From assembly GCF_900105945.1 (NCBI RefSeq), contig NZ_FNSO01000004.1, forward strand, positions 4,216,001 through 4,280,000: a stretch of 64,000 bases of DNA, written 5' to 3'. Shown here piece by piece: positions 1 through 64,000 of this stretch. The stretch comes from Amycolatopsis tolypomycina (GTDB lineage: Bacteria > Actinomycetota > Actinomycetes > Mycobacteriales > Pseudonocardiaceae). Position numbers and translations under genes: made by a program. Each line of letters begins with the position of its first letter. Position 1 is the stretch's first letter. The notes under the pieces are model-generated. The model was not told where the DNA came from and made no database searches. It saw only the letters and a program-made list of their open reading frames with translations.

Positions 1-548
1 TAGGCGAGGGCGGCGGCGAGCCCGCGGCCGTCGAAGAAGCCGCCGGCCGCGACCACCGGGATGTCGACGGTGTCCAGCACCGAGGGCAGCAGCAGCGTGG
101 TGGCCACGCCCCCGGTGTGCCCGCCGCCTTCGCCGCCTTGGACGATGACGGCGTCCGCGCCCCAGGCGGCGACCTTCTCGGCGTGCCGGGCCGCGCCGAC
201 CGACGGGATCACGACGATCCCGTGGTCCCGCAGTTTCGCGATCATCTCTTTGCGCGGCGCCAGCGCGAAGGAGGCAACCTTCACGCCTTCGCGGATCAGC
301 AGGTCGACGCGTTCACCAGCGTCGGTGGCGTCGGCGCGGAGGTTGACCCCGAACGGCTTCTCGGTGCGCTTCTTGACCTCGGCGACGGCGGCTTCGAGTT
401 CGGCGTAGGTCATCGTGGCCGAGGCGAGGATGCCGAGCGCGCCGGCTTCCGCGGTGGCCGAGACCAGGCGCGGGCCGGCGACCCAGCCCATCCCGGTCTG
501 CACGACCGGGTGCTCCACGCCGACCAGCTCGGTCAGGGCTGTCTTCAC
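1..548 (-). CDS. ipdC: IpdC-like flavin-dependent NPD/nitronate monooxygenase family protein (3' end outside window)
   Basis: Only the N-terminal ~182 residues lie in the window; the gene runs off the left edge. The reading frame, on the reverse strand, starts at a GTG that overlaps the ipdB stop codon (GTGA). It shows the NPD/nitronate monooxygenase fold: an N-terminal HPVVQTGMGWVAG segment and the FMN-phosphate loop QGGEGGGHTGG near residues 138-148. In Mycobacterium and Rhodococcus, ipdC lies directly after ipdAB and acts on the indane intermediates of cholesterol ring C/D catabolism. The same gene order here is the main reason for the IpdC call. On sequence alone, a generic nitronate monooxygenase remains possible. 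Confidence 0.8.
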   Translation of the reverse strand, partial: MKTALTELVGVEHPVVQTGMGWVAGPRLVSATAEAGALGILASATMTYAELEAAVAEVKKRTEKPFGVNLRADATDAGERVDLLIREGVKVASFALAPRKEMIAKLRDHGIVVIPSVGAARHAEKVAAWGADAVIVQGGEGGGHTGGVATTLLLPSVLDTVDIPVVAAGGFFDGRGLAAALA

Positions 549-1273
549 GCCGGAACTTCCTTGTCCCGCAGGCCCTTCGGATCGATTTCGCGGATGAGCC
601 GCAGCTCCTCGTCCGTCGGTTCGCGGCTGGTCCCGACGCCGGTGAAGTCGATCTCGAACGTCGTCGCCGCGGTCACTTCGTCGCGGGTGACGCCGGGATG
701 CAGGGACACCGCCCGCATCGCGTGGTCCGGGCCGCCGAAGTCGAACACGCCGAGGTTCGACACGACCCGGTGCACGTCGTGGTACTTCTGCGCCGACGGC
801 CCCGCCTTGGCCGCGTTGTCGTAGCCGACCCCCGACACGACGTCCACGCTGTCGACGAAGACGCGGGTGCCGTGGCGGGGTACCCAGTAGCTGGTGCGGT
901 GGTTGACCGTGTTTCCCGGTGCACCCCGCACACCGAGGAGCTGTTTCTTCGGGCGGGCGTGGTCGCCGATGGCGGAGATGTTCTGGTTGCCGTACCGGTC
1001 GATCTGGTTGGCGCCCATGACGACGTGCCGTCGTCCGTGCGGGACGATCGTGTCCAGCATCTTGCGGAACGGCTGCCAGCCCTCGACCAAACCGTCGGTG
1101 GTCATCAGGTAGGCCTCGCCGTCGGACATCAGCAGGTCCGGCTCGAAGGTCAGCCGCGCGAGCTTGGCGCCCAGCTGCGGGATGAGGCCCATCGGGCTGG
1201 CCACGATCTCGCCGTCGCCGCGGAACACCTCCGCCATCGCCACCACGACGATCTCGGCCCGGGTCACGCTCAT
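545..1273 (-). CDS. ipdB: IpdB: CoA-transferase-family beta subunit of the ring-opening COCHEA-CoA hydrolase
   Basis: A 242-residue class I CoA-transferase beta-type subunit. Visible signatures include MGANQIDRYGNQNISAIGD and a long NHRTSYWVPRHGTRVFVDSVDVVSG block typical of IpdB (Rv3552 type). Known family role: IpdA and IpdB form a heteromer that hydrolytically opens ring C of the last steroid intermediate rather than transferring CoA. The frame is open further upstream, but the ATG at 1273 overlaps the ipdA stop as ATGA and gives the normal family length. The stop overlaps the ipdC start by four bases. Function is inferred from family and synteny. Confidence 0.88.
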   Translation of the reverse strand: MSVTRAEIVVVAMAEVFRGDGEIVASPMGLIPQLGAKLARLTFEPDLLMSDGEAYLMTTDGLVEGWQPFRKMLDTIVPHGRRHVVMGANQIDRYGNQNISAIGDHARPKKQLLGVRGAPGNTVNHRTSYWVPRHGTRVFVDSVDVVSGVGYDNAAKAGPSAQKYHDVHRVVSNLGVFDFGGPDHAMRAVSLHPGVTRDEVTAATTFEIDFTGVGTSREPTDEELRLIREIDPKGLRDKEVPA

Positions 1274-2133
1274 GCCGCCTCCGCCTCGAACTTGTCCACT
1301 TCGGACAGATATGCGCCCTCGTCGCCGGACAGGAACCGGTCCACGAACCCCGGCCACGCCTCGAGATCCTTCGCACACGCCGAATAATGCTTTTGGAAGC
1401 GTTCGTCCCGGCCGTAGTCCGGCACCGCCGTGGTGAAGTGCGCACCCCGCGGTGCCTCGATCACCCCGTCGACGGCGCCGCGGTTGAGCAGCAGCGACTG
1501 CACCGGCCCGCCCGCGGTCAGCTCGGCCGTCTCGACGACCTTCTCCACCGACACGAAGCACCGGTCCGCGGCGAGGCCGAACAGCTCGTCGAAGTACGGG
1601 TCCGGGCCCAGGTACTGGACGTTGCCACGGGCGTCGGCGCGGTTGAGGTGCAGCAACGCCACATCGAGGTGCTGCGCGGGGACCGCGACCAGCTCCTCGC
1701 CGTCGTCGTACGGCGAGCGCACGGTCCGCAGATCGGGGTTGGCGCGCATGACTTCGGAGCCGAGCCCGGCTCGCGTCGGCAAGAACGGCAGTCGTTGCGC
1801 CGCCGCGGACAACGCCGTCCCGAACATCCCCTCGTCATATTCGGTGACGGCGATCGCGCCGGTTTCCCGGGCGCGGCCGAACCACGGGTCATACGGGATC
1901 GAGTCCAGCGTCACGAAGCCGAACACGACCCGCTTGACCTTCCCCGCCGCGCACAGGAGTCCGACGTCCGGGCCGCCGTAGGACACGACGGTGAGGTCCT
2001 TCACCGGAGTGCGGAGGATCGCGCGCACGAGAGCCATCGGCTTGCGCCGGGAACCCCAGCCGCCGATGCCGATGGTCATGCCGTCCTTCAGCTCGGCCGC
2101 CACGTCGTCGGCGGTCGTGCGCTTATCGGCCAT
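1270..2133 (-). CDS. ipdA: IpdA: CoA-transferase-family alpha subunit of the COCHEA-CoA hydrolase
   Basis: 287 residues, class I CoA-transferase alpha-type fold. It has the GMTIGIGGWGSRRKPMALV nucleotide/CoA loop at residues 18-36 and a TEYDEG segment at 97-102 that supplies the candidate catalytic glutamate (Glu98 or Glu101; the exact residue is inferred). Family members such as Rv3551 pair with IpdB to open steroid ring C in HIP catabolism. The start is the ATG preceded by GAGGAG, and it overlaps the 3' end of echA20 by 11 bases. The stop overlaps ipdB (ATGA), so subunit stoichiometry is probably set by coupled translation. Confidence 0.88.
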   Translation of the reverse strand: MADKRTTADDVAAELKDGMTIGIGGWGSRRKPMALVRAILRTPVKDLTVVSYGGPDVGLLCAAGKVKRVVFGFVTLDSIPYDPWFGRARETGAIAVTEYDEGMFGTALSAAAQRLPFLPTRAGLGSEVMRANPDLRTVRSPYDDGEELVAVPAQHLDVALLHLNRADARGNVQYLGPDPYFDELFGLAADRCFVSVEKVVETAELTAGGPVQSLLLNRGAVDGVIEAPRGAHFTTAVPDYGRDERFQKHYSACAKDLEAWPGFVDRFLSGDEGAYLSEVDKFEAEAA

Positions 2134-2863
2134 TCAAGAACTCCTCGCGAGCCTCGTCGGACGCACCCAGCAGGTTCAGCTCGAACGTGAAGCCCTGCTC
2201 GAACCGGTAACTGCGGTGCACCTGCTGGGTGTCGATCCCGTTCAACGCTTCTTTCGCCGCCCGGATGACCCGCGGATCCTTCTTCGCGATGTCCCGCGCG
2301 ACTTCGAGAGCGGCCTCGTCGAGTTCGGCGCGCGGCACGACCCGGTAGACCGAGCCGTGGGCGAGCAGCTCGGCCGCGGTGATCTTGCGGGCGGTGAAGT
2401 ACAACGTGCGCATGAGATGCTGCGGCACCAGCCGAGCCAGGTGGGTCGCCGCGCCGAGTGCGCCCCGCTCGACCTCGGGGACCCCGAACGTGGCGTCTTC
2501 CGAGGCGATGATCACGTCGGCGTTACCGACCAGGCCGATCCCGCCGCCGAGGCAGAATCCGTGCACCGCCGCGACCACCGGCACTTCGCAGTCGTAGACC
2601 GCACCGAAAGCCGCGTAGCAGCCCCGGTTCGCGCCGACCAGGGCGTCGTAGCCCTCGCTGCGCTGGATCTCCTTGATGTCCACGCCCGCGTTGAAGCCGC
2701 GGCCTTCCGCGCGGAGGATCACCACGTGCACGTCGGGATCCCGACCGGCCTGCGTGATCGCGTCGGCCAGGTCGAACCAGCCCTGTACCGGCAGGGCGTT
2801 CACCGGCGGGAAGTCGACCGTGACGACCTCGACGTGGCCGTCACGCTTGGTCAGGATGCCCAT
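2123..2863 (-). CDS. echA20: EchA20-like enoyl-CoA hydratase/isomerase-family ring-D hydrolase
   Basis: A 246-residue crotonase-fold protein. It has the oxyanion-hole segments GRGFNAGVDIKEI (near residues 58-70) and HGFCLGGGIGLVGNADVIIAS, and a C-terminal helix with RSYRFEQGFTFELNL. Rv3550 (EchA20), located beside ipdAB in Mycobacterium tuberculosis, hydrolyses ring D of the last indane-derived CoA ester. The same neighbourhood here supports that role. The frame stays open far upstream, but the ATG at 2863 shares a base with the preceding SDR stop (TGATG) and gives the family length. A generic enoyl-CoA hydratase is the alternative. Confidence 0.82.
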   Translation of the reverse strand: MGILTKRDGHVEVVTVDFPPVNALPVQGWFDLADAITQAGRDPDVHVVILRAEGRGFNAGVDIKEIQRSEGYDALVGANRGCYAAFGAVYDCEVPVVAAVHGFCLGGGIGLVGNADVIIASEDATFGVPEVERGALGAATHLARLVPQHLMRTLYFTARKITAAELLAHGSVYRVVPRAELDEAALEVARDIAKKDPRVIRAAKEALNGIDTQQVHRSYRFEQGFTFELNLLGASDEAREEFLNGR

Positions 2864-3735
2864 CAGCTCGCTCCGTAGACGGGTTCGGGCTCGGGCGCTT
2901 GCTCGAGCAGCTCCTTCACCACCGGCCCCAGCTCGGCCGGGTCCCACCGCTCGCCCTTGTCCACGACCGGGCCGTGCCGCCAGCCCTGCGCCAGCGACAC
3001 CTTCCCGCCTTCGACCTCGAAGACGCGGCCGGTGACGTGCGAAGACTCCTCGCTCCCCAGCCACACCACCAACGGCGACACGTTCTCCGGCGCCATCGCA
3101 TCGAAACCTTCGTCCGGACGGGCCATGGTCGAGGCGAACACAGCTTCGGTCATCCGGGTCCGCGCGGCGGGCGCGATCGCGTTCACCGTGATGCCGTACC
3201 GTGCCAGCTCCGCCGCGGCCACCACCGTCAGCCCGGCGATCCCGGCCTTCGCCGCCGAGTAGTTCCCTTGGCCCACGCTGCCGAGCAGACCGGCCCCCGA
3301 GCTGGTGTTGATGATCCGCGCGGTCGGCGTCCGGCCGGCCTTGGCCTCGGCCCGCCAATGTTCCGCAGCGTGCCGCAACGGCGCGAAATGCCCCTTCAGA
3401 TGGACACGCACGACCGCGTCCCACTCGTCCTCGCCGAGGTTGACCAGCATCCGGTCGCGGAGGAACCCGGCGTTGTTGACCAGCACATCCAGGCGCCCGA
3501 AGGTCTCGACCGCCGTCCCGATCAGCTCCTTCGCGCCGGCCCAATCAGCCACATCGGACGTATTCGCCACCGCCCGCTCACCGATGGCCTCGACGACCTC
3601 GGCGGCCGCGTCGGCGTCCACGTCGTTCACCACGACCGACGCGCCCTCGGCGGCGAACGCCAGCGCGTGCGCCCGCCCGATCCCCCGGCCCGCGCCCGTC
3701 ACGACGACCACGCGGCCCTGGCACAACCCGCTCAC
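2863..3735 (-). CDS. Short-chain dehydrogenase/reductase (Rv3548c type) in the ipd operon
   Basis: A 290-residue classical SDR. The NAD(P)-binding TGAGRGIG motif lies at residues 13-20, VNDVDA closes beta-2, NNAG is present, and the catalytic Ser...YSAAK block (NTSSGAGLLG...GNYSAAKAG) is intact. An unusually long C-terminal tail (about 35 residues past the EVEGG segment) resembles the mycobacterial Rv3548c group. It starts at GTG, which overlaps the upstream SDR stop as GTGA. It probably oxidises or reduces an indane or beta-hydroxyacyl-CoA intermediate during steroid breakdown; the substrate cannot be read from sequence. Confidence 0.82.
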   Translation of the reverse strand: MSGLCQGRVVVVTGAGRGIGRAHALAFAAEGASVVVNDVDADAAAEVVEAIGERAVANTSDVADWAGAKELIGTAVETFGRLDVLVNNAGFLRDRMLVNLGEDEWDAVVRVHLKGHFAPLRHAAEHWRAEAKAGRTPTARIINTSSGAGLLGSVGQGNYSAAKAGIAGLTVVAAAELARYGITVNAIAPAARTRMTEAVFASTMARPDEGFDAMAPENVSPLVVWLGSEESSHVTGRVFEVEGGKVSLAQGWRHGPVVDKGERWDPAELGPVVKELLEQAPEPEPVYGAS

Positions 3736-4502
3736 GAATCCTCCCGATTGACATCCGCCGCGGCGAGAAACGCCGGGACCTCACCGCCGCCGTGCACGCG
3801 CAAGGTCGCGCCGGAAACATAAGAAGCCAGACCGGAGGCGAGGAACGCGGCGCAGTGTCCGACCTCCGCCGGCTCGGCCAGCCGCCCGAGCGGGACGGTC
3901 TTCCCCACCGCCTCGACCGCGGCCTCGCTGCCGTAGTGCAGATGGGACTGCTCGGTCCGCACCATGCCCACGTCGAGCGCGTTGACCCGGACCTTGGGCG
4001 CCCACTCCACCGCGAGGCTCGCGGTCAGGTTGTCCAGCCCGGCCTTCGCGGCGCCATAGGCCGCCGTCCCCGGCGAGGGACGGGTCCCGCTCACGCTGGA
4101 GATCATCACGATCGCCCCGCCGGAATCCTGCCGCTGCATCACCGCATTGGCGTGCTGCGAGACCAGCAGCGGCGCCAGCAGGTTCAGCTGCACCACCTTC
4201 TCGTGCAGCCGCGACGACGCCTCCGCCGCCGACACGTACGGCGCCCCACCCGCGTTGTTCACGACGACGTCCAGGCGCCCGTGCCGCTCGACGATCCCCT
4301 CGACCAGCGCCGCCACCTGCGTCTCGTCACGGACGTCGCAGGCCACGAACTCCGCCTCCGTCGGCGCCTCCCGCCGCGCGCACACGACGACGCGGGCACC
4401 GTGGGCCAGGAACACGTCGGTGACGCCCCGGCCCACGCCGCGGACACCCCCGGTCACCAGCACCACCGCGCCGGCCAGGCCCAGCTCCGTCTTCACCGGC
4501 AC
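3732..4502 (-). CDS. Short-chain dehydrogenase/reductase (Rv3549c type), first gene of the ipd operon
   Basis: A classical SDR of about 256 residues with a TGGVRGVG cofactor loop, an NNAGG motif, and catalytic Ser, Tyr and Lys in MISSVSGTR...AAYGAAKAG. It is the promoter-proximal gene of the six-gene steroid operon. The start is uncertain. An ATG at 4520 sits only four bases from the KstR-like palindrome and has no leader. GTG at 4502 or 4496 follows a GGAAGG Shine-Dalgarno (4507-4512) and is preferred. The catalytic assignment is firm; the substrate, presumably a hydroxylated steroid-derived CoA ester, is inferred from context. Confidence 0.8.
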   Translation of the reverse strand: MPVKTELGLAGAVVLVTGGVRGVGRGVTDVFLAHGARVVVCARREAPTEAEFVACDVRDETQVAALVEGIVERHGRLDVVVNNAGGAPYVSAAEASSRLHEKVVQLNLLAPLLVSQHANAVMQRQDSGGAIVMISSVSGTRPSPGTAAYGAAKAGLDNLTASLAVEWAPKVRVNALDVGMVRTEQSHLHYGSEAAVEAVGKTVPLGRLAEPAEVGHCAAFLASGLASYVSGATLRVHGGGEVPAFLAAADVNREDS

Positions 4503-4523
4503 ACCACCTTCCGCCCCCAAAAC

Positions 4524-4537
4524 TAGAACATGTTCTC
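4524..4537. promoter_or_regulatory. KstR-like operator upstream of the ipd operon
   Basis: TAGAACATGTTCTC matches the KstR consensus TNNAACNNGTTNNA at every fixed position except the last. It contains a perfect 12-bp palindrome (AGAACATGTTCT, 4525-4536). It lies 22 bp upstream of the preferred start of the first SDR, where a TetR-family repressor such as KstR would block the promoter. The motif consensus is established for mycobacteria and rhodococci; use here is inferred, and no kstR gene is in the window. Confidence 0.65.
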
Positions 4538-4588
4538 GCCGGGGACAAGGTCAGGAGCCGCGGTGGGGCCGCCTCAGGTCTCAGGAGA

Positions 4589-4684
4589 GGAGAACTCGTT
4601 CCGGGCGACCGGCAGGCAGGCCCGCGTCAGCGGACGCCTCCGGGACCCCTACGCCTCCGGAGCGGAGAACTCGTTCCGCGCGAC
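4589..4684. repeat. Imperfect direct repeat duplicating the 3' end of the PucR gene
   Basis: A 21-bp segment at 4664-4684, which encodes the last residues of the 4649-5863 PucR protein (around RNEFS), recurs with one mismatch at 4589-4609, 75 bp downstream and beyond the stop codon. This looks like a small tandem duplication of the gene tail, or a former C-terminal extension. No function is evident. Confidence 0.6.
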
Positions 4685-5863
4685 CCGCAACCCCGACGCA
4701 CGCAACGCGGCCTGCATCGCGAACCGCGCGTCGGGATCGTCGAGGCGATCGCCGAACGCCTGCTTCAGCTGCCGCACCCGGTAGCGGACCGTCTGCGGGT
4801 GCACCGACAGGTCGACCGCGATCTTCTCCGAGTTGCCGCCGTTCTGCAGCCAGGACAGCAGGGTCTCGCCCAGCCGGCGGCGCGTCCGCTCCGGGAACTG
4901 CTCCAGAGGCGCCAGCTCCTGCCGGGCGACCTGGTCGGCCAGCGGCGAGTCCGACAGCAGCCACAGCTCCGTCAGGTGGTCGGTGCACCACGTCACCGGG
5001 GCGTCCGGGAGCGCGCCGTCCGCCACCAGCCGCAGGGCGGCGCGCGCCCAGCGCAGGGAATGCGCCGCCGCGCCGAGGTCCGTCGGCGGGCCGACCGCGA
5101 CGCGCGTGCCGAGCCGGGTCAGCGTCCGCGCGTCCACCGGGGCGGGCAGCAGCAGGTACGGCTGCGGTGAATCGAGGTCGGCGAGGGCGTCGGGCCCCCA
5201 CGAGGTGCTCACCGTCGTTTCCGCGGCGACGGCCGCCACTTCGCGGGGCACCGGCCAGCCCGCCGCCGCCGCGAGTTCGGCCAGCACCGCGTTCGGGATG
5301 GCGCCCGGGCCGGTCAGCAGCCGCAGCAGGCGCCGGCGCAGGCCCGCCCGGGTGCCTTCGATCTCCACCCACGCTTCGCGGTGGCCCCGGCTCGACATCC
5401 GGGCGAGCTCGTCGGCGTAGCCGAACAGCATTTCGGCCAGCTGCGCCATGGCCGCCGACGACAACCGGTGCCGGCGGCCCAGCCGCATGATCCAGCGCCA
5501 GCCGACGCGGGTGCCCACGCGGTAGGCCGCCTGCAGGTCGTCGAGGGTCCGGCCTTCGCGGGCCTCGCCGACGCCGAGCCGTCGGCAGGTTTCGTACAGC
5601 CGGTCGCGGGAGGCCAGCGGATCCTCGACCAGGTCGACGAACAGCTCGACGGCGCACTCGACGGCGTGGCGGGTCATGCGGCCGTAGGAACCGTCGCCCG
5701 GCCGGGCGTAGACGGGCACCGCCCGCAGGACTTCCCGGACGATCCAGTCCGCCAGCGCCGGCAGGGCCGGACGCATGAGCGCCGCCAGTTCTCTTCGCCG
5801 GAGAACCTCGTCTCCGGTGTCCCGGGGCGCCGGGACGGGTTGCCGAGCACTGTCGCGGGACAC
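4649..5863 (-). CDS. PucR-family transcriptional regulator
   Basis: 404 residues ending in the PucR-type helix-turn-helix (LLSWLQNGGNSEKIAVDL...VHPQTVRYRVRQL, about residues 330-385), preceded by a GGDEF-like sensory region. It starts at GTG with GGAGG seven bases upstream. It is divergent from the TetR gene at 5942 and upstream of the steroid operon on the same strand. It is a clear paralogue of the PucR at 23446-24690, sharing overall layout and the ETLLSWL(Q/E)..GN...HPQTVRYRV block. The ligand is unknown. It could regulate the neighbouring steroid operon or the lipid genes. Confidence 0.85.
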   Translation of the reverse strand: MSRDSARQPVPAPRDTGDEVLRRRELAALMRPALPALADWIVREVLRAVPVYARPGDGSYGRMTRHAVECAVELFVDLVEDPLASRDRLYETCRRLGVGEAREGRTLDDLQAAYRVGTRVGWRWIMRLGRRHRLSSAAMAQLAEMLFGYADELARMSSRGHREAWVEIEGTRAGLRRRLLRLLTGPGAIPNAVLAELAAAAGWPVPREVAAVAAETTVSTSWGPDALADLDSPQPYLLLPAPVDARTLTRLGTRVAVGPPTDLGAAAHSLRWARAALRLVADGALPDAPVTWCTDHLTELWLLSDSPLADQVARQELAPLEQFPERTRRRLGETLLSWLQNGGNSEKIAVDLSVHPQTVRYRVRQLKQAFGDRLDDPDARFAMQAALRASGLRVARNEFSAPEA

Positions 5864-5897
5864 CAGGTTTCCTCCACCGGGGACGGCGGCTTCTCGT

Positions 5898-5917
5898 GCT
5901 TTACCGGACAGTAAAGC
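5898..5917. promoter_or_regulatory. Inverted repeat in the PucR/TetR divergent promoter
   Basis: GCTTTAC and GTAAAGC form a perfect 7-bp inverted repeat around a 6-bp centre. It sits in the 78-bp gap between the divergent PucR (4649-5863) and TetR (5942-6619) genes, 24 bp before the TetR start. Size and placement fit a TetR autoregulatory operator; this is inferred. Confidence 0.5.
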
Positions 5918-5941
5918 AAGGAGTCGTTACAGTACACCTCC

Positions 5942-6619
5942 ATGAGCCGGCAGAGTCCTCCTGATCGATCCAGCGCTCGCCGCAGCCCCGCCGCCCGGCC
6001 CACCGACGACGAGCTGCTCGACGCCGCCCGCGCCGTGTTCGCGGAGCGGGGTTACGCCCAGGCCACCATGGGCCTGATCGCCGACCGCGCCGATTCCACG
6101 AAGCCCACCCTCTACGCGCATTTCGGGGACAAGGCCGCGCTTTTCCGGACCACCGTCCGGCGCGAGGTCGCCGCGCTGCGCGCCTGGGTGATCAGCGCCC
6201 ACGAAACCGCGAACACGCGTCCGCTGGAGGAGCGCGTCCGGCTGTCGGTGATGGCCATGTTCGCCTACGCCGGCGCCCACCCCGAAAGTTTCCGGCTGCT
6301 GTTCGATTCGGCCGTCGACGAGATGTCGAACGAGCGCCGCGCGCTGGCCGATTCCATTGCCACGCACGTGATCGGGCAGGTGCGCGAGCACCTGCTCGCC
6401 CACGGCCGCCCGGTCGGTCCCGGCGCGGAGCTGCTCGGGGCGATGATGGTCGGCCTGGTCGGGCGGGCCGCGATGCACGTGTCCCACTCCCCCGGCGTCG
6501 ACCCGATCGCCGCGGGCGAGCTGGCCACCGGGTTCGTCATGGCCGCGCTGCGCGGGCTCGACCCGGCGCTGCTGGAGCGGCTCGACACCCCGGACCGGGC
6601 CGGGCAGTGCGCCACCTGA
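5942..6619 (+). CDS. TetR/AcrR-family transcriptional regulator
   Basis: 225 residues. The TetR DNA-binding domain occupies about residues 20-70 ([40 protein letters not shown]), followed by a TetR_C_7-like ligand domain ([13 protein letters not shown]). The first 20 residues are Arg/Ser-rich and disordered. It is transcribed away from the PucR gene across a short shared promoter that carries a perfect inverted repeat, so autoregulation is likely. The secreted cutinase gene follows 190 bp downstream on the same strand. The ligand is unknown. Confidence 0.85.
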
Positions 6620-6636
6620 GCGTCCACACCGGACTG

Positions 6637-6656
6637 TTTGTCATCGGCTGAACAAT
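6637..6656. promoter_or_regulatory. TTGT-N10-ACAA dyad upstream of the cutinase gene
   Basis: TTGT (6638-6641) and ACAA (6652-6655) are separated by ten bases containing CGGC. The same TTGT-N10-ACAA arrangement occurs at 23281-23298 in front of the lipid operon. It is a weak motif on its own, recorded because the cutinase would fit the lipid regulon. Confidence 0.3.
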
Positions 6657-6809
6657 TACCGGCACTCCGGGAAATCACCTCTTGCCGGGTCCGGCAACCA
6701 CTGCGACGCTGCGATAACCGCAAGCGCCGCAGGTATTTCCGCGCCCCACGGAAAGCGCTTGCCGACCCCTTTTCCCACAACGTTTTCTCACAATGAGGTG
6801 TGAACAGCC

Positions 6810-7469
6810 ATGATTCGCGTACCCAAGAAGCGCCTGTCGTCCGCCGCGGCCGCCGTCGGCCTCGCCGTCGCCGGGCTCACGGTCGCCGCCGCACCGGCCG
6901 CGTCCGCCGCGCCGTGCACCGACATCGACGTCGCGGTGGCCCGCGGCACGGGCGAACCCGGCACGCTGGGCCTCATCGTCGGCGACCCGGTGTTCTCGGC
7001 CGTGCAGAACCGGCTGCGCCCGCGGTCGGTGAGCAGCTACCGCGTCGACTACCCCGCCGACCTCGGCCAGCCCGCCTCGGTGCAGAAGGGCAACACCGAC
7101 CTGGTCAACCACGTGCGCACGCAGGCCGCGGCCTGCCCGTCCCAGCGGTTCGTCCTGGTCGGCTACTCCCAGGGCGCGAACGTGGTGGACAACTCGATCG
7201 GCATCAGCAGCGCCGGCGCGATCGTCGGCGGCCCGATCGTCGCGACCATCCCGGCGGACCTGGCCCCCCGGATCGCGGCGATCCTGTTGTTCGGCAACCC
7301 GATCCGCGCGATCGGCCGTTCGGTCACCGGCACCTACCAGAGCCGCACCAAGGACTACTGCGCCCTGGGCGACCCGATCTGCCAGGCGGGCGGCTTCAAC
7401 ATCCTGGCCCACCTGAGCTACGGCGACAACGCCAACGACGCGGCCGCCTTCGCCGCGAGCAAGGTCTGA
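6810..7469 (+). CDS. Secreted cutinase-family serine esterase
   Basis: 219 residues with an Arg/Lys N-terminus, a hydrophobic stretch and an Ala-X-Ala site near residue 34, i.e. a typical Sec signal peptide. The mature part is a cutinase: nucleophile elbow GYSQGA with Ser120, Asp188 within CALGDPIC and His201 in AHLSYG form the triad. Cys36/Cys109 and Cys184/Cys191 match the two conserved disulfides. Mycobacterial relatives (Culp family) cleave lipid esters at the cell surface, and one (Rv3802c) sits in the mycolate locus. Here it lies next to a second lipase, an Ag85-like esterase and a Pks13-like operon, suggesting a shared role in surface-lipid remodelling. Confidence 0.88.
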   Translation: MIRVPKKRLSSAAAAVGLAVAGLTVAAAPAASAAPCTDIDVAVARGTGEPGTLGLIVGDPVFSAVQNRLRPRSVSSYRVDYPADLGQPASVQKGNTDLVNHVRTQAAACPSQRFVLVGYSQGANVVDNSIGISSAGAIVGGPIVATIPADLAPRIAAILLFGNPIRAIGRSVTGTYQSRTKDYCALGDPICQAGGFNILAHLSYGDNANDAAAFAASKV

Positions 7470-7480
7470 CCGGCCCGAGC

Positions 7481-7533
7481 GCACTGAAAGACTCTTTCCT
7501 GACGTCGGACGTCAGGAAAGAGTCTTTCAGTGC
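7481..7533. terminator. Bidirectional terminator hairpin between convergent cutinase and lipase genes
   Basis: A 26-base arm (7481-7506) is followed, after one base, by its exact reverse complement (7508-7533). It sits between two convergent stop codons (7469 and 7541), the expected place for a factor-independent bidirectional terminator. The stem is AT-richer than its surroundings and lacks a long U-tract, as is common in actinomycetes. Confidence 0.8.
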
Positions 7534-7540
7534 ATCGGGA

Positions 7541-8749
7541 TCAGCAGTTCGCCGGAGCCGGTTCCCCGTTGAACCGCTTGACGATCCATTGGTGCGCGTC
7601 GGCGTTGCCGGCGAGAATGCCACTGGCGTGCTCGGCCACGTAGGTCGTCCACTGCTCACGGACCCCGGCCGCGCAGTACGCCCGGTGCAACGCTTCCGCC
7701 TGCGGCGTGTTCACGATTTCGTCGACGCTCGCGTGGTACTGGAACACGGGCACCCGCGGCGGGTTCGCGCCCAGCTTGTTCTGCGCGAGCCGCGCCTGCC
7801 ACTGCGGTGTCCCCAGCGGGTTCGACGTCGTGAAATCGCTGATCTTCTTGAAGGAATAGTTCAGCAGCAGTTCCGCTGTGCACGCGTTCTTCTTCGCGTC
7901 GGCGAGCTGCTGACGGCCGGTTTCGTTGAGGAACGAATCGAGCCGCAAATCCGGGTACGCCGCGTCCAGACCGACCGCGGCGAAGGCCAGGAACCCGAAG
8001 CCGAGGTAGCCGTCGAGACCCTTCGAGACCTCCGTCAGGTCGGCCGGGACACCGCCCGCGACGACGCCGACGACGTTCAGCTCCGGCGCGTACGCGGGCT
8101 GCTTCTCCCCGGCCCACATCGATCCGCCGCCGCCCTGCGAGTAGCCCTGGAAGATCACCTTGGCGCCGCGGGACAGCCGGGTGGCCGGCAGGTCCTGCGC
8201 CGCGCGCACCGAGTCGATCACGGCCGGGCCCATGGACTGCCCGGTGATGTAGGTCGGCACGGTCGCCGGCGAATAGCCCTCGTAGTCGGTCACGGCGACC
8301 GCGTAGCCGCTGGACAGCGAGTCGTTGATGGCCGGCTGGTCGTACAGCGTGCCGCGTTCCATCGCCTTCGACGCCGTGCACTTGAACGCCGGGCCCTGCG
8401 TGCCGACGGCGTAGCCGATGATCGGCGCCCTGGCCGGGTCGACGCCCTTGGGCACGAGGATCGTGCCGGTCACGGCGTTCCGGTTCCCGAGCGCGTTGGT
8501 CGAGAGGTACATGACCTGCCAGGCGTCGGCGTTGAGCGCGTTCAGCAGCGGTACCGTGGGCCGCCAGCGGATGACGTCACCCGGTTTGCCTGCCGGGAGC
8601 GGCGACGGCGGGGTGTAGAACGAGTCGTCGAACGGTCCGGGCAGCAGCGGCGCCGCGCCGGCGGGCGGGCTCGCGGCCGCCACGCCCAGCGCCACCAGGC
8701 AGCAGGTCAGGAGCGCCGAAAGCACGGCACGACAACGGGCAGGCTTCAC
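7541..8749 (-). CDS. Secreted lipase (LIP family, Candida antarctica lipase A type)
   Basis: About 402 residues with a signal peptide (ALLTCCLVALGVAAASPPAGA). The secretory-lipase fold carries YAVGTQGP, the TDYEGYS segment, the nucleophile elbow GYSQGGG, Asp in HASVDEIV and a C-terminal His in VAEHASG or DAHQWI. Of several in-frame starts (TTG 8761, GTG 8752, GTG 8749), GTG 8749 has the best spacing to GGAGG. It is the last gene of the lipid operon, 30 bp after the Ag85-like esterase, and ends at the strong hairpin. It probably hydrolyses or transfers acyl groups of exported lipids; the substrate is inferred. Confidence 0.85.
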   Translation of the reverse strand: MKPARCRAVLSALLTCCLVALGVAAASPPAGAAPLLPGPFDDSFYTPPSPLPAGKPGDVIRWRPTVPLLNALNADAWQVMYLSTNALGNRNAVTGTILVPKGVDPARAPIIGYAVGTQGPAFKCTASKAMERGTLYDQPAINDSLSSGYAVAVTDYEGYSPATVPTYITGQSMGPAVIDSVRAAQDLPATRLSRGAKVIFQGYSQGGGGSMWAGEKQPAYAPELNVVGVVAGGVPADLTEVSKGLDGYLGFGFLAFAAVGLDAAYPDLRLDSFLNETGRQQLADAKKNACTAELLLNYSFKKISDFTTSNPLGTPQWQARLAQNKLGANPPRVPVFQYHASVDEIVNTPQAEALHRAYCAAGVREQWTTYVAEHASGILAGNADAHQWIVKRFNGEPAPANC

Positions 8750-8779
8750 CACAACCTCCAAACGGGGAAAGGGAACCGC

Positions 8780-9751
8780 TCAGGCCGGGAGGCCGAGCGC
8801 GCCGGCCAGGACCGGCCAGGACTGGTGCAGGGCCCGCTGCCAGTACGGCCAGCTGTGCGTGCCGGGCCCGTAGTAGTCGACGGTCGCCGGGATGCCGGCG
8901 GTCCGCAGGCGGTCGGTGAAGCTGCGGGACGACATCTCCGCCGTCGACTCCAGGAAGTCCGCCTGGTTCGGCGGATCGAGCGGCCCGGTCTGCCCGTTGC
9001 CGCAAGAGACGTAGAGCGCGGTGCCGCGCAGCTGGTCGACGTGGTCGTACGGGTTGTTGGCCGTCCAGAGCGTCTTCAACCCGAACGCGTCGCCCCAGAG
9101 GTTGAGGTAGTTGTAGAACCCGGCGCGCGCCAGGATGCCGATGATCCAGACCGGGAGCCCCGGGTAGAGCGTGTTCGGCACCCCGCTGTAGGAGGCGGCC
9201 GCGCCGAACATCCCCGGGTGCTTGAACGCGTACGCCATCGCGCCGTACCCGCCGATCGACAGCCCGGCGACCGCGCGGCGCGTGCCACCGCGGTAGCCGC
9301 GTTCGACGATCTGGCGCACCTCGGCGGTGTGGAAGGTGTCCCAGTCCGGGGTGTTCCAGAGGCCGAGGTTCCACCACTTCGTGTACATCCCCGCGGCCCC
9401 GTCCGTCGGCATCACGACCAGCGCGTCCTTGGCCGCGGTGAACGCCTTGACGTCGGTGAACTGGTCCCACGAGCGGTAGTCGACCGGCTCGCAGCAGCCG
9501 TGCAGCAGGTACAGCACGGGCCAGGTCCGGGTCGGCTGCGCCGCCCAGCCGGACGGCACGAGCAGCCGCACCATCCCGGTGGTGCCCAGTGCGGGCGAGC
9601 TGATCTGCAGGTCGACGGTCCGGGCGTCCAGCCAGGTTTCCTGGACGACTTTCGCGCCGTCGTCGGCCACGGCCGGGCTCGCCTGGGCCGGCGCCACGGC
9701 ACTGGCGAGCAGGAGGACGACGGAAGACGCCAGCACGGCGATCCGCTTCAT
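8780..9751 (-). CDS. Antigen 85-like secreted esterase/acyltransferase
   Basis: 323 residues: a signal peptide (cleavage near AQAS, residue 25), then an esterase D/antigen 85 alpha/beta hydrolase. Visible are YLLHGCCEP, the nucleophile elbow GLSIGGYGA with Ser165, and a C-terminal GPGTHSWPYWQ carrying the catalytic His in the same setting as Ag85 GTHSWEYW. In mycobacteria, Ag85 enzymes transfer mycoloyl groups between trehalose and arabinogalactan. Here the gene starts nine bases after the AccD4-like gene, in one operon with the Pks13-like PKS. It may therefore transfer that PKS product at the cell surface. A plain esterase is the alternative. Confidence 0.83.
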   Translation of the reverse strand: MKRIAVLASSVVLLLASAVAPAQASPAVADDGAKVVQETWLDARTVDLQISSPALGTTGMVRLLVPSGWAAQPTRTWPVLYLLHGCCEPVDYRSWDQFTDVKAFTAAKDALVVMPTDGAAGMYTKWWNLGLWNTPDWDTFHTAEVRQIVERGYRGGTRRAVAGLSIGGYGAMAYAFKHPGMFGAAASYSGVPNTLYPGLPVWIIGILARAGFYNYLNLWGDAFGLKTLWTANNPYDHVDQLRGTALYVSCGNGQTGPLDPPNQADFLESTAEMSSRSFTDRLRTAGIPATVDYYGPGTHSWPYWQRALHQSWPVLAGALGLPA

Positions 9752-9760
9752 GGTGACTCC

Positions 9761-11341
9761 TCAGAGGGGGATGTTCCCGTGTTTCCGGGCCGGCAGGCTC
9801 TGGCGTTTGGTGCGCAGCGCCCGCAGTGCCCGCGCCACCTGGAGGCGGGTCTGCGACGGCGTCACGACCTGGTCGACGTACCCGCGCTCGGCGGCCAGGT
9901 AGGGGCCGCCGTGGCGCTTGCGGTACTCGTCGGTGAGCCGGCGGTGGGCCGCGTCGCGCTCTTCCGGCGGCAACGCGGCCAGCTCGCGCCGGTAGAGCAC
10001 GCGCGCAGCGCCTTCGGCACCCATCACCGCGATCTCCGCGGTCGGCCAGGCCAGCACGGCGTCGGCGCCGAGGTGCTTGGAGCCCATCACGGCGTAGCCG
10101 CCGCCGTAGGCCTTGCGGACCACCACGGTCACCTTCGGCACGGTCGCCTCGGCGTAGGCGTAGATCAGCTTGGCGCCGCGGCGGATGATCCCGGCGCGTT
10201 CCTGATCCGTGCCCGGCAGGTAACCCGGGACATCGGCCAGGGTGAGCAGCGGGATCGAGAACGCGTCGCAGAAGCGCACGAACCGCGCCGCCTTCTCCGA
10301 CGCGTCGATGTCGAGCACGCCGGCCTGGTGCCGCGGCTGGTTCGCCACGACGCCGACCGTGTGGCCCTGCACCCGGGCGAAGGCGCAGATGATGTTGGCC
10401 GCGAAAGCGCCGTGCACCTCGGTGAACTCGCCGTCGTCGACCAGCGCGGCGATCAGCTCGGCCATGTCGTAGGTCTGGTGCGGCGAGTCGGGCACCAGCC
10501 GGTCGAGCGCGAGGTCGGCGGCGGTGAGCCCGGCGCTGCTGTCGTCGGCGTAGGCGGGCGCGGGGTCGAGGTTGTTGGCGGGCAGGTAGCCGAGCAGCGT
10601 CTTGACCCAGTCGACGGCGTCCTCCTCGTCGGCCGCGCGGTGGTGGGCGTTGCCGGCGACCTCGCTCTGCACGGCCGCGCCGCCGAGCTCCTGCGCGGTG
10701 ACGCGCTCGCCGGTGACGGCGTGCACGACGTCCGGGCCGGTGACGAACATGTGCGAGGTGTCGTCGACCATCACGGTGAAGTCGGTCATCGCGGGCGCGT
10801 AGACCGCGCCGCCGGCGCACGGGCCCATGATCATCGAGATCTGCGGGACGACCCCGGAGGCGTGCGCGGTCCGGCGGCCGAGCTCGGCGTAGTACGCCAG
10901 CGAGACGACGCCTTCCTGGATGCGCGCGCCGCCGGAGTCGTTGATCCCGACGACCGGGCAGCCGAGCGTCATGGCCAGGTCCATCAGCTTGAGGACCTTT
11001 TCGCCGGAGACCTCCCCGAGGCTGCCGCCGAAGACGCTGAAGTCCTGCGAGAAGACGCAGACCTGCCGCCCGTCGACGGTGCCGTGCCCGGTGACGATGC
11101 CGTCGCCCCACGGCCGGTTCGTGTCCGTCCCGAACTCGGTGCACCGGTGCCGCGCGAACTGGTCGAGCTCCACGAAGGACCCGGGGTCGAGCAGCAGCCC
11201 GATCCGTTCCCGCGCGGTCAGCTTCCCTTTGGCGTGCTGCCGGTCGACGGCTCGCTTTTCGGCGATCCGCACGGCTTCGTCCTGCCGGGCGGCGAGATCG
11301 GCGATCCGGAAGGCGGTGGTCGGGGTGAGCTCGTCCATCAC
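9761..11341 (-). CDS. accD4: AccD4-like acyl-CoA carboxylase carboxyltransferase (beta) subunit
   Basis: 526 residues, two crotonase-like halves of a carboxyltransferase: N-half DSGGARIQEGV and GPCAGGAVYAP oxyanion region, C-half LADVPGYLPG...YGGGYAVMGSKHLGAD. In mycolate producers, AccD4 with AccA3 carboxylates a long-chain acyl-CoA to give the 2-carboxyacyl-CoA extender used by Pks13. The gene follows the Pks13-like PKS with a 1-4 bp overlap (GTG 11341 or ATG 11338 at GTGATG), the order found in mycobacteria. No biotin carboxylase subunit lies in the window, so a shared AccA must be encoded elsewhere. Propionyl-CoA carboxylase activity is an alternative. Confidence 0.85.
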   Translation of the reverse strand: MMDELTPTTAFRIADLAARQDEAVRIAEKRAVDRQHAKGKLTARERIGLLLDPGSFVELDQFARHRCTEFGTDTNRPWGDGIVTGHGTVDGRQVCVFSQDFSVFGGSLGEVSGEKVLKLMDLAMTLGCPVVGINDSGGARIQEGVVSLAYYAELGRRTAHASGVVPQISMIMGPCAGGAVYAPAMTDFTVMVDDTSHMFVTGPDVVHAVTGERVTAQELGGAAVQSEVAGNAHHRAADEEDAVDWVKTLLGYLPANNLDPAPAYADDSSAGLTAADLALDRLVPDSPHQTYDMAELIAALVDDGEFTEVHGAFAANIICAFARVQGHTVGVVANQPRHQAGVLDIDASEKAARFVRFCDAFSIPLLTLADVPGYLPGTDQERAGIIRRGAKLIYAYAEATVPKVTVVVRKAYGGGYAVMGSKHLGADAVLAWPTAEIAVMGAEGAARVLYRRELAALPPEERDAAHRRLTDEYRKRHGGPYLAAERGYVDQVVTPSQTRLQVARALRALRTKRQSLPARKHGNIPL

Positions 11342-14300
11342 CGCACCACCGCCCCGAGCCGGTCGGCCAGCACGTGCACGTGCGGCGGGTCGATCATCGA
11401 GACGTGGTCACCCGGGACCCGCACGACTTCGAGGTCCGTGCAGTGTTCGTCCCAGCCGAGGGTGTCGTCGGTGCGCAGGTAGCGGGGGTCCAGCGCGGTG
11501 GTGAGCGGGTGGGGTTGTCCGGCCCGCAGCAGGACGACACGTCCGCCGTAGCGCCGCGGTGTGTAGCGTTCCGCCACCCGGGCGTCCACATAGGACTCGT
11601 ATTGGTGTTTGAGCACGCCTTCGCCGAGGTCCGGCACCTGCTCGGCCAGCTTGGTCATCACCCAGCGGAGCTGCGCGTCCTCGTCCAGGTTCGCGAGGTC
11701 GGCGCGGGGCACCGCGAACGGGACGCCGTAGGTGCGGGAGATGTGGCCGGCGAACCGGTCGAAGCGGTCGAGCAGTTCGTCGGCCGGCGTGCCGGTGGCG
11801 GGCAGCGGCAGGATGGTGTCGATGAGGAAGACGAGTTCGGTGGGTTTCAGGTGGCGCGCGGTCTCGTAGGCGAGGCAGCCGCCGAACGACCAGCCGCCCA
11901 GCCGGTAGGGACCGTGGGGCTGGACGCCCCGGATCAGCTCGGCGTACCGGGCGGCTTTGGTTTCGACGGTGGTCAGGTCGTCGAGCCGTTCGAGCGCGTA
12001 GACCGGCGGGCCTTCCGGGAGCAACCGGGCGAGTTCGCGGTAGACGTTGGCGGTGCCGCCGGCCGGGTGGAAGAGGAAGACGGGATCGGCGACACCGTCA
12101 CGCAGGAGCCGCACGGGACCACCCCCGTGGCCTTCGAGTTCCGCCCGCAGGAGATCGGCCATGGCGGCGATGGTGGGGGTGGCGAAGAGCCGGGCCGGTG
12201 CGGGGACGGCGGTGAGGTGTTCGGCGAAGGCGGCGTGCAGCCGGCGGGCTTGGGTGGCGTCGCCGCCGAAGGGCTCGTGGACGCTCGGTTCGGGGGTGCC
12301 GAGGATGGCGCGCCAGTGCCGGGCGACCCAGCGCTCGGCGGGATCCCGCGGTCCGACGGCAATCGGTGCAGCAGCTCCAGCCGACTCGGTGACCACGGGC
12401 TCGGCGAGCTTCCGCGGCGCGACGGCGACAGGTGCAGGAGCTCCGGCCGACTCGGCGACTTCCCGCGACCCGGCACCAGCTCCGGCCGACTCGGCAACCT
12501 CCCCCGTCCCGCCGGCCGGCGCGTCCGGCCCGAACCCGGCCTGCTCGGCAAGGTACCCGGCCAGCTCGGCCAAGCTCGCCCCCCGCAGCAGCAACGGAAT
12601 CGGCAGCGGCACCCCGAAGTCCTGTTCCACCGCACCGCGCGCCCGCATCGCCGACAGCGAATCCAGCCCCAGCCGCGTCAACGGCACCGTCCGGTCGACC
12701 TCCGCCAAGCCCAGCAGGTCCGCGACCAGCCCCGCCAGGTGATCGCCGATCGCCGTGCGGGCAGCTTCCGGTGTCGCCGAACGCAGGGCGTCCAATCCGT
12801 CCCATGTGGACGATTCCGCCGGCGGGGAGAACAGGCCGAAGAACGGCCGCTCCCCCAGCCGTGGGAACAGCGCGAGCACCGTCTCCGAGTCCACCCGGGC
12901 CACGCCGGTCGCGCCGCGGTCGCGTGCCAGCACGAACTCCAGCGCCGCCAGCGCTTCCTCGGTGCCGAGCGGGTCCAGCACCGGGTTGGCCGCCCCGGCT
13001 GCCGCGCCGACCTCGCCCCAGGCGCCCCAGCCGATCGTCGCCGCCGGGAGGCCGTGTGCGCGGCGCCACGCGACCAGCGCGTCGGCCCAGGCGTTCGCCG
13101 TCGCGTAGGCCGCTTGGCCCGGCGAGCCGAACAACGCGGCCGCCGACGAGTACACCAGCCACCAGTCGAGGTCGTGCCCCGCGGTCGCTTCGTGCAGGCG
13201 CCACGCGCCCAGCGCCTTCGGCCGCCACACGGCCTCGAGCGCGTCGGCGTCGAGACTGATCGCGGCGCCGTCGGCCAGGACACCGGCGGCGTGCAGCACC
13301 CCGCGCAGCGGCACGCCCCCGTCGACGGCCACCGCGACCAGCGTCTCGGCCGTCCCCGGCGCGGCGATGTCGCCCGGCACCACCCGGACGTCGACGCCGA
13401 GCTCGCCGAGCCCGGGATCGGCGGCGTGCCTGCTGTTCAGCACCAGCCGCGTCGCGCCCCGCGCGGCCAGCCACTTCGCGGCCGCCAGGCCCAGCCCGCC
13501 GAGGCCGCCGGTGATGACGTACGCGCCGTCGCGGACCGGCTCCCGCACCGGGTCGCCGGCAGCGGGACGGCCCAGCCGCCGCACGTACCGCACGCCACCG
13601 CGCCAGGCGATTTCGTCGTCCGGCCCGTCGGCGCGGATCTCGTCATGGAGCCGGTCGGTGCCGTCGAGGTGGCTGACGCGCAGTTCGGGGTGCTCGAAGG
13701 CCAGCACGCGCACGAGCCCGCGCAGCGCGGCCAGTCCGGGGTCGCCCGGCTCTCCCGGTTTGATGGCGTGTGCACCATCGCTCACCAGCCACAACCGCGG
13801 CGCCACGGGGAGTTCGGCCAGTTCGGCGACGACGCCGGACAGGGTTTCGACGAGCCTCGCGCCTCGCACGGGGTCGGGTTCGGCGACGACTCCGGCCAAC
13901 GTCGCGCCGCGCACAGGGTCGAGCTCGGCGGCAGCTCCGGCCAACGTCGCGCCATGCGCCGGGTCCCGCTCAGCGGCAGCTCCGGCCAACCTCGCGCCAC
14001 ACGCCGGGTCCCGCTCGGCAGCGTCGCCGGCCAGGGGCTCGACCCCACCACCGAGCAGGGCGAGGACCGCGGTCGGTTCCCCGTCGCGCAGCAGCTTCGC
14101 GAGTTCAGCACGGTCGCCGAGGCGGGCGGTCCGGACGTCCTCACCCGGGAACTCCCGGTCGTCCTCGGACAGCACGATCCAGCGCTGCGCACGCTCGGGC
14201 CCGCGGGGGCGCCCCCCGTTTTCCACTCTACCGGCCGGCACCGACAATTCCGGCGCGGCGGGCAGCGGCACCGGCTGCCAGGCCGCCTCGAACAGCAGGC

Positions 14301-17300
14301 GCGTCACCGCCGCGTCGCGGTAGGGGCGGCAGTAGACGTCGCGGAACTCGACCAGGACCGCGTCGGTGGCGTCGACCAGCTGGACGCTGCCGAGCACGCC
14401 GTCGCCGGACTCCTGGAGGACCGCGTCCACCCGCACTCCGCGGCGGGGGTCGCCGGCGATCAGCACCTCGCCCATGCTGAGCGGGAGGTACAGCACCTCC
14501 GCGTCGCCGACCGCCGCGGCCAGGGCGTGCAGGCAGGCGTCGGCGAGTGCCGGGTGCAGCACGTACGCGGGGTGGTCGCTTTCCGGCTGGGCGATCGACG
14601 CCGACGCGCGGCCCGGTGCGGCGACCACCCGGCGCAGGCCGCGGAAGGCCGGGCCGTAGGACTGGCCCAGCTCCGCCAGCGCGCGGTAGACGTCGAACGG
14701 TTCCCCGGTCGTTTCCCCGAACGGTGCCGACGGCGTGCCGCCCGTGGCGAGTCGCGCGGTGGCGTGCCGGACCCACGATCCGGCTCGCGTGTGGACGCTC
14801 AGCTCGGTCCCGCGCAGGCTCGTCGTCACCTCCGTGTGTTCGCCGAGCGGAAGGACCTCCTGCAGTTCGAGGTCGCGGACGCGGCCGCCCGGTCCGGCGG
14901 CGGCGAGCGCGAGTTCGAGGAACCCGGTGGCCGGGAACACCGGGGTGTCCCCGACGGTGTGGCCGGCCAGCCACGGCAGCGCGGCGATCCCGACGTCACC
15001 GCGCCACAGGTGACCGCCGCCGGGGTCCTCGATGTGCACGCCGAGCAGCGGGTGCGTCCCGGCGGCGCGGACGGCCGGGCGCGGCCAGAAGCGTTCGTGC
15101 CGCCAGACCGGGCCGGGCAGCTCGACCGGCGGCGTCTGCGGGCGGCCGGCCGGCACTCCGGGACGGCTCAGCGCGAGGTTGTCACCGCCGAGCACGTGCA
15201 GCCGGGCGAGGCTGGTGAGGAACGCCGTCCGCTCGTCGATCCGGCGGCTCGCCGAGGGCAGGCCGAGCACACCGGACTGCTCGATAGCGGCGAGGGCCAC
15301 CGGGTGCGGGGAGATCTCGACGAAGACCGTGTGCCCGTCGGCGGCCGCGGCGGCCAGTGCCTGGCTGAACCGCACCGGGCGGCGCAGGTTCGCCGCCCAG
15401 TACTCGGCGTCGAAGGTGGGCTGATCGTCGGAAACGCTGCTGTAGCACCGGATTTCGGGCGTTGCGGGAGTCAGCCCGGCGATCGCGGCGCGGAACGGGC
15501 CGAGCACCGGCTCGACGGCGGCGGAGTGCCCGGCCCCGCCGACCGGCAGCCTGCGGGCGAGCCTGCCGAGGCCTTCGGCGTGCGCGACCACGGCGTCGAC
15601 GCGGTCGGCGGCCCCGCTGACGGTGCACTGGGTCGGCGAGGCGTAGACGGCGATGGTGACGTCGGGGAAGGCCGCGAGCTCGGCGGGCGTGAGTTCGACG
15701 ACGGCCATGGCCCCGCCACCGCGTTCGTCGAGTTCGGCGAGCAGCCGGGCGCGGGCGGCCATGACCCTGAGGCCGCCGGCGACATCGAGCGCCCCGGCCA
15801 CGACGGCGGCGGCGACCTCGCCCATCGAGTGCCCGAGCACAGCTGCGGGGACGACGTCGTGCGCCCGCCACAGGGCGGCCAGGGCGAGCTGCATCCCGAA
15901 CAGGGCGAGCTGGGTCGCGGCGAGGTCGGGGAGGTCGTGTTCGAGGGCTTCGCGCAGGGAGAACCCGGCTTCGGCGCGGAAGACGGGGTCGAGGGCCTCG
16001 ATTTCGGCCCGGAAGGCGGGCTCGGCTCCCAGCAACAGCCGGCCCATCCCGGACCACTGCGAGCCATAACCCGAGAAAACGAAGACGACACCGCGCTCGC
16101 CCCAGCGCCCCAATGTGGCGTTGGGTGCGCTCAACGCACCGAACGCCACATTGGGTGCGTCAGACGCACCGAACGCCACATTGGGGCGCTCGGTACCGGC
16201 CGCCAGCGAACGCAGAGCCTCCACCACTTCACCCCGGCTCTCGCCGACCACCGCTCCGCGTACCGGCAGGTGCTCCCGCCGGTGCGCCAGGGTCGCCGCG
16301 ACGGCGTCCAGGGGTGCCTCGCTCTCCTCCAGCCACTCCGCCAGCTCGCCCGCCCGTGCCCGCAGCACCTCCGCCGACCGGGCCGACAGCGCGAACACCT
16401 GCGGCCCACCGGCGCCCGCCCGGGGCGGGAACGCCGCCGCCGGCCACTCCTCCAGCACCACGTGCGCGTTGGTCCCGCCGAAGCCGAACGCCGACACGCC
16501 CGCCCGCGCCGTCCCCGAGTACCGCGGCCAGTCCGTCCCCGTTGCCACCACGCGCAACGCCGTGAAGTCGATGTGCGGGTTCGGCTCGCGGAAGTGCAGG
16601 CTCGGCGGCAGCCGCCGGTGCGTCATCGCCAGCACCACCTTGAGCAGCCCGGTGATCCCGGCCGCGCCTTCGAGGTGGCCCAGGTTGCTCTTCACCGAAC
16701 CGATCAGCAACGGACGCTCCGGCGCCCGTCGCTCCCCGAGCACCGCCGCCAGCGCGCCCGCTTCCAGCGGGTCACCCAGCGGTGTCCCGGTCCCGTGCGC
16801 TTCGACGTAGTCCACAGAGGACGGATCGACGCCTGCCGTGGCGTAGGCGTCGCGCAGCAACGCCGCCTGGGCTTCCGGGTTCGGCGCCGTCAGGCCGTTG
16901 GACCGGCCGTCGGAATTCACCGCGCTGCCGCGGATCACCGCCAGCACCCGGTCGCCGCGGGCCGCCCGCAGGGGCTTCAGCACGACCACGCCGCAGCCTT
17001 CGCCGCGGGCGATGCCGTCGGCTCCGGCGTCGAACGGCTTGCAGCGGCCGTCCGCGGCCAGCACGCCGGCCCGGTGGAACCCGGCCGTGATGCCCGGGGA
17101 GAGCAGGACGTTCACCCCGGCGACCAGCGCGAGCTCGCTCTCGCCGCGGCGCAGGCTCTGCACCGCCTGGTGCACCGCCACCAGCGACGACGAACACGCG
17201 GTGTCCAGCGTGAGACTCGGCCCGCGCAGGTCGAGCAGGTACGACAGCCGGTTCGCCGCGATGCTCGCCGCCGCGCCCGTGCCGGACCAGACGTCGACCC

Positions 17301-17949
17301 TCGCGACGTCGGTCATCGTCAGCGAGCCGTACTCGGTCGCCGACAGCCCGACGAACACGCCGGTCCGGCTGCCGCGCAGGCTCGACGGCGGGATGCCCGC
17401 GTGCTCCAGCGCCGCCCAGACGACCTCCAGGAGGATCCGCTGCTGCGGGTCCATCGCTTCGGCTTCCCGCGGCGTGATGCCGAAGAACCCCGCGTCGAAC
17501 CCGGCGACGTCGGCGAGGAACCCGCCGCGCGCCGGCACACCGGCGAGGTCCGCCGCCGGGGCGAACGTCTCCCAGCGGCCTTCGGGAACATCGCCGATGC
17601 CGTCGCCGCCCGCGGCGAGGAAGCGCCAGAACGCCTCCGGGGACTCGATGCCGCCCGGCAGGCGGCAGCCGAGGCCGACGACGGCGATCGGTTCGCCGTC
17701 CTCGGGCAGCGGTACGGCCGCGGCAGCGACGTCCACATCGGACAGGTGATGGGCCAGCGCGGCGATCGTCGGGTACTGCCACACCAGGGTCGGGGCCAGC
17801 GGGCGGCCGACGAACTCGCCGAGGTCGGCCGCGAGGCTCGTCGCGTCCCGGGAGGACAGTCCGGTTTCGTGCAGCGGCCGGTCGGGGTCCACGTCGCCGA
17901 GCCGCGCGGTGAGCCACGCGCGGATCGCCGCGGCGTCCGGCGCGCTCAT
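11338..17949 (-). CDS. Pks13-like type I polyketide synthase with DH-KR loop: ACP-KS-AT-DH-KR-ACP-(degenerate CP)-TE
   Basis: 2203 residues. ACP1 (1-75, GLSSRDAT, Ser33) resembles the atypical Pks13 N-terminal ACP. The KS (85-505) has Cys252, His385 and His425. The AT (620-920) has GHSMGE with Ser708 and an unusual GAGH at 805-808. The DH (965-1210) has His997 in a variant HxxxDxxxxP motif and Asp1137-x3-His1141. The KR (1255-1690) has GGLGGLG and Ser/Tyr1615/Asn1619. ACP2 has Ser1764. A third carrier-like domain (1870-1940) reads GGDA in place of GGDS. The TE has Ser2021, Asp2044 and His2182. The start ATG overlaps the FAAL stop (ATGA); the frame is open further upstream. Canonical Pks13 is ACP-KS-AT-ACP-TE, so the reductive loop is extra. 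Inferred product: a 2-alkyl-3-hydroxy or 2-alkyl-2-enoyl lipid. Confidence 0.9.
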   Translation of the reverse strand: MSAPDAAAIRAWLTARLGDVDPDRPLHETGLSSRDATSLAADLGEFVGRPLAPTLVWQYPTIAALAHHLSDVDVAAAAVPLPEDGEPIAVVGLGCRLPGGIESPEAFWRFLAAGGDGIGDVPEGRWETFAPAADLAGVPARGGFLADVAGFDAGFFGITPREAEAMDPQQRILLEVVWAALEHAGIPPSSLRGSRTGVFVGLSATEYGSLTMTDVARVDVWSGTGAAASIAANRLSYLLDLRGPSLTLDTACSSSLVAVHQAVQSLRRGESELALVAGVNVLLSPGITAGFHRAGVLAADGRCKPFDAGADGIARGEGCGVVVLKPLRAARGDRVLAVIRGSAVNSDGRSNGLTAPNPEAQAALLRDAYATAGVDPSSVDYVEAHGTGTPLGDPLEAGALAAVLGERRAPERPLLIGSVKSNLGHLEGAAGITGLLKVVLAMTHRRLPPSLHFREPNPHIDFTALRVVATGTDWPRYSGTARAGVSAFGFGGTNAHVVLEEWPAAAFPPRAGAGGPQVFALSARSAEVLRARAGELAEWLEESEAPLDAVAATLAHRREHLPVRGAVVGESRGEVVEALRSLAAGTERPNVAFGASDAPNVAFGALSAPNATLGRWGERGVVFVFSGYGSQWSGMGRLLLGAEPAFRAEIEALDPVFRAEAGFSLREALEHDLPDLAATQLALFGMQLALAALWRAHDVVPAAVLGHSMGEVAAAVVAGALDVAGGLRVMAARARLLAELDERGGGAMAVVELTPAELAAFPDVTIAVYASPTQCTVSGAADRVDAVVAHAEGLGRLARRLPVGGAGHSAAVEPVLGPFRAAIAGLTPATPEIRCYSSVSDDQPTFDAEYWAANLRRPVRFSQALAAAAADGHTVFVEISPHPVALAAIEQSGVLGLPSASRRIDERTAFLTSLARLHVLGGDNLALSRPGVPAGRPQTPPVELPGPVWRHERFWPRPAVRAAGTHPLLGVHIEDPGGGHLWRGDVGIAALPWLAGHTVGDTPVFPATGFLELALAAAGPGGRVRDLELQEVLPLGEHTEVTTSLRGTELSVHTRAGSWVRHATARLATGGTPSAPFGETTGEPFDVYRALAELGQSYGPAFRGLRRVVAAPGRASASIAQPESDHPAYVLHPALADACLHALAAAVGDAEVLYLPLSMGEVLIAGDPRRGVRVDAVLQESGDGVLGSVQLVDATDAVLVEFRDVYCRPYRDAAVTRLLFEAAWQPVPLPAAPELSVPAGRVENGGRPRGPERAQRWIVLSEDDREFPGEDVRTARLGDRAELAKLLRDGEPTAVLALLGGGVEPLAGDAAERDPACGARLAGAAAERDPAHGATLAGAAAELDPVRGATLAGVVAEPDPVRGARLVETLSGVVAELAELPVAPRLWLVSDGAHAIKPGEPGDPGLAALRGLVRVLAFEHPELRVSHLDGTDRLHDEIRADGPDDEIAWRGGVRYVRRLGRPAAGDPVREPVRDGAYVITGGLGGLGLAAAKWLAARGATRLVLNSRHAADPGLGELGVDVRVVPGDIAAPGTAETLVAVAVDGGVPLRGVLHAAGVLADGAAISLDADALEAVWRPKALGAWRLHEATAGHDLDWWLVYSSAAALFGSPGQAAYATANAWADALVAWRRAHGLPAATIGWGAWGEVGAAAGAANPVLDPLGTEEALAALEFVLARDRGATGVARVDSETVLALFPRLGERPFFGLFSPPAESSTWDGLDALRSATPEAARTAIGDHLAGLVADLLGLAEVDRTVPLTRLGLDSLSAMRARGAVEQDFGVPLPIPLLLRGASLAELAGYLAEQAGFGPDAPAGGTGEVAESAGAGAGSREVAESAGAPAPVAVAPRKLAEPVVTESAGAAAPIAVGPRDPAERWVARHWRAILGTPEPSVHEPFGGDATQARRLHAAFAEHLTAVPAPARLFATPTIAAMADLLRAELEGHGGGPVRLLRDGVADPVFLFHPAGGTANVYRELARLLPEGPPVYALERLDDLTTVETKAARYAELIRGVQPHGPYRLGGWSFGGCLAYETARHLKPTELVFLIDTILPLPATGTPADELLDRFDRFAGHISRTYGVPFAVPRADLANLDEDAQLRWVMTKLAEQVPDLGEGVLKHQYESYVDARVAERYTPRRYGGRVVLLRAGQPHPLTTALDPRYLRTDDTLGWDEHCTDLEVVRVPGDHVSMIDPPHVHVLADRLGAVVR
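13848..14037. repeat. 45-bp coding minisatellite inside the PKS gene (about four copies)
   Basis: A 45-bp unit repeats with exact period: the shared core TCCGGCCAAC starts at 13891, 13936 and 13981, with a divergent copy near 14026. It encodes a 15-residue unit of the form AAERDPxxGATLAGA at residues 1310-1365, in the structural half of the KR region. The frame is kept, so copy number can vary without truncating the enzyme. Confidence 0.85.
16106..16188. repeat. Palindromic REP-like element within the PKS KS-AT linker
   Basis: Alternating copies of CCCAATGTGGCGTT and its reverse complement lie at 16107-16121, 16142-16155 and 16172-16185, separated by GGTGCG/CGCACC arms that can pair. In the PKS frame it reads as NVAFGASDAPNVAFGALSAPNATLG-type repeats (residues 590-613) between the KS-AT adaptor and the AT. 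Its hairpin-forming structure suggests insertion of a repetitive genomic element that happens to keep the frame. Confidence 0.7.
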
Positions 17950-19691
17950 CCGAGCCGCCGTGCGGGCAGCGAGCCGTCCAGATAGGACACCCGGCAGCGG
18001 GCTCTGCTGATCTTGCCGCTGGAGGTGCGGGGCACCTCGCCCGGTGCCAGGAAGACGACGTCGTGCAGGCGCAGGCCGTGCCCGGCCGACACCGCCGCCC
18101 GCAGCGCCGCCGTCGCCGCGGCGATGCCGGCGTCGGCGCCCTTCGCGCGTTCGAGGACGACGACGGCGGCTTCCCCCTCGTCGCCGTCGATCGCGAAGGC
18201 CGCGGCCGAGTGCGGCCGGACGGCCGGGTGTTCCTCGACGGTCTGCTCGATGTCCTGCGGGTAGTGGTTGCGGCCGTCGACGACGACCAGGTCCTTCAGC
18301 CGTCCGGTCACGAACAGCTCGCCGTCGGAGAGCACGCCGAGGTCGCCGGTCGCCAGCCAGCCCTCGCCGGTGTCCGGATCGCGCGGGGGCAGGCCGAAGG
18401 CGGCCGCCGACGCTTCCGGCCGGCCCCAGTACCCGCGGCCGACGTTCGGGCCGCTGACCTGGATTTCGCCGACCTCGCCCGGTTCGGCGGGACGCCCGGT
18501 CACCGGGTCGGTGATCCGCACCCGCTGCCCGACCGGGCGGCCGCACGAGACGAGCGTCGTCGCGGACGCGCCCGGGCCGGCCGGCACCGCGTACCCGGCC
18601 GCCAGCCGCGCGCGGTCGAAGGTGGCCTGCCGGGGCGGTTTCCCCGCGTCCGTGACCGAAACCAGCACGGTGGCCTCGGCCAGGCCGTAGGAGGACCGGT
18701 GCACCTCCGGCCGCAACCCGCACCCGGCGAAGGCCGCGTGGAACTTCGCGATCGTGGCCGGCAGCACCGGTTCGCTGCCGTTGATCAGCGAGACGACCCG
18801 GCTCAGCTCCAGGTACACCTTGTCGGCCTCGGAGACGCGGGACGCGCAGTAGGCGTAAGCGAAGTTCGGGGCCGCGCTGATCGCGCCGGGGCTCGCCGAG
18901 AGCGCCCGCAGCCAGCGCACGGGCCGTTCGAGGAACGCCAGGGGGTCCATCAGGACCGACTCCAGCCCGCCCGCCATCGGCGCGCCGATGCCGAGGATCA
19001 GGCCCATGTCGTGGAACAGCGGCAGCCAGCTGACCGCCGACGTCGTCCCGCTTTCGGCGCCGTAGGCGGCACACGCCTGGCGGGCGTTGGCGAGGACGTT
19101 GCCGTGGGTCAGCACGACCCCGGCGGGCGAGCGCGTCGACCCGGACGTGTACTGCAGGTACGCCGGGGCGTCCGGATCGGGCGCCGGCCACTCGCGCGGC
19201 GCGGCCGTCGGCACGGCGTCGACGTCGACCACCACCGGGTCGACCGGGGAACCGGCGAGGAACCGGGTGACCGCCTCGTGCTCCCCGGCCGTGGTCAGCG
19301 CGACGCGCGGGCCGCAGTCGGCGAGCGCCGCGGCCAGGCGGCCCGCGTGCCCGGGCAGGCCGGGCGCGAACAACGGCACCGCGACCAGCCCGGCCCGCAG
19401 CGCACCGAGGAACGCGACGACGTAGTCCGCGGACTGCCCGGCCAGCACGGCCGCCCGCTCCCCCGGACCGGCCACTTCGGACAGCCGGGCCGCGACGGCC
19501 TCGACCCGGTCGTCGAGCTCGCGCCAGGTGAGCGTGACCGCCCGGCCGTCGGCGCCGTCGCGGTGGTCGAGGTGGGTCACGGCGATGCGGTCGCCGAGGC
19601 GGCGCGCCCAGTGACCCAGCAGGGTCGCGAACGACTCGCCCGCGGCGACGGGGGCACCGGTGACGGGAACCGGCCGGGAAATGGTTTCCAA
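17946..19691 (-). CDS. FadD32-like fatty acyl-AMP ligase (FAAL)
   Basis: About 581 residues of the ANL superfamily. P-loop LQYTSGSTRSPAGVVLTHGN, the FAAL-typical WLPLFHDMGLI, SLINGSEPV, SYGLAEAT and the C-terminal TGRLKDLVVVDGRNHYPQDIE hinge are visible. FadD32 activates the meromycolic chain as acyl-AMP and loads it on the Pks13 N-terminal ACP. Here the gene directly precedes the Pks13-like PKS with a 4-bp overlap. Start: TTG 19691 is chosen because GAGG lies five bases upstream and a promoter-like sequence precedes it; an in-frame TTG at 19751 would add 20 residues overlapping that promoter. Acyl chain length is unknown. Confidence 0.87.
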   Translation of the reverse strand: METISRPVPVTGAPVAAGESFATLLGHWARRLGDRIAVTHLDHRDGADGRAVTLTWRELDDRVEAVAARLSEVAGPGERAAVLAGQSADYVVAFLGALRAGLVAVPLFAPGLPGHAGRLAAALADCGPRVALTTAGEHEAVTRFLAGSPVDPVVVDVDAVPTAAPREWPAPDPDAPAYLQYTSGSTRSPAGVVLTHGNVLANARQACAAYGAESGTTSAVSWLPLFHDMGLILGIGAPMAGGLESVLMDPLAFLERPVRWLRALSASPGAISAAPNFAYAYCASRVSEADKVYLELSRVVSLINGSEPVLPATIAKFHAAFAGCGLRPEVHRSSYGLAEATVLVSVTDAGKPPRQATFDRARLAAGYAVPAGPGASATTLVSCGRPVGQRVRITDPVTGRPAEPGEVGEIQVSGPNVGRGYWGRPEASAAAFGLPPRDPDTGEGWLATGDLGVLSDGELFVTGRLKDLVVVDGRNHYPQDIEQTVEEHPAVRPHSAAAFAIDGDEGEAAVVVLERAKGADAGIAAATAALRAAVSAGHGLRLHDVVFLAPGEVPRTSSGKISRARCRVSYLDGSLPARRLG

Positions 19692-19723
19692 TGCATCCTC
19701 GCAGAGAGCGTTTACCGGCGCAG

Positions 19724-19751
19724 TGAATAACCGCGCCGATGCGGTTGTCAA
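19724..19751 (-). promoter_or_regulatory. Candidate internal promoter for the FAAL-PKS genes
   Basis: On the minus strand, TTGACA (19746-19751) and TATTCA (19724-19729) are separated by 16 bp in the 93-bp gap between the MFS stop and the FAAL start. It could let FAAL, PKS and AccD4 be expressed without the transporters. The assignment rests on consensus only. Confidence 0.4.
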
Positions 19752-19784
19752 CGATTCAATCGTGGATACTCATGGGGAAACGGG

Positions 19785-21170
19785 TTACGGGACAGCACGT
19801 TTGTCACGCGGCGACGAGGTCTCGGCGGGGCGGGTGCCCGGGATGCGCACGGCCAGCAGCGCGCCGGCGAACGTCAGCCCGGCCGCGGCGAGCAGGCCCG
19901 CGGTGTACCCGCCGGCCAGTGCCGCCCCGGCGGGCACGCCCGCGTCGAGCCGCGCCGCGCGCACCGCGGTCAGCACCGCGCCGATCAGCGCGACGCCGAG
20001 CGCGCTCGACAGTTCCCGGGCCGCGGTGAGCCAGCCCGACGCCGTGCCGGAATGCCGCTGCGCCACCACGTCCAGCGCGTGCGACGTCATCGGGACGGTG
20101 AACGCCGAGCCCGCGCCGATCAGGACCATGCCCGGCACCCGCGGCCACAGCGCGGGAACGTGGTTCACCGCCGCGAGGGCGAGCAGCCCCGCCCCGACCA
20201 CGGCCAGCCCGGCCGCGACGGTCCGAAGTGGACCGTGCCGGGCGGTGGCCGCCGGCACCAGCGGCGTCGCGGCCACGACCGCCACCGCGACCAGCACCAG
20301 GGGCAGCCCGGCGCCGGCCGGGCCGAGCCCGAGGAAGTCCTGGTGCAGCAACGGCGTGAAGAAGAAGACGCCGGAGATCCCCAGTCCCCACAGCAGCTGC
20401 AGGCCGAGCGAGCCCAGGAACACCGGGTTCCCGGTCAGGGCCGCCGGAACCAGCCGGCCGGCTGCCCGCCGTTCCCGGACGAGGAACGCCACCCCGGCCG
20501 CGATCCCGGCCGCGAGCAGCGGAAGCCGCCACCGGGGTTCGGCCAGCGCGGTGGTGACCAGTACCAGGCTCGCCGTCACCAGGACCATCGCCGCCGGCGG
20601 TGGCGTGCGGGTGCCCGCGTCGCGGCCGGGCGCCACGGTGCCCGGCAGCAGGGCGAGCATCGCGGCCACGAACGGCAGGTTGACGTAGAAGATCCAGGGC
20701 CAGCCCCAGTATTCGCTCAGGACACCGCCGAGCGCGGGCCCCAGGGCCAGCGCGGCCGCCAGGCACGCGGTCCAGACCGCGGCGCCGAGCGTCCGGCCGC
20801 GCGCGTCGAGGTTGGTGCGCAGCAGGCTCAGCAGCCCCGGCACCAGGAACGCGGCCGCGATCCCCTGGAGCACCCGGGCGGCGACGAGCAGCCACGCCGT
20901 GCCGGCCAGGCCACCCGCCGCCGCGCCGAAGCCGAACAGCAGGAGGGCACCGGTCAGGGCCGGCCGCCGTCCCCAGCGGTCGACCAGCGCCCCGGCCGCG
21001 GGCAGGAGCCCGGCGAACGGGAGCATGTAACCGAGCGCGATCCACGGCAGCGCCTCGACGGCCAGGCCGAGATCGCGGGCGACCGACGGCGCTCCCGCGG
21101 CGACGATCGTGTTGTCCAGCGTCGTCACGAACGCGCCGAGCGCGAGCACGACCAGGGTCCGCCGCGTCAT
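19785..21170 (-). CDS. MFS transporter (DHA2/EmrB-QacA-like)
   Basis: 461 residues with about 12-14 membrane helices. The N-terminus MTRRTLVVLALGAFVTTLDNTIVAAGAPSV has the D-N-T-I motif of the DHA2 drug:H+ antiporter family. The first cytoplasmic loop has GALVDRWGRRPALT (motif A), and helix 5 has GPALGGVLSEYWGWPWIFYVNLP (motif C). The start ATG overlaps the MmpL stop (ATGA), coupling the two transporters. The open frame extends upstream, but the overlap and the DHA2 N-terminus fix this start. Sited in a lipid-synthesis operon, it may move a precursor or headgroup; drug efflux is the alternative. Confidence 0.85.
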   Translation of the reverse strand: MTRRTLVVLALGAFVTTLDNTIVAAGAPSVARDLGLAVEALPWIALGYMLPFAGLLPAAGALVDRWGRRPALTGALLLFGFGAAAGGLAGTAWLLVAARVLQGIAAAFLVPGLLSLLRTNLDARGRTLGAAVWTACLAAALALGPALGGVLSEYWGWPWIFYVNLPFVAAMLALLPGTVAPGRDAGTRTPPPAAMVLVTASLVLVTTALAEPRWRLPLLAAGIAAGVAFLVRERRAAGRLVPAALTGNPVFLGSLGLQLLWGLGISGVFFFTPLLHQDFLGLGPAGAGLPLVLVAVAVVAATPLVPAATARHGPLRTVAAGLAVVGAGLLALAAVNHVPALWPRVPGMVLIGAGSAFTVPMTSHALDVVAQRHSGTASGWLTAARELSSALGVALIGAVLTAVRAARLDAGVPAGAALAGGYTAGLLAAAGLTFAGALLAVRIPGTRPAETSSPRDKRAVP

Positions 21171-23161
21171 CGCACGCTCCCCGCCAGCTCGCCGGCGGCC
21201 ACGGCCTTCCGGCCCGGGAACCACCAGTTCGCCGCGCCCAGCCGGGCCATCACCGCCGGGACGAGCACGCACCGGACCACCACGGCGTCCAGCAGCACGG
21301 CGACGGTCAGCCCGACGCCCGCCTCGCGCACCACCCGGGCGTCGACGAAGGCGAACGACACGAACACCAGCGCCATGATCAGCGCGGCCGCGGTGATGGT
21401 CCGGCCCGTCGCGGCGACGCCGTCGACGATGGCGGCGCGGGTGTCGCCGTGGCGGCGCCAGGCCTCCTGGATGCGGGCGATGAGGAAGACCTCGTAGTCC
21501 ATCGACAGTCCGAACAGCCCGGCGAACAGGAACACGGGCAGGTAGGGCTCGATCGGGGCGCCGAAGGCGAACACCACGGCGCCGGTCGTCGCGGCCGCGG
21601 TCAGCAGGTTCATCAGCGCCGCGGTGAGCGGGATCAGCACGCTGCGGAACACCCAGGCCAGCAGCAGGACGGAGATGCCGACGACGGCCGCGAGGAACAG
21701 CGGCAGGCGGTCGGTGATCGCCGCGGAGAAGTCGGCCCGTGCCGCGACGACCCCGCCGACGTGGGCGTCCGGGCTGCCGATGACCCGGGCCATCACCCGC
21801 GTCGAGGCGAGCAGCTCACCGGTCGCCGGATCGCTCGGCCCGGTCCGCGGGATCACCGTGAGCAGCCAGACGTCCCCGGGCAGCGTGGCGGGCGGTCCGA
21901 CGTCGGCGCTGGCCAGGAGTGCTTCCCGCAGGTCGCCCACCGCCTCGCCGCCCCCGGTCCCGACCACCAGCAACGGCGCGTCGGCGCCCGGCCCGAAGCC
22001 CTCTTCCAGGAGCTCGGCGGCGGTCCGCGTGACGCTGCCGGGCGGGTCGAGCGCGGCGTCGGGCACGCCCAGCCGCAGCCCGGTCATCGGCAGCGCGAGC
22101 ACGGCCACGACCAGCAGGGCGGCGAGGGTGTACGGGCCGGGCCGGGCGGTCACCGACCGGGCCAGCCGGGCCCACCGGCCGTCCCCGCCGTCCGGGCGCA
22201 CGCGCATCCGGCGGGCGAGGAGCCGCAGCAGCGCGGGCAGCAGGGTCAGCGCGGCGAACGCGGTCAGCAGCACCGAGACCGCGGCGGCGACCGCGATCCC
22301 GTCCAGGAACGGCATGCCGACGGTGAACATCCCGGCCAGCGAGACGCACACGGTGACGCCGGCGAAGACCACGCTGCGGCCGGAGGTCGCGGCCGCGACG
22401 GCCAGGGCCGCCGCCGGTGGGGCGCCTTCCCGGCGGCCCTGCCGGTAGCGGGTGAGCACGAACAGCGCGTAGTCGACGCCGACGCCGAGCCCGAGCAGCG
22501 CGGCGATCTCGGTGCTGATCTTCGGCACGGTCATGACGTGCGACAGCAGCGTCACGGCGGCCAGGGCGCAGCCGACCGAAACGGCGGCGGTGAGCACCGG
22601 GAGCAGCACGCAGGCGAGCGAGCCGAAGGCGACCAGCAGCACCACGGCCGCGGCGAGCAGCCCGATCCCGGCGTTGCCCAGGTCGGGCGCGGCGGCCGTC
22701 ATCGCGGCGAGCTCGCCGGACACCCCGGCGGTGAGGCCGTCGGCGGCACGGACCGCGGCGGCCAGCGCGTCGGCCGTCTCCTGCCCGAGGTCGGCGGCCG
22801 GCGCGTCGAAGCGCACGGTGAGCACCGCCGTCCGCCGGTCGGCGGACAGCTGCCCCGGCGGCGGGTCGACGGCCGTGACGTGCGGCAACGCCGCCAGCCG
22901 GGCGGCGAGCGCGTCGAGCCGGGCGCGGCCCGGGCCGCTGTCGACGGGGCCGTCCGGCGAGCGGACGACGACGCGTTCCCCGGCGCCGGTGGCGCCCAGC
23001 AGGTTCGCCGCCGCGGTGCTGTCGGCGGCGGGCAGGTCCACCGTGTCGCGGAAGGCCGGGCCGGCGTGCAGCGCGGCGGCACCGAGCCCGCCCAGCGCCA
23101 CCAGCCACAGCACGATGACGACGCCGGCCCGGCGGAAACACCAGGAAACGAGCGCCGTCAT
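21167..23161 (-). CDS. MmpL/RND-type lipid transporter
   Basis: 664 residues with two six-helix MmpL repeats. After TM1 (VVIVLWLVALGGLGAAAL) comes an extracytoplasmic domain with a DPPPGQLSADRRTAVL segment. The first core repeat has GLGVGVDYALFVLTRYR and the second GLFGLSMDYEVFLIARIQEAW; these carry the proton-relay Asp-Tyr pairs typical of MmpL. It is shorter than mycobacterial MmpL3 and lacks a long C-terminal tail, closer to compact actinomycete MmpLs. The start is ATG after GGAGGAG; upstream in-frame sequence is intergenic. As first gene of the operon it is the likely exporter of the PKS-derived lipid, as MmpL3 is for trehalose monomycolate. Confidence 0.88.
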   Translation of the reverse strand: MTALVSWCFRRAGVVIVLWLVALGGLGAAALHAGPAFRDTVDLPAADSTAAANLLGATGAGERVVVRSPDGPVDSGPGRARLDALAARLAALPHVTAVDPPPGQLSADRRTAVLTVRFDAPAADLGQETADALAAAVRAADGLTAGVSGELAAMTAAAPDLGNAGIGLLAAAVVLLVAFGSLACVLLPVLTAAVSVGCALAAVTLLSHVMTVPKISTEIAALLGLGVGVDYALFVLTRYRQGRREGAPPAAALAVAAATSGRSVVFAGVTVCVSLAGMFTVGMPFLDGIAVAAAVSVLLTAFAALTLLPALLRLLARRMRVRPDGGDGRWARLARSVTARPGPYTLAALLVVAVLALPMTGLRLGVPDAALDPPGSVTRTAAELLEEGFGPGADAPLLVVGTGGGEAVGDLREALLASADVGPPATLPGDVWLLTVIPRTGPSDPATGELLASTRVMARVIGSPDAHVGGVVAARADFSAAITDRLPLFLAAVVGISVLLLAWVFRSVLIPLTAALMNLLTAAATTGAVVFAFGAPIEPYLPVFLFAGLFGLSMDYEVFLIARIQEAWRRHGDTRAAIVDGVAATGRTITAAALIMALVFVSFAFVDARVVREAGVGLTVAVLLDAVVVRCVLVPAVMARLGAANWWFPGRKAVAAGELAGSVR

Positions 23162-23279
23162 CGGTTGTTCTCCTCCCGCGTGCCGGTTGATCACGCTAAC
23201 AACGCGGCGGGTGGCGAAGATACCGCCCGAGCTCACAAATCGAATTCCGGAAACCTTTGCCGCGGTTAGTGTTCCCGCA

Positions 23280-23299
23280 TTTGTCCGGCAGGTGACAAA
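23280..23299. promoter_or_regulatory. TTTGTC-N8-GACAAA inverted repeat in the MmpL/PucR divergent promoter
   Basis: A perfect 6-bp inverted repeat (23280-23285 and 23294-23299) around eight bases. It sits mid-way in the 284-bp gap between the lipid operon (start 23161) and the divergent PucR gene (start 23446). A related TTGT-N10-ACAA dyad precedes the cutinase gene. It is a candidate binding site for the adjacent PucR; nothing else obvious is in this gap. Confidence 0.4.
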
Positions 23300-23445
23300 C
23301 TCCGGGGCAGCCGTTGATCCCGGCGTGACAGAACCCGCTCCCGGCGCAGAACCGGCGGTTGCCAAGTCCGATCCCGTGTGAGTACATGGCGTCCGCGCCG
23401 ACGACGGCGCGAACTTTCCACGACGCGCGGCAAGGGGTGTGAGCC

Positions 23446-24690
23446 ATGACCCGGACGATCACGCAGGCGATCCCGCAGCCGCGGGGCACCGGCCGCGCGC
23501 GGCAGCTGTGGTGCTCGCTGCCGACGGAAATGGCGCGCCGGTTCCGGCCGCACGCCGACCCGCTCGCGCGGCGGATCCTCGAGGAGGTCCAGAAGGCCGT
23601 CCCCGAGTACGCCAGGCCCCTCGAAGGCGAGTTCGGGAAGATGATCGTGCTGGCGATCGAGCAGGCGGTGCTCGGCTGCATCGACAGCATCGAGGACCTG
23701 GCGTCCACACAGGACAATGGGGCGAAGCTGTTCGCGGAGGTCGGCAGGCGGGTGCACCACGACGGCGGCAGCCTCAACTCCCTGCAGGCCGCCTACCGCG
23801 CGGGCGGCCGCGCGGCGTGGCGGTACGTGGCCGAGCTGGGCCAGGCCCACCGCTTCCCGGCGGCGGTGCTCTGCATCGGCGCGGAGGCGATTTTCGCCTA
23901 CGTGGAAGAGATTTCCTCCTACTCGGTCGAGGGCTACACATTGGCGCAGGCGATGGCGGCAGGCACACTCGAACGACGACGGCGCCGGCTGTTCGAGCTG
24001 CTGCTGGCCACCCCGCCGTCCTCCCCGGCCACCCTGGACACGATGGCCAAGGCGGCGCAGTGGACGATGCCGGAGTGGGTCACGGTGATCGCCCTCGACC
24101 CGCGGAGCGACCAGCATCCGCCCCCGACGCCGCAGCTCGCCGCCGACGTGCTGGTGGACCTGGACGGCCCCGAACCGTGCCTGCTGACACCGAAGCCGGA
24201 CCGGGACCTGAGAGGCCTCGAAGGCCGCCTGCCGGGCTGGCGCGCGGCGGTGGGCCCCCGGGTCCGCCCGGCGGAGGCGGCGACGTCGCTGCTGTGGGCC
24301 CGCCGCACACTGGACCTGGTCCGCCGCGGCCTGGCCGGCGACAGCGCGGTCACCCACACGGACGACCACCTGGCGACGCACTGGCTGCTGATCGACCGGT
24401 TCCTCCTGGACGAGCTGTCGGCAAAGGCACTGGCACCGTTCGCGGGCTTGACACTGAAGCAGCAGACGCGGCTGTCGGAGACGTTGCTGAGCTGGCTGGA
24501 GCACAACGGAAACACGCCGGAGATCGCGGCGGCCCTGCGGATCCATCCCCAGACGGTCAGGTACCGCGTGAGCCAGCTGAGCGACCTGTTCGGCGACCGG
24601 CTGGCGGACCCGGCGAAGCGGCTGGAGATCCAGATGGCGTTGCGCGCCCACCACCTGCTGGGCACCCGCCCGGCAGCGGGCGAACACTGA
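23446..24690 (+). CDS. PucR-family transcriptional regulator divergent from the lipid operon
   Basis: 414 residues with the same architecture as the PucR at 4649-5863: an N-terminal helical sensory domain (RILEEVQKAVPEYARPLEGEFG), a middle GGDEF-like region, and a C-terminal PucR HTH (ETLLSWLEHNGNTPEIAAAL...HPQTVRYRVSQL) at about 340-395. Its divergent orientation next to the mmpL-MFS-FAAL-PKS-accD operon makes it the leading candidate regulator of that operon. The ligand is unknown. The ATG start is preceded by AAGGGGTGTGAGCC, a moderate ribosome-binding site. Confidence 0.85.
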   Translation: MTRTITQAIPQPRGTGRARQLWCSLPTEMARRFRPHADPLARRILEEVQKAVPEYARPLEGEFGKMIVLAIEQAVLGCIDSIEDLASTQDNGAKLFAEVGRRVHHDGGSLNSLQAAYRAGGRAAWRYVAELGQAHRFPAAVLCIGAEAIFAYVEEISSYSVEGYTLAQAMAAGTLERRRRRLFELLLATPPSSPATLDTMAKAAQWTMPEWVTVIALDPRSDQHPPPTPQLAADVLVDLDGPEPCLLTPKPDRDLRGLEGRLPGWRAAVGPRVRPAEAATSLLWARRTLDLVRRGLAGDSAVTHTDDHLATHWLLIDRFLLDELSAKALAPFAGLTLKQQTRLSETLLSWLEHNGNTPEIAAALRIHPQTVRYRVSQLSDLFGDRLADPAKRLEIQMALRAHHLLGTRPAAGEH

Positions 24691-24793
24691 CGGGCCCGGG
24701 AGCGCGTGCGGGCTTCCACCGGTGTCGCGACGTTCGCGCCCGCGGCCGGACCCGGCTGACAGCGGCAACGCGGTCGGCTAAGGTCTTCCCGGG

Positions 24794-24809
24794 CTGTTAG
24801 CGCTAACAG
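24794..24809. promoter_or_regulatory. LacI-type operator palindrome upstream of the mutarotase gene
   Basis: CTGTTAGCGCTAACAG is a perfect 16-bp palindrome with the central CG typical of LacI-family operators. It ends 19 bp before the mutarotase ATG, overlapping the expected promoter or leader. It suggests sugar-responsive repression by an unlinked LacI regulator; none is encoded in the window. Confidence 0.6.
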
Positions 24810-24828
24810 CCGGTTGGAGGACCCAGCG

Positions 24829-25920
24829 ATGACCGAGTTCGAACTCACCCGCGAGTTGTTCGGCCAGGCCGACGGCGCCGACGTCCATCGGTACACGCTG
24901 GGGCGGCCCGGTGGGCCCGTCGTGCGCGTGCTCGACTACGGCGGCGTGCTCCAGTCCTTCGAAGCGCCGGACCGCGACGGGCAGCCCGGCAACGTCGTCC
25001 TCGGCTTCGCCGATCTCGGCTCCTACGTCGCCAACAACCGGCCCGATGCGGACCGGGTCTTCCTCGGCTCGGTCATCGGGCGGTTTGCCAACCGGATCGG
25101 CGGTGGCACCTTCACCCTCGACGGTGTCCGGTACCGGGTGCCGCTGAACAACGGGAAGAACAGCCTGCACGGCGGCCCCGCCGGGTTCGACACGCGCGTC
25201 TGGGACGCGACCGAAATCCGTGACGACGACGGCGTCGCCGTGCGGCTCACGCTGGTCAGCCCGGACGGCGACCAGGGCTACCCCGGCCGGCTCTCCGTCG
25301 AGGTCACCTACCGCCTCGATGCGCGCGATCGGCTGCGCATCACCTACCGGGCCACCACCGACGCGCCGACCGTTGTCAACCTCACCAACCACACCTACTG
25401 GAACCTCGCCGGCGAAGGGACCGGCGACGTCCACGGGCACCGGCTGGAGATCGCCGCGAGCCGGTTCTGCGCCACCGGTGATGATCTCATCCCGGCCGGT
25501 GAGCCGGTTCCGGTCGAGGGCACGCCGTTCGACTTCCGCCGGGCGGTGGCGATCGGTGCGCGCATCGGTGAGGCCGATCCGCAGCTCGTGATCGGGCAGG
25601 GCTACGACCACAACTGGGTGCTCGACGACGGCTCGCCGTTCGCCGCCCGGGTGTGGGAGCCGGTGTCCGGGCGGGTGCTCACGATGTGGACCACCGAGCC
25701 GGGGCTGCAGTTCTACTCGGGCAACTACCTCACCGCGGCGCTGACCGGCACCGGTGGCCGCCCGTACCACCGCGGAGCCGGCTTCGCGCTGGAGGCGCAG
25801 CACTTCCCGGACTCCCCCAACCGGCCCGACTTCCCCAGCACCGTGCTGCGGCCCGGCGAGGTCTACCACCAGGAGACGGTGTACGCCCTGACCACCGCGG
25901 ACGAGCCACCCGTGGCGTGA
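24829..25920 (+). CDS. galM: Aldose 1-epimerase (galactose mutarotase)
   Basis: 363 residues. It interconverts alpha and beta anomers of aldoses such as galactose in the cytoplasm. The fold is clear: GRFANRIGGGTFTLDG substrate loop, catalytic His in LTNHTYWNL, catalytic Glu in FALEAQHFPDSPN, and the conserved GYDHNWVLD. The start is the ATG after TTGGAGG; an upstream in-frame ATG at 24814 would overlap that Shine-Dalgarno. It follows a perfect LacI-type palindrome, so it is probably sugar-induced. No other Leloir-pathway gene is adjacent, so it appears to act as a stand-alone scavenging enzyme. Confidence 0.9.
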   Translation: MTEFELTRELFGQADGADVHRYTLGRPGGPVVRVLDYGGVLQSFEAPDRDGQPGNVVLGFADLGSYVANNRPDADRVFLGSVIGRFANRIGGGTFTLDGVRYRVPLNNGKNSLHGGPAGFDTRVWDATEIRDDDGVAVRLTLVSPDGDQGYPGRLSVEVTYRLDARDRLRITYRATTDAPTVVNLTNHTYWNLAGEGTGDVHGHRLEIAASRFCATGDDLIPAGEPVPVEGTPFDFRRAVAIGARIGEADPQLVIGQGYDHNWVLDDGSPFAARVWEPVSGRVLTMWTTEPGLQFYSGNYLTAALTGTGGRPYHRGAGFALEAQHFPDSPNRPDFPSTVLRPGEVYHQETVYALTTADEPPVA

Positions 25921-25969
25921 GCGACAATCGCGCGGCGGACGCCCGCGACCGCCGTTACCCTCGCCGGTC

Positions 25970-26686
25970 ATGGGAGACCTTTCCGCCGTCGCCGGGGACC
26001 TCGCGCCCACCGGCACCCTCCGCGCCGCCGTCAACCTGGGCAATCCCGTGCTCGCGCACGGCACGCCGGCGGAGCCGGGCGGGGTCACGGTCGACCTCGC
26101 CCGCGAAGTGGCCGCACGGCTGGCCGTTCCGGTGCGGTTCCTCTGCTTCGACGCGGCCCGGAAGTCGTTCGAGGCGCTGACCTCGGGCGCGGCCGACCTC
26201 GGCTTCCTGGCCATCGAACCTGCCCGCGCGGACCGGGTGGCGTTCACGGCGCCGTACGTCGTCATCGAAGGCGTGTATGCCGTCGCGGAGGACTCGCCGT
26301 TCGCCACGACGGCCGACATCGACCGGCCGGGCGTCCGGATCGGCGTCAAGGAGGGCTCCGCGTACGACCTGTACCTGACCCGGACCGTGCGGCACGCCAC
26401 GATCGTGCGCGGCGCGGACGGCGTCACGGCGTTCGAGGACGGCGGCCTGGAGGTCGCCGCCGGGATCCGGCAGCCGGTGACCGCCTACGTCGCCGCGCAT
26501 CCGGGCACCCGGGTGCTTCCCGGGCGCTTCATGGAGATCCGGCAGGCCGTCTGCACCACGCCGGACCGCGGTCCGGAGACGATCGCGTTCTTGAACGACC
26601 TGGTCGAGGAGCTGAAGGCGACCGGGTTCGTCGCCGACGCGCTGCGCCGGGCGGGCCAGGACGCCACGGTCGCCCCGCCCGCCTGA
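25970..26686 (+). CDS. Family 3 solute-binding-protein-like protein lacking a signal peptide
   Basis: 238 residues with the SBP_bac_3 fold: GTLRAAVNLGNP at the start, VDLAREVAARL, FEALTSGAADLGFLAIEPARADRVAFTAPY (hinge and ligand region) and IGVKEGSAYDLYL. Unlike transport SBPs it has no signal peptide or lipobox, and no ABC permease or ATPase gene is near. It is probably a cytoplasmic amino-acid- or organic-acid-binding protein, or a sensor or enzyme relative such as a cyclohexadienyl-dehydratase-like protein. It lies 49 bp after the mutarotase gene. No ligand can be assigned. Confidence 0.75.
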   Translation: MGDLSAVAGDLAPTGTLRAAVNLGNPVLAHGTPAEPGGVTVDLAREVAARLAVPVRFLCFDAARKSFEALTSGAADLGFLAIEPARADRVAFTAPYVVIEGVYAVAEDSPFATTADIDRPGVRIGVKEGSAYDLYLTRTVRHATIVRGADGVTAFEDGGLEVAAGIRQPVTAYVAAHPGTRVLPGRFMEIRQAVCTTPDRGPETIAFLNDLVEELKATGFVADALRRAGQDATVAPPA

Positions 26687-26691
26687 CGGCG

Positions 26692-27201
26692 CTACTTGCC
26701 GGTGACGCCGTCGACCAGCTCGCGGCCGACGTCCAGGTGCCCGGCGTGCCGGGCGAAGCTCTGCACCAGGTGACACAGGATCCACGCGAACGTCGGGTGT
26801 TCTTCGGCCCCACCGCGGCGGGTCGTGCGCACGGCCCGGCGCTCCAGCGGCGTGACCGCGGCGAGCCGGGCGCAGTTTTCGCGCTCCGCCAGGAAGAAGG
26901 CCGTGATGTCCGCCGAGGGTTCCTCCGGCGCGACGAACCACTCCTGCGCGGCCGTGCCGGGCCAGGAGAAGTCGACGTCCTCGCCGGAGAAGAGGTACCG
27001 GATCCAGAAGCGTTCGGTGCAGGCGAGGTGCTTGACCATGCCCAGCGGCGTCCAGCCCGAAGGCAGCACGCTCCGGCGCAGATCGCGCTCGGAGAGACCG
27101 TCGAGCTTGCGCAGGACGGCGGCGGCGTTGTGGTCGAGGTAGCCCAGCAGCAGGGCGCGCGGATCGGCCAGGGTAGGCGGGGGTTCGGGAGTCTCGACCA
27201 T
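26692..27201 (-). CDS. DinB/DUF664-family protein (putative thiol-dependent metalloenzyme)
   Basis: 169 residues, a four-helix-bundle DinB_2/DUF664 protein. Metal-ligand histidines are visible in GMVKHLACTERFW and in HLVQSFARHAGHLD near the C-terminus, the usual spacing for the three-His site. Many actinobacterial members are mycothiol- or bacillithiol-dependent transferases; the substrate is not predictable. Start ATG 27201 gives the family length, although the frame is open 50 codons further upstream. It converges on the SBP-like gene with only 5 bp between stops. Confidence 0.8.
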   Translation of the reverse strand: MVETPEPPPTLADPRALLLGYLDHNAAAVLRKLDGLSERDLRRSVLPSGWTPLGMVKHLACTERFWIRYLFSGEDVDFSWPGTAAQEWFVAPEEPSADITAFFLAERENCARLAAVTPLERRAVRTTRRGGAEEHPTFAWILCHLVQSFARHAGHLDVGRELVDGVTGK

Positions 27202-27401
27202 GATCGAAAAGCTACTGGGCGACCACCCGCGGTGACGGGTTCCCGCGCCCTCACGACGGGGTGACCTCCGCCCGCGACAAGGCGGACACTCGCCGTATCG
27301 CTGTCTCGTCGCCATCGTCAAGGGCGCGACATTGCGCCTTCTCGACGGTCGCAACGAGTGCTACGTTCCTGAAGGGGACCGAGCGAGACAGAGGGGCTGC
27401 G

Positions 27402-29000
27402 ATGAGGCTTACTCCCAGCGCTCACACCGACTCGTTCTGCCGCGACCGGCTGCCGCCGTCCGAGCAGTGGCCGCGGCTGGTGTTCGACCTGCCGGAGCTG
27501 CGCTACCCCGACCGGCTCAACGCCGCGACGGCCTTGCTCGACGACACCGTTGCCCGCCTCGGCCCGGATCGGCCCTGCCTGCGCTCGCCGCACGAAACGT
27601 GGACCTACGGCGACGTCCTGGCGCGCGCCAACCGGATCGCCCACGTACTCACCGCGGAGCTCGGGGTCGTGCCGGGCAACCGCGTGCTGCTGCGCGGTAC
27701 CAACACGCCGTGGCTCGCGGCGTGCTGGCTCGGCGTCCTCAAGGCCGGCGCCGTCGCCGTCACGACCATGCCGATGCTGCGCCGCGGCGAGCTCGCCAAG
27801 ATCACCGAGCGGGCGCGGCCCACGGTGGCCCTCTGCGACGAGCACCTGCTCGACGAGCTGCCGCCCGGGCTCCCCGTGGTGTCCTACGGTGCCGCGTCCG
27901 ATCACACCGGGCTCGCCGAACGCTGCGCCCGGCACCCGGCGACGTTCGCCGACGTGCCGACGGCCGCCGACGACGTCGCCCTGCTCGCCTTCACCTCCGG
28001 CACGACCGGGACGCCGAAGGCCACGATGCACTTCCACCGCGACCTGCTCGCCATCGCCGACACGTTCTCCCGGCACATCGTCCGGCCCACCCCGGACGAC
28101 CTCTTCTGCGGGACCCCGCCGCTGGCGTTCACCTTCGGCCTGGGCGGCCTCCTGGTGTTCCCGCTGCGCGCCGGCGCCTCGGTGCTCCTGGTGGACCGCG
28201 CCACCCCTCGGGAGCTGGCCTCGATCGTCGCCGAGTACGGCGTGACGGTGCTGTTCACCGCACCGACCGCCTACCGCGCGATCCTCGGCTCCGGTGACGG
28301 CCCGCTGCTGGCCGGGGTGCGCCGTGCCGTCTCCGCCGGCGAAGCGCTGCCGGCCGCCGTCGCCGAGCAGTACCGCGACACCGTCGGATCGCCGTTGATC
28401 GACGGCATCGGCAGCACGGAGATGCTGCACGTGTTCATCTCCGCGGCCGGCGACGACGCCCGCGTCGGCCGGACCGGCAAGGTCGTTCCCGGCTTCCGCG
28501 CCGCCGTGCTCGACCTCGACGGCCACCCGGTGCCGGACGGCACGCCCGGACTGCTCGCCGTCCAGGGCCCGACCGGCTGCCGCTACCTCGGCGACCCGCG
28601 GCAGACCGACTACGTCCGCGACGGCTGGAACATCACCGGCGACACCTACGTGCGCGAACCCGACGGCTACTTCCGGTTCGTGGCGCGCAGCGACGACATG
28701 ATCGTGTCTTCCGGTTACAACATCGCGGCTCCCGAGGTCGAAGAGGTGCTCCTGACGCACCCGGACGTCGACGAGTGCGCGGTCGTCGGCACGCCCGACC
28801 CGGATCGGGGCGCGGTCGTGACCGCCTTCGTCGTGCTGCGGCCCGGCGTCACCCCGGGCCCGGACGTCGTGCACGCCCTGCAGGAGCACGCCAAGGCCGT
28901 GGCCGCGCCGTACAAGTACCCGCGCCGGGTGCGGTTCCTCGACGCGCTGCCGCGCAATGCCAGCGGCAAGCTGCAGCGGTACCTGCTGCGCGAGCGCTGA
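27402..29000 (+). CDS. Acyl-CoA synthetase of the benzoate/2-aminobenzoate-CoA ligase group
   Basis: 532 residues, ANL superfamily. It has the P-loop AFTSGTTGTPKATMHFHRD, GIGSTEMLHVF (A5 motif), the hinge RSDDMIVSSGYNIAAPEVEEVL and the catalytic Lys in RNASGKLQRYLL. The MHFHRD...FTFGLGG block and GSTEMLHVF match benzoate- and 2-aminobenzoate-CoA ligases rather than fatty-acid ligases. The start is ATG 27402 after GAGGGG; the upstream open frame is non-coding. No aromatic-ring-degrading genes are adjacent, so it may supply an aryl-CoA for catabolism encoded elsewhere, or conceivably for the nearby non-ribosomal cluster. Confidence 0.8.
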   Translation: MRLTPSAHTDSFCRDRLPPSEQWPRLVFDLPELRYPDRLNAATALLDDTVARLGPDRPCLRSPHETWTYGDVLARANRIAHVLTAELGVVPGNRVLLRGTNTPWLAACWLGVLKAGAVAVTTMPMLRRGELAKITERARPTVALCDEHLLDELPPGLPVVSYGAASDHTGLAERCARHPATFADVPTAADDVALLAFTSGTTGTPKATMHFHRDLLAIADTFSRHIVRPTPDDLFCGTPPLAFTFGLGGLLVFPLRAGASVLLVDRATPRELASIVAEYGVTVLFTAPTAYRAILGSGDGPLLAGVRRAVSAGEALPAAVAEQYRDTVGSPLIDGIGSTEMLHVFISAAGDDARVGRTGKVVPGFRAAVLDLDGHPVPDGTPGLLAVQGPTGCRYLGDPRQTDYVRDGWNITGDTYVREPDGYFRFVARSDDMIVSSGYNIAAPEVEEVLLTHPDVDECAVVGTPDPDRGAVVTAFVVLRPGVTPGPDVVHALQEHAKAVAAPYKYPRRVRFLDALPRNASGKLQRYLLRER

Positions 29001-29427
29001 CGGGGGTGACGGGCCCGCTGCCGAGGTGGGGTGGCGGTGGACCCGTCACGTCTGAGGGAGGACATGCCTCAAGCCTAGCCACGGATTCGAACACATGTTC
29101 AGGGCCATTCAGGTAGTTCTCGACTACGAAACGTCACCACAACACCGGCTTTCCCCGCCGCACCAACACTTCCGGGTGACAAACAGTCCTCTGTGGACAC
29201 CGAAGGACCACGGCAAACGAGCCACCGGCGCCGCCCGCGACACCGTCACCCGGACCGCCGGCCGGGCCGGACCGGCGCGGCCGTTTCCCTGCCGTCACCG
29301 GGAAAACTCCACACACCGCGCTGACCTGCACGGAGGACCATCACCCTGGCGCGCCGCCGAGGCGGTGACAACGCCCGCGACCCGACCCCATAAAGTCTTC
29401 GCGCAGCCATCGGAGGTGACCACCCGC
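29001..29427. other. 427-bp intergenic region upstream of the J-domain/NERD gene
   Basis: No gene is supported here. The frame of the downstream gene is open back to 29095, but codon use and composition are non-coding, and the only good ribosome-binding site (GGAGGTGA, 29412-29419) is at its far end. The region contains an SOS-like box (29088-29101) and is otherwise featureless apart from short GC-rich inverted repeats. Confidence 0.6.
29088..29101. promoter_or_regulatory. LexA (SOS)-like box
   Basis: CGAACACATGTTCA matches the mycobacterial/actinobacterial SOS box CGAACRNRYGTTYC at 13 of 14 positions (last base A instead of C). It lies 327 bp upstream of the J-domain/NERD gene, the only gene it could serve in the plus direction. 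A distant promoter is required, so this is tentative. Confidence 0.45.
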
Positions 29428-30519
29428 GTGCCCGACGTCGACTACTACGAGGTGCTCGGCCTCCGTCGCGACGCCACGGCGGCCGACGTCAAGACGGCCT
29501 ACCGCAGGCTGGCCAAGACGATGCACCCGGACGGCGGCGGCACGGTCGGCACGTTCCGCCTGCTGCGCGAGGCCTACGACGTCCTGAGCGACCCGGTCGC
29601 CCGCGCCCGCTACGACACCGGCGGCGCGACGGTGGTCCCCGTCCCGGTCCGGCCCCGGCCGCGGCGGCGCTTCGGCGACGAGCCCGGCTTCGTCCCCGAC
29701 CTGCCCGAGCTGGACGCCGAAGACCTGAGCTGGTGGCACTTCGCCGGCGAGGACACCCGCATGCGGCACGGCCGCCGCCGCGGCCCCGGCCACACGCCGG
29801 TCGTGGTCGCGGTCGCCGGGATGGTGCTGGTGCTCCTGCCGCTGGTCACCGGCGTCGGGTTCAGCACGCCGGTGCTGCTCGTCTGGCTGCTGCTGACCGC
29901 CGGCACGGCCCTGCTGGTGCAGCGGCTGGCGCGCGGGTACCTGCGGGCCGCGAAGGCCCGCGAGGCGTACGCCGAGGAGTTCGGCGGCCGCACGGTCTTC
30001 GGCGCGCCCGGCACCGAGCGCGACGAGCTGGCCGAGCGGCTCACCGCCGACCTGCTCGAGGGCTACCTGACCCGGCTGCCCGGCGCCCGCATCTTCCACG
30101 GGCTCGCCTGGCCGGGCTCGGTGTTCGCCGACGTCGACCACGCGGTGCTGTGCGGCAAGCGGCTGGTGCTCATCGAGTCGAAGCTGTGGCTGCCGGGCCA
30201 CTACGAGACGGCCGAGGACGGCAGGCTGCTGCGCAACGGCCGCCCGTTCCGCGGCGGCGGGAGCCGGCTCGCCGAGAGCCTGGCGGCCTACCGCGACCTG
30301 CTCCCGGGCGTGGCGCTGCGCGGGGTGATGATCGTGTACCCGAGCCGCAGTGGCGACCTGACGACGGCGGACCCGGGCGATCTGCCGGTCGCGCCGATGA
30401 CGCCGGAGGAGTTCCTGCACGAGATCGGCGAATGGCTCGCCGCCGATCCGTCCACTGTGGACCACGAGACGCTGCGGACGATGCGCGACCAGGTGGTCGG
30501 CGGCGGCCGGGCGGCCTGA
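29428..30519 (+). CDS. J-domain protein with two membrane helices and a C-terminal NERD (nuclease-related) domain
   Basis: 363 residues. Residues 3-64 form a DnaJ domain with the HPD motif at 33-35 (YYEVLGLRRDATAADVKTAYRRL). An acidic linker follows, then two hydrophobic helices (about 123-143 and 147-166). The C-terminal NERD domain (about 205-330) has Asp235/Asp237 and a PD-(D/E)xK-like ESK at 250-252 (RLVLIESKLWLPG). Known NERD domains are nuclease-like and occur in DNA-processing and defence contexts. The J-domain should recruit DnaK. Start GTG 29428 lies eight bases after GGAGGTGA. Function is unknown; a membrane-anchored DnaK-assisted nuclease is inferred. Confidence 0.82.
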   Translation: MPDVDYYEVLGLRRDATAADVKTAYRRLAKTMHPDGGGTVGTFRLLREAYDVLSDPVARARYDTGGATVVPVPVRPRPRRRFGDEPGFVPDLPELDAEDLSWWHFAGEDTRMRHGRRRGPGHTPVVVAVAGMVLVLLPLVTGVGFSTPVLLVWLLLTAGTALLVQRLARGYLRAAKAREAYAEEFGGRTVFGAPGTERDELAERLTADLLEGYLTRLPGARIFHGLAWPGSVFADVDHAVLCGKRLVLIESKLWLPGHYETAEDGRLLRNGRPFRGGGSRLAESLAAYRDLLPGVALRGVMIVYPSRSGDLTTADPGDLPVAPMTPEEFLHEIGEWLAADPSTVDHETLRTMRDQVVGGGRAA

Positions 30520-30561
30520 CCCGGTTCCGCGAAAAGCGATCGGCTGCCAGACTCCCCACTC

Positions 30562-31224
30562 GTGCGCGCGCTGATCTTCGACTTCGACGGGCTGCTGGTG
30601 GACACCGAGGCCTCGGCCTTCCACGCCTGGCGGCAGGTGCTGGCCGAGCACGGCGCCGACCTGCCGCTGCCGGCCTGGCAGGCGGTCATCGGCGGGCAGT
30701 CGAGCGTCACCGCCGTGCTGACCCACCTGGAAGCCGCGATCGGGACGGTCGACCGCGAGGCCGTCGTCGCGCGGTGGCGGGAGAAGCACCTGACCACGGC
30801 CTCCCGGCTGCCGCTGCGGGACGGTGTCGGCGAGTTCCTCGAGGCCGCGCGGGCCGGCGGGCTGCGGCTCGCCGTCGCTTCGGGCGCGACGCGCGACTGG
30901 GTCGGCGAGCACCTGGAACGGATCGGGGTGCGCGGCCACTTCGCGGTCGTGTCCGCCTTGGACGGGCACCGGCCCAAGCCCGCGCCGGACGTCTACCTGG
31001 CCGCGCTCGACGCACTCGGGGTGCCCGCCGCCGACGCCGTGGCCTTCGAGGACAGTCCGACCGGCGTCGCCGCCGCGGTCGCGGCCGGACTGCGCTGCGT
31101 CGCCGTGCCGAACGAGGTGACGTCGGGGCTGGGGTTCCCGGGCGCGGAGCGGGTGCTGCCGTCGTGGGCCGCGATCACCCTGGGCGATATCACCCATGAT
31201 CGATCAAAATGCCACAGAGATTGA
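30562..31224 (+). CDS. HAD-superfamily phosphatase (beta-phosphoglucomutase/DOG-phosphatase type)
   Basis: 220 residues, HAD subfamily IA with a helical cap. Motif I is FDFDGLLVDTE with Asp7/Asp9, motif II is AVASGATR, motif III includes Lys in RPKPAPDVYL, and motif IV is AFEDSPTG. It probably dephosphorylates a small sugar phosphate or acts as a phosphoglucomutase. GTG start, 42 bp after the J-domain/NERD gene and 95 bp before the glycosyltransferase that opens the peptide cluster. Substrate cannot be deduced. Confidence 0.82.
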   Translation: MRALIFDFDGLLVDTEASAFHAWRQVLAEHGADLPLPAWQAVIGGQSSVTAVLTHLEAAIGTVDREAVVARWREKHLTTASRLPLRDGVGEFLEAARAGGLRLAVASGATRDWVGEHLERIGVRGHFAVVSALDGHRPKPAPDVYLAALDALGVPAADAVAFEDSPTGVAAAVAAGLRCVAVPNEVTSGLGFPGAERVLPSWAAITLGDITHDRSKCHRD

Positions 31225-31319
31225 CAGGACGATGGCCCCGATGTGAAGCTCATCAACCAGGATCGAACAGTCTGCGACACTGGGGGGTCAGATGTCGGGA
31301 GTGATGGGGCACCGCGGCC

Positions 31320-33107
31320 ATGCGGCTCGCGCTTTCCTGTCGTGACCTCGCCGCCGACCGGTTCCTCGGCGACGGCGCCCGGGTCTTCGCGCGAGCTCGC
31401 GCGGCGGCCGAGGCCGGCCACCGGGTGTTCCTGGTCGCCGAGAAGCTGCCACCGTCGCGGAAGGACGATCGCGTCGCGTGGGTCCCGACCGCGCCCGCGC
31501 GGCCGGACCACCGCTACTTCGCCGAGGCGCACCGCTACGCCGACCGCGTCCTCGACACCCTCCGCACCCTCGGCGACCTGGACGTCGTGGAGTTCCTGGA
31601 CGCCGGTGCCGAAGGCCTGAGCACGATCCGGGCGAAACGCCTGCTCGGCGAGTTCGGCGGCACCACGCTGACCGTCGTCCGCTGCCCGTGGTCGACCGCC
31701 GGCGGCGGTCCCGCCGCGCACCGGCCGCTCACCGCGGAGCACCAGTTCACCGTGTTCGCCGAGCGCTACTGCGCCGAGCACGCCGACGTCACCACCGCGG
31801 TCACGACGTCGGTGACACCCACCGCGAGCCGGACCCGGCCCGCGGTGTGGCGGCTCGGCGCGTACCGGCCGGACGCCGGGATCGAGACGTTCCTCGACGC
31901 GGCCGCGCTCGTGCTCGACGCCCACCCGGGAACCCGGTTCGAGCTGCGCGGCGAGGACACCCCGACCGATCCGCTCGGCCGGTCCTATCGCGACCACCTG
32001 CGCCGCGGCCTGCCGGCACACCTCTCCCGCGCGGTCACCTTCGGCGGCCCGCCCGGAGACGAGCCGCCGGGTGCCCGCTGCGTCCTCCCGGCCGGCGACA
32101 CCGAATGCCCGAGCACCGCCGCGTTCGCCCTGGCGCGCGGGAGCACCGTCGTGGCGCCGAAGGGTAGTACCGCGGCCGACGTCGTCGAGCGGCACGGCGG
32201 CGGCATCGTCGTCGCCCCCGACGACCCGGCCGCCCTCGCCGAAGCCCTCTTCGCCGACGCACCGGAGTGCGCCGAGAGCCGGCCAGTGCTCCACTTCCCG
32301 CAGGTCGAGCCCGTCGCCACGGCGGTCGAGCCGGGGCTGGTGAGCGTCGTGATCCCGCTGTTCGACCAGGGCCGGTTCCTCGACGGCGCGCTCGCCTCCG
32401 TGCGTGCCGCCGGGTATGCCGACGTCGAGATCGTGGTGGTCGACGACGGGTCCACCGATGCCGGGACGGTCGCCGCGTTCGACGCGTTGACCGACGTGGT
32501 CAAGGTGCGCCAGCCCAACGCCGGGCTGTCCGCCGCCCGCAACGCCGGGATCGCCGCGAGCCGGGGCGAGTACGTCGTCCCGCTCGACGCCGACGACGAG
32601 CTGCCGCCGGGCTTCCTCGGCCCTGCCGTCACCGCGCTCGCGCGCCATCCGGAACTGTCCTATGTAGTCGGTCACGTGCGCTACACCGGCCTGCTGGACC
32701 ACGTCCAGGCGCCGCTCGGGCACGCCGGCGACGTCAGCACGGTGGTCAACACGCACGGCCGCGCGACCGGCGTGTTCCGCAGGGAGGCGCTGCAGGCCGT
32801 CGATGGGTACGACGAGAGCCTGCCCGCGTACGAGGACTGGGACCTGTACCTGCGGCTGGCCCGCGCGGGTTTCGAGGGCGACGTCGCGCCGGTCGAGGGC
32901 CAGCGGTACCGGCGGCACGCCGATTCGATGACGTTCGGCCACAGCCGCGACGACCGGCGCGAGCTCACCCAGCTGCTCCTCAGGAAACACGCGGCGGACC
33001 TGCCGCCGGACCGGTCGCTGCCGCTGCTGCTGACCCTGGCCGAGCTGTGGAAATCCGGGTACGAGCCGAGCGCGTCGGCCCGGCTGCTGGAGGCGGGCGA
33101 TGGCTGA
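31320..33107 (+). CDS. Two-domain glycosyltransferase (GT4-like N-half, GT2 C-half)
   Basis: 595 residues. The N-terminal ~330 residues resemble a GT-B/GT4 enzyme: an N-lobe with AAAEAGHRVFLVAE, then a C-lobe with GIETFLDAAALVLDAHPGTRFELRG and PSTAAFALARGSTVVAP. The C-terminal half is a GT2-type GT-A domain from residue 340, with VVIPLFDQGRFLDGAL, VVVDDGSTD (about 373-381) and a DADD metal-binding motif near 423-426. It is the first gene of a five-gene coupled operon: its stop overlaps the next start by 8 bp. It probably glycosylates the cluster product or a lipid carrier. Whether the N-half is active is unclear. Confidence 0.82.
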   Translation: MRLALSCRDLAADRFLGDGARVFARARAAAEAGHRVFLVAEKLPPSRKDDRVAWVPTAPARPDHRYFAEAHRYADRVLDTLRTLGDLDVVEFLDAGAEGLSTIRAKRLLGEFGGTTLTVVRCPWSTAGGGPAAHRPLTAEHQFTVFAERYCAEHADVTTAVTTSVTPTASRTRPAVWRLGAYRPDAGIETFLDAAALVLDAHPGTRFELRGEDTPTDPLGRSYRDHLRRGLPAHLSRAVTFGGPPGDEPPGARCVLPAGDTECPSTAAFALARGSTVVAPKGSTAADVVERHGGGIVVAPDDPAALAEALFADAPECAESRPVLHFPQVEPVATAVEPGLVSVVIPLFDQGRFLDGALASVRAAGYADVEIVVVDDGSTDAGTVAAFDALTDVVKVRQPNAGLSAARNAGIAASRGEYVVPLDADDELPPGFLGPAVTALARHPELSYVVGHVRYTGLLDHVQAPLGHAGDVSTVVNTHGRATGVFRREALQAVDGYDESLPAYEDWDLYLRLARAGFEGDVAPVEGQRYRRHADSMTFGHSRDDRRELTQLLLRKHAADLPPDRSLPLLLTLAELWKSGYEPSASARLLEAGDG

Positions 33108-35985
33108 CACCATTCCCGGGCTGCTGCGCGACCGCGCGGCCCGCGAACCCGACCGCGTCGCGATCCGCGTCGGCGCGAACGCACTGACGTTCGGCGCATG
33201 GCACGACCGGGCAGCGCGGATCGCGGGCGGACTGGACGTCCGGCGGGGCGACCGCGTCGGGCTGCTCTTCGACGAGCACGACTGGCTCGACTTCGCGGCC
33301 GCCTACGTCGGGGTGCAGGCGGCCGGGGCGGTCGCGATGCCGATCTCCGCCCGCACCCCGGATCCCGAAGTCACCAGGCTGCTCGCCGACTTCGGCGCGG
33401 TGGGGCTGATCCGTGGCTCAGGTCTCGACGCCCAGGGCCGGCCGGTCGAGGAGGTCATCGCGGACCGGCCCGGCGGCGTCGACGTCGGGCCCGGCGACCT
33501 CGCCCAGATCCTGTTCACGTCGGGGACGACGGGCCGGCCGAAGGGCGTCAGCGCGACCCACGCCAACCTGACCCACGGCTACCACCCGCGGATGCGGCGG
33601 CGGCCGCTCGCCCACTCGAAGCTGTTCCTGCACGCCTTCCCGCTCGGCACCAACGCGGCGCAGACGATGCTGTTCAACGCCCTCACCGCCGAGCCCGCCG
33701 CACTCGTCCTCCCCCGGTTCGACGCCGAGGAGTTCTGCCGGCTCGTCGAATCCGAAGGCGCCGGGACGGCGTTCCTCGTCCCGGCGATGGCGATCGACCT
33801 CGTCGCGAGCGGTGCGCTGGACCGGCACGACCTGTCCTCGGTGGTGATGCTCGGCTCGACGGCCGCCGCGTTGCCGCCCGAGATCGCCAAGGCCCTGGCC
33901 ACGGCGTTCCCCAAGGCCGACATCGTCAACTACTACAGCTCGACCGAGGCCGCGCCCGCCCAGACGGTGATGATCTTCGACCCGGACCGGCCCGCGGCGG
34001 TCGGGCAGCCCGCCGACGGCGACCTGAAGATCACCGACGCGGACGGCCACCCGCTGCCGGCCGGCGAAACCGGCGAGGTCTGGCTGCACTCCCCGACCAC
34101 CGCGCGGACCTACTTCGGCGACGCGAACGCGACTTCGGCGGTGTTCCGCGACGGCTGGATCCGCATGGGCGACCTCGGCCGGCTCGACGACGAGGGCTAC
34201 CTCTACCTCGTCGACCGCGAGAGCGACGTGATCAAGTCCGGCGCGTTCAAGATCTCGACCCTGCGGATCGAAGCCGAGCTGTACACGCATCCGGACATCC
34301 GCGAGGCCGCCGTGCTCGGCCTCCCGCATCCCGTGCTCGGCTCGGTCCCCGCCGCCGCCGTCGTCCTGCGCAAACCGGTCGACGACCTGCGCGCCTTCGC
34401 CGCCGGCCGGCTGGCGCGGCACGAGATCCCGGCGCGCTGGCTGGTCGTCGACGCGCTGCCCCGCAACGACGCCGGGAAGGTGCTCAAGCGGCAGCTGCGA
34501 GACCTCTTCGACGCGCCTTCCGAGCCCGCCGCTCCCGCCTCGGACGTCGAGGCGCGGCTCGCCGGCCTGTGGGCGCGGGCGCTCGGCCGGGACGTCCCGG
34601 CGGGCGCCGACTTCTTCGCCGCGGGCGGGGATTCGTTCGCCGCCGCCCGGTTCGCCGCGCTCGCGACCGAGGAGTTCGGCGTCGAGGTGCCGGTGTCGTT
34701 CGTGTTCGACTTCCCCGGACTCGCCGCCCAGGCCACCCACCTGCCCGACCGCCGATCCGCACCGGCCGAGGCCGACGTGCCGGACGGCGTCCCGCTCAGC
34801 TCCCTGCAGGAGTACTTCCTGCGGTGGCTCGGCGAGACGGCCGAGCCGCGGGCGGTCTCGGCGGTCGCGGTGGCGATCCGGATCACCGACCTCCTGGACG
34901 TCCGGGCGCTGCGCCGCGCCTTGGACGACGTCGTCGCCCGGCACGACGCGCTGCGCACGGTTTTCCCGGGAGGCCGCGCCGTGGTGCTGGACCGCTGCGA
35001 ACCGGACTTCGACGAGGTCTTCGCCGACGATCCGGTGCGCCAGGCGTGCACCGAGCTGGAGCGCCCGTTCGACCTCGAACGCGGCCCGCTCGTCCGGGCG
35101 CTGGTCATCGAGGAAGGCCCGGAGGAGTTCGTGCTGGTGCTCGGCGTGCACCACCTCGTCTTCGACGGGCACTCGATGGGCGTGCTGCTGCGCGAGCTCG
35201 GCGAATGTTATGCGGGTCAAGGTCATCGGCTGCCGCCCGCGGGCCGCGCGGCCGACGTCTCGGCCTGGGCGCGGACCCGCTGGCCCGCGGCACGCGAGTT
35301 CTGGCAGCGCACGCTCGACGGCGCCCCGGCCGCCCTCCCCGGCGCACCACGCGCGGCCGCAGTCCCGGCGTTCGAAGGACATTCCGTGCCCTTCGAGATT
35401 CCGGTGGAGCTGTCCGAGCGGCTGCGGAAAGCCGTCGCCGAGCGGCGCGCGACCGTCTACATGGGACTCCTGGCCGTGTGGGCGAAGGCGATGGCGGAGT
35501 GGGCGGGCAGCGACGAGGTCGTCGTGATGTCACCGCTGCCCGGACGCACCAAGCCGGAGTTCGACGCCGTGGTCGGCTGCCTGGTCCAGTCGCTGCTGCT
35601 GCGGATCGACGTCTCCGACGACCCGCCGTTCGACCGGCTGCTTCCCCGCGTCCGGCGGGTCGTGCTCGACGCGACCGAGCACCAGTACCACCCGTACGAG
35701 GAGTTCAGCCGCCGGATCCCGCAGCCGGCCTGGCTGCGCTTCGAACGCTGGGGCGGGCCGGTGCACTTCCCCGGCCTCGACTCCGGGCCGGTCGAGCTGC
35801 CGCGCGAGCTGATGTTCGCGTGGCCGATGCCGGGCCCCGACCTGAGCGTGCCGGAACTGGCGCTCACCGAGCACCCGGACGGCCGGATCACCGGCTGGCT
35901 CGTGCACAACCGGCTCACCTACGCGCCGCCGGAGATCGACCGGCTGGCCGAGCTCGTCCTGGCCCAGCTGAAGGAGGTCCGATGA
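33100..35985 (+). CDS. NRPS protein, A-PCP-C, with a non-amino-acid-type adenylation domain
   Basis: 961 residues. The A domain (1-475) has FTSGTTGRPKGVS, YYSSTEAAPAQ and the C-terminal RNDAGKVLK. It lacks the Asp that fixes alpha-amino groups in amino-acid A domains, so it probably loads a carboxylic or aryl acid. The PCP (480-560) has GGDSFAA with Ser512. The C domain (570-961) has an intact HHLVFDG with His685. Its ATG overlaps the glycosyltransferase and its stop overlaps the next NRPS (ATGA). The protein ends in a C domain and the next begins with one, giving tandem C domains. Substrate and product are unknown. Confidence 0.87.
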   Translation: MADTIPGLLRDRAAREPDRVAIRVGANALTFGAWHDRAARIAGGLDVRRGDRVGLLFDEHDWLDFAAAYVGVQAAGAVAMPISARTPDPEVTRLLADFGAVGLIRGSGLDAQGRPVEEVIADRPGGVDVGPGDLAQILFTSGTTGRPKGVSATHANLTHGYHPRMRRRPLAHSKLFLHAFPLGTNAAQTMLFNALTAEPAALVLPRFDAEEFCRLVESEGAGTAFLVPAMAIDLVASGALDRHDLSSVVMLGSTAAALPPEIAKALATAFPKADIVNYYSSTEAAPAQTVMIFDPDRPAAVGQPADGDLKITDADGHPLPAGETGEVWLHSPTTARTYFGDANATSAVFRDGWIRMGDLGRLDDEGYLYLVDRESDVIKSGAFKISTLRIEAELYTHPDIREAAVLGLPHPVLGSVPAAAVVLRKPVDDLRAFAAGRLARHEIPARWLVVDALPRNDAGKVLKRQLRDLFDAPSEPAAPASDVEARLAGLWARALGRDVPAGADFFAAGGDSFAAARFAALATEEFGVEVPVSFVFDFPGLAAQATHLPDRRSAPAEADVPDGVPLSSLQEYFLRWLGETAEPRAVSAVAVAIRITDLLDVRALRRALDDVVARHDALRTVFPGGRAVVLDRCEPDFDEVFADDPVRQACTELERPFDLERGPLVRALVIEEGPEEFVLVLGVHHLVFDGHSMGVLLRELGECYAGQGHRLPPAGRAADVSAWARTRWPAAREFWQRTLDGAPAALPGAPRAAAVPAFEGHSVPFEIPVELSERLRKAVAERRATVYMGLLAVWAKAMAEWAGSDEVVVMSPLPGRTKPEFDAVVGCLVQSLLLRIDVSDDPPFDRLLPRVRRVVLDATEHQYHPYEEFSRRIPQPAWLRFERWGGPVHFPGLDSGPVELPRELMFAWPMPGPDLSVPELALTEHPDGRITGWLVHNRLTYAPPEIDRLAELVLAQLKEVR

Positions 35986-38900
35986 GGCAGGCATCGCTGG
36001 CCCAGAACGGGATCTGGTTCACCGAGCACGCGGTCGACGCGGGGTCGGCGTACCACATCCCGCTGTCCGTCGTCCTGCGCGGCGACCTCGACGTGGCCGC
36101 GCTGGAAGCGGCGTGCGGCGACGTCGTCACGCGGCACCCGCTGCTCGCGTGTGGACTGTCCGAAAGCGACGGCTCCCTTACCCTCGTCGAAGAGGATCCG
36201 CCGGTCCTGGAGCGCGCTGCGGGTACCCGGCGTGAGCTGATCGCGCGGCCGTTCGGCGACGGCCCGCTGTCCCGGTTCGTCCTGTTCGAGGACCACGAGC
36301 TGCTGATCGTCGTGCACCACCTGGTGTTCGACGGCGCGTCGAAGGACGTCCTGCTGCGCGACCTCGCGGCCTGCTACAACGCTCGCGTCGCCGGGACCGG
36401 GCCGCAGCTCCCGGCCGCGCCGCCGGACTACCGGGAGCACGTCGAGGGCGAGGCCGAACGCGTCGCCGCGGCGCTCGAGCAGGCCAAGGCGTTCTGGGCG
36501 ACGCGGCCGCTTCCCGAGGACGTCGTGCTGCCCGGGCTCGACGGCCCGCCGGACGCCCGGGACGGCGAGTTCGTCAAGCTCACCCTGCCCGCCGGGCTGC
36601 GGGAGTCGGCCCGCGACCTCGGGCTTTCGCAGTTCGAGCTGCTGCTCGCCGCGATCCAGGTGCTGCTGTTCCGGTACGGCAACGCGCGGCCTGCGGTGGC
36701 GATCGACCTGTCGACGCGCACGCCGCGGCACCGGCACGCCGTCGGCGTGTTCGTCAACGAGCTGCCGATCGCCCTCGACGCCGACGCCGCAACGCCGTTC
36801 CGGGCGTTCGGGGAAGGCGTGCGGGCCGAGCTCCGCGAGCTGTACCGGCACTGGGAAGTGCCACTCGCCCGGGCGGTATCGGGCGTCCGGCCCGCGACCG
36901 CGCTCGCGCCGGTGTCGCTGAGCTACCGGGACCGGGCCAAGGCGCCGGAGTTCACCGGCCTGGAAGCCACCGTGGACTGGACGGAGTTCGCGTTCGCCGC
37001 GCGCAACGCGCTGCACTTCCAGGTCGTCGCCGGGGACGGCGAGCCCACGCTGATCCTGCAGTACAGCAGCCGCCGGATCGGCCACGCCGACGTCACCCGG
37101 ATCGGCGAGCACCTGCGCACGCTGCTGGCCGCCGCCGTCGGCGCGCCGGACACCCCGCTCGGCGAGCTGCCGGTGCTCGGCGACGCCGAGCTGGCGAACG
37201 TCCTGACCGCGTGGAACGACACGGCAGGGGACTTCCCCGAGACCACGCTGACCGCGCTGGTCGAGGCACAGGCGGACCGGACGCCGGACGCGGTGGCGGT
37301 CACCTTCGACGGCGTCGAACTGTCCTATGCGGAGCTCGACGCCCGCGCCAACGGCATCGCCCGGCAGCTGCGCGGCCAGGGCGTGGGCCCCGATGACGTC
37401 GTCGCGATCTGCGCCGAACGCTCGCCCGAGCTGGTCGTCGGGCTCCTCGCGATCCTCAAGGCCGGGGCGGCCTACCTGCCGCTGGATCCCGAATATCCCG
37501 CCGAGCGGCTCGCGTTCATGCTCTCCGACGCCGCCCCCGCCGCGATCCTGACCCAGCGCCGCCTGCTCGACGAGCTGCCGCCCCTGGAGCGCAAGCCGAT
37601 CCAGCTCGACGACGTCGTCCGCGGCGAGCGCCTGGACCCCGTCGCCGGGCCGGACAACGCGGCCTACGTCATCTACACCTCGGGCTCGACCGGCCGCCCG
37701 AAAGGCGTGGTCACCGAGCACCGCGCGATCGTCAACCGGCTGCACTGGATGCAGCGGACCTACGGGCTCGGCGCCGACGACGTGGTGCTGCAGAAGACCC
37801 CGGTGAGCTTCGACGTCTCGGTGTGGGAGCTGTTCTGGCCGCTGACCACCGGCGCCCGGCTGGCACTCGCCAAGCCGGGCGGGCACAAGGACGCCGCCTA
37901 CCTCCAAAGCCTGCTCGCCGCGGGCGTCACGACCGCCCACTTCGTCCCGTCGATGCTGGAGGTGTTCCTCGCCGAGGAGACGGCCGGCGCACCGGCCCTG
38001 CGCCGGGTGATCTGCAGTGGCGAGGAACTGCCAGCCGGCCTCGCGCGCCGGTTCACCGCCCGCTTCCCCGGCGTCGAGCTGCACAACCTGTACGGCCCGA
38101 CCGAGGCGGCGATCGACGTCAGCCACTGGCACTGCCGGCCGGACCTCCTCGACGGGCTGACGCGGGTGCCGATCGGGCGGCCCATCGACAACGTCCGGCT
38201 GTACGTCCTCGACGCCGGACGGCGGCTCGTCCCGCCGGGGACACCCGGTGAGCTGCACATCGGCGGCGTCGGCGTCGCGCGCGGCTACCTGAACCGGCCC
38301 GAGCTGACCGAAGAGAGGTTCGTGCCGGACCCCTTCGAACCCGGCTCGCGGCTGTACCGGACCGGCGACCTGGCGCGCCACCGGCCCGACGGCACCCTCG
38401 AGTTCCTCGGCCGGATCGACACCCAGGTCAAGATCCGCGGCCAGCGCGTCGAGCTGGGCGAGATCGAGGCCGCGCTGCGCGGTGACGACGTCCGCGACGC
38501 CGTCGTGGCCCTGCGCGAGGACCGGCCCGGCGACCAGCGCCTGGTCGCCTACCTCATCGGATCGGCGCGACCGGAGGAGCTGAAAGACCGGCTCAAGCGC
38601 CTCCTGCCGGACTACATGGTGCCGAGCGCGTACGTCGCCCTCGACGCGTTTCCCCTGACCCCGAACGGCAAACTCGACCGGAACGCCCTCCCCGCACCCG
38701 CGCCGTCCACAGTGGACGCGGGCGGTACCGAGCCGCGCACGGATGTCGAAAAGCTGATGGCGCAGCTCTGGCAGGAGGTGCTGGGCCTCGACCGGGTCGG
38801 CATCGACGACGACTTCTTCGACCTCGGCGGGCACTCCCTGCTGGCCACCAAGGTCGTCTCGCGGCTGCGCCGCCGGCTGCCCGAGGGCTCGCCCGGCATC

Positions 38901-41204
38901 ACGGTGATGGACGTCTTCGCCGAGCCGACGATCCGCGAGCTGGCCGCGATGATCGAAACCCCGGACGCGGAAAGCCGCGCGGGCAAACGGCTCTACGAGC
39001 TGACCCGGCCGCTCCCCGACCACGAACGCGTGGTGACCTACGTCGGCGTGCCGTACGCGGGCACCAGCGCGGTCGTCTTCCAGCCCCTGGCCGACGCGCT
39101 GCCACCCGGGTGCACGCTGTTCGCCGTCGCCCTGCCGGGGCACGACCCCGGCATCGTCGAGGAATCGCTGCCCCTGGAGGAGATCGCGCAGGAGTGCGTC
39201 GCCGAGATCCTCGAGCGCGTCACCGGCCCCCTGGTCCTCTACAGCCACTGCCTGGGCAGCGCGCTGACCACGGAGATCGCGCGGCGGCTGGAGGCGGCCG
39301 GGCGCGAGATCGACGCGATCTACGTCGCCGCGAACTTCCCGTTCGCCCTGCCGGTGCGGGGCGCGCTCGGCAAGCTCGGCCAGCTGACCAAGCTCAAGCG
39401 GCTGCGCAGCGACCGGTCGTGGGCCAACTGGCTGCGCGGCATGGGCGCCGACCTCGAAGGCCTGCCGCCCGAAGAGATCCAGCTGATCGTCAAGCTGATG
39501 CGCGAGGACGGCGCCCACGCCGAGGACTACTTCTCCGCGCTGCTCGACACCGGCGCCGCGAAGCTGCGCGCGCCGATCATCTCGGTGGTCGGCGAACGCG
39601 ACCCGATCACCGAGTACTACCAGGAGCGCTACCGGGAGTGGCAGATCGTCACCCGGAAGACGGCATTGGTCGTCCTCGACGAGGCCGGGCACTACTTCCT
39701 GCGGTTCCGTCCCGAAGAACTCGCCGAGATCATCACGTCCGTGCACCCGGCCCTCGCGGCCGGGACCACCGACGAGCTGACGCACGAGGCCCGCGGCGAG
39801 GACGCGAGCTGGTGGTTCACCGAGGTCTCCGAAGCACCCGACGACCTACCGCCACCCCGGACGCCGCAGCCGAGCCTCGGGCGGTTCCTCACCGTCGCGG
39901 CCGGGCAGCTCGTGTCCATCACCGGCTCGCAGCTGACGGAATACGCGATCCCGCTGTGGATCTACCTCACCACGGGCTCGCTGACGTCGTACGCGACGTC
40001 GTGGATCTTCGGCATGCTCGGGCTGTTCCTGGCCCCGGTCGCCGGGGCGATCGTCGACCGGTGCGACCGGCGGAAGGTGATGCTGGCCGCCGACTGCGCG
40101 TCCGGCGTCATCCAGGCCGTGTTCGCGCTGATCTACTTCACCGGGGAGCTGCGGATCTGGCAGATCTGGATCGGGCTCGGCCTGCTGTCGGTGGCACTGG
40201 TCTTCCAGCGGCTGGCCTACCAGTCCGCGGTGCCGCAGCTGGTGCCGAAGCACTTCCTCGGCCACGCCAACGGCGTCGTGCAGCTCTCGACGGGTGTCGG
40301 CCAGTTCATCGCGCCGCTGCTCGCCGCCGCCGCGATCTCGCTGTTCAGCCTCGGCGGCATCCTGGTGTTCGACCTGGTCAGCTTCGCGATCGCGGTCACC
40401 GTCGTCGCCGCGGTGAAATTCCCGCGGTCGATGCCGCACAAGCACCGCGAGTCGCTCGGCCGCGAGATCGTCCACGGCTGGCGCTATTCGGTCGGCAACC
40501 GCTACATCCGCGGCATGGTCGCCTACATGGGGCTGCTGAACATCTTCCTCTCCGCGGTGATCCTGCTGATCTTCCCGCTGGTGCTGTCCTTCGGTTCCCT
40601 GTCCACCGTGGCCACGGTGTCGTTCCTCGGCGGGATCGGGGCCGCGCTCGGCGGGCTGGCGATGTCCATGTGGGGCGGGCCGAGCCGGCGGCGGATGCGC
40701 GGGATGCTGACCGCGGGCGTCGCGATGGGCGTCTGCGGCGCGGTCGCCGGGCTGCACGCCGGCATCGCCGTCGTCGCGACCGGGCTGGCCGGGATGTTCT
40801 TCTGCGTGGCGCTGGTCAACGGCATCCACGCGACGATCGTGCAGGTCAAGGTGCCGCAGCGGTACCACGGCCGGGTGTTCGCGCTCGACCAGATGATCGC
40901 CTGGTCGACCATCCCGCTCGGGCTGATCGTGGTGGCGCCGCTGGTGATCGGGCTGTTCGAGCCGCTGCTCATGCCCGGCGGCGGGCTCGCCGAGAGCGTC
41001 GGCGCGGTGCTCGGGACCGGGCCGGGCCGCGGCATCGGGTTCAGCTACGTCGTGCTCGGGCTGCTGATCGTCGCGCTCGGCCTGGGGGCGCTGCGCACCC
41101 GCGTGCTCTCGCGCTTCGACGAGGACATGCCGGACGCGCTGCCCGACGACGTCGTCGGCATCCAGGCCCTGCGGGAACGGCGGGGAGAAGGAGCGCGCCG
41201 ATGA
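35982..41204 (+). CDS. NRPS-transporter fusion, C-A(Ser)-PCP-TE-MFS
   Basis: 1740 residues. The C domain (1-400) has HHLVFDG at 112-118. The A domain (415-900) has YTSGSTGRPKGV; its pocket residues FDVSVW, H (TAHFVP), S (CSGEE) and NLYGPTEAAID read as approximately DVWHxSLID, the serine code. The PCP has LGGHSL with Ser952. The TE (1000-1270) has Cys1090 in SHCLG where Ser is usual, Asp1207 and His1237. A linker leads to an MFS transporter (about 1310-1700, TIGSQLTEYAIPLWIY..., motif A-like GAIVDRCDRRKVMLA). The frame is open upstream, but the ATGA overlap and C-domain start fix the N-terminus. The fusion couples synthesis to export at the membrane. Confidence 0.88.
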   Translation: MRQASLAQNGIWFTEHAVDAGSAYHIPLSVVLRGDLDVAALEAACGDVVTRHPLLACGLSESDGSLTLVEEDPPVLERAAGTRRELIARPFGDGPLSRFVLFEDHELLIVVHHLVFDGASKDVLLRDLAACYNARVAGTGPQLPAAPPDYREHVEGEAERVAAALEQAKAFWATRPLPEDVVLPGLDGPPDARDGEFVKLTLPAGLRESARDLGLSQFELLLAAIQVLLFRYGNARPAVAIDLSTRTPRHRHAVGVFVNELPIALDADAATPFRAFGEGVRAELRELYRHWEVPLARAVSGVRPATALAPVSLSYRDRAKAPEFTGLEATVDWTEFAFAARNALHFQVVAGDGEPTLILQYSSRRIGHADVTRIGEHLRTLLAAAVGAPDTPLGELPVLGDAELANVLTAWNDTAGDFPETTLTALVEAQADRTPDAVAVTFDGVELSYAELDARANGIARQLRGQGVGPDDVVAICAERSPELVVGLLAILKAGAAYLPLDPEYPAERLAFMLSDAAPAAILTQRRLLDELPPLERKPIQLDDVVRGERLDPVAGPDNAAYVIYTSGSTGRPKGVVTEHRAIVNRLHWMQRTYGLGADDVVLQKTPVSFDVSVWELFWPLTTGARLALAKPGGHKDAAYLQSLLAAGVTTAHFVPSMLEVFLAEETAGAPALRRVICSGEELPAGLARRFTARFPGVELHNLYGPTEAAIDVSHWHCRPDLLDGLTRVPIGRPIDNVRLYVLDAGRRLVPPGTPGELHIGGVGVARGYLNRPELTEERFVPDPFEPGSRLYRTGDLARHRPDGTLEFLGRIDTQVKIRGQRVELGEIEAALRGDDVRDAVVALREDRPGDQRLVAYLIGSARPEELKDRLKRLLPDYMVPSAYVALDAFPLTPNGKLDRNALPAPAPSTVDAGGTEPRTDVEKLMAQLWQEVLGLDRVGIDDDFFDLGGHSLLATKVVSRLRRRLPEGSPGITVMDVFAEPTIRELAAMIETPDAESRAGKRLYELTRPLPDHERVVTYVGVPYAGTSAVVFQPLADALPPGCTLFAVALPGHDPGIVEESLPLEEIAQECVAEILERVTGPLVLYSHCLGSALTTEIARRLEAAGREIDAIYVAANFPFALPVRGALGKLGQLTKLKRLRSDRSWANWLRGMGADLEGLPPEEIQLIVKLMREDGAHAEDYFSALLDTGAAKLRAPIISVVGERDPITEYYQERYREWQIVTRKTALVVLDEAGHYFLRFRPEELAEIITSVHPALAAGTTDELTHEARGEDASWWFTEVSEAPDDLPPPRTPQPSLGRFLTVAAGQLVSITGSQLTEYAIPLWIYLTTGSLTSYATSWIFGMLGLFLAPVAGAIVDRCDRRKVMLAADCASGVIQAVFALIYFTGELRIWQIWIGLGLLSVALVFQRLAYQSAVPQLVPKHFLGHANGVVQLSTGVGQFIAPLLAAAAISLFSLGGILVFDLVSFAIAVTVVAAVKFPRSMPHKHRESLGREIVHGWRYSVGNRYIRGMVAYMGLLNIFLSAVILLIFPLVLSFGSLSTVATVSFLGGIGAALGGLAMSMWGGPSRRRMRGMLTAGVAMGVCGAVAGLHAGIAVVATGLAGMFFCVALVNGIHATIVQVKVPQRYHGRVFALDQMIAWSTIPLGLIVVAPLVIGLFEPLLMPGGGLAESVGAVLGTGPGRGIGFSYVVLGLLIVALGLGALRTRVLSRFDEDMPDALPDDVVGIQALRERRGEGARR

Positions 41205-42772
41205 TCGAACCGGCCCGCGACGACCGGCCGGCGTTGCTCGCCGAGGACGGCACGGTCACCACCCACCGCGAGCTGGCCGGCCAGGTCGACGTGCTGTCCG
41301 CCTGGCTGCGCGGGATCGTGGAGCCGGACCAGGTCGTCGCGGTGGCCATGGGCAACACGCCCTCCGCGGTCGCCATGCTGCTCGCGACGGCGTCGGTCGC
41401 GGTCTGCGCGCCGCTGCCGCCCGGCGGATCGGCCGAGGGGCTGGGCGCCTCCGTGGTCATCGCGGAAGCGGCCGAGGCCGATGTTCCGGTGGTCCGGCCG
41501 TTCGACGACGTCGGGCGGGTAGCCGGGCCGCGGTGTTCGGTGCCGGGAACTGCTCTGCTCGTACGGACCTCCGGCAGCACCGGCGCGGCGAAGCTCGTGC
41601 CGCTGTCCGGTGACGCCGTGCGGTACGCGGCGTCGCTGGTCGCGGAGACACTCGAACTCACCCCGGCCGACCGCGCGCTGAACGCGCTGCCGTTGCACCA
41701 CACGCACGGTCTCGTCGGCGTGGTGCTGTCGAGCCTGACGGCCGGTGCGAGCGTCGTCTGCCTGCCGGGCTACCGCGACGACGGGATGCTCGCCGCGTTC
41801 CGCGCGTTCACGCCGACCTGGTACAGCGCGGTTCCGGCGATCCACGCGCGCGTGGCCGCGTTCGCCGCCGACGGGAAACTCGAGGGACACCGGCTGCGGT
41901 TCGCGCGGTCGGCGTCCGCCCCGCTGCCGGAGGCCTTGCGCCGTCGGCTCGGGGACGCGCTCGGCGTCCCGGTGCTGCAGGCGTACGCGCTGACCGAAGC
42001 GCCGGGCGAGATCTGCGCGCACCGCCCGTCGGTGCCGGTGCCGCCGGGCACGGTCGGGCCGCCGGTCGGCTGCGAGGTCTCGGTGGGCGCGTCGGGCGAA
42101 ATCCTGGTGCGCGGACCGCACGTCTGCGCCGGCTATCTGTCCACAGTGGATGGCCCACTGATCGGGCACCCGGATGGACTGCTGGCCACCGGCGACCTCG
42201 GGCGGCTCACCGAAGAGGGCGAACTGGTCCTGGCCGGGCGCCGCGACGACGTGATCAACCGCGCCGGCGAGAAGGTCTTCCCGGCGGACCTGGAGAACGT
42301 CCTGGCCGGGCACCCTGGCGTGACCGACGTCGTGGTCGGCGGTGCGGCCGACCCGGTGCTGGGCGAGGCCGTGGTCGCCGTCGTCGTCGCCGGGGACGTC
42401 ACCGACGACGACCTCCGCCGGTTCTGCGCGCGGACGCGCCCGGCGCACGGCCCGGACCGGATCGCGCGGGTCGCCGAGATCCCGCGCTCGGCCACGGGCA
42501 AGGTGAACCGCCGCGCGCTGGTCGCCTCGCTCGGCCCCGCGCCCGAAGCCGCCGACGTGCTCGACGCCGTCGCCGCCATCTGGGCGGAGGTGCTGTACCT
42601 GCCTTCGCCCGATCCCGACACCGGGCTGGACGAGCTGGGCGGCGAGTCGCTGCACGGCGCCCGCATCGAGGCGCTGGTCGCCGAACGCCTCGACGTCCGG
42701 CTGCCGCCGTCGGCCGTCCTGGACCGCGGGATGACCATCCGCAGGATGGCGGCCCTGGTCCGGGATTCGTGA
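41201..42772 (+). CDS. Adenylate-forming ligase with C-terminal carrier domain (A-PCP)
   Basis: 523 residues. An acyl-CoA-synthetase-like A domain has VRTSGSTGAAKLVPLSG (P-loop), LPLHHTHGLVGVV (an FadD/oxalyl-CoA-synthetase-like motif), AYALTEAPGEI and GRRDDVINRAGEKVFPADLE. A short carrier domain follows with LGGESLHG (Ser483) as phosphopantetheine site. Residues in the HHTHG motif suggest a small carboxylic acid rather than an amino acid. ATG overlaps the NRPS-MFS stop; its own stop overlaps the LysE gene (GTGA). It probably supplies an acyl starter or side chain in trans to the C domains of the two NRPS proteins. Confidence 0.85.
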   Translation: MIEPARDDRPALLAEDGTVTTHRELAGQVDVLSAWLRGIVEPDQVVAVAMGNTPSAVAMLLATASVAVCAPLPPGGSAEGLGASVVIAEAAEADVPVVRPFDDVGRVAGPRCSVPGTALLVRTSGSTGAAKLVPLSGDAVRYAASLVAETLELTPADRALNALPLHHTHGLVGVVLSSLTAGASVVCLPGYRDDGMLAAFRAFTPTWYSAVPAIHARVAAFAADGKLEGHRLRFARSASAPLPEALRRRLGDALGVPVLQAYALTEAPGEICAHRPSVPVPPGTVGPPVGCEVSVGASGEILVRGPHVCAGYLSTVDGPLIGHPDGLLATGDLGRLTEEGELVLAGRRDDVINRAGEKVFPADLENVLAGHPGVTDVVVGGAADPVLGEAVVAVVVAGDVTDDDLRRFCARTRPAHGPDRIARVAEIPRSATGKVNRRALVASLGPAPEAADVLDAVAAIWAEVLYLPSPDPDTGLDELGGESLHGARIEALVAERLDVRLPPSAVLDRGMTIRRMAALVRDS

Positions 42773-43374
42773 GCCCTGCCGCCACCCTCGCCACGGTGCT
42801 GCTGGCCTACCTGCCGGCCGCGGTCACCCCCGGCCCCAACTTCGTGCTGATCGCGCACACCGCCGCGGCCGGCACCCGGCGCGCCGCGGTGGCCGTCGCG
42901 CTCGGGGTGGTCGTGGCGGGTGGCCTGCTGGCCGCGGTCGCGGTCTTCGGGCTCGGCAGCCTGCTGGCCCGCACACCGTGGCTGGCGACGGCGTTGCGCG
43001 TGGTCTGCGGCGCGTACCTCGCCTGGCTCGGCGTGCGGCTGTGGCTCCGGGCCCGCGCCCCGGACACGGCCCCGCCGTCGGGTCACGGCAGCGCCTTCCG
43101 CCAGGGCGTGGTCAGCAACCTGACCAACCCCAAGGCCGCCGCGTTCTTCGGCAGCGTCCTCACCGCGACCCTGCCCCCGGCCGAACCCACGGCCGTCAAA
43201 GCCGCCGCGGTCGCGCTGATCGTCACCGCCTCGGCCGCGTGGCACCTGAGCGTGGCCCTGTTGTTCTCCGCGTCTTCGACCCAACGCTGGTACGCGCGCG
43301 CGAAACCGGCGCTCAACCGGGTCGTGGGCACGATTCTCGTCGTCCTTGGCCTCGTGCTCGCCTGGACGCCGTGA
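42769..43374 (+). CDS. LysE/RhtB-family exporter
   Basis: 201 residues with about six membrane helices. The N-terminus is the LysE signature (LAYLPAAVTPGPNFVLIAHTAAAGTRRA), followed by GLGSLLARTPWLATALRVVCGAYLAWLGVRLW and the conserved GVVSNLTNPKAAAFF. The family exports amino acids and small metabolites. Starting at GTG inside the previous stop, it is the last gene of the peptide operon and ends within a hairpin. Together with the fused MFS domain this gives the cluster two exporters; one may export a precursor or shunt amino acid. Confidence 0.85.
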   Translation: MSPAATLATVLLAYLPAAVTPGPNFVLIAHTAAAGTRRAAVAVALGVVVAGGLLAAVAVFGLGSLLARTPWLATALRVVCGAYLAWLGVRLWLRARAPDTAPPSGHGSAFRQGVVSNLTNPKAAAFFGSVLTATLPPAEPTAVKAAAVALIVTASAAWHLSVALLFSASSTQRWYARAKPALNRVVGTILVVLGLVLAWTP

Positions 43375-43407
43375 AGGCCTCCCCGCGCGCGGCGAGGAGG
43401 CCTTCAC
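43371..43407. terminator. Bidirectional terminator between LysE and the convergent carboxypeptidase gene
   Basis: A 12-bp perfect stem (43371-43382 with 43396-43407, GTGAAGGCCTCC and complement) closes a 13-nt GC-rich loop. The LysE stop codon is inside the left arm and the convergent M14 gene ends at 43423. This resembles the hairpin at 7481-7533 in placement. Confidence 0.75.
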
Positions 43408-43422
43408 GAACGAGCCGCGGTC

Positions 43423-45909
43423 CTACCGGGTGCCGCCCGAAGCGCGCTGCTTCTGCGCGTGCGCGGACCGGGTGCAGACCTCGCCGACGTCGACCGTCTG
43501 GCCGCGGTCGGCGTAGACGTCGGCCACGCCGACCAGCTTGCCGCCCGGCGTCGAGCAGGTCAGCTGGTAGGCCTCCTTCGTCCCGTAGGTCGGCGGGATC
43601 GGCGACGAGAACGACACGTCACCGGTCCAGTCGTCGACCGCGTCCGGGTTCGCCTGGTCGTAGTTGACCACCACGGCCTTGTAGTCGCCGGCCGGCGGGT
43701 CGAACAGCACGGCGTGCTCGGCCGTCGTGCCGCCGTTGGCCGACGAGCTGACCAGGTTGCCCGCCGAGTCGTAGACGTAGAGGTCCCAGTCGGTCGAGGT
43801 GCTCGCCCAGTTGATGTTGACGCTGAACTTCCCGTTGTCGACCTTCGGCAGGCCGTCGACGTGGAAGGTGAACGAGTCACCCGCCGGGTCGGCCGGGTAG
43901 TTCTGGTTGATCGGCGGCACGCCAGCCGGGTTGGCGACCGCGTAGCCCTGCTGCGCGGGACCCTGCGGGGTGCGCCCGTACCGGCCGGCCACGTACGGCC
44001 GCGTCGACGGGTTGACCGACCACGCGAAGCGCCCGCCGGTGGCGGTGAACTTCGAGTTCAGGTCGTCGGTGATGTAGATCGGCGGCTTGGTGGAGCCGTC
44101 GGGCTGGATCACCGGCGACGTCGGCGTCTGGAACGTCTTGTGCAGCTTGAGCTGGTAGCCCTTGGGCGCCGAGCCGATCAGCGTCGAGTGCTGCTGCGGG
44201 TCGGCCGCGTTGCCCAGCATGTCCAGGAACGCCTGGCGGTTGCCGCCCTTGCCGGCACCGGCCGCGGGGGCCAGACCGGCGTACTCGGCCACGACGCTGT
44301 CGGCGTAGGGCCCGTGGAAGCCGTTGCCGCCGACCTCGATCGTGAAGCCCCAGCCGCCGGTGGCCCAGTACGACCAGTCCTCGGTGGTGCCGGTCGTGTC
44401 GTAGAGCGCCCAGCTCGGCTCGCTGGTGTAGCCGTTGCGCGAGGCCAGCTTGTCGCCGAGGGCCTTGTACTGCGGCTCCTCCAGCGGCGGGCGGACGTCC
44501 GCCACGCCCGGCGGGCGCAGCACGAGCGCGGCGACGGTGTGCATCGTGATCAGGTTGGTCACCTGCCGCGAGGACACGATCGAGCGGACGTTGCGCACCT
44601 CGGGCTCGCTGAACGGCGCGGACCCGCGGAAGGTGTCGCCGCTCCAGGTCAGCTCGGCCCCGGCGCCGCCCCAGAAGCCGCCGTAGTTGCGGTTCGGGTC
44701 GGTGCCGCGGACGCGGCCGCCCGGGTTCGCCTTGCAGACGCCGGTCGCGAACTGCGGCGGCGAGTCGTTGACGTTGCAGTTCTTGCGCTTCATCTCGTAG
44801 TCGAAGCGGGTGAAGTCGCCCTTGGGCTCGGCCTCGCGGGAGATCTCGAAGCCGTCCGGGTTGATGATCGGCACGACGATGTTGCGCGTCTTGCCCACCA
44901 GCGACCGGATGGCGGCGTCGCGCGAGTAGCCGTTGACCAGCTCGTACGCCCATTCCATGACGTGCTCGCCGGCCGGCCACTCCCGGGCGTGGTGCACGCC
45001 CATGGTGAAGTTCACCGGCTTGCCGTCGGTGACGTTCTTGACGTCCGTGGCGATCTCGACGCCGACGACGTCACGACCTTCCCACGTCGATTCCGGCATC
45101 GTGAACGCCGAGACCAGACTCGGGTTCTTGCGGGCCAGTTCCTTGAGCTCGTAGTTGTACTCGTAGAGGTGCCGGTAGCTGGTGCGCCCGGACGGCAGCG
45201 CCGAAGCGGCGGTCTTGGCGGCGTACTCGCGGTCGGTCCGGGCGTCCCGGACCGACTTGGCCGAGAGGTCCGCCTCGATGACCTTCGACTTGAAGCCGCT
45301 GTCCTTCAGCGTCTTGCGGTCGGCGTCGTCGGCGAGCACGACCTCGACCCCGGTCGCGTCACCCTTCTCGGTGACGTCGAGCCCGAGGGCGGTCAGCTTG
45401 CCCTTGTCGGCGCGGGTGGGCGTCTCGACGCGGACGAGCTCCGCGCGCTGGGTCGCCGGAGTCGGCGTGCCCTGCGGCGTCAGGGCCAGGAAGTCGACAC
45501 CGAGCTGGACCTGGCCGGCCGAGCCGCCGTACCGGCAGCCCTGGACGACGAGCTCCTGGCCCTTCTTCACGAAGCTCTCGGCGAGTTCGTGGCTGCGCAA
45601 CGCCGTCGAGGCGGCGACCACCGCACCGGTGGCCTTGTCGAACACGGCGACGTCCCAGTCGCCCTCGGCGCCCGACGTGGCCTTGAGCCGCGCCTGCACC
45701 AAGCCATCCACAGTGGACGTCAGCTCGCGGCGATCGGCACCCGAGGTGCCCTTGGGCAGGACTTTCGCGAAGCAGGAGCGGGGCACCGACTTGTCGGCGC
45801 GCAGGATGTTCTGCGCCGCGACCGCGGTGCCGGACGGCAACGCGACGAACGTTCCGGCCAGTGCGACGGCCGAAGCCAGCATCACTAACCGTCTTGGTGA
45901 ATTCCCCAC
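43423..45909 (-). CDS. Secreted M14 zinc carboxypeptidase
   Basis: About 828 residues with a signal peptide (LVMLASAVALAGTFVALPSGTAVAAQ). A long N-terminal propeptide-like region precedes the M14 domain, whose zinc site is His307 and Glu310 in HAREW, His457 in TMHTV, and catalytic Glu525 in FTIEVGG. The C-terminal 200 residues form beta-sandwich modules with NINWASTSTDWDLYVYDSAG, typical of secreted actinomycete proteases. GTG 45909 is chosen (GGAGG nine bases upstream); earlier in-frame codons would delay the signal peptide. It acts extracellularly in peptide scavenging. Cysteine pairs in the catalytic domain suggest disulfides. Confidence 0.87.
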   Translation of the reverse strand: MGNSPRRLVMLASAVALAGTFVALPSGTAVAAQNILRADKSVPRSCFAKVLPKGTSGADRRELTSTVDGLVQARLKATSGAEGDWDVAVFDKATGAVVAASTALRSHELAESFVKKGQELVVQGCRYGGSAGQVQLGVDFLALTPQGTPTPATQRAELVRVETPTRADKGKLTALGLDVTEKGDATGVEVVLADDADRKTLKDSGFKSKVIEADLSAKSVRDARTDREYAAKTAASALPSGRTSYRHLYEYNYELKELARKNPSLVSAFTMPESTWEGRDVVGVEIATDVKNVTDGKPVNFTMGVHHAREWPAGEHVMEWAYELVNGYSRDAAIRSLVGKTRNIVVPIINPDGFEISREAEPKGDFTRFDYEMKRKNCNVNDSPPQFATGVCKANPGGRVRGTDPNRNYGGFWGGAGAELTWSGDTFRGSAPFSEPEVRNVRSIVSSRQVTNLITMHTVAALVLRPPGVADVRPPLEEPQYKALGDKLASRNGYTSEPSWALYDTTGTTEDWSYWATGGWGFTIEVGGNGFHGPYADSVVAEYAGLAPAAGAGKGGNRQAFLDMLGNAADPQQHSTLIGSAPKGYQLKLHKTFQTPTSPVIQPDGSTKPPIYITDDLNSKFTATGGRFAWSVNPSTRPYVAGRYGRTPQGPAQQGYAVANPAGVPPINQNYPADPAGDSFTFHVDGLPKVDNGKFSVNINWASTSTDWDLYVYDSAGNLVSSSANGGTTAEHAVLFDPPAGDYKAVVVNYDQANPDAVDDWTGDVSFSSPIPPTYGTKEAYQLTCSTPGGKLVGVADVYADRGQTVDVGEVCTRSAHAQKQRASGGTR

Positions 45910-46067
45910 AGGTAGAGACCTCCTTGACGCCAGACCGGCACGCACGGACGTACCGGAACCGGAGGACCATAATGGAGGAAATCCGGCCGCGGTAACCGCC
46001 GTAAGTCGTACAGCGTTCAACCCGCTTTTCACCGGGAGTTCAACCACCGCTCGGCTACTGTCGGTTC

Positions 46068-46727
46068 ATGGTCACGTTCCCCGCGCGACGGGTGTCGGTC
46101 GCGATCTCGCTGACGGGCATCGCGGCCTTGGTGCTCGGCGCGGGCCTGGTGCTGTTGCTGCAGGTCATCCCGCCGACGGACGAAATCAGTGTCACCCGCC
46201 GCACGATCAGCGAGTACGGGTTGTCCGATCACAAGTGGGTCTTCGACCTCGCGGTGCTCCTGGTCGCCGCCGGCTCGGCGGCGGGCCTGCTGGTCCTCCA
46301 CCGCCAGGGCAGGCTGCCGGCCCCGGCGGCCATCCTGGGGACACTGTGGACGGTCGGGCTGCTGGTCATCGTGGCCTTCCCCAAGCCGGACTGGGCCACC
46401 GTCTCCCGCGCCGACTTCGGCGGCACGCTGCACCGGATCGCGAGCGTGGTGGCGTTCGTGGCGCTGCCACTGGCGGTCCTGGTCGCGGCACGCGCGGCGT
46501 TCCCGGCGTCCCCCGGCCGCCGCTGGCTGGCCCGGGTGCTGGCCCTGGTGTCGCTGGGCTGGTTCGCGGTGATCCTGGGCGCGGTCGTGGTGGCCGCGAC
46601 GTCCGACGGCCGGTGGTGGACGTTGATCCCGCTCGGCCTCGTCGAACGCGGGATGGCGCTGACCGAGCTGGTGGCGCTGGGTGTCCTGTTCGCCCCGGTC
46701 GGCGAGCGGTCCCGACAACCGCGATGA
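46068..46727 (+). CDS. DUF998-family integral membrane protein
   Basis: 219 residues with about six membrane helices. The conserved DUF998 region is visible: VTRRTISEYGLSDHKWVFDLAVLL after helix 1, and a DFGGTLHRIASVVAF segment after helix 3. The function of the family is not established. It is divergent from the carboxypeptidase (158-bp gap) and 56 bp upstream of the P450 gene, whose own operator lies between, so it is probably a separate transcription unit. Confidence 0.78.
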   Translation: MVTFPARRVSVAISLTGIAALVLGAGLVLLLQVIPPTDEISVTRRTISEYGLSDHKWVFDLAVLLVAAGSAAGLLVLHRQGRLPAPAAILGTLWTVGLLVIVAFPKPDWATVSRADFGGTLHRIASVVAFVALPLAVLVAARAAFPASPGRRWLARVLALVSLGWFAVILGAVVVAATSDGRWWTLIPLGLVERGMALTELVALGVLFAPVGERSRQPR

Positions 46728-46748
46728 CCCCGCGTCCGGCCGTCGATA

Positions 46749-46763
46749 ACCTACACTGTAGGT
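46749..46763. promoter_or_regulatory. TetR-type operator upstream of the P450-TetR pair
   Basis: ACCTACACTGTAGGT is a perfect 7-1-7 palindrome 20 bp before the P450 start, straddling the likely promoter. Its size and TACA/TGTA core fit a TetR repressor. The tetR gene is coupled to the P450 downstream, so the simplest reading is autorepression of the two-gene operon. Confidence 0.65.
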
Positions 46764-46783
46764 ACGCGACCGGAGGGGAAGTC

Positions 46784-48085
46784 ATGACCGGAGCCCTGGC
46801 CTGGACGAAACCCGTGGTGCGCTGGGGCCTCGGCCACGCGCTCCCCCGCACCGTGCTGCGGCGCGAGGCCAAGCGTGGTGACCTGCAGGGACGCATGGTC
46901 GTCGCCGCGGCCGAAGGGCGGGATCTCACCACTCTGTTCGAAGAGATCCGGGACGTCGGGCCGCTCGCGCGGACGCGCTTCGGCTGGATGACCACCACGC
47001 ACGCCGCCGTGCGGGAAGTGCTCTCCAGTGAGGACTTCCGCGTCGGCGTCCTCGGGTCGGACGGCTCCGCGCTCGGCCGGCTCGTCGAATGGTCGGCCGG
47101 CGAGCACCTGCACCCCGTGCGGCCGCCGTCGCTGCTCGCCGTCAACCCGCCCGAGCACACCCGCTACCGCAAGCTCGTCACCGGCGTGTTCACCGTGCGC
47201 GCGGTCGAACAGCTGCGCGGCCGGGTGCAGGAGATCGCCGACGGCCTGCTCGACGAGCTCGATCCGGCCCGCCCGCTCGACCTCGTCGAGTCCTACTGCG
47301 GGCTGCTGCCGGTCACCGTCATCAGCGAGATCCTCGGCGTGCCGCCGTCCGACCTCGGCAAGGTGCTGTCCCTGGGCGCGGCCGCCGCCCCCAGCCTCGA
47401 CCTCGGGCTCGGCTGGCGCACCTTCCGCGACGTCGAGACCGCGCTCGCCGAGTTCGACACCTGGCTCGGCGAGCACCTCGACCACCTGCGCCGGCACCCC
47501 GGCGACGACCTGTTCAGCAAGCTCGTCGCGGCCCGCGACGGCGGGGTCGGCCTCACCGAGACGGAACTGAAGTCCACCGCGGGCCTGGTGCTGGCGGCCG
47601 GCTTCGAGACGACGGTCAACCTGCTCGGCAGCGGCATCGCCCTGCTCGCCGGCGACCCCGGGCAGCTCGCCGTGCTGCGCGAACGGCCGGAGCTGTGGGG
47701 CAACGCCGTCGAAGAGGTGCTCCGGTACGACCCGCCGGTACTGCTGACCGGACGCGTGGCCACGCGCGCCACCGAGGTCGCCGGGGTTCCGCTGCCGCGC
47801 GGGGCGCTGGTCACCACGGTGCTGGCCGGCGCCAACCGCGACCCCGGCGTGTTCGCCGATCCGGCGGTCTTCGACGTCACCCGGGCCGGCGCGCGCGACC
47901 ACGTGTCGTTCGGCGCCGGCCGCCACCACTGCCTGGGTGCCTCCCTGGCGCGGATGGAGGGCGAGATCGGGCTGCGCACGATCTTCGACCGGTTCCCCGG
48001 CCTGCGCGTGCTGCCCGGCGGGCGCCGCCGCGACACGCGGATCCTGCGCGGCTACGAGAACCTGCCCGCGGTGCTCACGCCGTGA
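46784..48085 (+). CDS. Cytochrome P450
   Basis: 433 residues. The I-helix oxygen-binding motif AAGFETT, the K-helix ExxR in EEVLRY and the heme loop FGAGRHHCLGASLARME with the axial Cys are all present. The N-terminus has no membrane anchor, as in soluble bacterial class I P450s. The frame is open far upstream, but GGAGGGGAA and an ATG at 46784 follow the operator. No ferredoxin or reductase gene is adjacent, so electrons come from unlinked partners. Substrate unknown. The coupled TetR suggests induction by the substrate or a related xenobiotic. Confidence 0.9.
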   Translation: MTGALAWTKPVVRWGLGHALPRTVLRREAKRGDLQGRMVVAAAEGRDLTTLFEEIRDVGPLARTRFGWMTTTHAAVREVLSSEDFRVGVLGSDGSALGRLVEWSAGEHLHPVRPPSLLAVNPPEHTRYRKLVTGVFTVRAVEQLRGRVQEIADGLLDELDPARPLDLVESYCGLLPVTVISEILGVPPSDLGKVLSLGAAAAPSLDLGLGWRTFRDVETALAEFDTWLGEHLDHLRRHPGDDLFSKLVAARDGGVGLTETELKSTAGLVLAAGFETTVNLLGSGIALLAGDPGQLAVLRERPELWGNAVEEVLRYDPPVLLTGRVATRATEVAGVPLPRGALVTTVLAGANRDPGVFADPAVFDVTRAGARDHVSFGAGRHHCLGASLARMEGEIGLRTIFDRFPGLRVLPGGRRRDTRILRGYENLPAVLTP

Positions 48086-48714
48086 CGACCCGGCGGGGCC
48101 GTCCGTCCCAGGGCGTCCTGTCGCGCGAACGGATCCTGCTCGCCGGGCTCGCGCTCGTCGACGAGGAGGGCCTGGAGGCGGTGAGCATGCGCAAGCTGGC
48201 GCGGCGGCTCGGCGTCGACCCGATGAGCCTGTACAACCACGTCGACGGCAAGGACGCGCTGCTCGACGGGATCGCCGAGGTGCTGCTCGCCGCGATCCCC
48301 GGGCCGCCGGCGGAGGCGGACCTGCGCGAGACGATGTCGGCGCTGGCGCACGGGTTCCGGAACGCGCTGCTCGGCCACCCGCGGGCGGCGCCGCTCGTGC
48401 TGACCCGCCGGCTCGCGTCGATGACGGCGCTGGCGCCGGTGGAGGCGGTGCTCGCCCCGCTGCTGGCGGCGGGCTACCCGCCCGAGCGCGCGGTGCACGG
48501 GCTGCGGGCCGTGGTGGCGTTCCTGATCGGCACGCTGATGCGCGAGGTCGACGCGGCCCCGACGTTCGGCGGCAGCGCCCGCCGGCTCGCGGACCTCACG
48601 GCGTCCGGCCTGCCTGCCGTCACGGCGGCGGCACCCTCCCTCGCGGAATGCGACCACGAAGCGGAGTTCGAATTCGGGCTGCGGATCATGCTCGACGCCC
48701 TCGCCGCGCCCTAG
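48082..48714 (+). CDS. TetR-family regulator of the upstream P450
   Basis: 210 residues. HTH at about 14-60 (SRERILLAGLALVDEEGLEAVSMRKLARRLGVDPMSLYNHVDGKDALLDG) and a TetR_C_1-type C-terminal domain (GLRAVVAFLIGTLMREVD) resembling the tetracycline-repressor subgroup. GTG overlaps the P450 stop (GTGA), so both proteins come from one mRNA. It likely binds the palindrome at 46749-46763. The 3' end overlaps the convergent alarmone synthetase gene by four bases. Confidence 0.85.
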   Translation: MTTRRGRPSQGVLSRERILLAGLALVDEEGLEAVSMRKLARRLGVDPMSLYNHVDGKDALLDGIAEVLLAAIPGPPAEADLRETMSALAHGFRNALLGHPRAAPLVLTRRLASMTALAPVEAVLAPLLAAGYPPERAVHGLRAVVAFLIGTLMREVDAAPTFGGSARRLADLTASGLPAVTAAAPSLAECDHEAEFEFGLRIMLDALAAP

Positions 48715-49364
48715 CGGATCCGTTCGTGCAGCGCGGCCATCCGGCTGTCGAGGTCGGCCGCCGTGCGGGCCGCCGCCGCGAGCTCACCGGCGAAGTCGGG
48801 TGGGACGCTGTCGCGGTACTTGTACGACAGCTTGTGCTCCACCGCGGCCCAGAAGTCCATGGCGATGGTGCGCAGCTGGACCTCGACCTTGACCTTTTCC
48901 ACCCGGTCGGACAGGAACACCGGGATGCGCACGATGAGGTGCAGGCTGCGGTAGCCGTTGGCCTTCGGGCTGGCGATGTAGTCCTTGGTGCGCAGGAGCT
49001 CGACGTCGTCCTGCGCGGTGAGCATGCGGGCGACCTCGTAGACGTCGGAGACGAACGGGCAGACCACCCGGATACCGGCGATGTCGTCGAGGGCGGCGGC
49101 CGCGGAGACCCAGTCGCCGCCGAGGCCGCGGCGGCGCACCTTTTCCTTGATGGCTTCCGGTCGCTTCACGCGGCTCGTGATGTGCTCGATCGGGTCGTGC
49201 CGGTGGACGAAGTCGAATTCCTCGCTGAGGATCCGCAGCTTCGTCATCAGCTCTTCGATGGCGAACTTGTACATCAGGAGGAACCGCGGGAGCTGCCCGG
49301 CGACGGCGAGCTCATCGGCCGCCTCGCGCAGGGCGGCGTCTTCGGCCGCCGGGTCGGTGGTCAC
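48711..49364 (-). CDS. Small alarmone synthetase (RelQ/YjbM-type GTP pyrophosphokinase)
   Basis: 217 residues containing only a RelA/SpoT synthetase domain, with no hydrolase, TGS or ACT part. Motifs: LDDIAGIRVVCPFVSDVYEVARML (metal-binding Asp), DYIASPKANGYRSLHL (GTP/ATP site) and VEVQLRTIAMDFWAAVEHKLSYK with the catalytic Glu/Gln. Such enzymes make (p)ppGpp, or pGpp, from GTP and ATP, usually under transcriptional control. GTG 49364 is preferred (GAGG five bases upstream); TTG at 49403 would extend it by 13 residues. It is monocistronic, convergent with the TetR gene. Confidence 0.88.
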   Translation of the reverse strand: MTTDPAAEDAALREAADELAVAGQLPRFLLMYKFAIEELMTKLRILSEEFDFVHRHDPIEHITSRVKRPEAIKEKVRRRGLGGDWVSAAAALDDIAGIRVVCPFVSDVYEVARMLTAQDDVELLRTKDYIASPKANGYRSLHLIVRIPVFLSDRVEKVKVEVQLRTIAMDFWAAVEHKLSYKYRDSVPPDFAGELAAAARTAADLDSRMAALHERIR

Positions 49365-49523
49365 TGAAGCCTCGTGCTGTCGTCGGACGTTTTCCGAGCG
49401 CAAGAGTACTGCGCGCTGTTCGGAGAACGAACGGCGACGGGCCGGAGTTCCCGCCGGTCACCGGTTCGGGGACGGTGTCCGGCCCGGACCGGGGCCGTGG
49501 GGGCACCGGTCCGGGCCGGGTGG

Positions 49524-50819
49524 TCAGCGTCCTGCGGTCGCTTTGCTCTTCGCGGCCACCGTGGCGGAGACGCACTGGGCCGCGGCCGCGCCGGCGGCGT
49601 TGTCGGCGTCGGCGTTGTTGCCAGCGTTGTTGTCGGCCTTGTTCTTGGCCTTCTTCTGCTCCTGCTGCTCCTGGGCCTGCTGCTTTTCTTCCGCGGCCAT
49701 GCCCTGCTGCTCGGCGGCCGCGGGATCGGCGGCCCGGGCGACGCAGTCCAGGATGGCCGCGCAGTCCTGCGCGTCGAGGACGATCTTGCCCGCGTTCTGC
49801 TGCTCGGCGTTCTGCTCGGCGGCCTCGCCCTGACCGGCGGCTTCCTTCTCGGCGGCCTTGCCGTTCCGGCCGGCGGTGCCGTTCTGGTCGGCGGCCTTGT
49901 TCTTACCCGCCTTGCCGTTCTCCTCGGCGGCACCGGCCATGCCGTTCTCGTCGGCCATGCCGTTCTGGTCGGCGGCGCCGTTTTCCTCGGCCTTGCCGTT
50001 CTGGTTCGCCATGGCGTTCTCGTTCGCGGCACCGGCGGCCTGGGCGAGGCACTTCTGGACCACCTCGCAGGCCTGGACGGCAGCGGCATCCTGACCGGCG
50101 GCACCCTGACCGGCGGCACCCTGGTCAGCGGCGTTCTGGTCGGCGGCGTTCTGACCGGCCTTGCCGTCCTCCGCCGCCGCGCCCTTCTTCCCCGCCATGC
50201 CGTTCTTGCCGGCCGCGCCCTTCTCACCGGCCATGCCTTCGGCCGCCGCGCCCTCCCCGGCCACCATGCCATTCTCGGCCGCCGCGCCATCCTCGGCCAC
50301 CATGCCATTCTCGGCCGCCGCGCCATCCTCGGCCGCCGCGCCATCCTCGGCCGCCGCGCCGTCCTCGGCCGCCATACCGTTCTCGGCGGCGCCCTTCTTG
50401 CCGGCCGCGCCCTTCTGCTGCGCCTTCCCGGCACCCGCTTCGCCCTGGCCGGCGGCCATGCCGTCCTGCTCCGCCTCCTTCCCGGCCTCGTTCCCCGCGG
50501 CCGCCACTATTGCCGCGCACTGGGTTGCCACCTCGTCGGCCGCCACCTGGTTGGCGCAGCCTGCCGCTTTGCGCTTCTGCTCGATCTGGTCGACCACCGC
50601 CTGGTGGGCTGCCGGGCGGGCGTTCGAGGCCGTGCTCGCGAGGTACGTCAGGTTGTTCCGCAACGCCGTGTCCAGACCACCGCACTGCTCCGTGGCCGCG
50701 TTGCTCGCCGGGCTGGTCAGGGCGATGGCCGTTGCCGTTGCGCCTGCTACGCCCACCAGTGCGGCGAGTCCGATCGTCGCGGGTTTGCGGTGTCGTCCGG
50801 TCGTGCGCACGTGGGGCAT
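49524..50819 (-). CDS. Secreted Ala/Gly/Asn-rich repeat protein of unknown function
   Basis: 431 residues. A signal peptide (TIGLAALVGVAGATATAIALTSPASNA, cleavage near 41) is followed by a helical N-domain with Cys46, Cys88 and Cys101. Low-complexity blocks (113-245 and 262-340) are built from A-A-A-E-D-G / A-A-E-N-G-M-type hexapeptides, and C-x5-C pairs lie at 251/257 and 353/359. A Gln/Lys/Asn-rich tail with Cys416 ends the protein. Eight cysteines suggest disulfide-closed helical hairpins separated by flexible repeats. I do not recognise a family. A cell-wall or extracellular-matrix role is only a guess. The frame is genuine: the signal peptide and cysteine spacing are absent from the other frames. 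Confidence 0.72.
   Translation of the reverse strand: MPHVRTTGRHRKPATIGLAALVGVAGATATAIALTSPASNAATEQCGGLDTALRNNLTYLASTASNARPAAHQAVVDQIEQKRKAAGCANQVAADEVATQCAAIVAAAGNEAGKEAEQDGMAAGQGEAGAGKAQQKGAAGKKGAAENGMAAEDGAAAEDGAAAEDGAAAENGMVAEDGAAAENGMVAGEGAAAEGMAGEKGAAGKNGMAGKKGAAAEDGKAGQNAADQNAADQGAAGQGAAGQDAAAVQACEVVQKCLAQAAGAANENAMANQNGKAEENGAADQNGMADENGMAGAAEENGKAGKNKAADQNGTAGRNGKAAEKEAAGQGEAAEQNAEQQNAGKIVLDAQDCAAILDCVARAADPAAAEQQGMAAEEKQQAQEQQEQKKAKNKADNNAGNNADADNAAGAAAAQCVSATVAAKSKATAGR
50224..50400. repeat. 18-bp tandem coding repeats in the Ala-rich protein gene
   Basis: Repeated units of the type TCCTCGGCCGCCGCGCCA (minus-strand coding for the AAAEDG hexapeptide) occur in tandem or near-tandem, interspersed with units ending in CATGCCATTCTC (ENGM). 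Period is 18 bp or a multiple, keeping the frame, so copy number may vary between strains. Confidence 0.75.
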
Positions 50820-50917
50820 CAGCCCCTCCTTTCGGTCGCCACCTCACCAGGGGACACGGACAAATCGGCGAAGCGGTTCACCCGAAAGGAAAATTTCTCA
50901 CGTGTCCACTGTGGACG

Positions 50918-51790
50918 CTAGAGCTCCGCCAGCTGCGGCACCGCCGGCGCCATCCCCTCGATCCACGCCGCGGGCGAGCCCGTCGTCGGGGTGACGATCG
51001 CCGCCTGGACGCCGAGCTTGGCGTAGTCCGCCATCGCGCGGACGAACTCGTCGCGGGTTTCCGGTGCCGGGCGCGGGTTGTTGGCCAGCACCGTCTTGCG
51101 GATCGCGTCGTAGTCGCGGCCGAGGTCGTCGCAGTGGCGGCGCAGCACGTCCAGCTTGTGCGCCACGTCCTCGGGCGACGAAGCGAAGAGGTTGCAGGCG
51201 TCACCGTACTGGGCGACGAGCCGCAGCGTCTTGCGCTCCCCGCCGCCGCCGATGAGGATCTTCGGGCGGCTGATCGGCTGGGGCGAGCACAGCGTCTCGG
51301 CCAGCTGGTAGTGCTTGCCCTCGAACGGCCCGTTGTCCGCCGGGTCCCACATCTGCCCGCAGATGCGCAGGGTCTCCTCCAGCCGCTCGAACCGCTCGGC
51401 GACCGGGGGGAACGGCACGCCCATCCCCCGGTGCTCGCGCTCGAACCACGCGGCCCCGATGCCGAGGGCGGCCCGGCCACCCGACAGGACGTCGAGCGTC
51501 GTGACGATCTTCGCGAGCAGGCCCGGGTGCCGGTAGGTGACGCCGGTGACCAGCAGGCCGAGCTCGATGCGGGACGTGTGCGCGGCGAGGTAACCGAGCG
51601 TGGTGTAGCCCTCGAGCATGTTCGACTCGGCGGGCAGGCCGGTGGGCTCGATCTGGAAGTAGTGGTCCATGAAGGACAGCCAGGTCGCCCCGGCTGCCTC
51701 CGCCGCGGCGCCCACGCGGGCGAGCTCGCCGGCGATGGCGGGGGTGCCGCCGTCGATGTCGAAGATGGGCAGGTGGAAGCCGAGTTCCAT
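50918..51790 (-). CDS. LLM-class F420-dependent oxidoreductase
   Basis: 290 residues with a luciferase-like TIM barrel. It has MELGFHLPIFD, the WLSFMDHYFQI strand, SRIELGLLVTGVTYRHPGLLAKIVTTLDVLSGGRAALGIGAAWFEREH and RPKILIGGGGERKTLRLVAQYGD. These match the TIGR03560-like F420 subgroup common in actinomycetes. It reduces or oxidises an unidentified small molecule with F420. The ATG start lies downstream of a MerR-type promoter with a 19-bp spacer, so expression is probably induced by a stress or metal/electrophile signal through an unlinked MerR regulator. Confidence 0.87.
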   Translation of the reverse strand: MELGFHLPIFDIDGGTPAIAGELARVGAAAEAAGATWLSFMDHYFQIEPTGLPAESNMLEGYTTLGYLAAHTSRIELGLLVTGVTYRHPGLLAKIVTTLDVLSGGRAALGIGAAWFEREHRGMGVPFPPVAERFERLEETLRICGQMWDPADNGPFEGKHYQLAETLCSPQPISRPKILIGGGGERKTLRLVAQYGDACNLFASSPEDVAHKLDVLRRHCDDLGRDYDAIRKTVLANNPRPAPETRDEFVRAMADYAKLGVQAAIVTPTTGSPAAWIEGMAPAVPQLAEL

Positions 51791-51823
51791 GAAACGCGCT
51801 CCTGACGTGGTCGGTGTGCCCCC

Positions 51824-51854
51824 ACGCTATGGCCTGGAGCGCGCTCCAGGTCAA
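51824..51854 (-). promoter_or_regulatory. MerR-type promoter/operator with 19-bp spacer
   Basis: On the minus strand TTGACC (51849-51854) and TAGCGT (51824-51829) are 19 bp apart, and an 18-bp perfect palindrome CCTGGAGCGCGCTCCAGG (51833-51850) fills the spacer. Over-long spacers with a dyad between -35 and -10 are diagnostic of MerR-family activation. It points at the LLM oxidoreductase gene starting at 51790. Confidence 0.72.
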
Positions 51855-51862
51855 GCCACGGC

Positions 51863-52231
51863 TCAGGCCCGGTAGTCCTCGAACTCCCAGAGCCCGTACC
51901 GGCTCAGCTTCCCGGCGACCTCGGACCAGTCCGCGCCGGTGCAGCGGGCGACCAGGTCGTCGAAGTAGGCGACCAGCGCGGGCCAGTCGAACCGGTCCAC
52001 GATCACGTGGTGGCGGCCGGCCACCGGCCCGCCGCGGGCCTGCTTGGCCAGCCATCCCGGGCTGCAGACCTCGAAGTCGAACGACTCCTCGCCCGGCTCC
52101 CCGGCGGGCCCGGCGATCATCTGGACCAGGAACATGAACCGCTCAGGGTCGTCCGGGACGTAGGTCTCCGGGTCGATGTCCGGGGTGAGCAGCCACCGGA
52201 TCTCGGCCCGGGTGGAGGCGTCCGTCGTCAT
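51863..52231 (-). CDS. Imm8-family immunity protein (orphan)
   Basis: 122 residues. The C-terminal pattern GRHHVIVDRFDWPALVAYFDDLVARCTGADWSEVAGKLSRYGLWEFEDY matches the Imm8 family of polymorphic-toxin immunity proteins, including the closing WEFEDY motif. ATG overlaps the stop of the upstream membrane protein (ATGA). No toxin gene with a matching C-terminal domain lies nearby, so it is an orphan that may protect against toxins of neighbours. Assignment is by motif memory; a domain search would settle it. Confidence 0.7.
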   Translation of the reverse strand: MTTDASTRAEIRWLLTPDIDPETYVPDDPERFMFLVQMIAGPAGEPGEESFDFEVCSPGWLAKQARGGPVAGRHHVIVDRFDWPALVAYFDDLVARCTGADWSEVAGKLSRYGLWEFEDYRA

Positions 52232-53514
52232 GGCCCCAGTGTGCCCGTGACCGTGGCCAGGAACCGCGCCGCCTCGGCCGGATCACCGGCGCCCGTCGTC
52301 ACCGGCACCCCCGCCGCGCGCAGGTGGTCCGCGAACTCCGCCGATTTCCGGCCGCCGCCGGCGATCAGGAACGGCGGGGCGCCCGTGCCCGGGTACGACA
52401 GCGGGCTCGCCTCGCGCAGCGTCGCCGGGGAGCGGCCCAGTGCCGTCAGCACCTTCGCGCGGGCGAGCGGGTCCAGGCCCGCGAGGCCGAAGTCCGCCGG
52501 GGCGGCGATCGCGGCCACCGCGCGGACCTCCGGCTGCCCGGCCACCCCCAGCAATGCCGCCAGCGTGCCGCCCGCGCCGGTGCCCACGGCCGTGATCCGG
52601 GCCGGGTCGATGGCCAGCTCCGCCGCGTGGGCCCGCAGGAACCGCACCGCGCACCGGGCGTCGTCGAGGGGGGCAGGCCAGCGGGCGGCGGGGGCGAGCC
52701 GGTAGTCGATCGCGGCGACGGCGAACCCGCGTGCCGTCAGCGCGTCGCGCAGCGGAACGAGCCGCGACCCCGCCAGCAGCGCACCCGGCCCGGTGGGACG
52801 GCGGTTGCCGGCGACGAGGCCGCCGCCGTGCAGGAACAGCGCCACCGGGGCGCCGCGGGCGGCCGGGCGCGTGAGGTCCATGGCGAGCGGAATGCCGTCC
52901 GGGCGGCAGTACTCGAACGTGCCGCCGTCGAGCAGCGTGGAAGCGGCCGGGCTCGTGATGCCGTCGCCGGCCGCGACCGTGCCCGCGGCGCCGGCCGCGA
53001 CCACGAGCAGCAGCACGGGGAACAGCACGATCCACGCCGCCACCCGCCGCGGCGCCGACGGCCACGGGTGCGCGCGCCGCCGTCGCACGACCAGGAAGCC
53101 GAGGACGGCGATGCCCTGCAGCGCGGCGGCGACGTAGTCGGTGAAGCCGACGACGGTGTCCGCGGGCTGCCACGGGTCGAGCCGGGTCAGCAGCCCGAGT
53201 GGCCGGCTCGCGACCCACAGGGCGAGGCCGGCGGCCGCGGTGAGCGCCCCGGCGCGGGTGGTCCGGCGGGTCGGCCAGCCGAGCGCGACCACGGCGGCGC
53301 CGAACCCGACCGCGGCGACCAGGGCGAACAACATCGCGTAGAACTGCCAGACCCGCCAGAGCCCCGCCACCGACGCGGCCGGGATCAACGCGCCGCCCAT
53401 GGCCGCGAAAACGGCCGTGACCAGCACCGGACCGCGCCGGAGCGGGGGTTCGGCGACGTCGGGCGCGGGCGCCGGCGGCCGGCGTGTGCCGGGATACCCG
53501 TCGACGACCCTCAT
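52228..53514 (-). CDS. Membrane protein with a catalytically dead alpha/beta-hydrolase (HSL-like) domain
   Basis: 428 residues. Four to five membrane helices (about 25-180) precede a BD-FAE/HSL-like hydrolase domain. The oxyanion-hole HGGG (229-232) is kept, but the nucleophile elbow reads GTGAG with Gly313 in place of Ser. The Asp and His motifs expected near the C-terminus (GTxDPL, GHxF) are also absent. It is therefore a pseudo-enzyme that may bind rather than cleave a ligand. ATG 53514 is chosen although the frame is open further upstream. It is co-transcribed with the Imm8-like gene, whose start overlaps its stop. Confidence 0.75.
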   Translation of the reverse strand: MRVVDGYPGTRRPPAPAPDVAEPPLRRGPVLVTAVFAAMGGALIPAASVAGLWRVWQFYAMLFALVAAVGFGAAVVALGWPTRRTTRAGALTAAAGLALWVASRPLGLLTRLDPWQPADTVVGFTDYVAAALQGIAVLGFLVVRRRRAHPWPSAPRRVAAWIVLFPVLLLVVAAGAAGTVAAGDGITSPAASTLLDGGTFEYCRPDGIPLAMDLTRPAARGAPVALFLHGGGLVAGNRRPTGPGALLAGSRLVPLRDALTARGFAVAAIDYRLAPAARWPAPLDDARCAVRFLRAHAAELAIDPARITAVGTGAGGTLAALLGVAGQPEVRAVAAIAAPADFGLAGLDPLARAKVLTALGRSPATLREASPLSYPGTGAPPFLIAGGGRKSAEFADHLRAAGVPVTTGAGDPAEAARFLATVTGTLGP

Positions 53515-53549
53515 GCCGCCAGTGTCACCCTGGTCGCGCGAACGCGCAC

Positions 53550-54332
53550 CTACTTGCGGGCCGCCGTGAAGTTGCGGAACAGCAGGTAGGTGTCGAGGAT
53601 GTCGGACGACGCGCTCTGCACCGACCGGTAGATCCCCCACTTGGGCCGGACGTAGTCACCCTGATCGGGGATGTTCACGTTCGACATCGAGCCCTGCGCG
53701 GCGACTGCGCCGCCGTTGCGGATGACGCACGCCGCCTTGCCCTTGGCGCCCGGCGTGAACGTCCACTCGATGGTGATCCACTTGTTGCGCAGTGGCGCGA
53801 GGTCCGTGGCCGCGATGCTCGGCGAACCCGAGTTGGCGTACGCGCGGGCGTCGAGCAGTTCCTTGCCGCCGCTGCGGGTCAGGTCGAGCGTCACCCACGG
53901 GCCGCCGTTGGTCGACGGCGTCTTCGTCTGGAAGATGTGGGTGAACTTGCTGGTGCCGTGCAGCGAGGCCGGGATGTACATCTCGTAGGAGAGGGTCCAG
54001 GTCTCGCCGTTGTGCATCTTCAGGGTGGTGCCGTTCTGCACCATGCCCTTGGACTCGGTGCGCTGGCGGTCGCCGCCGCCGGTGGTGTCGCGGTCGTCCT
54101 TCCAGATGTTGAAGCGGTAGTGGTCGCCTTCGACGACCACGTACTTGCGGTCGGGGTGGTGGTTGCCGCGGTCGGCCTCGATGCCCTCGAAGGCCTTCAG
54201 GCCGTCCGTGGCGGGGTTCGGGTGCCACAGCGGTGCCGCGTGGGCGGGGAGAGCCGAGCCCAGCACGAGCGGCACGGCGAGAGCGGAGACGGCGAGGGAG
54301 CGCAGGGCCGTCCGGCGGGGGAATTGACGCAT
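53550..54332 (-). CDS. Secreted polysaccharide lyase (heparin-lyase-I-like fold)
   Basis: 260 residues. An N-terminal Arg-Arg signal peptide (PRRTALRSLAVSALAVPLVLGSALPAHA) precedes a jelly-roll domain with AFEGIEAD, HYRFNIWKDDRD, QRTESKGM, TWTLSYEMYIP, FTHIFQTK and WITIEWTFTPG, matching the polysaccharide-lyase family related to glucuronan and alginate lyases. It should cleave an acidic polysaccharide outside the cell. Start ATG 54332 follows AGGAAGGA. A TTGACA/TAGCTT promoter lies upstream. Exact substrate unknown. Confidence 0.8.
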   Translation of the reverse strand: MRQFPRRTALRSLAVSALAVPLVLGSALPAHAAPLWHPNPATDGLKAFEGIEADRGNHHPDRKYVVVEGDHYRFNIWKDDRDTTGGGDRQRTESKGMVQNGTTLKMHNGETWTLSYEMYIPASLHGTSKFTHIFQTKTPSTNGGPWVTLDLTRSGGKELLDARAYANSGSPSIAATDLAPLRNKWITIEWTFTPGAKGKAACVIRNGGAVAAQGSMSNVNIPDQGDYVRPKWGIYRSVQSASSDILDTYLLFRNFTAARK

Positions 54333-54430
54333 CGTCGGTGTGTCCTTCCTGACGAGCAGTTCGGCAGGGGTGCACATCGGTCGGCGGACGGGCCCGGAAC
54401 CGGGCTGGACATCCGATGTCTTGCGCTATG

Positions 54431-54459
54431 AAGCTAGAAGAGACAGTGCTTTCTGTCAA
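54431..54459 (-). promoter_or_regulatory. Promoter of the polysaccharide lyase gene with overlapping dyad
   Basis: TTGACA (54454-54459) and TAGCTT (54431-54436) on the minus strand are 17 bp apart, a good sigma-70 match. A GACAG-N6-CTGTC inverted repeat (54442-54457) overlaps the -35 and spacer, a plausible repressor site. Confidence 0.6.
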
Positions 54460-54494
54460 CAGCGACCTGGTTGCGGCGATAGTTGGCCAAGAAT

Positions 54495-54620
54495 TCATCG
54501 GACCGCAGGACACTCGGCGGTCGCGCTCAGCTCGCGGCGCACCAGGTCCGGGTCGAACGGGCGGTTGACGCGGCCGCCGAGCTCGAACCCCGTGTCGTAG
54601 CCGACCCGGCGCCGGGGCAC
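54495..54620 (-). pseudogene. Truncated N-terminal remnant of a conserved actinobacterial protein
   Basis: A 41-codon frame beginning PRRRVGYDTGFELGG...RPFDPDLVRREL. It resembles the N-terminus of larger actinobacterial proteins that begin (R)RG.xYDTGF and continue for several hundred residues. Here it stops shortly after RRELSATAECPAVR, where homologues read on through IADDLHCxAVRI. The family assignment is from memory and tentative; the frame is too short to be functional. Confidence 0.45.
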
Positions 54621-54852
54621 CGAACTGGAAGAGGCGATCCTGTGCGCGGCGGCGGCCGAGCTCGCCGAAGCCGGCTACCCCGGACTGACCATGGAACGCG
54701 AGGCCCGGCCGGAGGCCCGGCACCCGCGCGTCGCTACCGTGGCCCTCGTGCTCCTTCGCCACGAATACCTCACCCGCGGACTGACCACAGTGGACGATGC
54801 CGTCCTCGTCGAGATCGTCGACGAGGTCTTCCTGCCGCTGGTGCGCGCGTGA
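54607..54852 (+). pseudogene. TetR-family regulator remnant with large internal in-frame deletion
   Basis: The frame reads RRRGTELEEAILCAAAAELAEAGYPGLTME, the first helices of a TetR HTH. It then jumps directly to RHPRVATVALVLLRHEYLTRG...DDAVLVEIVDEVFLPLVRA, the usual C-terminal end of this TetR subgroup. Roughly 110 central residues, including the recognition helix, are missing, and an in-frame TAG precedes it with no start codon. The stop overlaps the GTG of the next gene (GTGA), a fossil of translational coupling. Confidence 0.72.
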
Positions 54853-55814
54853 CACCCCGGCTCGCCCGCCACGACGGAATCGCCGCCGCGCTGGCCGATG
54901 CCGGTGACGACCTCCTGGGCTCGGCCCGGCCGCTCGGCACCGGCATCGGCGGGTCGTCCTGGCTGCTGCACGTGGCCGGCGAGCCCGTCTTCGTCAAGCG
55001 GGTCCCGCTCACCGACGTCGAACTCGCGCACCCCCGCTCCACGGCCGACCTCTACGGACTGCCGCCGTGGTCGCACTACGGCGTCGGTTCCGCGGGCGGC
55101 GGCGCCTGGCGCGAACTGGAAGCGCACCTCATGACGACCGCGTGGGTCGTCGGCGGCGAGTGCGGGAACTTCCCGCTCCTGCACCACTGGCGCGTCCTGC
55201 CCGGCCTGCCCCGCCCGCGTGCCGACATCGAGGCCGACGTGGCGTTCTGGCACGGCGACCCCGGCGTACGGCGCCGGCTGGAAGCGCTTACCCGCGCCAC
55301 CACCGACCTCGTGCTGTTCCTCGAGTACCTGCCGCACAGCCTCGCCGAGTGGCCGGGCGACGACCTGCCGCTCGAGGAGGACCTGCGGCACATCACCGGA
55401 TTCCTCGCCGCGCGCGGTGTCCAGCACTTCGACGCGCACTTCGCCAACATCGTCACCGACGGCGAACGGCTCTACCTCACCGACTTCGGCCTGACCGTGG
55501 CACGGGAGTTCGACCTCTCGGACGCCGAGGCGGAGTTCCTCGCCGAGCACGACGGCCACGACCGGGCCTACGTCCTGACCCACCTGGTCAACCGGCACGT
55601 CCGCGGCCTGCGAGCGTGGCCGGACCCCCGCACCCGCAACGATTTCGTCCGCGCGTGCGCCGCCGGCGAGGTGCCGGACCAGGCGCCGGTGCTCCGCCGG
55701 TACGCGCCGCTCGCCGCCGTCGTCAACGACTTCTACTTCGCGCTCCACACCGAGAGCCGCAAGACGCCGTACCCGCGGGACACGATCGCCGAACTGCTGG
55801 CCGACCAGCCGTAA
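54849..55814 (+). CDS. Protein-kinase-like/APH-fold phosphotransferase
   Basis: 321 residues. An N-lobe with SSWLLHVAGEPVFVKRVPL supplies the conserved Lys. The catalytic loop is VQHFDAHFANIVTDG (HxDxxxxN) and the metal-binding motif is LYLTDFGL (DFG). It resembles small actinobacterial kinase-like proteins and aminoglycoside phosphotransferase folds rather than Hanks kinases with receptor domains; no membrane segment is present. The GTG start overlaps the stop of a degraded TetR gene that probably once regulated it. Substrate unknown; an aminoglycoside or a protein are both conceivable. Confidence 0.75.
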   Translation: MTPRLARHDGIAAALADAGDDLLGSARPLGTGIGGSSWLLHVAGEPVFVKRVPLTDVELAHPRSTADLYGLPPWSHYGVGSAGGGAWRELEAHLMTTAWVVGGECGNFPLLHHWRVLPGLPRPRADIEADVAFWHGDPGVRRRLEALTRATTDLVLFLEYLPHSLAEWPGDDLPLEEDLRHITGFLAARGVQHFDAHFANIVTDGERLYLTDFGLTVAREFDLSDAEAEFLAEHDGHDRAYVLTHLVNRHVRGLRAWPDPRTRNDFVRACAAGEVPDQAPVLRRYAPLAAVVNDFYFALHTESRKTPYPRDTIAELLADQP

Positions 55815-55862
55815 GGCTCTTGACCACCGGACCGCACGGACCTAGAGTCAGCGTACCCGGAT

Positions 55863-55880
55863 CATGTTAACGTTAACATG
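55863..55880. promoter_or_regulatory. LacI-type operator palindrome upstream of the GH43 gene
   Basis: CATGTTAACGTTAACATG is a perfect 18-bp palindrome with central CG, 38 bp before the GH43 ATG. Together with CTGTTAGCGCTAACAG at 24794 it fits LacI-family sugar repressors. An arabinose- or xylose-type signal would suit the downstream enzyme. Confidence 0.65.
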
Positions 55881-55917
55881 CGCAGGTCCCCGACGTGCCC
55901 CGAAGGAACCGACAACG

Positions 55918-58900
55918 ATGAAGTTGTTCTCCCCGCGCCGTTTCGGCGTCGTGCTGGCCGTCGCGGCCGCACTCGTCCCCCTCGGCAGCGCCGGCGCCGG
56001 TGCGGCGCCGTCCGCCGACACCGGCAGCGGTCTCCGCGCCGCCGCGAGCACCCTGTCCGTGCCCGACATCGACGACGTCCGCGGCAATCTCACGCTGCCG
56101 ACGAGCGGCCCGGACGGCACGAGCGTCGCCTGGACGTCGTCCGCGCCGTCGGTGATCACCCCGACCGGCGAGGTCACCCGGCCGGCGACCGGCGCGGCCC
56201 CGGCGAAGGTCGTCCTGACCGCGAAGGTCAGCCTCGGCCGCGAGAGCACCACGCGGCGGTTCACCGCCACCGTGGCCCCCAAGCCCGTCCAGGAACCCCT
56301 GGCGGGCTACAGCTTCTTCTACTTCACCGGCGAAGGCACCTCCAACGGCGAGCAGATCTACTCGGCGCTCAGCAAGGGCAACGACCCGCTGAACTGGACC
56401 GAGCTCAACAACGGCCAGCCGATCCTCAAGTCGAGCCTCGGCGAGATGGGCGTGCGCGACCCGTTCATCCTGCGCTCCCCCGACGGCGACAAGTTCTACC
56501 TGCTGGCCACCGACCTGCGGATCTACGACGGCCGCGGCTGGGACGCCGCCCAGCGCACCGGCAGCCGGTCGATCATGGTCTGGGAGTCGACGGACCTGGC
56601 GCACTGGTCGCGCCAGCGCAGCGTCCAGGTGTCCCCGCCGACCGCGGGCAACACCTGGGCCCCGGAGGCGTTCTGGGACGCCAAGCGCGGGACGTACGTC
56701 GTCTACTGGGCTTCGAAGCTCTACGCGGAAAACGACCCGAACCACCTCGGCGACAGCTACAACCGGATGATGTACGCGACCACGCGAGACTTCCACACCT
56801 TCAGCGCGCCGCAGGTGTGGATCGACCCGGGCTACTCGGTGATCGACTCGACGGTGATCAAGAACCAGGACACCTACTACCGGTTCACCAAGGACGAGCG
56901 CAACAACACCTCGACGACGCCGTGCAGCAAGTTCATCACCGAGGAGAAGGCCACCGACCTGCTCGACCCGCACTACGGCTTCGTCGCCGACTGCATCGGC
57001 AAGGCCACCGCGACCAGCCCCGGCCTGTCCGCGGGCGAAGGGCCGACCGGGTTCAAGTCCAACACCGAGAACAAGTGGTACCTGTTCATCGACGAGTTCG
57101 GCGGCCGCGGCTACGTCCCGTTCGAGTCCACCGACCTGAACTCGGGCAAGTGGACGATGTCGACCGGCGCCCACTTGCCCGCTTCACCACGGCACGGCAC
57201 CGTCCTGCCGGTCACGCAGGCGGAGATGAACCGGCTCAGCCTGCCCCCGGCACCGGTGAAGGCCGACGCGAAGGGCCTGGTCGCGCACTGGCCGCTCGAC
57301 GCGAAGTCGGGCACGGTCGCGGCCGACACCACCGGGCACGGCTACGACGGCGCCCTCGCCGGTGACGTCTCCTGGGCCGGCGGCGCGCTGGCCTTCGGCG
57401 GCCGGAACGGGCACGTCCAGCTGCCGAACAACCTGCTCACCGGCGCCTCGGCCGCGACCGTGTCGGCCGACGTCCTGGTCGACCCGAGCCAGCAGACGCC
57501 GTACTTCCTGTGGGGCCTGGGCAACACGGCGAAGGACGGCACCGGCAACGGCTACCTCTTCACCACCGGCGGCACCGCGAGCGGCGGGTTCCGCGGCGCC
57601 ATCGCCACCGGCAACTGGACCACCGAGCAGGCGGCCGGCGCCGGCGGGCTGCCGCGCGGGGTGTGGAAGAACGTGACGCTCACCGTCGGCAACGGCGTCG
57701 AGGTGCTCTACCTGGACGGCGTCGAGGTCGCCCGCAACTCCAGCGCCACGATCAAGCCGTCCGACCTCGGCGGCGGCGTCACGGCGGCGAACTACCTCGG
57801 CCGCTCGGTGTACGCGAGCGACAAGACCCTGACCGGCAAGATGAAGGACGTGCGGCTGTACAACCGGGCGCTGTCCGGGCTCGAGGTCGCCACGCTCCCG
57901 TCGAACAGCACCGCGATCCGCTCGGTGCAGCTCGACGCGCTCAAGACGCCCGCCGTCATCGATTCGGGTGCCGGGACGGTCGTGCTGCCGGTCAAGCCGG
58001 GCACCGACCTGCGGCGGCTCGCGCCGAAGTTCGCACTGGCGCCGGGCGCGACGATCAAGCCGGACAAGCCGGTGAACCTCAGTTCGCCGAAGCAGTTCAC
58101 CGTGACCGGCGCCGGCGGCGACCGTCGCGTGTGGACGGTCGAGGCGCACGAGACCCGCAGCCCGGTCCTGCCGGGGTACAACGCCGACCCGAACATCGTC
58201 GCGTTCGGCGACACGTACTACCTGTACCCGACCACCGACGGCTTCGACGGCTGGAGCGGGACGAAGTTCTCGGCGTGGTCGTCGAAGAACCTCGTCGACT
58301 GGACGGACGAGGGCGTCATCCTCGACCTCGGCAAGGACGTCAGCTGGGCGGACAAGAACGCCTGGGCGCCGACGATCGCGAAACGGGGCGGGAAGTACTA
58401 CTTCTACTTCTGCGCCGAGGCCAAGATCGGCGTCGCGGTGAGCGACTCCCCGACCGGCCCGTTCGTCGACTTGGGCAAGCCGCTGATCGCGAAGAACCCC
58501 GACGGCGGCCAGGCGATCGACCCGGCGGTGTTCATCGACCACTCCGGGCAGCCGTACCTGTACTGGGGCAACGGCAACGCCTACGTCGTCCCGCTGAACG
58601 AGGACATGGTGTCCTACGACAGCGCGAAGATCACCCGGCTGACCGGCCTGAACGACTTCCGCGAGGGGCTGTTCATGGTGGAGCGCAAGGGCACGTACTA
58701 CCTCAGCTGGTCGATCGACGACACCCGCAGCGAGGACTACCGCGTCGGCTACGCGACGGCGCCGAGCCCGACCGGGCCGTTCACCAACCGCGGCCTGATC
58801 CTGAGCAAGGACGCCCACCTGGGCATCCTCGGCACCGGGCACAGCTCGATGCTGCAGGTCCCGGGCACCGACGACTGGTACCTGGCCTACCACCGCTTCG

Positions 58901-59052
58901 GCATCCCGGGCGGCGACGGCACCCACCGCGAGACGACGATCGACAAGCTGACGTTCCGCCGCGACGGCACGATCGCCCCGGTCGTCCCGACGCTGGAAAG
59001 CGTGCGGCCGCAGCGGATCCCGTGGCACTGCGGAGCGGTGCGGGCAAGCTGA
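55918..59052 (+). CDS. Secreted multidomain GH43 glycoside hydrolase (two beta-propeller domains, Ig-like and LamG modules)
   Basis: 1044 residues with signal peptide (1-29). A bacterial Ig-like domain (about 43-122) is followed by a first five-bladed GH43-type propeller (about 128-440; VRDPFILRSPDGDKFYLLATDL, NTWAPEAFWDAKRGTYVVYWAS). Then come a LamG/concanavalin domain (460-615) and a second Ig-like stretch. The C-terminal GH43 domain (about 720-1044) has YNADPNIVAFGDTYYLYPTTDG (catalytic Asp), AIDPAVFIDHSGQPYLYWG (Asp) and FREGLFMVERKGTYYLSWS (Glu). Arabinan or arabinoxylan side-chain cleavage is expected. ATG 55918 follows GAAGGAAC, and an upstream LacI-type palindrome suggests induction by pentoses. 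Confidence 0.88.
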   Translation: MKLFSPRRFGVVLAVAAALVPLGSAGAGAAPSADTGSGLRAAASTLSVPDIDDVRGNLTLPTSGPDGTSVAWTSSAPSVITPTGEVTRPATGAAPAKVVLTAKVSLGRESTTRRFTATVAPKPVQEPLAGYSFFYFTGEGTSNGEQIYSALSKGNDPLNWTELNNGQPILKSSLGEMGVRDPFILRSPDGDKFYLLATDLRIYDGRGWDAAQRTGSRSIMVWESTDLAHWSRQRSVQVSPPTAGNTWAPEAFWDAKRGTYVVYWASKLYAENDPNHLGDSYNRMMYATTRDFHTFSAPQVWIDPGYSVIDSTVIKNQDTYYRFTKDERNNTSTTPCSKFITEEKATDLLDPHYGFVADCIGKATATSPGLSAGEGPTGFKSNTENKWYLFIDEFGGRGYVPFESTDLNSGKWTMSTGAHLPASPRHGTVLPVTQAEMNRLSLPPAPVKADAKGLVAHWPLDAKSGTVAADTTGHGYDGALAGDVSWAGGALAFGGRNGHVQLPNNLLTGASAATVSADVLVDPSQQTPYFLWGLGNTAKDGTGNGYLFTTGGTASGGFRGAIATGNWTTEQAAGAGGLPRGVWKNVTLTVGNGVEVLYLDGVEVARNSSATIKPSDLGGGVTAANYLGRSVYASDKTLTGKMKDVRLYNRALSGLEVATLPSNSTAIRSVQLDALKTPAVIDSGAGTVVLPVKPGTDLRRLAPKFALAPGATIKPDKPVNLSSPKQFTVTGAGGDRRVWTVEAHETRSPVLPGYNADPNIVAFGDTYYLYPTTDGFDGWSGTKFSAWSSKNLVDWTDEGVILDLGKDVSWADKNAWAPTIAKRGGKYYFYFCAEAKIGVAVSDSPTGPFVDLGKPLIAKNPDGGQAIDPAVFIDHSGQPYLYWGNGNAYVVPLNEDMVSYDSAKITRLTGLNDFREGLFMVERKGTYYLSWSIDDTRSEDYRVGYATAPSPTGPFTNRGLILSKDAHLGILGTGHSSMLQVPGTDDWYLAYHRFGIPGGDGTHRETTIDKLTFRRDGTIAPVVPTLESVRPQRIPWHCGAVRAS

Positions 59053-59095
59053 AAGCGTCACTCGACTCGGTGAGACGGAGATCACCAGCGGCGGC

Positions 59096-59122
59096 GTTTA
59101 CCCCGGCTTGCCCGGGGTAAAC
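59096..59122. terminator. Hairpin after the GH43 gene
   Basis: An 11-bp stem (59096-59106 with 59112-59122, GTTTACCCCGG and complement) closes a 5-nt loop, 43 bp after the GH43 stop and before the next small gene. Probable terminator; its GTTTAC/GTAAAC arms could alternatively bind a regulator of the small genes. Confidence 0.6.
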
Positions 59123-59162
59123 ATCCGCCGTTCGGATTGCTTTCCGCCTCAGGAGTCATTTG

Positions 59163-59495
59163 ATGACCAGCGTTCTCGGGAACTCGCGTGCGGTCCCCCG
59201 GCCGCGCCCCCGTCCGGTCACGTCCGACACGCTCGCGGAGCTCGCCCGCCTCGCCGCGCTGGCCGAGCTCGCCCGGCGCGCCTCGCCGTCCCTCATGCAC
59301 CACGCGATCCTGGCCGGCACGTCCCCCGCCACGGCGGCGGCGGCCGCGAAGCTCGACGTCGCCGAAGCACACATCCGCTGGCACGAGTGGGCCGACACGG
59401 CGGTGGGCCGCGACGAGTACCTCCGGGTGCACACGGCGTTCGCCGAAGCGGTCGTCGCCCGCCACGAGGCACTGGAGGAGGAGCTGTGCCCGTGA
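59163..59495 (+). CDS. Small helical protein of unknown function
   Basis: 110 residues, mostly alpha-helical. A Pro/Arg-rich start (SRAVPRPRPRPVTSDT) is followed by an Ala/Leu-rich helix and TSPATAAAAAKLDVAEAHIRWHEWADTAVG, which could be a degenerate helix-turn-helix. No family recognised. ATG 59163 has AGGAG eight bases upstream. Its stop overlaps the GTG of a 36-codon frame, so the two are probably a coupled pair. Confidence 0.6.
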   Translation: MTSVLGNSRAVPRPRPRPVTSDTLAELARLAALAELARRASPSLMHHAILAGTSPATAAAAAKLDVAEAHIRWHEWADTAVGRDEYLRVHTAFAEAVVARHEALEEELCP

Positions 59496-59602
59496 CCACG
59501 GAAGAGACGACGCTGGCCGACCTGGCTGCCTTGGGCGACGCCGCCGCGGAGCTGCTGGCGGAGATCACGGAGCAACTGGCGACGGTGGCGGCACGGCGCT
59601 GA
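59492..59602 (+). CDS. 36-residue peptide coupled to the preceding small gene
   Basis: GTG start in a GTGA overlap with the preceding stop, behind a strong GGAGGAG (59474-59480 region). It encodes a single amphipathic-looking helix (TLADLAALGDAAAELLAEITEQLATVAARR), preceded by MTTEET. No homologue recognised; the ribosome-binding site and coupling are the only support. Confidence 0.45.
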   Translation: MTTEETTLADLAALGDAAAELLAEITEQLATVAARR

Positions 59603-59629
59603 GCCCCAGCCCGCTGCGGGAGAGGTCGC

Positions 59630-60244
59630 TCAGCCGGCCAGTTCGGGCAGCGCCAGGGTGTGGTTGGTGTGCCGGACCTTGGCGTCGAGGTACCGCAGGT
59701 TGTCCGGCGTCGCGTGGACCCCCGTCGGGACCGTGCCCGCCACCGTCACTCCCCGCTCGCGCAGCTGCCGGACCTTGTCGGGGTTGTTGGTGAGCAGATC
59801 CACCTCGGTGATGCCGAGTGCGGCGAGCATCTGGGCCGCCGCCGTGTAGTCGCGGGCGTCCTCCGGCAGGCCCAGTGCCGTGTTCGCCTCGTAGGTGTCC
59901 AGCCCGGCGTCCTGGAGGGCGTAGGCGTCGAGCTTCGCGTACAGGCCGATGCCCCGGCCCTCCTGGCGCAGGTACAGGAGCACGCCGCCGGCGCCGTCGA
60001 TGCGCTCCACCGCCTCCCGCAACTGGGGCCCGCAGTCGCAGCGGGCGGAGCCGAACACGTCACCTGTCAGGCACTCCGAATGCATCCGCACCAGGGGCCG
60101 GGCCGGGGCGCCGAACACCAGGGCGAGGTGCTCGCCGCCGTCCGTCAGGCCGTCGAAGGTGACGACCTCGGCCGCGGCCGAGTAGCCGTCGGCGAAGTGC
60201 AGGGGGACTCGCACCCGGGTGCGGATGGTGGCAGCGGGGACCAT
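59630..60244 (-). CDS. ribA: GTP cyclohydrolase II
   Basis: 204 residues. It converts GTP to the first committed riboflavin precursor. Zinc ligands Cys58, Cys69 and Cys71 in HSECLTGDVFGSARCDCGPQL and the GTP/catalytic loop RQEGRGIGL (93-101) are intact; LLTNNPDK near residue 155 is also typical. It is a stand-alone RibA, not the RibBA fusion common in actinomycete rib operons, and no other rib gene is near. It is divergent from a MarR gene across two GTTC(A/G)AATTTGAAC operators, so it is probably specifically regulated, perhaps for flavin- or toxoflavin-like metabolism or stress. Confidence 0.92.
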   Translation of the reverse strand: MVPAATIRTRVRVPLHFADGYSAAAEVVTFDGLTDGGEHLALVFGAPARPLVRMHSECLTGDVFGSARCDCGPQLREAVERIDGAGGVLLYLRQEGRGIGLYAKLDAYALQDAGLDTYEANTALGLPEDARDYTAAAQMLAALGITEVDLLTNNPDKVRQLRERGVTVAGTVPTGVHATPDNLRYLDAKVRHTNHTLALPELAG

Positions 60245-60253
60245 GGCGACTCC

Positions 60254-60304
60254 GTTCAAATTTGAACCTTGATCGCACCGTACCCCTTGAGTTCGAATTT
60301 GAAC
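60254..60304. promoter_or_regulatory. Twin MarR-type operators in the ribA/marR divergent promoter
   Basis: GTTCAAATTTGAAC (60254-60267) is a perfect 14-bp palindrome. GTTCGAATTTGAAC (60291-60304) is the same with one mismatch. The second lies between TTGAGT (60288) and TACGGT (60311), the likely marR promoter; the first overlaps the ribA leader. MarR should repress both genes. Confidence 0.75.
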
Positions 60305-60322
60305 AACAGGTACGGTTGTGAC

Positions 60323-60805
60323 ATGGGTCGTCCGCGGTGGCTGAACGCCGAGGAAAAGCGCGCGTGGAACGCGTTCCTCGGCACCTACGAGCTGCTCAAC
60401 CGCCGGCTCGACCAGCAGCTCAAGCAGGACTCCGGGATCTCCCACCTGCAGTACGTGATCCTCGCGCGGCTCAGCGGCGCCCCGGACCACGAGCTGCGGA
60501 TGGCCGAGCTCGCCTGCGCCGTCTCGAACTCCAAGAGCGGGCTGACCTACCAGATCGGCCAGCTGGAGCGGGCCGGCCTCGTGCGCCGCCGCGCGTGCGA
60601 GAGCGATCCTCGCGCCGTCTACGCCGTGCTCACCGACGAGGGCATGGCCCTGCTGGAACGGGCCGCGCCCGGGCACGTCGCCCTCGTCCGGGAGCTGCTG
60701 ATCGACGTCCTCACGCCCGACCAGCTGCGTGCGGTGGCCGACGGCCTCGGCGAGGCGAACCGCCGCATGGTCGCGACCGACGGCAGCCCCACCGACTGCT
60801 CCTGA
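60323..60805 (+). CDS. MarR-family transcriptional regulator
   Basis: 160 residues with a winged helix typical of MarR: SHLQYVILARLSGAPDHELRMAELACAVSNSKSGLTYQIGQLERAGLVRRRACESDPRAVYAVLTDEG, including the Asp-Pro-Arg wing. Divergent from ribA with two near-identical palindromes in a 78-bp gap, so it very likely represses itself and ribA. The ligand is unknown; a phenolic or flavin-like compound would be usual for the family. ATG 60323 is close to the promoter, giving a short leader. Confidence 0.87.
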   Translation: MGRPRWLNAEEKRAWNAFLGTYELLNRRLDQQLKQDSGISHLQYVILARLSGAPDHELRMAELACAVSNSKSGLTYQIGQLERAGLVRRRACESDPRAVYAVLTDEGMALLERAAPGHVALVRELLIDVLTPDQLRAVADGLGEANRRMVATDGSPTDCS

Positions 60806-60906
60806 GTGACCTGCACCACTTTCGCCCCCGATTCCCGACCTTTTCGGAACCCGTTGCGCGCCGCGGGAGAACAGCCGACGACACTGGCTGCACCGAAAGG
60901 CGGGCG

Positions 60907-61497
60907 ATGACCCCGGAAGACACCGATTCCGACGACGACGCGAGCGTGATCGCGCGGTCACGGGACCAGCCGAGCCTGTTCGCGGTCATCTTCGACCGCC
61001 ACTCCCGGCACATCCACCGCTACCTGGTGCGGCGCCTCGGCCCGACCGTCGCCGACGACGTCCTGGCGGACACGTTCCTGATCGCCTTCGACAAGCGCGC
61101 GAAGTTCGACCCGGAGCGGTCCGACGCGCGGCCGTGGCTCTACGGGATCGCCACGAACCTCATTTCGCGGCAGCGCCGGACGGAAGTGCGCGAACTGAAG
61201 CTCAGGCTGGCCGTCGGCCCGCCGCCCGCCGAAGAAGGCCACGCCGACCGGGTCGCCGACCAGGTCAGCGCCCAGGCGCTCACCAAGCGGCTCGACCGGG
61301 CCCTCGCCACCCTGCGGCCGCGCGAACGCGACGTCCTGCTGCTCATCGCCGCGGAAGGCCTGGCCTACCAGGAAGTCGCCGACGCGCTCGGCGTTCCCGT
61401 CGGCACCGTCAAATCCCGCCTCAGCCGGGCTCGCGGCCGCATCCGCGCCGAGCTCGGCGCCTTCGACCTCGTGAAGGAGACCTCGGGTCATGGATGA
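60907..61497 (+). CDS. ECF-type RNA polymerase sigma factor
   Basis: 196 residues. Region sigma-2 (FAVIFDRHSRHIHRYLVRRLGPTVADDVLADTFLIAFDKRAKFD...ARPWLYGIATNLISRQRR) and sigma-4 (LATLRPRERDVLLLIAAEGLAYQEVADALGVPVGTVKSRLSRARGRIRAEL) are complete. Start ATG 60907 follows CGAAAGGCGGGC. Its stop overlaps the start of the CU044_5270-family gene by eight bases, a pairing seen widely in actinomycetes where the partner acts like a membrane anti-sigma factor. The signal is unknown. Confidence 0.88.
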   Translation: MTPEDTDSDDDASVIARSRDQPSLFAVIFDRHSRHIHRYLVRRLGPTVADDVLADTFLIAFDKRAKFDPERSDARPWLYGIATNLISRQRRTEVRELKLRLAVGPPPAEEGHADRVADQVSAQALTKRLDRALATLRPRERDVLLLIAAEGLAYQEVADALGVPVGTVKSRLSRARGRIRAELGAFDLVKETSGHG

Positions 61498-62368
61498 ACT
61501 GGACCTGATCCGCGACCGCGCGGAAGCCGTCGGGTTCGCCCCGGCGGAGCACCTCGCCCCGGCCCGTGAACGGCTGCTGGCCGCCGCCCGCGGCGAACGG
61601 CGGCACCGGCCGCGCCGCTGGTTCTGGATCGCCGGCGCCTCGGTGGGCCTGGCCGCGGCGATCACCGCCGTCGTCTCGCTGGCCCCCGCCGAGCAGGTCG
61701 GTGTCGGGCCGGGCGTGGCACACGCCGACCCCGTCAAGGTGCTGACCGCCGCGGCGAGCACCGCGCTGAAGGAGCCGGCCAAGCCGCCTCGCCCCGACCA
61801 GTTCCTGTACGTGAAGACGGAGGACCCGAACCACCACATCCGTGAGGTCTGGTTTTCGGTCGACGGCACCCGCGACGGCCTGATCGGCACCACCAAGATC
61901 GGTGGCTGCCGCAACGGCAAGGCGCCGAACTACGGCACGAACGACCCGCGCAAGGAAGGGTTTCTCGAGGACTGCAAGCCCTCGCCGGTCTACCGGACGG
62001 ACCTGCCGACGACCGCCGACGGGATGCTGGCCTACCTCAACTCCCAGCCCAGCTCCCAGAAGGACAACCCCACGGTGCTCGGCAAGGCCGTGTGGGGGCT
62101 CGCCTACGAGCAGGTCCTCCAGCCTGCCTCCTACGCGGCGCTGTTCGAGGCGGCGGCGAGGACACCGGGGCTGATGGCCCTGGACCACGTCACCGACGGC
62201 GCCGGCCGCCCGGGTGTCGGGATCAGGTTCCCGGTGGAACCTGGTGACAGCCCGAAAGCGCAGCCGATCGTGATGGTCTTCGACGCCACCACGTACCAGT
62301 TCCTGGGAACGACCGACAGTGCGGTGACGGTGAAGACCTACGTCGACCGGGCGGGGCAGCGTCCCTGA
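61490..62368 (+). CDS. CU044_5270-family membrane protein (putative anti-sigma partner)
   Basis: 292 residues. A short cytoplasmic N-terminus (about 42 residues, LDLIRDRAEAVGFAPAEHLAPARERLLAAA), one membrane helix (about 44-66, WFWIAGASVGLAAAITAVVSLA), and an extracytoplasmic domain with DQFLYVKTED, REVWFSVDGTRDGLI and a Cys pair (GGCRNGK...LEDCKP). The family is defined by its position next to ECF sigma factors; anti-sigma activity is inferred, since no classic zinc anti-sigma motif is visible in the N-terminus. Confidence 0.78.
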   Translation: MDELDLIRDRAEAVGFAPAEHLAPARERLLAAARGERRHRPRRWFWIAGASVGLAAAITAVVSLAPAEQVGVGPGVAHADPVKVLTAAASTALKEPAKPPRPDQFLYVKTEDPNHHIREVWFSVDGTRDGLIGTTKIGGCRNGKAPNYGTNDPRKEGFLEDCKPSPVYRTDLPTTADGMLAYLNSQPSSQKDNPTVLGKAVWGLAYEQVLQPASYAALFEAAARTPGLMALDHVTDGAGRPGVGIRFPVEPGDSPKAQPIVMVFDATTYQFLGTTDSAVTVKTYVDRAGQRP

Positions 62369-62453
62369 GCGGAGCCGGGCGGCTGACCAGTGCGAACGCA
62401 CCAGCCGCCCGGTTCACGCAACCATTCCGGGCTCTCACCCGTGCATTAGAGGT

Positions 62454-63329
62454 GTGAGGACCTCTTCGGATCGACGACGGCAGTTCCGGGCACGAGCGGT
62501 GGCGGTCGCGGTGCTGGCCGGGGGCGGCCTCGCCTTCGCCCACGCCGCGACCGGGGCGACCGTCGCCGGTCCCATCCTCGCCGCGGCGGCCGGCGGCCAG
62601 AGCCTGCCCGACACCGCGGCCCCGGCGCCGTCGCCGTCGCCGTCGCCCACCTTCACCCGGCCGGCCCCGAACCCGGTCCTGCCGTTCAACGCGAAGCTGA
62701 CGTCCGACGACATCCCCGAGCCCGGCGGCGGGGTGCGCAGTGGTGCCTGCAGCGGCGCGCTGATCGCGCCGCAGTGGGTCATCACCGCCGGGCACTGCTT
62801 CCACGACGTGAAGGACGTCCGGATCGGCGGGCGGCCGCCGTACACGATGACCGTGACCGTCGGGCGACTGAAGGACACCGATCCCGGCGGGTACACGACC
62901 GAGGTCGTCGACGTCCGGCAGTCGCCCGTGAACGACCTGGCGGTGGCGAAGCTCGCCACCCCGATCGACGACATCGTCCCGATCGCGCTGGCCACCACCC
63001 GGCCGGTGCTCGGGAAGCAGCTCCAGTTCGCCGGCTGGGGCTCCCTGTCCGCGACCGTGCTCGGCCCGTCCGACCACCTCAAGCGCGGCAGGTTCAAGGT
63101 GTCGGGCATCAACCAGGCGACCCTCCAGGCCCAGCCGGTCGGCACCCGCACGGTGGAGAACGGGCCGTGCCCGGAGGACTCCGGCGGCCCGTTCTTCGTC
63201 TCCGACGACGACCGCACCGCAACCCTGGTGGCCATCGTCAACACCGGGCCGCCGTGCCCGCAGCCCGGCCCCGAGACGATCGCGCGGGTGGACGTCGTGG
63301 CGGACTGGATCCGCGAGCAGATCGGCTGA
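62454..63329 (+). CDS. Secreted trypsin-like serine protease (S1 family)
   Basis: 291 residues. An Arg-rich N-terminus and hydrophobic segment (AVAVAVLAGGGLAFAHAATGA) precede a Pro/Ser linker (APAPSPSPSPSPTFTRP) and a chymotrypsin fold: His in VITAGHCFHD, Asp in VNDLAVAKL, Ser in CPEDSGGPFF. Cys pairs around these motifs fit disulfides. GTG start at 62454. It probably acts outside the cell or at the envelope. It may belong to the regulon of the preceding sigma factor, though it has its own 85-bp upstream gap. Confidence 0.85.
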   Translation: MRTSSDRRRQFRARAVAVAVLAGGGLAFAHAATGATVAGPILAAAAGGQSLPDTAAPAPSPSPSPTFTRPAPNPVLPFNAKLTSDDIPEPGGGVRSGACSGALIAPQWVITAGHCFHDVKDVRIGGRPPYTMTVTVGRLKDTDPGGYTTEVVDVRQSPVNDLAVAKLATPIDDIVPIALATTRPVLGKQLQFAGWGSLSATVLGPSDHLKRGRFKVSGINQATLQAQPVGTRTVENGPCPEDSGGPFFVSDDDRTATLVAIVNTGPPCPQPGPETIARVDVVADWIREQIG

Positions 63330-63330
63330 G

Positions 63331-63966
63331 TCACCCGTTCCGCAGGGCGGCCAGCTCCTCGGCGATCAGCAGGTCCGGGTCGAACTTCATGCCGGCGAAG
63401 TGGCCGGCCAGCTCCAGCGAGAGCACCCCGTGGAGGCGGGTCCAGAAGGACAGCGCGCGGTGCAGGGCGGCGGCCGGCGCGGGGCTGCCGCCTGCCCACT
63501 CGCGGTGGGTCTCGAGGTGCGTGTCGAACGACGTCGGCGGCTCCTCCCCCGCTTCCTCGGCGCAGGCCTCGATCAGCACGGCCATCACCTCCGCCGAGAT
63601 CGCGGTGGTGTCGCCGGGCGCGTGGTAGCCGGGCACGGGCGTGCCGTAGATGAGGAAGTACCGCTGCGGGTCGCTGCGCGCCCAGTCGCAGACGGTCGTC
63701 GCCAACCCGGTCACGCCCGCCCCCGCGTGACGGGCCGCGCGGACCGTGTCGGCGAGGCTGCGGTAGGCGTCCCGGATGAGGGCGGTGATCAGCTCGTCGC
63801 GGCTCGCGAAGTACCGGTACAGGGCCGGGCCGCTCATGCCGACCTGCTTGGCGATGGCGTTGAGCGACAGCGCGGGCACCCCGGCCGCCGCGATCTGCTC
63901 CCACGCGTGGCGCTTGATCTCCTCGCGCACCTGGGCCCGGTAACGCTCTCGCGGGGTCTCGTTCAC
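63331..63966 (-). CDS. TetR-family transcriptional regulator
   Basis: 211 residues. HTH at about 14-60 (REEIKRHAWEQIAAAGVPALSLNAIAKQVGMSGPALYRYFASRDELITAL) followed by a TetR_C_13/WHG-like domain (RYFLIYGTPVPGYHAPGDTT and FWTRLHGVLSLELAGHF). The YGTPVPGYHAP motif is typical of the WHG-domain subgroup. GTG start, divergent toward the right edge, so its likely target lies beyond the window. It converges on the protease gene with one base between stops. Confidence 0.86.
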   Translation of the reverse strand: MNETPRERYRAQVREEIKRHAWEQIAAAGVPALSLNAIAKQVGMSGPALYRYFASRDELITALIRDAYRSLADTVRAARHAGAGVTGLATTVCDWARSDPQRYFLIYGTPVPGYHAPGDTTAISAEVMAVLIEACAEEAGEEPPTSFDTHLETHREWAGGSPAPAAALHRALSFWTRLHGVLSLELAGHFAGMKFDPDLLIAEELAALRNG

Positions 63967-64000
63967 GGTTAGAGGCTATCACTTTCACTATTGACACTCA

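Follow-up and report, generated by a model that had tools for sequence, protein, structure and literature searches.

What could a gene set resembling the mycolate condensation locus make in a genus without mycolates? Amycolatopsis and other Pseudonocardiaceae have arabinogalactan and lack mycolates. Within the window, by which we mean the whole 64,000-nucleotide stretch analysed here, an operon combines a fatty-acyl-AMP ligase (FAAL), a polyketide synthase (PKS), an acyl-CoA carboxylase beta subunit (CT) and an Ag85/PS1-family esterase, and it looks like a relative of the mycolate machinery, not the mycolate core itself. Judged from its sequence, the operon is probably self-contained and directs the synthesis of an alpha-alkyl-branched fatty acid by a mycolate-like condensation with different parts.

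Pfam matches and open reading frame coordinates placed the genes on one strand in the order MmpL, MFS, FAAL, PKS, CT, esterase and lipase, as described for the minus-strand operon in an earlier, sequence-only reading, together with the nearby cutinase. The span given there, 8780-23161, was confirmed for MmpL through the esterase; the lipase (7541..8761, minus strand; Pfam LIP, 184 bits), the last operon gene, falls outside it. Four-base overlaps link MmpL to MFS, FAAL to PKS and PKS to CT, such that the MFS ATG overlaps the MmpL stop codon, the PKS ATG that of FAAL, and CT that of the PKS, and the intergenic gaps are approximately 33 (MFS-FAAL), 9 (CT-esterase) and 18 (esterase-lipase) bases. 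The MmpL ATG is preceded by GGAGGAG, 8 bases upstream. A promoter scan returned 0 promoter-like sites, and a terminator scan returned 4 terminator-like sites versus 3.9 by chance. The cutinase (6810..7469, plus strand; Pfam Cutinase, 140 bits) is convergent with the operon and faces the lipase, which it adjoins in 9 of the 10 flanks fetched. A TetR-type regulator upstream of the cutinase (5942..6619, plus strand) and a PucR-type regulator (4649..5863, minus strand) beside the operon are kept in relatives' flanks.

The single-module PKS (11338..17949, minus strand; 2203 aa) shows the Pfam domain order ACP-KS-AT-DH-KR-ACP-pseudoACP-TE, with all domains on the minus strand. Its N-terminal ACP (17710..17949) has the serine within GLSSRD, the KS (16420..17700) carries DTACSSS as read by eye, and the AT (15220..16107) bears the motifs GHSMGE and GAGHS. 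The active-site His and Asp of the DH (14260..15072), the Ser, Tyr and GGLGGLG of the KR (12970..13632), the GLDSL serine of the C-terminal ACP (12520..12792) and the Ser-Asp-His of the TE (11341..12117) are likewise present. Just before the TE, an ACP-like pseudoACP (12145..12378) lacks the serine, which occurs in 1 of 28 rows (L022). Pfam detected no ER domain in the PKS. The earlier description of this enzyme had overlooked its DH and KR; since it carries both, the product should be reduced and perhaps unsaturated. The DH HxxxG motif has Asp where Gly is usual, so that DH activity is uncertain. A tblastn search of the PKS against plasmids gave matches that were all below 60% identity.

The FAAL gene (17946..19751, minus strand; start codon uncertain; Pfam AMP-binding, 216 bits) encodes a protein 93% identical to that of A. 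kentuckyensis, in line with an Amycolatopsis host. Its best matches among solved structures include FadD32 (419 bits), FadD23, FadD28 and fatty acyl-adenylate ligase, and no other type of CoA synthetase scores above 111 bits; by these matches, the predicted enzyme lies nearer to FAALs than to other CoA ligases. A particular closeness to FadD32 was not borne out by the FAAL tree, in which the FadD32 rows (six, those passing the coverage limit) are not adjacent to the window FAAL, and this counts against our preferred explanation.

The suggested kinship to Pks13 held in the KS trees, which grouped the window KS with Pks13 and apart from ordinary modular and MAS-type KSs (support 94/92 with 72 rows and 100/90 with 53 rows). 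This grouping comprises Pks13 and a FAAL-linked PKS family of non-mycolate actinobacteria, whose loci show several PKS designs, with KR and DH, one of the two, or neither. In both trees the Pks13 rows form their own clade (100/100), with the window KS outside. The branch nesting Pks13 inside the wider KS family received 97/93 in the 72-row tree and 89/78 in the 53-row tree, and AU comparison of nested versus sister placement gave p values of 0.021 and 0.134. Counting against our explanation, the window KS is on average 56.7% identical to Pks13 (n=8) in raw sequence, scarcely more than the average of 54.6% for outgroup PKSs (n=42). One duplicate row (L133) was left out of the first KS tree; the 72-row tree omitted L134 and kept the long-branch rows L066, L124, L132 and L140 and the remaining duplicate. 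For the 53-row tree, long-branch rows and duplicates were removed, 17 loci were thinned (15 family, 2 Pks13) and 22 modular KSs were added as outgroup, drawn via a protein search with PKS residues 1-505 that ranks multi-module PKSs by summed score.

The CT (9761..11341, minus strand; Pfam, 632 bits) matched MccB best among solved structures (5inf/5ing, 839 bits), with a chain labelled D4 (AccD4) at 513 bits. Passages in section 9 of Ray et al. (PMC5187497) give Gly at 161 and Ala at 421 as the medium-chain determinants of MccB, where PccB has Phe and Asp. In our alignment, the window CT has Gly and Ala at both specificity columns, as do 9 of the 10 CTs beside Pks13 (the tenth has Ser and Ala), and the four PccB/AccB-type CTs pair Phe with Asp, Cys or Ile. 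The window CT is thus most likely of MccB/AccD4 type, a predicted medium- or long-chain acyl-CoA carboxylase beta subunit. Assignment as a propionyl-CoA carboxylase was rejected on the missing PccB Phe and Asp, and assignment as MccB/PccB-like but not AccD4-like was dropped because AccD4 has the same two residues. In the CT tree, from which three distant CTs and two duplicates were left out, the AccD4 rows form a clade (100/100), the window CT lies in another, and the grouping of the two has moderate support (92/93). As judged by the KS and CT trees together, the window KS and CT fall into a larger group with Pks13 and AccD4, from which other PKSs and PccB-type CTs are separated.

The reading of the extender as alkylmalonyl follows from the MccB/AccD4 pocket residues of the CT and the GAGH motif of the AT. 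In the AT alignment, the window has GAGHS and 10 Pks13 rows have GASHT or GAGHT, whereas modular and MAS-type ATs mostly have YASH, VASH or HAFH. We also considered whether the PKS works iteratively in the manner of MAS, making methyl-branched acids from methylmalonyl-CoA, with the CT serving as a propionyl-CoA carboxylase. MAS does top the solved matches at whole length (904 bits, with Pks13 at 864), which speaks for such a synthase and against our explanation; however, the window PKS has no ER domain, its AT has GAGH and not VASH or YASH, the CT is without the PccB Phe and Asp, and the KS lies outside the MAS clade. An iterative synthase of this kind is very unlikely, and we rejected it on the AT motif, the missing ER and the KS clade. 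The joining of two acyl chains into an alpha-branched product, as already proposed in the sequence-only reading, is still the best interpretation of the FAAL with its N-terminal ACP partner, the CT pocket residues and the AT motif, with the change that the product would be processed by KR and DH.

Among solved structures, the esterase (8780..9751, minus strand; Pfam Esterase, PF00756, 116 bits) is closest to PS1 (182 bits) and Ag85 (Ag85B, 90 bits). Its Ser-Glu-His triad is intact and it shares HSWPYW with Ag85/PS1. The DGLRA of Ag85 is replaced by HGCCE, so that the Asp and Arg of DGLR, which we take to be the trehalose site, are absent. Both the esterase and the lipase (best solved match lipase A, 3guu, 136 bits) have a signal-like N-terminus as read by eye, that of the esterase being hydrophobic. 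The esterase tree was built on a subset of family esterases, with three identical-row pairs and a thin outgroup (L004, L006, L085); in it the esterases of mycolate makers form a clade (100/99) with the window esterase outside, and they are the nearest group outside the window's own, with weak support (91/72).

The first operon gene encodes an MmpL-family RND transporter of 664 aa (21167..23161, minus strand; Pfam MMPL, 256 bits in the frame 21167-23365), whose best solved match is MmpL3 (186 bits). Against the NCBIfam MmpL3 model NF052608 it scored 190, under the cut-off of 1400, and the best other gene of the genome scored 165. The MFS transporter (19785..21170, minus strand; EmrB/DHA2-like; Pfam MFS_1, 144 bits) reached 127.5 bits with the NCBIfam EmrB-type model, under the cut-off of 230. 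EmrB-like MFS transporters are also typical for antibiotic export, which counts against our explanation.

A further possibility is that this is a true mycolate locus and that this Amycolatopsis makes mycolic acids, for which the common FAAL-PKS-CT order and the Ag85-family gene would speak. The window PKS scored 1243 bits with the Pks13 model NF040607, short of the cut-off of 2100, and no single gene of the source genome passes it (one multi-module frame does so by summed pieces), yet the mycolate-making control C. glutamicum passes. The window FAAL similarly scored 496 against the FadD32 cut-off of 975 (NF038339) and 471 against the corynebacterial FadD32 cut-off of 875 (NF040633), and no gene of the genome exceeds the FadD32 or MmpL3 cut-offs; these misses say little, because C. 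glutamicum also falls under NF038339 and NF052608. Moreover, the PKS carries DH and KR, and Pseudonocardiales are described as being without mycolates in PMC6194230. A mycolate locus is accordingly highly improbable and was rejected on the Pks13 cut-off and the PKS domains. The earlier assumption of a mycolate-free host agrees with the genus, the Pks13 result and that description, and the labels FadD32-, Pks13-, AccD4- and Ag85-like stand at the family level but not as identities, given the FadD32 and Pks13 scores far under cut-off.

Of 80 Amycolatopsis genomes, 52, the source genome among them, have the CT next to the esterase (counted from 53 esterase rows with at least 65% identity and 54 CT rows with at least 75%, lower rows being left out). 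Of the FAAL loci sampled by FAAL likeness (the best 80 of 575 relatives), 18 show FAAL together with PKS, CT and esterase. These recurrences argue that the operon is not a product of chance, but the pair was not found in the other 28 of the 80 genomes, so that it is not core envelope machinery, which counts against our explanation. In titles and abstract openings of the papers listed, no description of the operon product was found. Passages in section 11 of Ray et al. 2016 (PMC5187497) mention a cluster, cryptic and widely conserved across the genus, that comprises one PKS module and a homologue of MccB, and they name an acyl-CoA-ligase-type homologue, SamR0482; this cluster is very probably the window operon. 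The passages on that cluster do not mention an esterase, MmpL or mycolate kinship.

The same condensation could instead yield a small secreted specialised metabolite, such as an alpha-alkyl beta-lactone, a lipid antibiotic or a signal, and not an envelope lipid. MFS and MmpL would then provide both export and self-protection, whereas the three hydrolases (esterase, lipase and cutinase) would act on the product or be its targets. The patchy distribution (52/80), the EmrB-like MFS (albeit under that model's cut-off), the two regulators conserved beside the operon and the handling of what is probably this operon as a cryptic polyketide locus in those passages (PMC5187497) fit this alternative. 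It is opposed by the recurrence of an Ag85/PS1-family esterase beside FAAL-PKS across several actinobacterial families and by the weakly supported placement of the esterases of mycolate makers as the nearest group outside that of the window esterase, and we regard a secreted metabolite as possible but tentative.

For the alpha-branched acid that we favour, we infer a pathway covering substrates, a single extension, product, export, transfer, acceptor and location. The FAAL would adenylate a fatty acid and load it onto the N-terminal ACP of the PKS, while the CT would pair with a biotin subunit whose gene lies elsewhere and convert a medium- or long-chain acyl-CoA to alkylmalonyl-CoA. The AT would transfer alkylmalonyl to the C-terminal ACP, and condensation of both chains by the KS would take place once. 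The KR would reduce the beta-keto group and the DH would probably dehydrate it to a 2-alkyl-2-enoyl chain; were the DH idle, a 2-alkyl-3-hydroxy chain would result. The TE would release the chain, free or onto an acceptor, MmpL and/or MFS would export it, and the secreted Ag85/PS1-like esterase would transfer the acyl group to an acceptor, probably not trehalose. The product is most likely an alpha-alkyl, beta-hydroxy or unsaturated acid, destined for export and perhaps extracellular transfer.

If true, this scheme points to alpha-branched lipids of an unstudied class in an antibiotic-important genus and offers harmless organisms in which such condensation and acyl transfer could be studied. 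The operon family may also reveal the source of mycolic acid synthesis, which bears on the origin of the mycomembrane: if the cassettes of mycolate-free actinobacteria are related to FadD32-Pks13-AccD4-Ag85, the condensation step predates mycolates and extends beyond them. A bolder and rather doubtful extension is that mycolate synthesis is a specialised branch of a phylum-wide alpha-branched-acid cassette (FAAL, ACP-KS-AT...TE synthase, long-chain CT and Ag85-family acyltransferase), and that in Amycolatopsis and other Pseudonocardiaceae the esterase attaches a short 'proto-mycolate' to the cell surface.

Among known systems, the FadD32-Pks13-AccD4 locus has the FAAL-PKS-CT order of the window in all 10 loci fetched and shares with it the N-terminal ACP, KS, AT and TE, the CT pocket residues and the GA(G/S)H motif of the AT; PF00756 genes lie within a few kb of some Pks13 loci, comparable to the window esterase. 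In contrast, those 10 loci have no DH or KR match, the KS, CT and esterase fall in clades separate from those of the window, and the window MmpL scores far under the MmpL3 cut-off. Mycoloyltransferases of the Ag85/PS1 type belong to the same sequence family as the window esterase, with the same triad and HSWPYW, but differ at DGLRA/HGCCE and in clade. MccB shares the two specificity residues of the window CT; it serves a modular macrolide PKS, whereas the window CT is encoded alongside FAAL and esterase in an operon with one PKS module. Iterative MAS/Pks2 synthases have an ER domain and use methylmalonyl; their KS-AT-DH and KR align with the window PKS, but the AT has VASH where the window has GAGH and the KS lies in another clade. 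Lipstatin biosynthesis, which proceeds via FabH-like enzymes and no PKS, condenses a fatty acid with an alkylmalonate, as the window route would do with its PKS.

The operon runs on the minus strand from 23161 down to 7541 and encodes MmpL, MFS, a fatty-acyl-AMP ligase (FAAL), a PKS, a carboxyltransferase (CT), a PF00756 esterase and an LIP lipase, with a 4-base overlap at three junctions and short gaps at the remaining ones. Domain annotation confirmed this gene set and order as proposed by the sequence-only reading, together with a nearby cutinase (6810-7469, plus strand) convergent with the lipase; TetR-type and PucR-type regulators lie past the cutinase as seen from the lipase. In this 10.36 Mb genome, the closest named relatives of the FAAL, among the matches listed, are from Amycolatopsis (93% to A. 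kentuckyensis). The accessible part of Ray et al. (PMC5187497) describes a cryptic cluster, widely conserved in Amycolatopsis, that has a single module and homologues of MccB and SamR0482. That text mentions no esterase, MmpL or mycolate kinship for it; we infer that this cluster is the operon. Searching by title and abstract opening, with most subscription journals outside the scope, we found no other literature on the operon. AMP-binding stretches in long plus-strand frames at about 37300 and 41500 (matches at C4:4253314 and 4257528 of the same contig) probably represent an NRPS cluster with no relation to the operon.

The window PKS shares with Pks13 the KS, AT and TE domains and two serine-bearing ACPs (GLSSRD and GLDSL), but it additionally carries DH and KR domains by Pfam, matches to which were absent from ten fetched Pks13 loci; no ER domain was found in it by Pfam. 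The description "Pks13-like" applies at the family level: the protein scores 1243 bits with the NCBIfam Pks13 model, whose cut-off is 2100. Alignment revealed that DH His and Asp, KR Ser and Tyr, and TE Ser, Asp and His are all present, while Asp replaces Gly in the DH HxxxG motif, at a position where the aligned MAS/Pks2-type DHs are variable too. Between the C-terminal ACP and the TE, an ACP-like stretch (12145-12378) lacks the serine in 27 of 28 aligned rows, two genomes being entered twice; though serine-less, it is kept in Pseudonocardiaceae, Actinopolyspora and the sampled genome G045. Among relatives, loci L055, L038 and L041 have replaced KR catalytic residues (Tyr by His or Gln, Ser by Ala or Gly), which suggests different products. 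P0002 is a large PKS with a built-in FAAL domain that matches the window FAAL at 339.5 bits.

Pks13 KS clustered with FAAL-linked KS of non-mycolate actinobacteria in all three KS trees: a quick tree (103 rows), a careful tree (95 rows) and a second careful tree (95 rows, including 22 added modular KS). In the last, this group comprised 53 rows (support 100/90), and the Pks13-containing group excluding two deep FAAL-linked rows comprised 51 (99/94). The branches nesting Pks13 within the core FAAL-linked family received 94/90 and 97/93 in the first careful tree and 89/78 in the second. When the alternative, a single clade of the core family that excludes Pks13, was put to the AU test, p was 0.021 for the first careful set and 0.134 for the second, so Pks13 may be either nested in this family or sister to it. 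Mean raw identity to the window KS (56.7% for Pks13, 54.6% for outgroups) does not reveal this kinship; two Pks13 KS rows averaged 55.0 and 54.2% to the family and 46.5 and 45.5% to outgroups. The KS of three Solirubrobacterales loci (L059, L068 and L098) were closest to Pks13 (91/95 and 88/95 in the two careful trees). In a quick FAAL tree, FadD32 was not adjacent to the window FAAL. In the CT tree, AccD4 joined 24 of 26 family CTs (92/93), and PccB-type CTs fell outside the 36-row group (93/86). Esterases of the PF00756 family from six mycolate-type genomes formed one clade (31 rows, 100/99), which the FAAL-linked esterase clade adjoined weakly (91/72) with a thin outgroup.

Among solved structures, the window CT best matched MccB (5inf/5ing, 839 bits), followed by PccB (~745), AccD5 (664) and a chain labelled D4, which we take to be AccD4 (513); the label "AccD4-like" thus gives way to MccB by this measure, although it holds for the pocket residues common to CTs beside Pks13. 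According to the accessible part of Ray et al. (PMC5187497), MccB carboxylates medium-chain acyl-CoA, with Gly161 (Phe in PccB) and an Ala in place of PccB Asp421 as pointers to specificity. We aligned 26 family CTs (window included), 10 beside Pks13, four PccB/AccB-type, four others and three distant ones. At the two pocket columns, Gly/Ala occurred in 19 family CTs, Ala or Ser with Ala in five and Val/Gly in two; CTs beside Pks13 had Gly/Ala (nine) or Ser/Ala (one), PccB/AccB-type CTs Phe with Asp, Cys or Ile, and the four others Phe/Tyr, while the distant three deviated. The window AT reads GAGHS at its motif; the ten Pks13 rows have GASHT or GAGHT, and a few family members carry a variant such as AAAH, GAAH or VASH; modular and MAS-type ATs mostly have YASH or VASH, denoting methylmalonyl, or HAFH, denoting malonyl. 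Together, the pocket residues and AT motif make a long alkylmalonyl unit the best reading of the extender, which the PKS would condense with a FAAL-loaded starter, so that the two-chain condensation proposed earlier is still the best reading.

FAAL, PKS, CT and esterase were all visible in 18 of the best 80 of 575 FAAL relatives, surveyed as named loci alongside some from the window's own genome, many being truncated by flank or contig ends; complete loci came from Amycolatopsis, Saccharopolyspora, Actinokineospora and a few others. An esterase and an ACP-KS-AT-TE synthase lacking any DH or KR match occur in seven Streptomyces loci, with no CT within the viewed flanks; the three Solirubrobacterales loci have FAAL, PKS, DH and CT without a KR match, and two Actinoplanes-type loci have KR and no DH. 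Across 80 Amycolatopsis genomes, the window-type esterase (E 1e-60) was found in 60, the CT (E 1e-220) in 57, and the two adjoining in 52 (spacing 12 to 217 bases), a count covering this pair rather than the operon in full. In nine of ten fetched flanks the lipase and cutinase are found together with TetR and PucR, G219 being without them; in two of these flanks the lipase or cutinase is split into two frames. The genome also holds a second cassette (C4:3756405-3764516; L099, L100) with a minus-strand PF00756 esterase, a FAAL (L100:458-2167) and a PKS of Pks13 architecture, ACP-KS-AT-ACP-TE without KR or DH, which is also present in A. rifamycinica, A. bullii, A. regifaucium and G118; its KS joined the Streptomyces FAAL-PKS-esterase loci in the first careful tree (83/90), not the second. 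Pks13 exceeded its cut-off in 19 of 150 genomes drawn from the order, all in family f8; three further genomes matching at the E limit used (G045, G118 and the window's own) remained under it, the last exceeding it in a separate search solely through the summed pieces of a 5135-aa multi-module frame. C. glutamicum, a mycolate maker included as one of 14 control genomes, passed the Pks13 cut-off and fell below those for FadD32 and MmpL3, so missing the latter two is weak evidence of anything.

As to the acceptor, the accessible part of PMC6194230 gives Pseudonocardiales arabinogalactan and no mycolates, which agrees with the claim of a mycolate-free host group and makes arabinogalactan a possible acceptor. 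Similar cassettes occur in Streptomyces and Actinomadura. These genera are not known to have arabinogalactan, which argues against this acceptor as a general rule. A further esterase of the genome (C4:3055778-3056716; L002) is 51% identical to the window esterase. For the latter, the name "Ag85-like" is apt in that its best solved matches are PS1 (6sx4, 182 bits) and then Ag85B (90), but not at the DGLR motif, which has a role in the trehalose site of Ag85; its replacement suggests that trehalose is an unlikely acceptor. Compared with Ag85 and PS1, the window esterase has the complete Ser-Glu-His triad in common and, like its nearest relatives, carries HGCCE where they have DGLRA.
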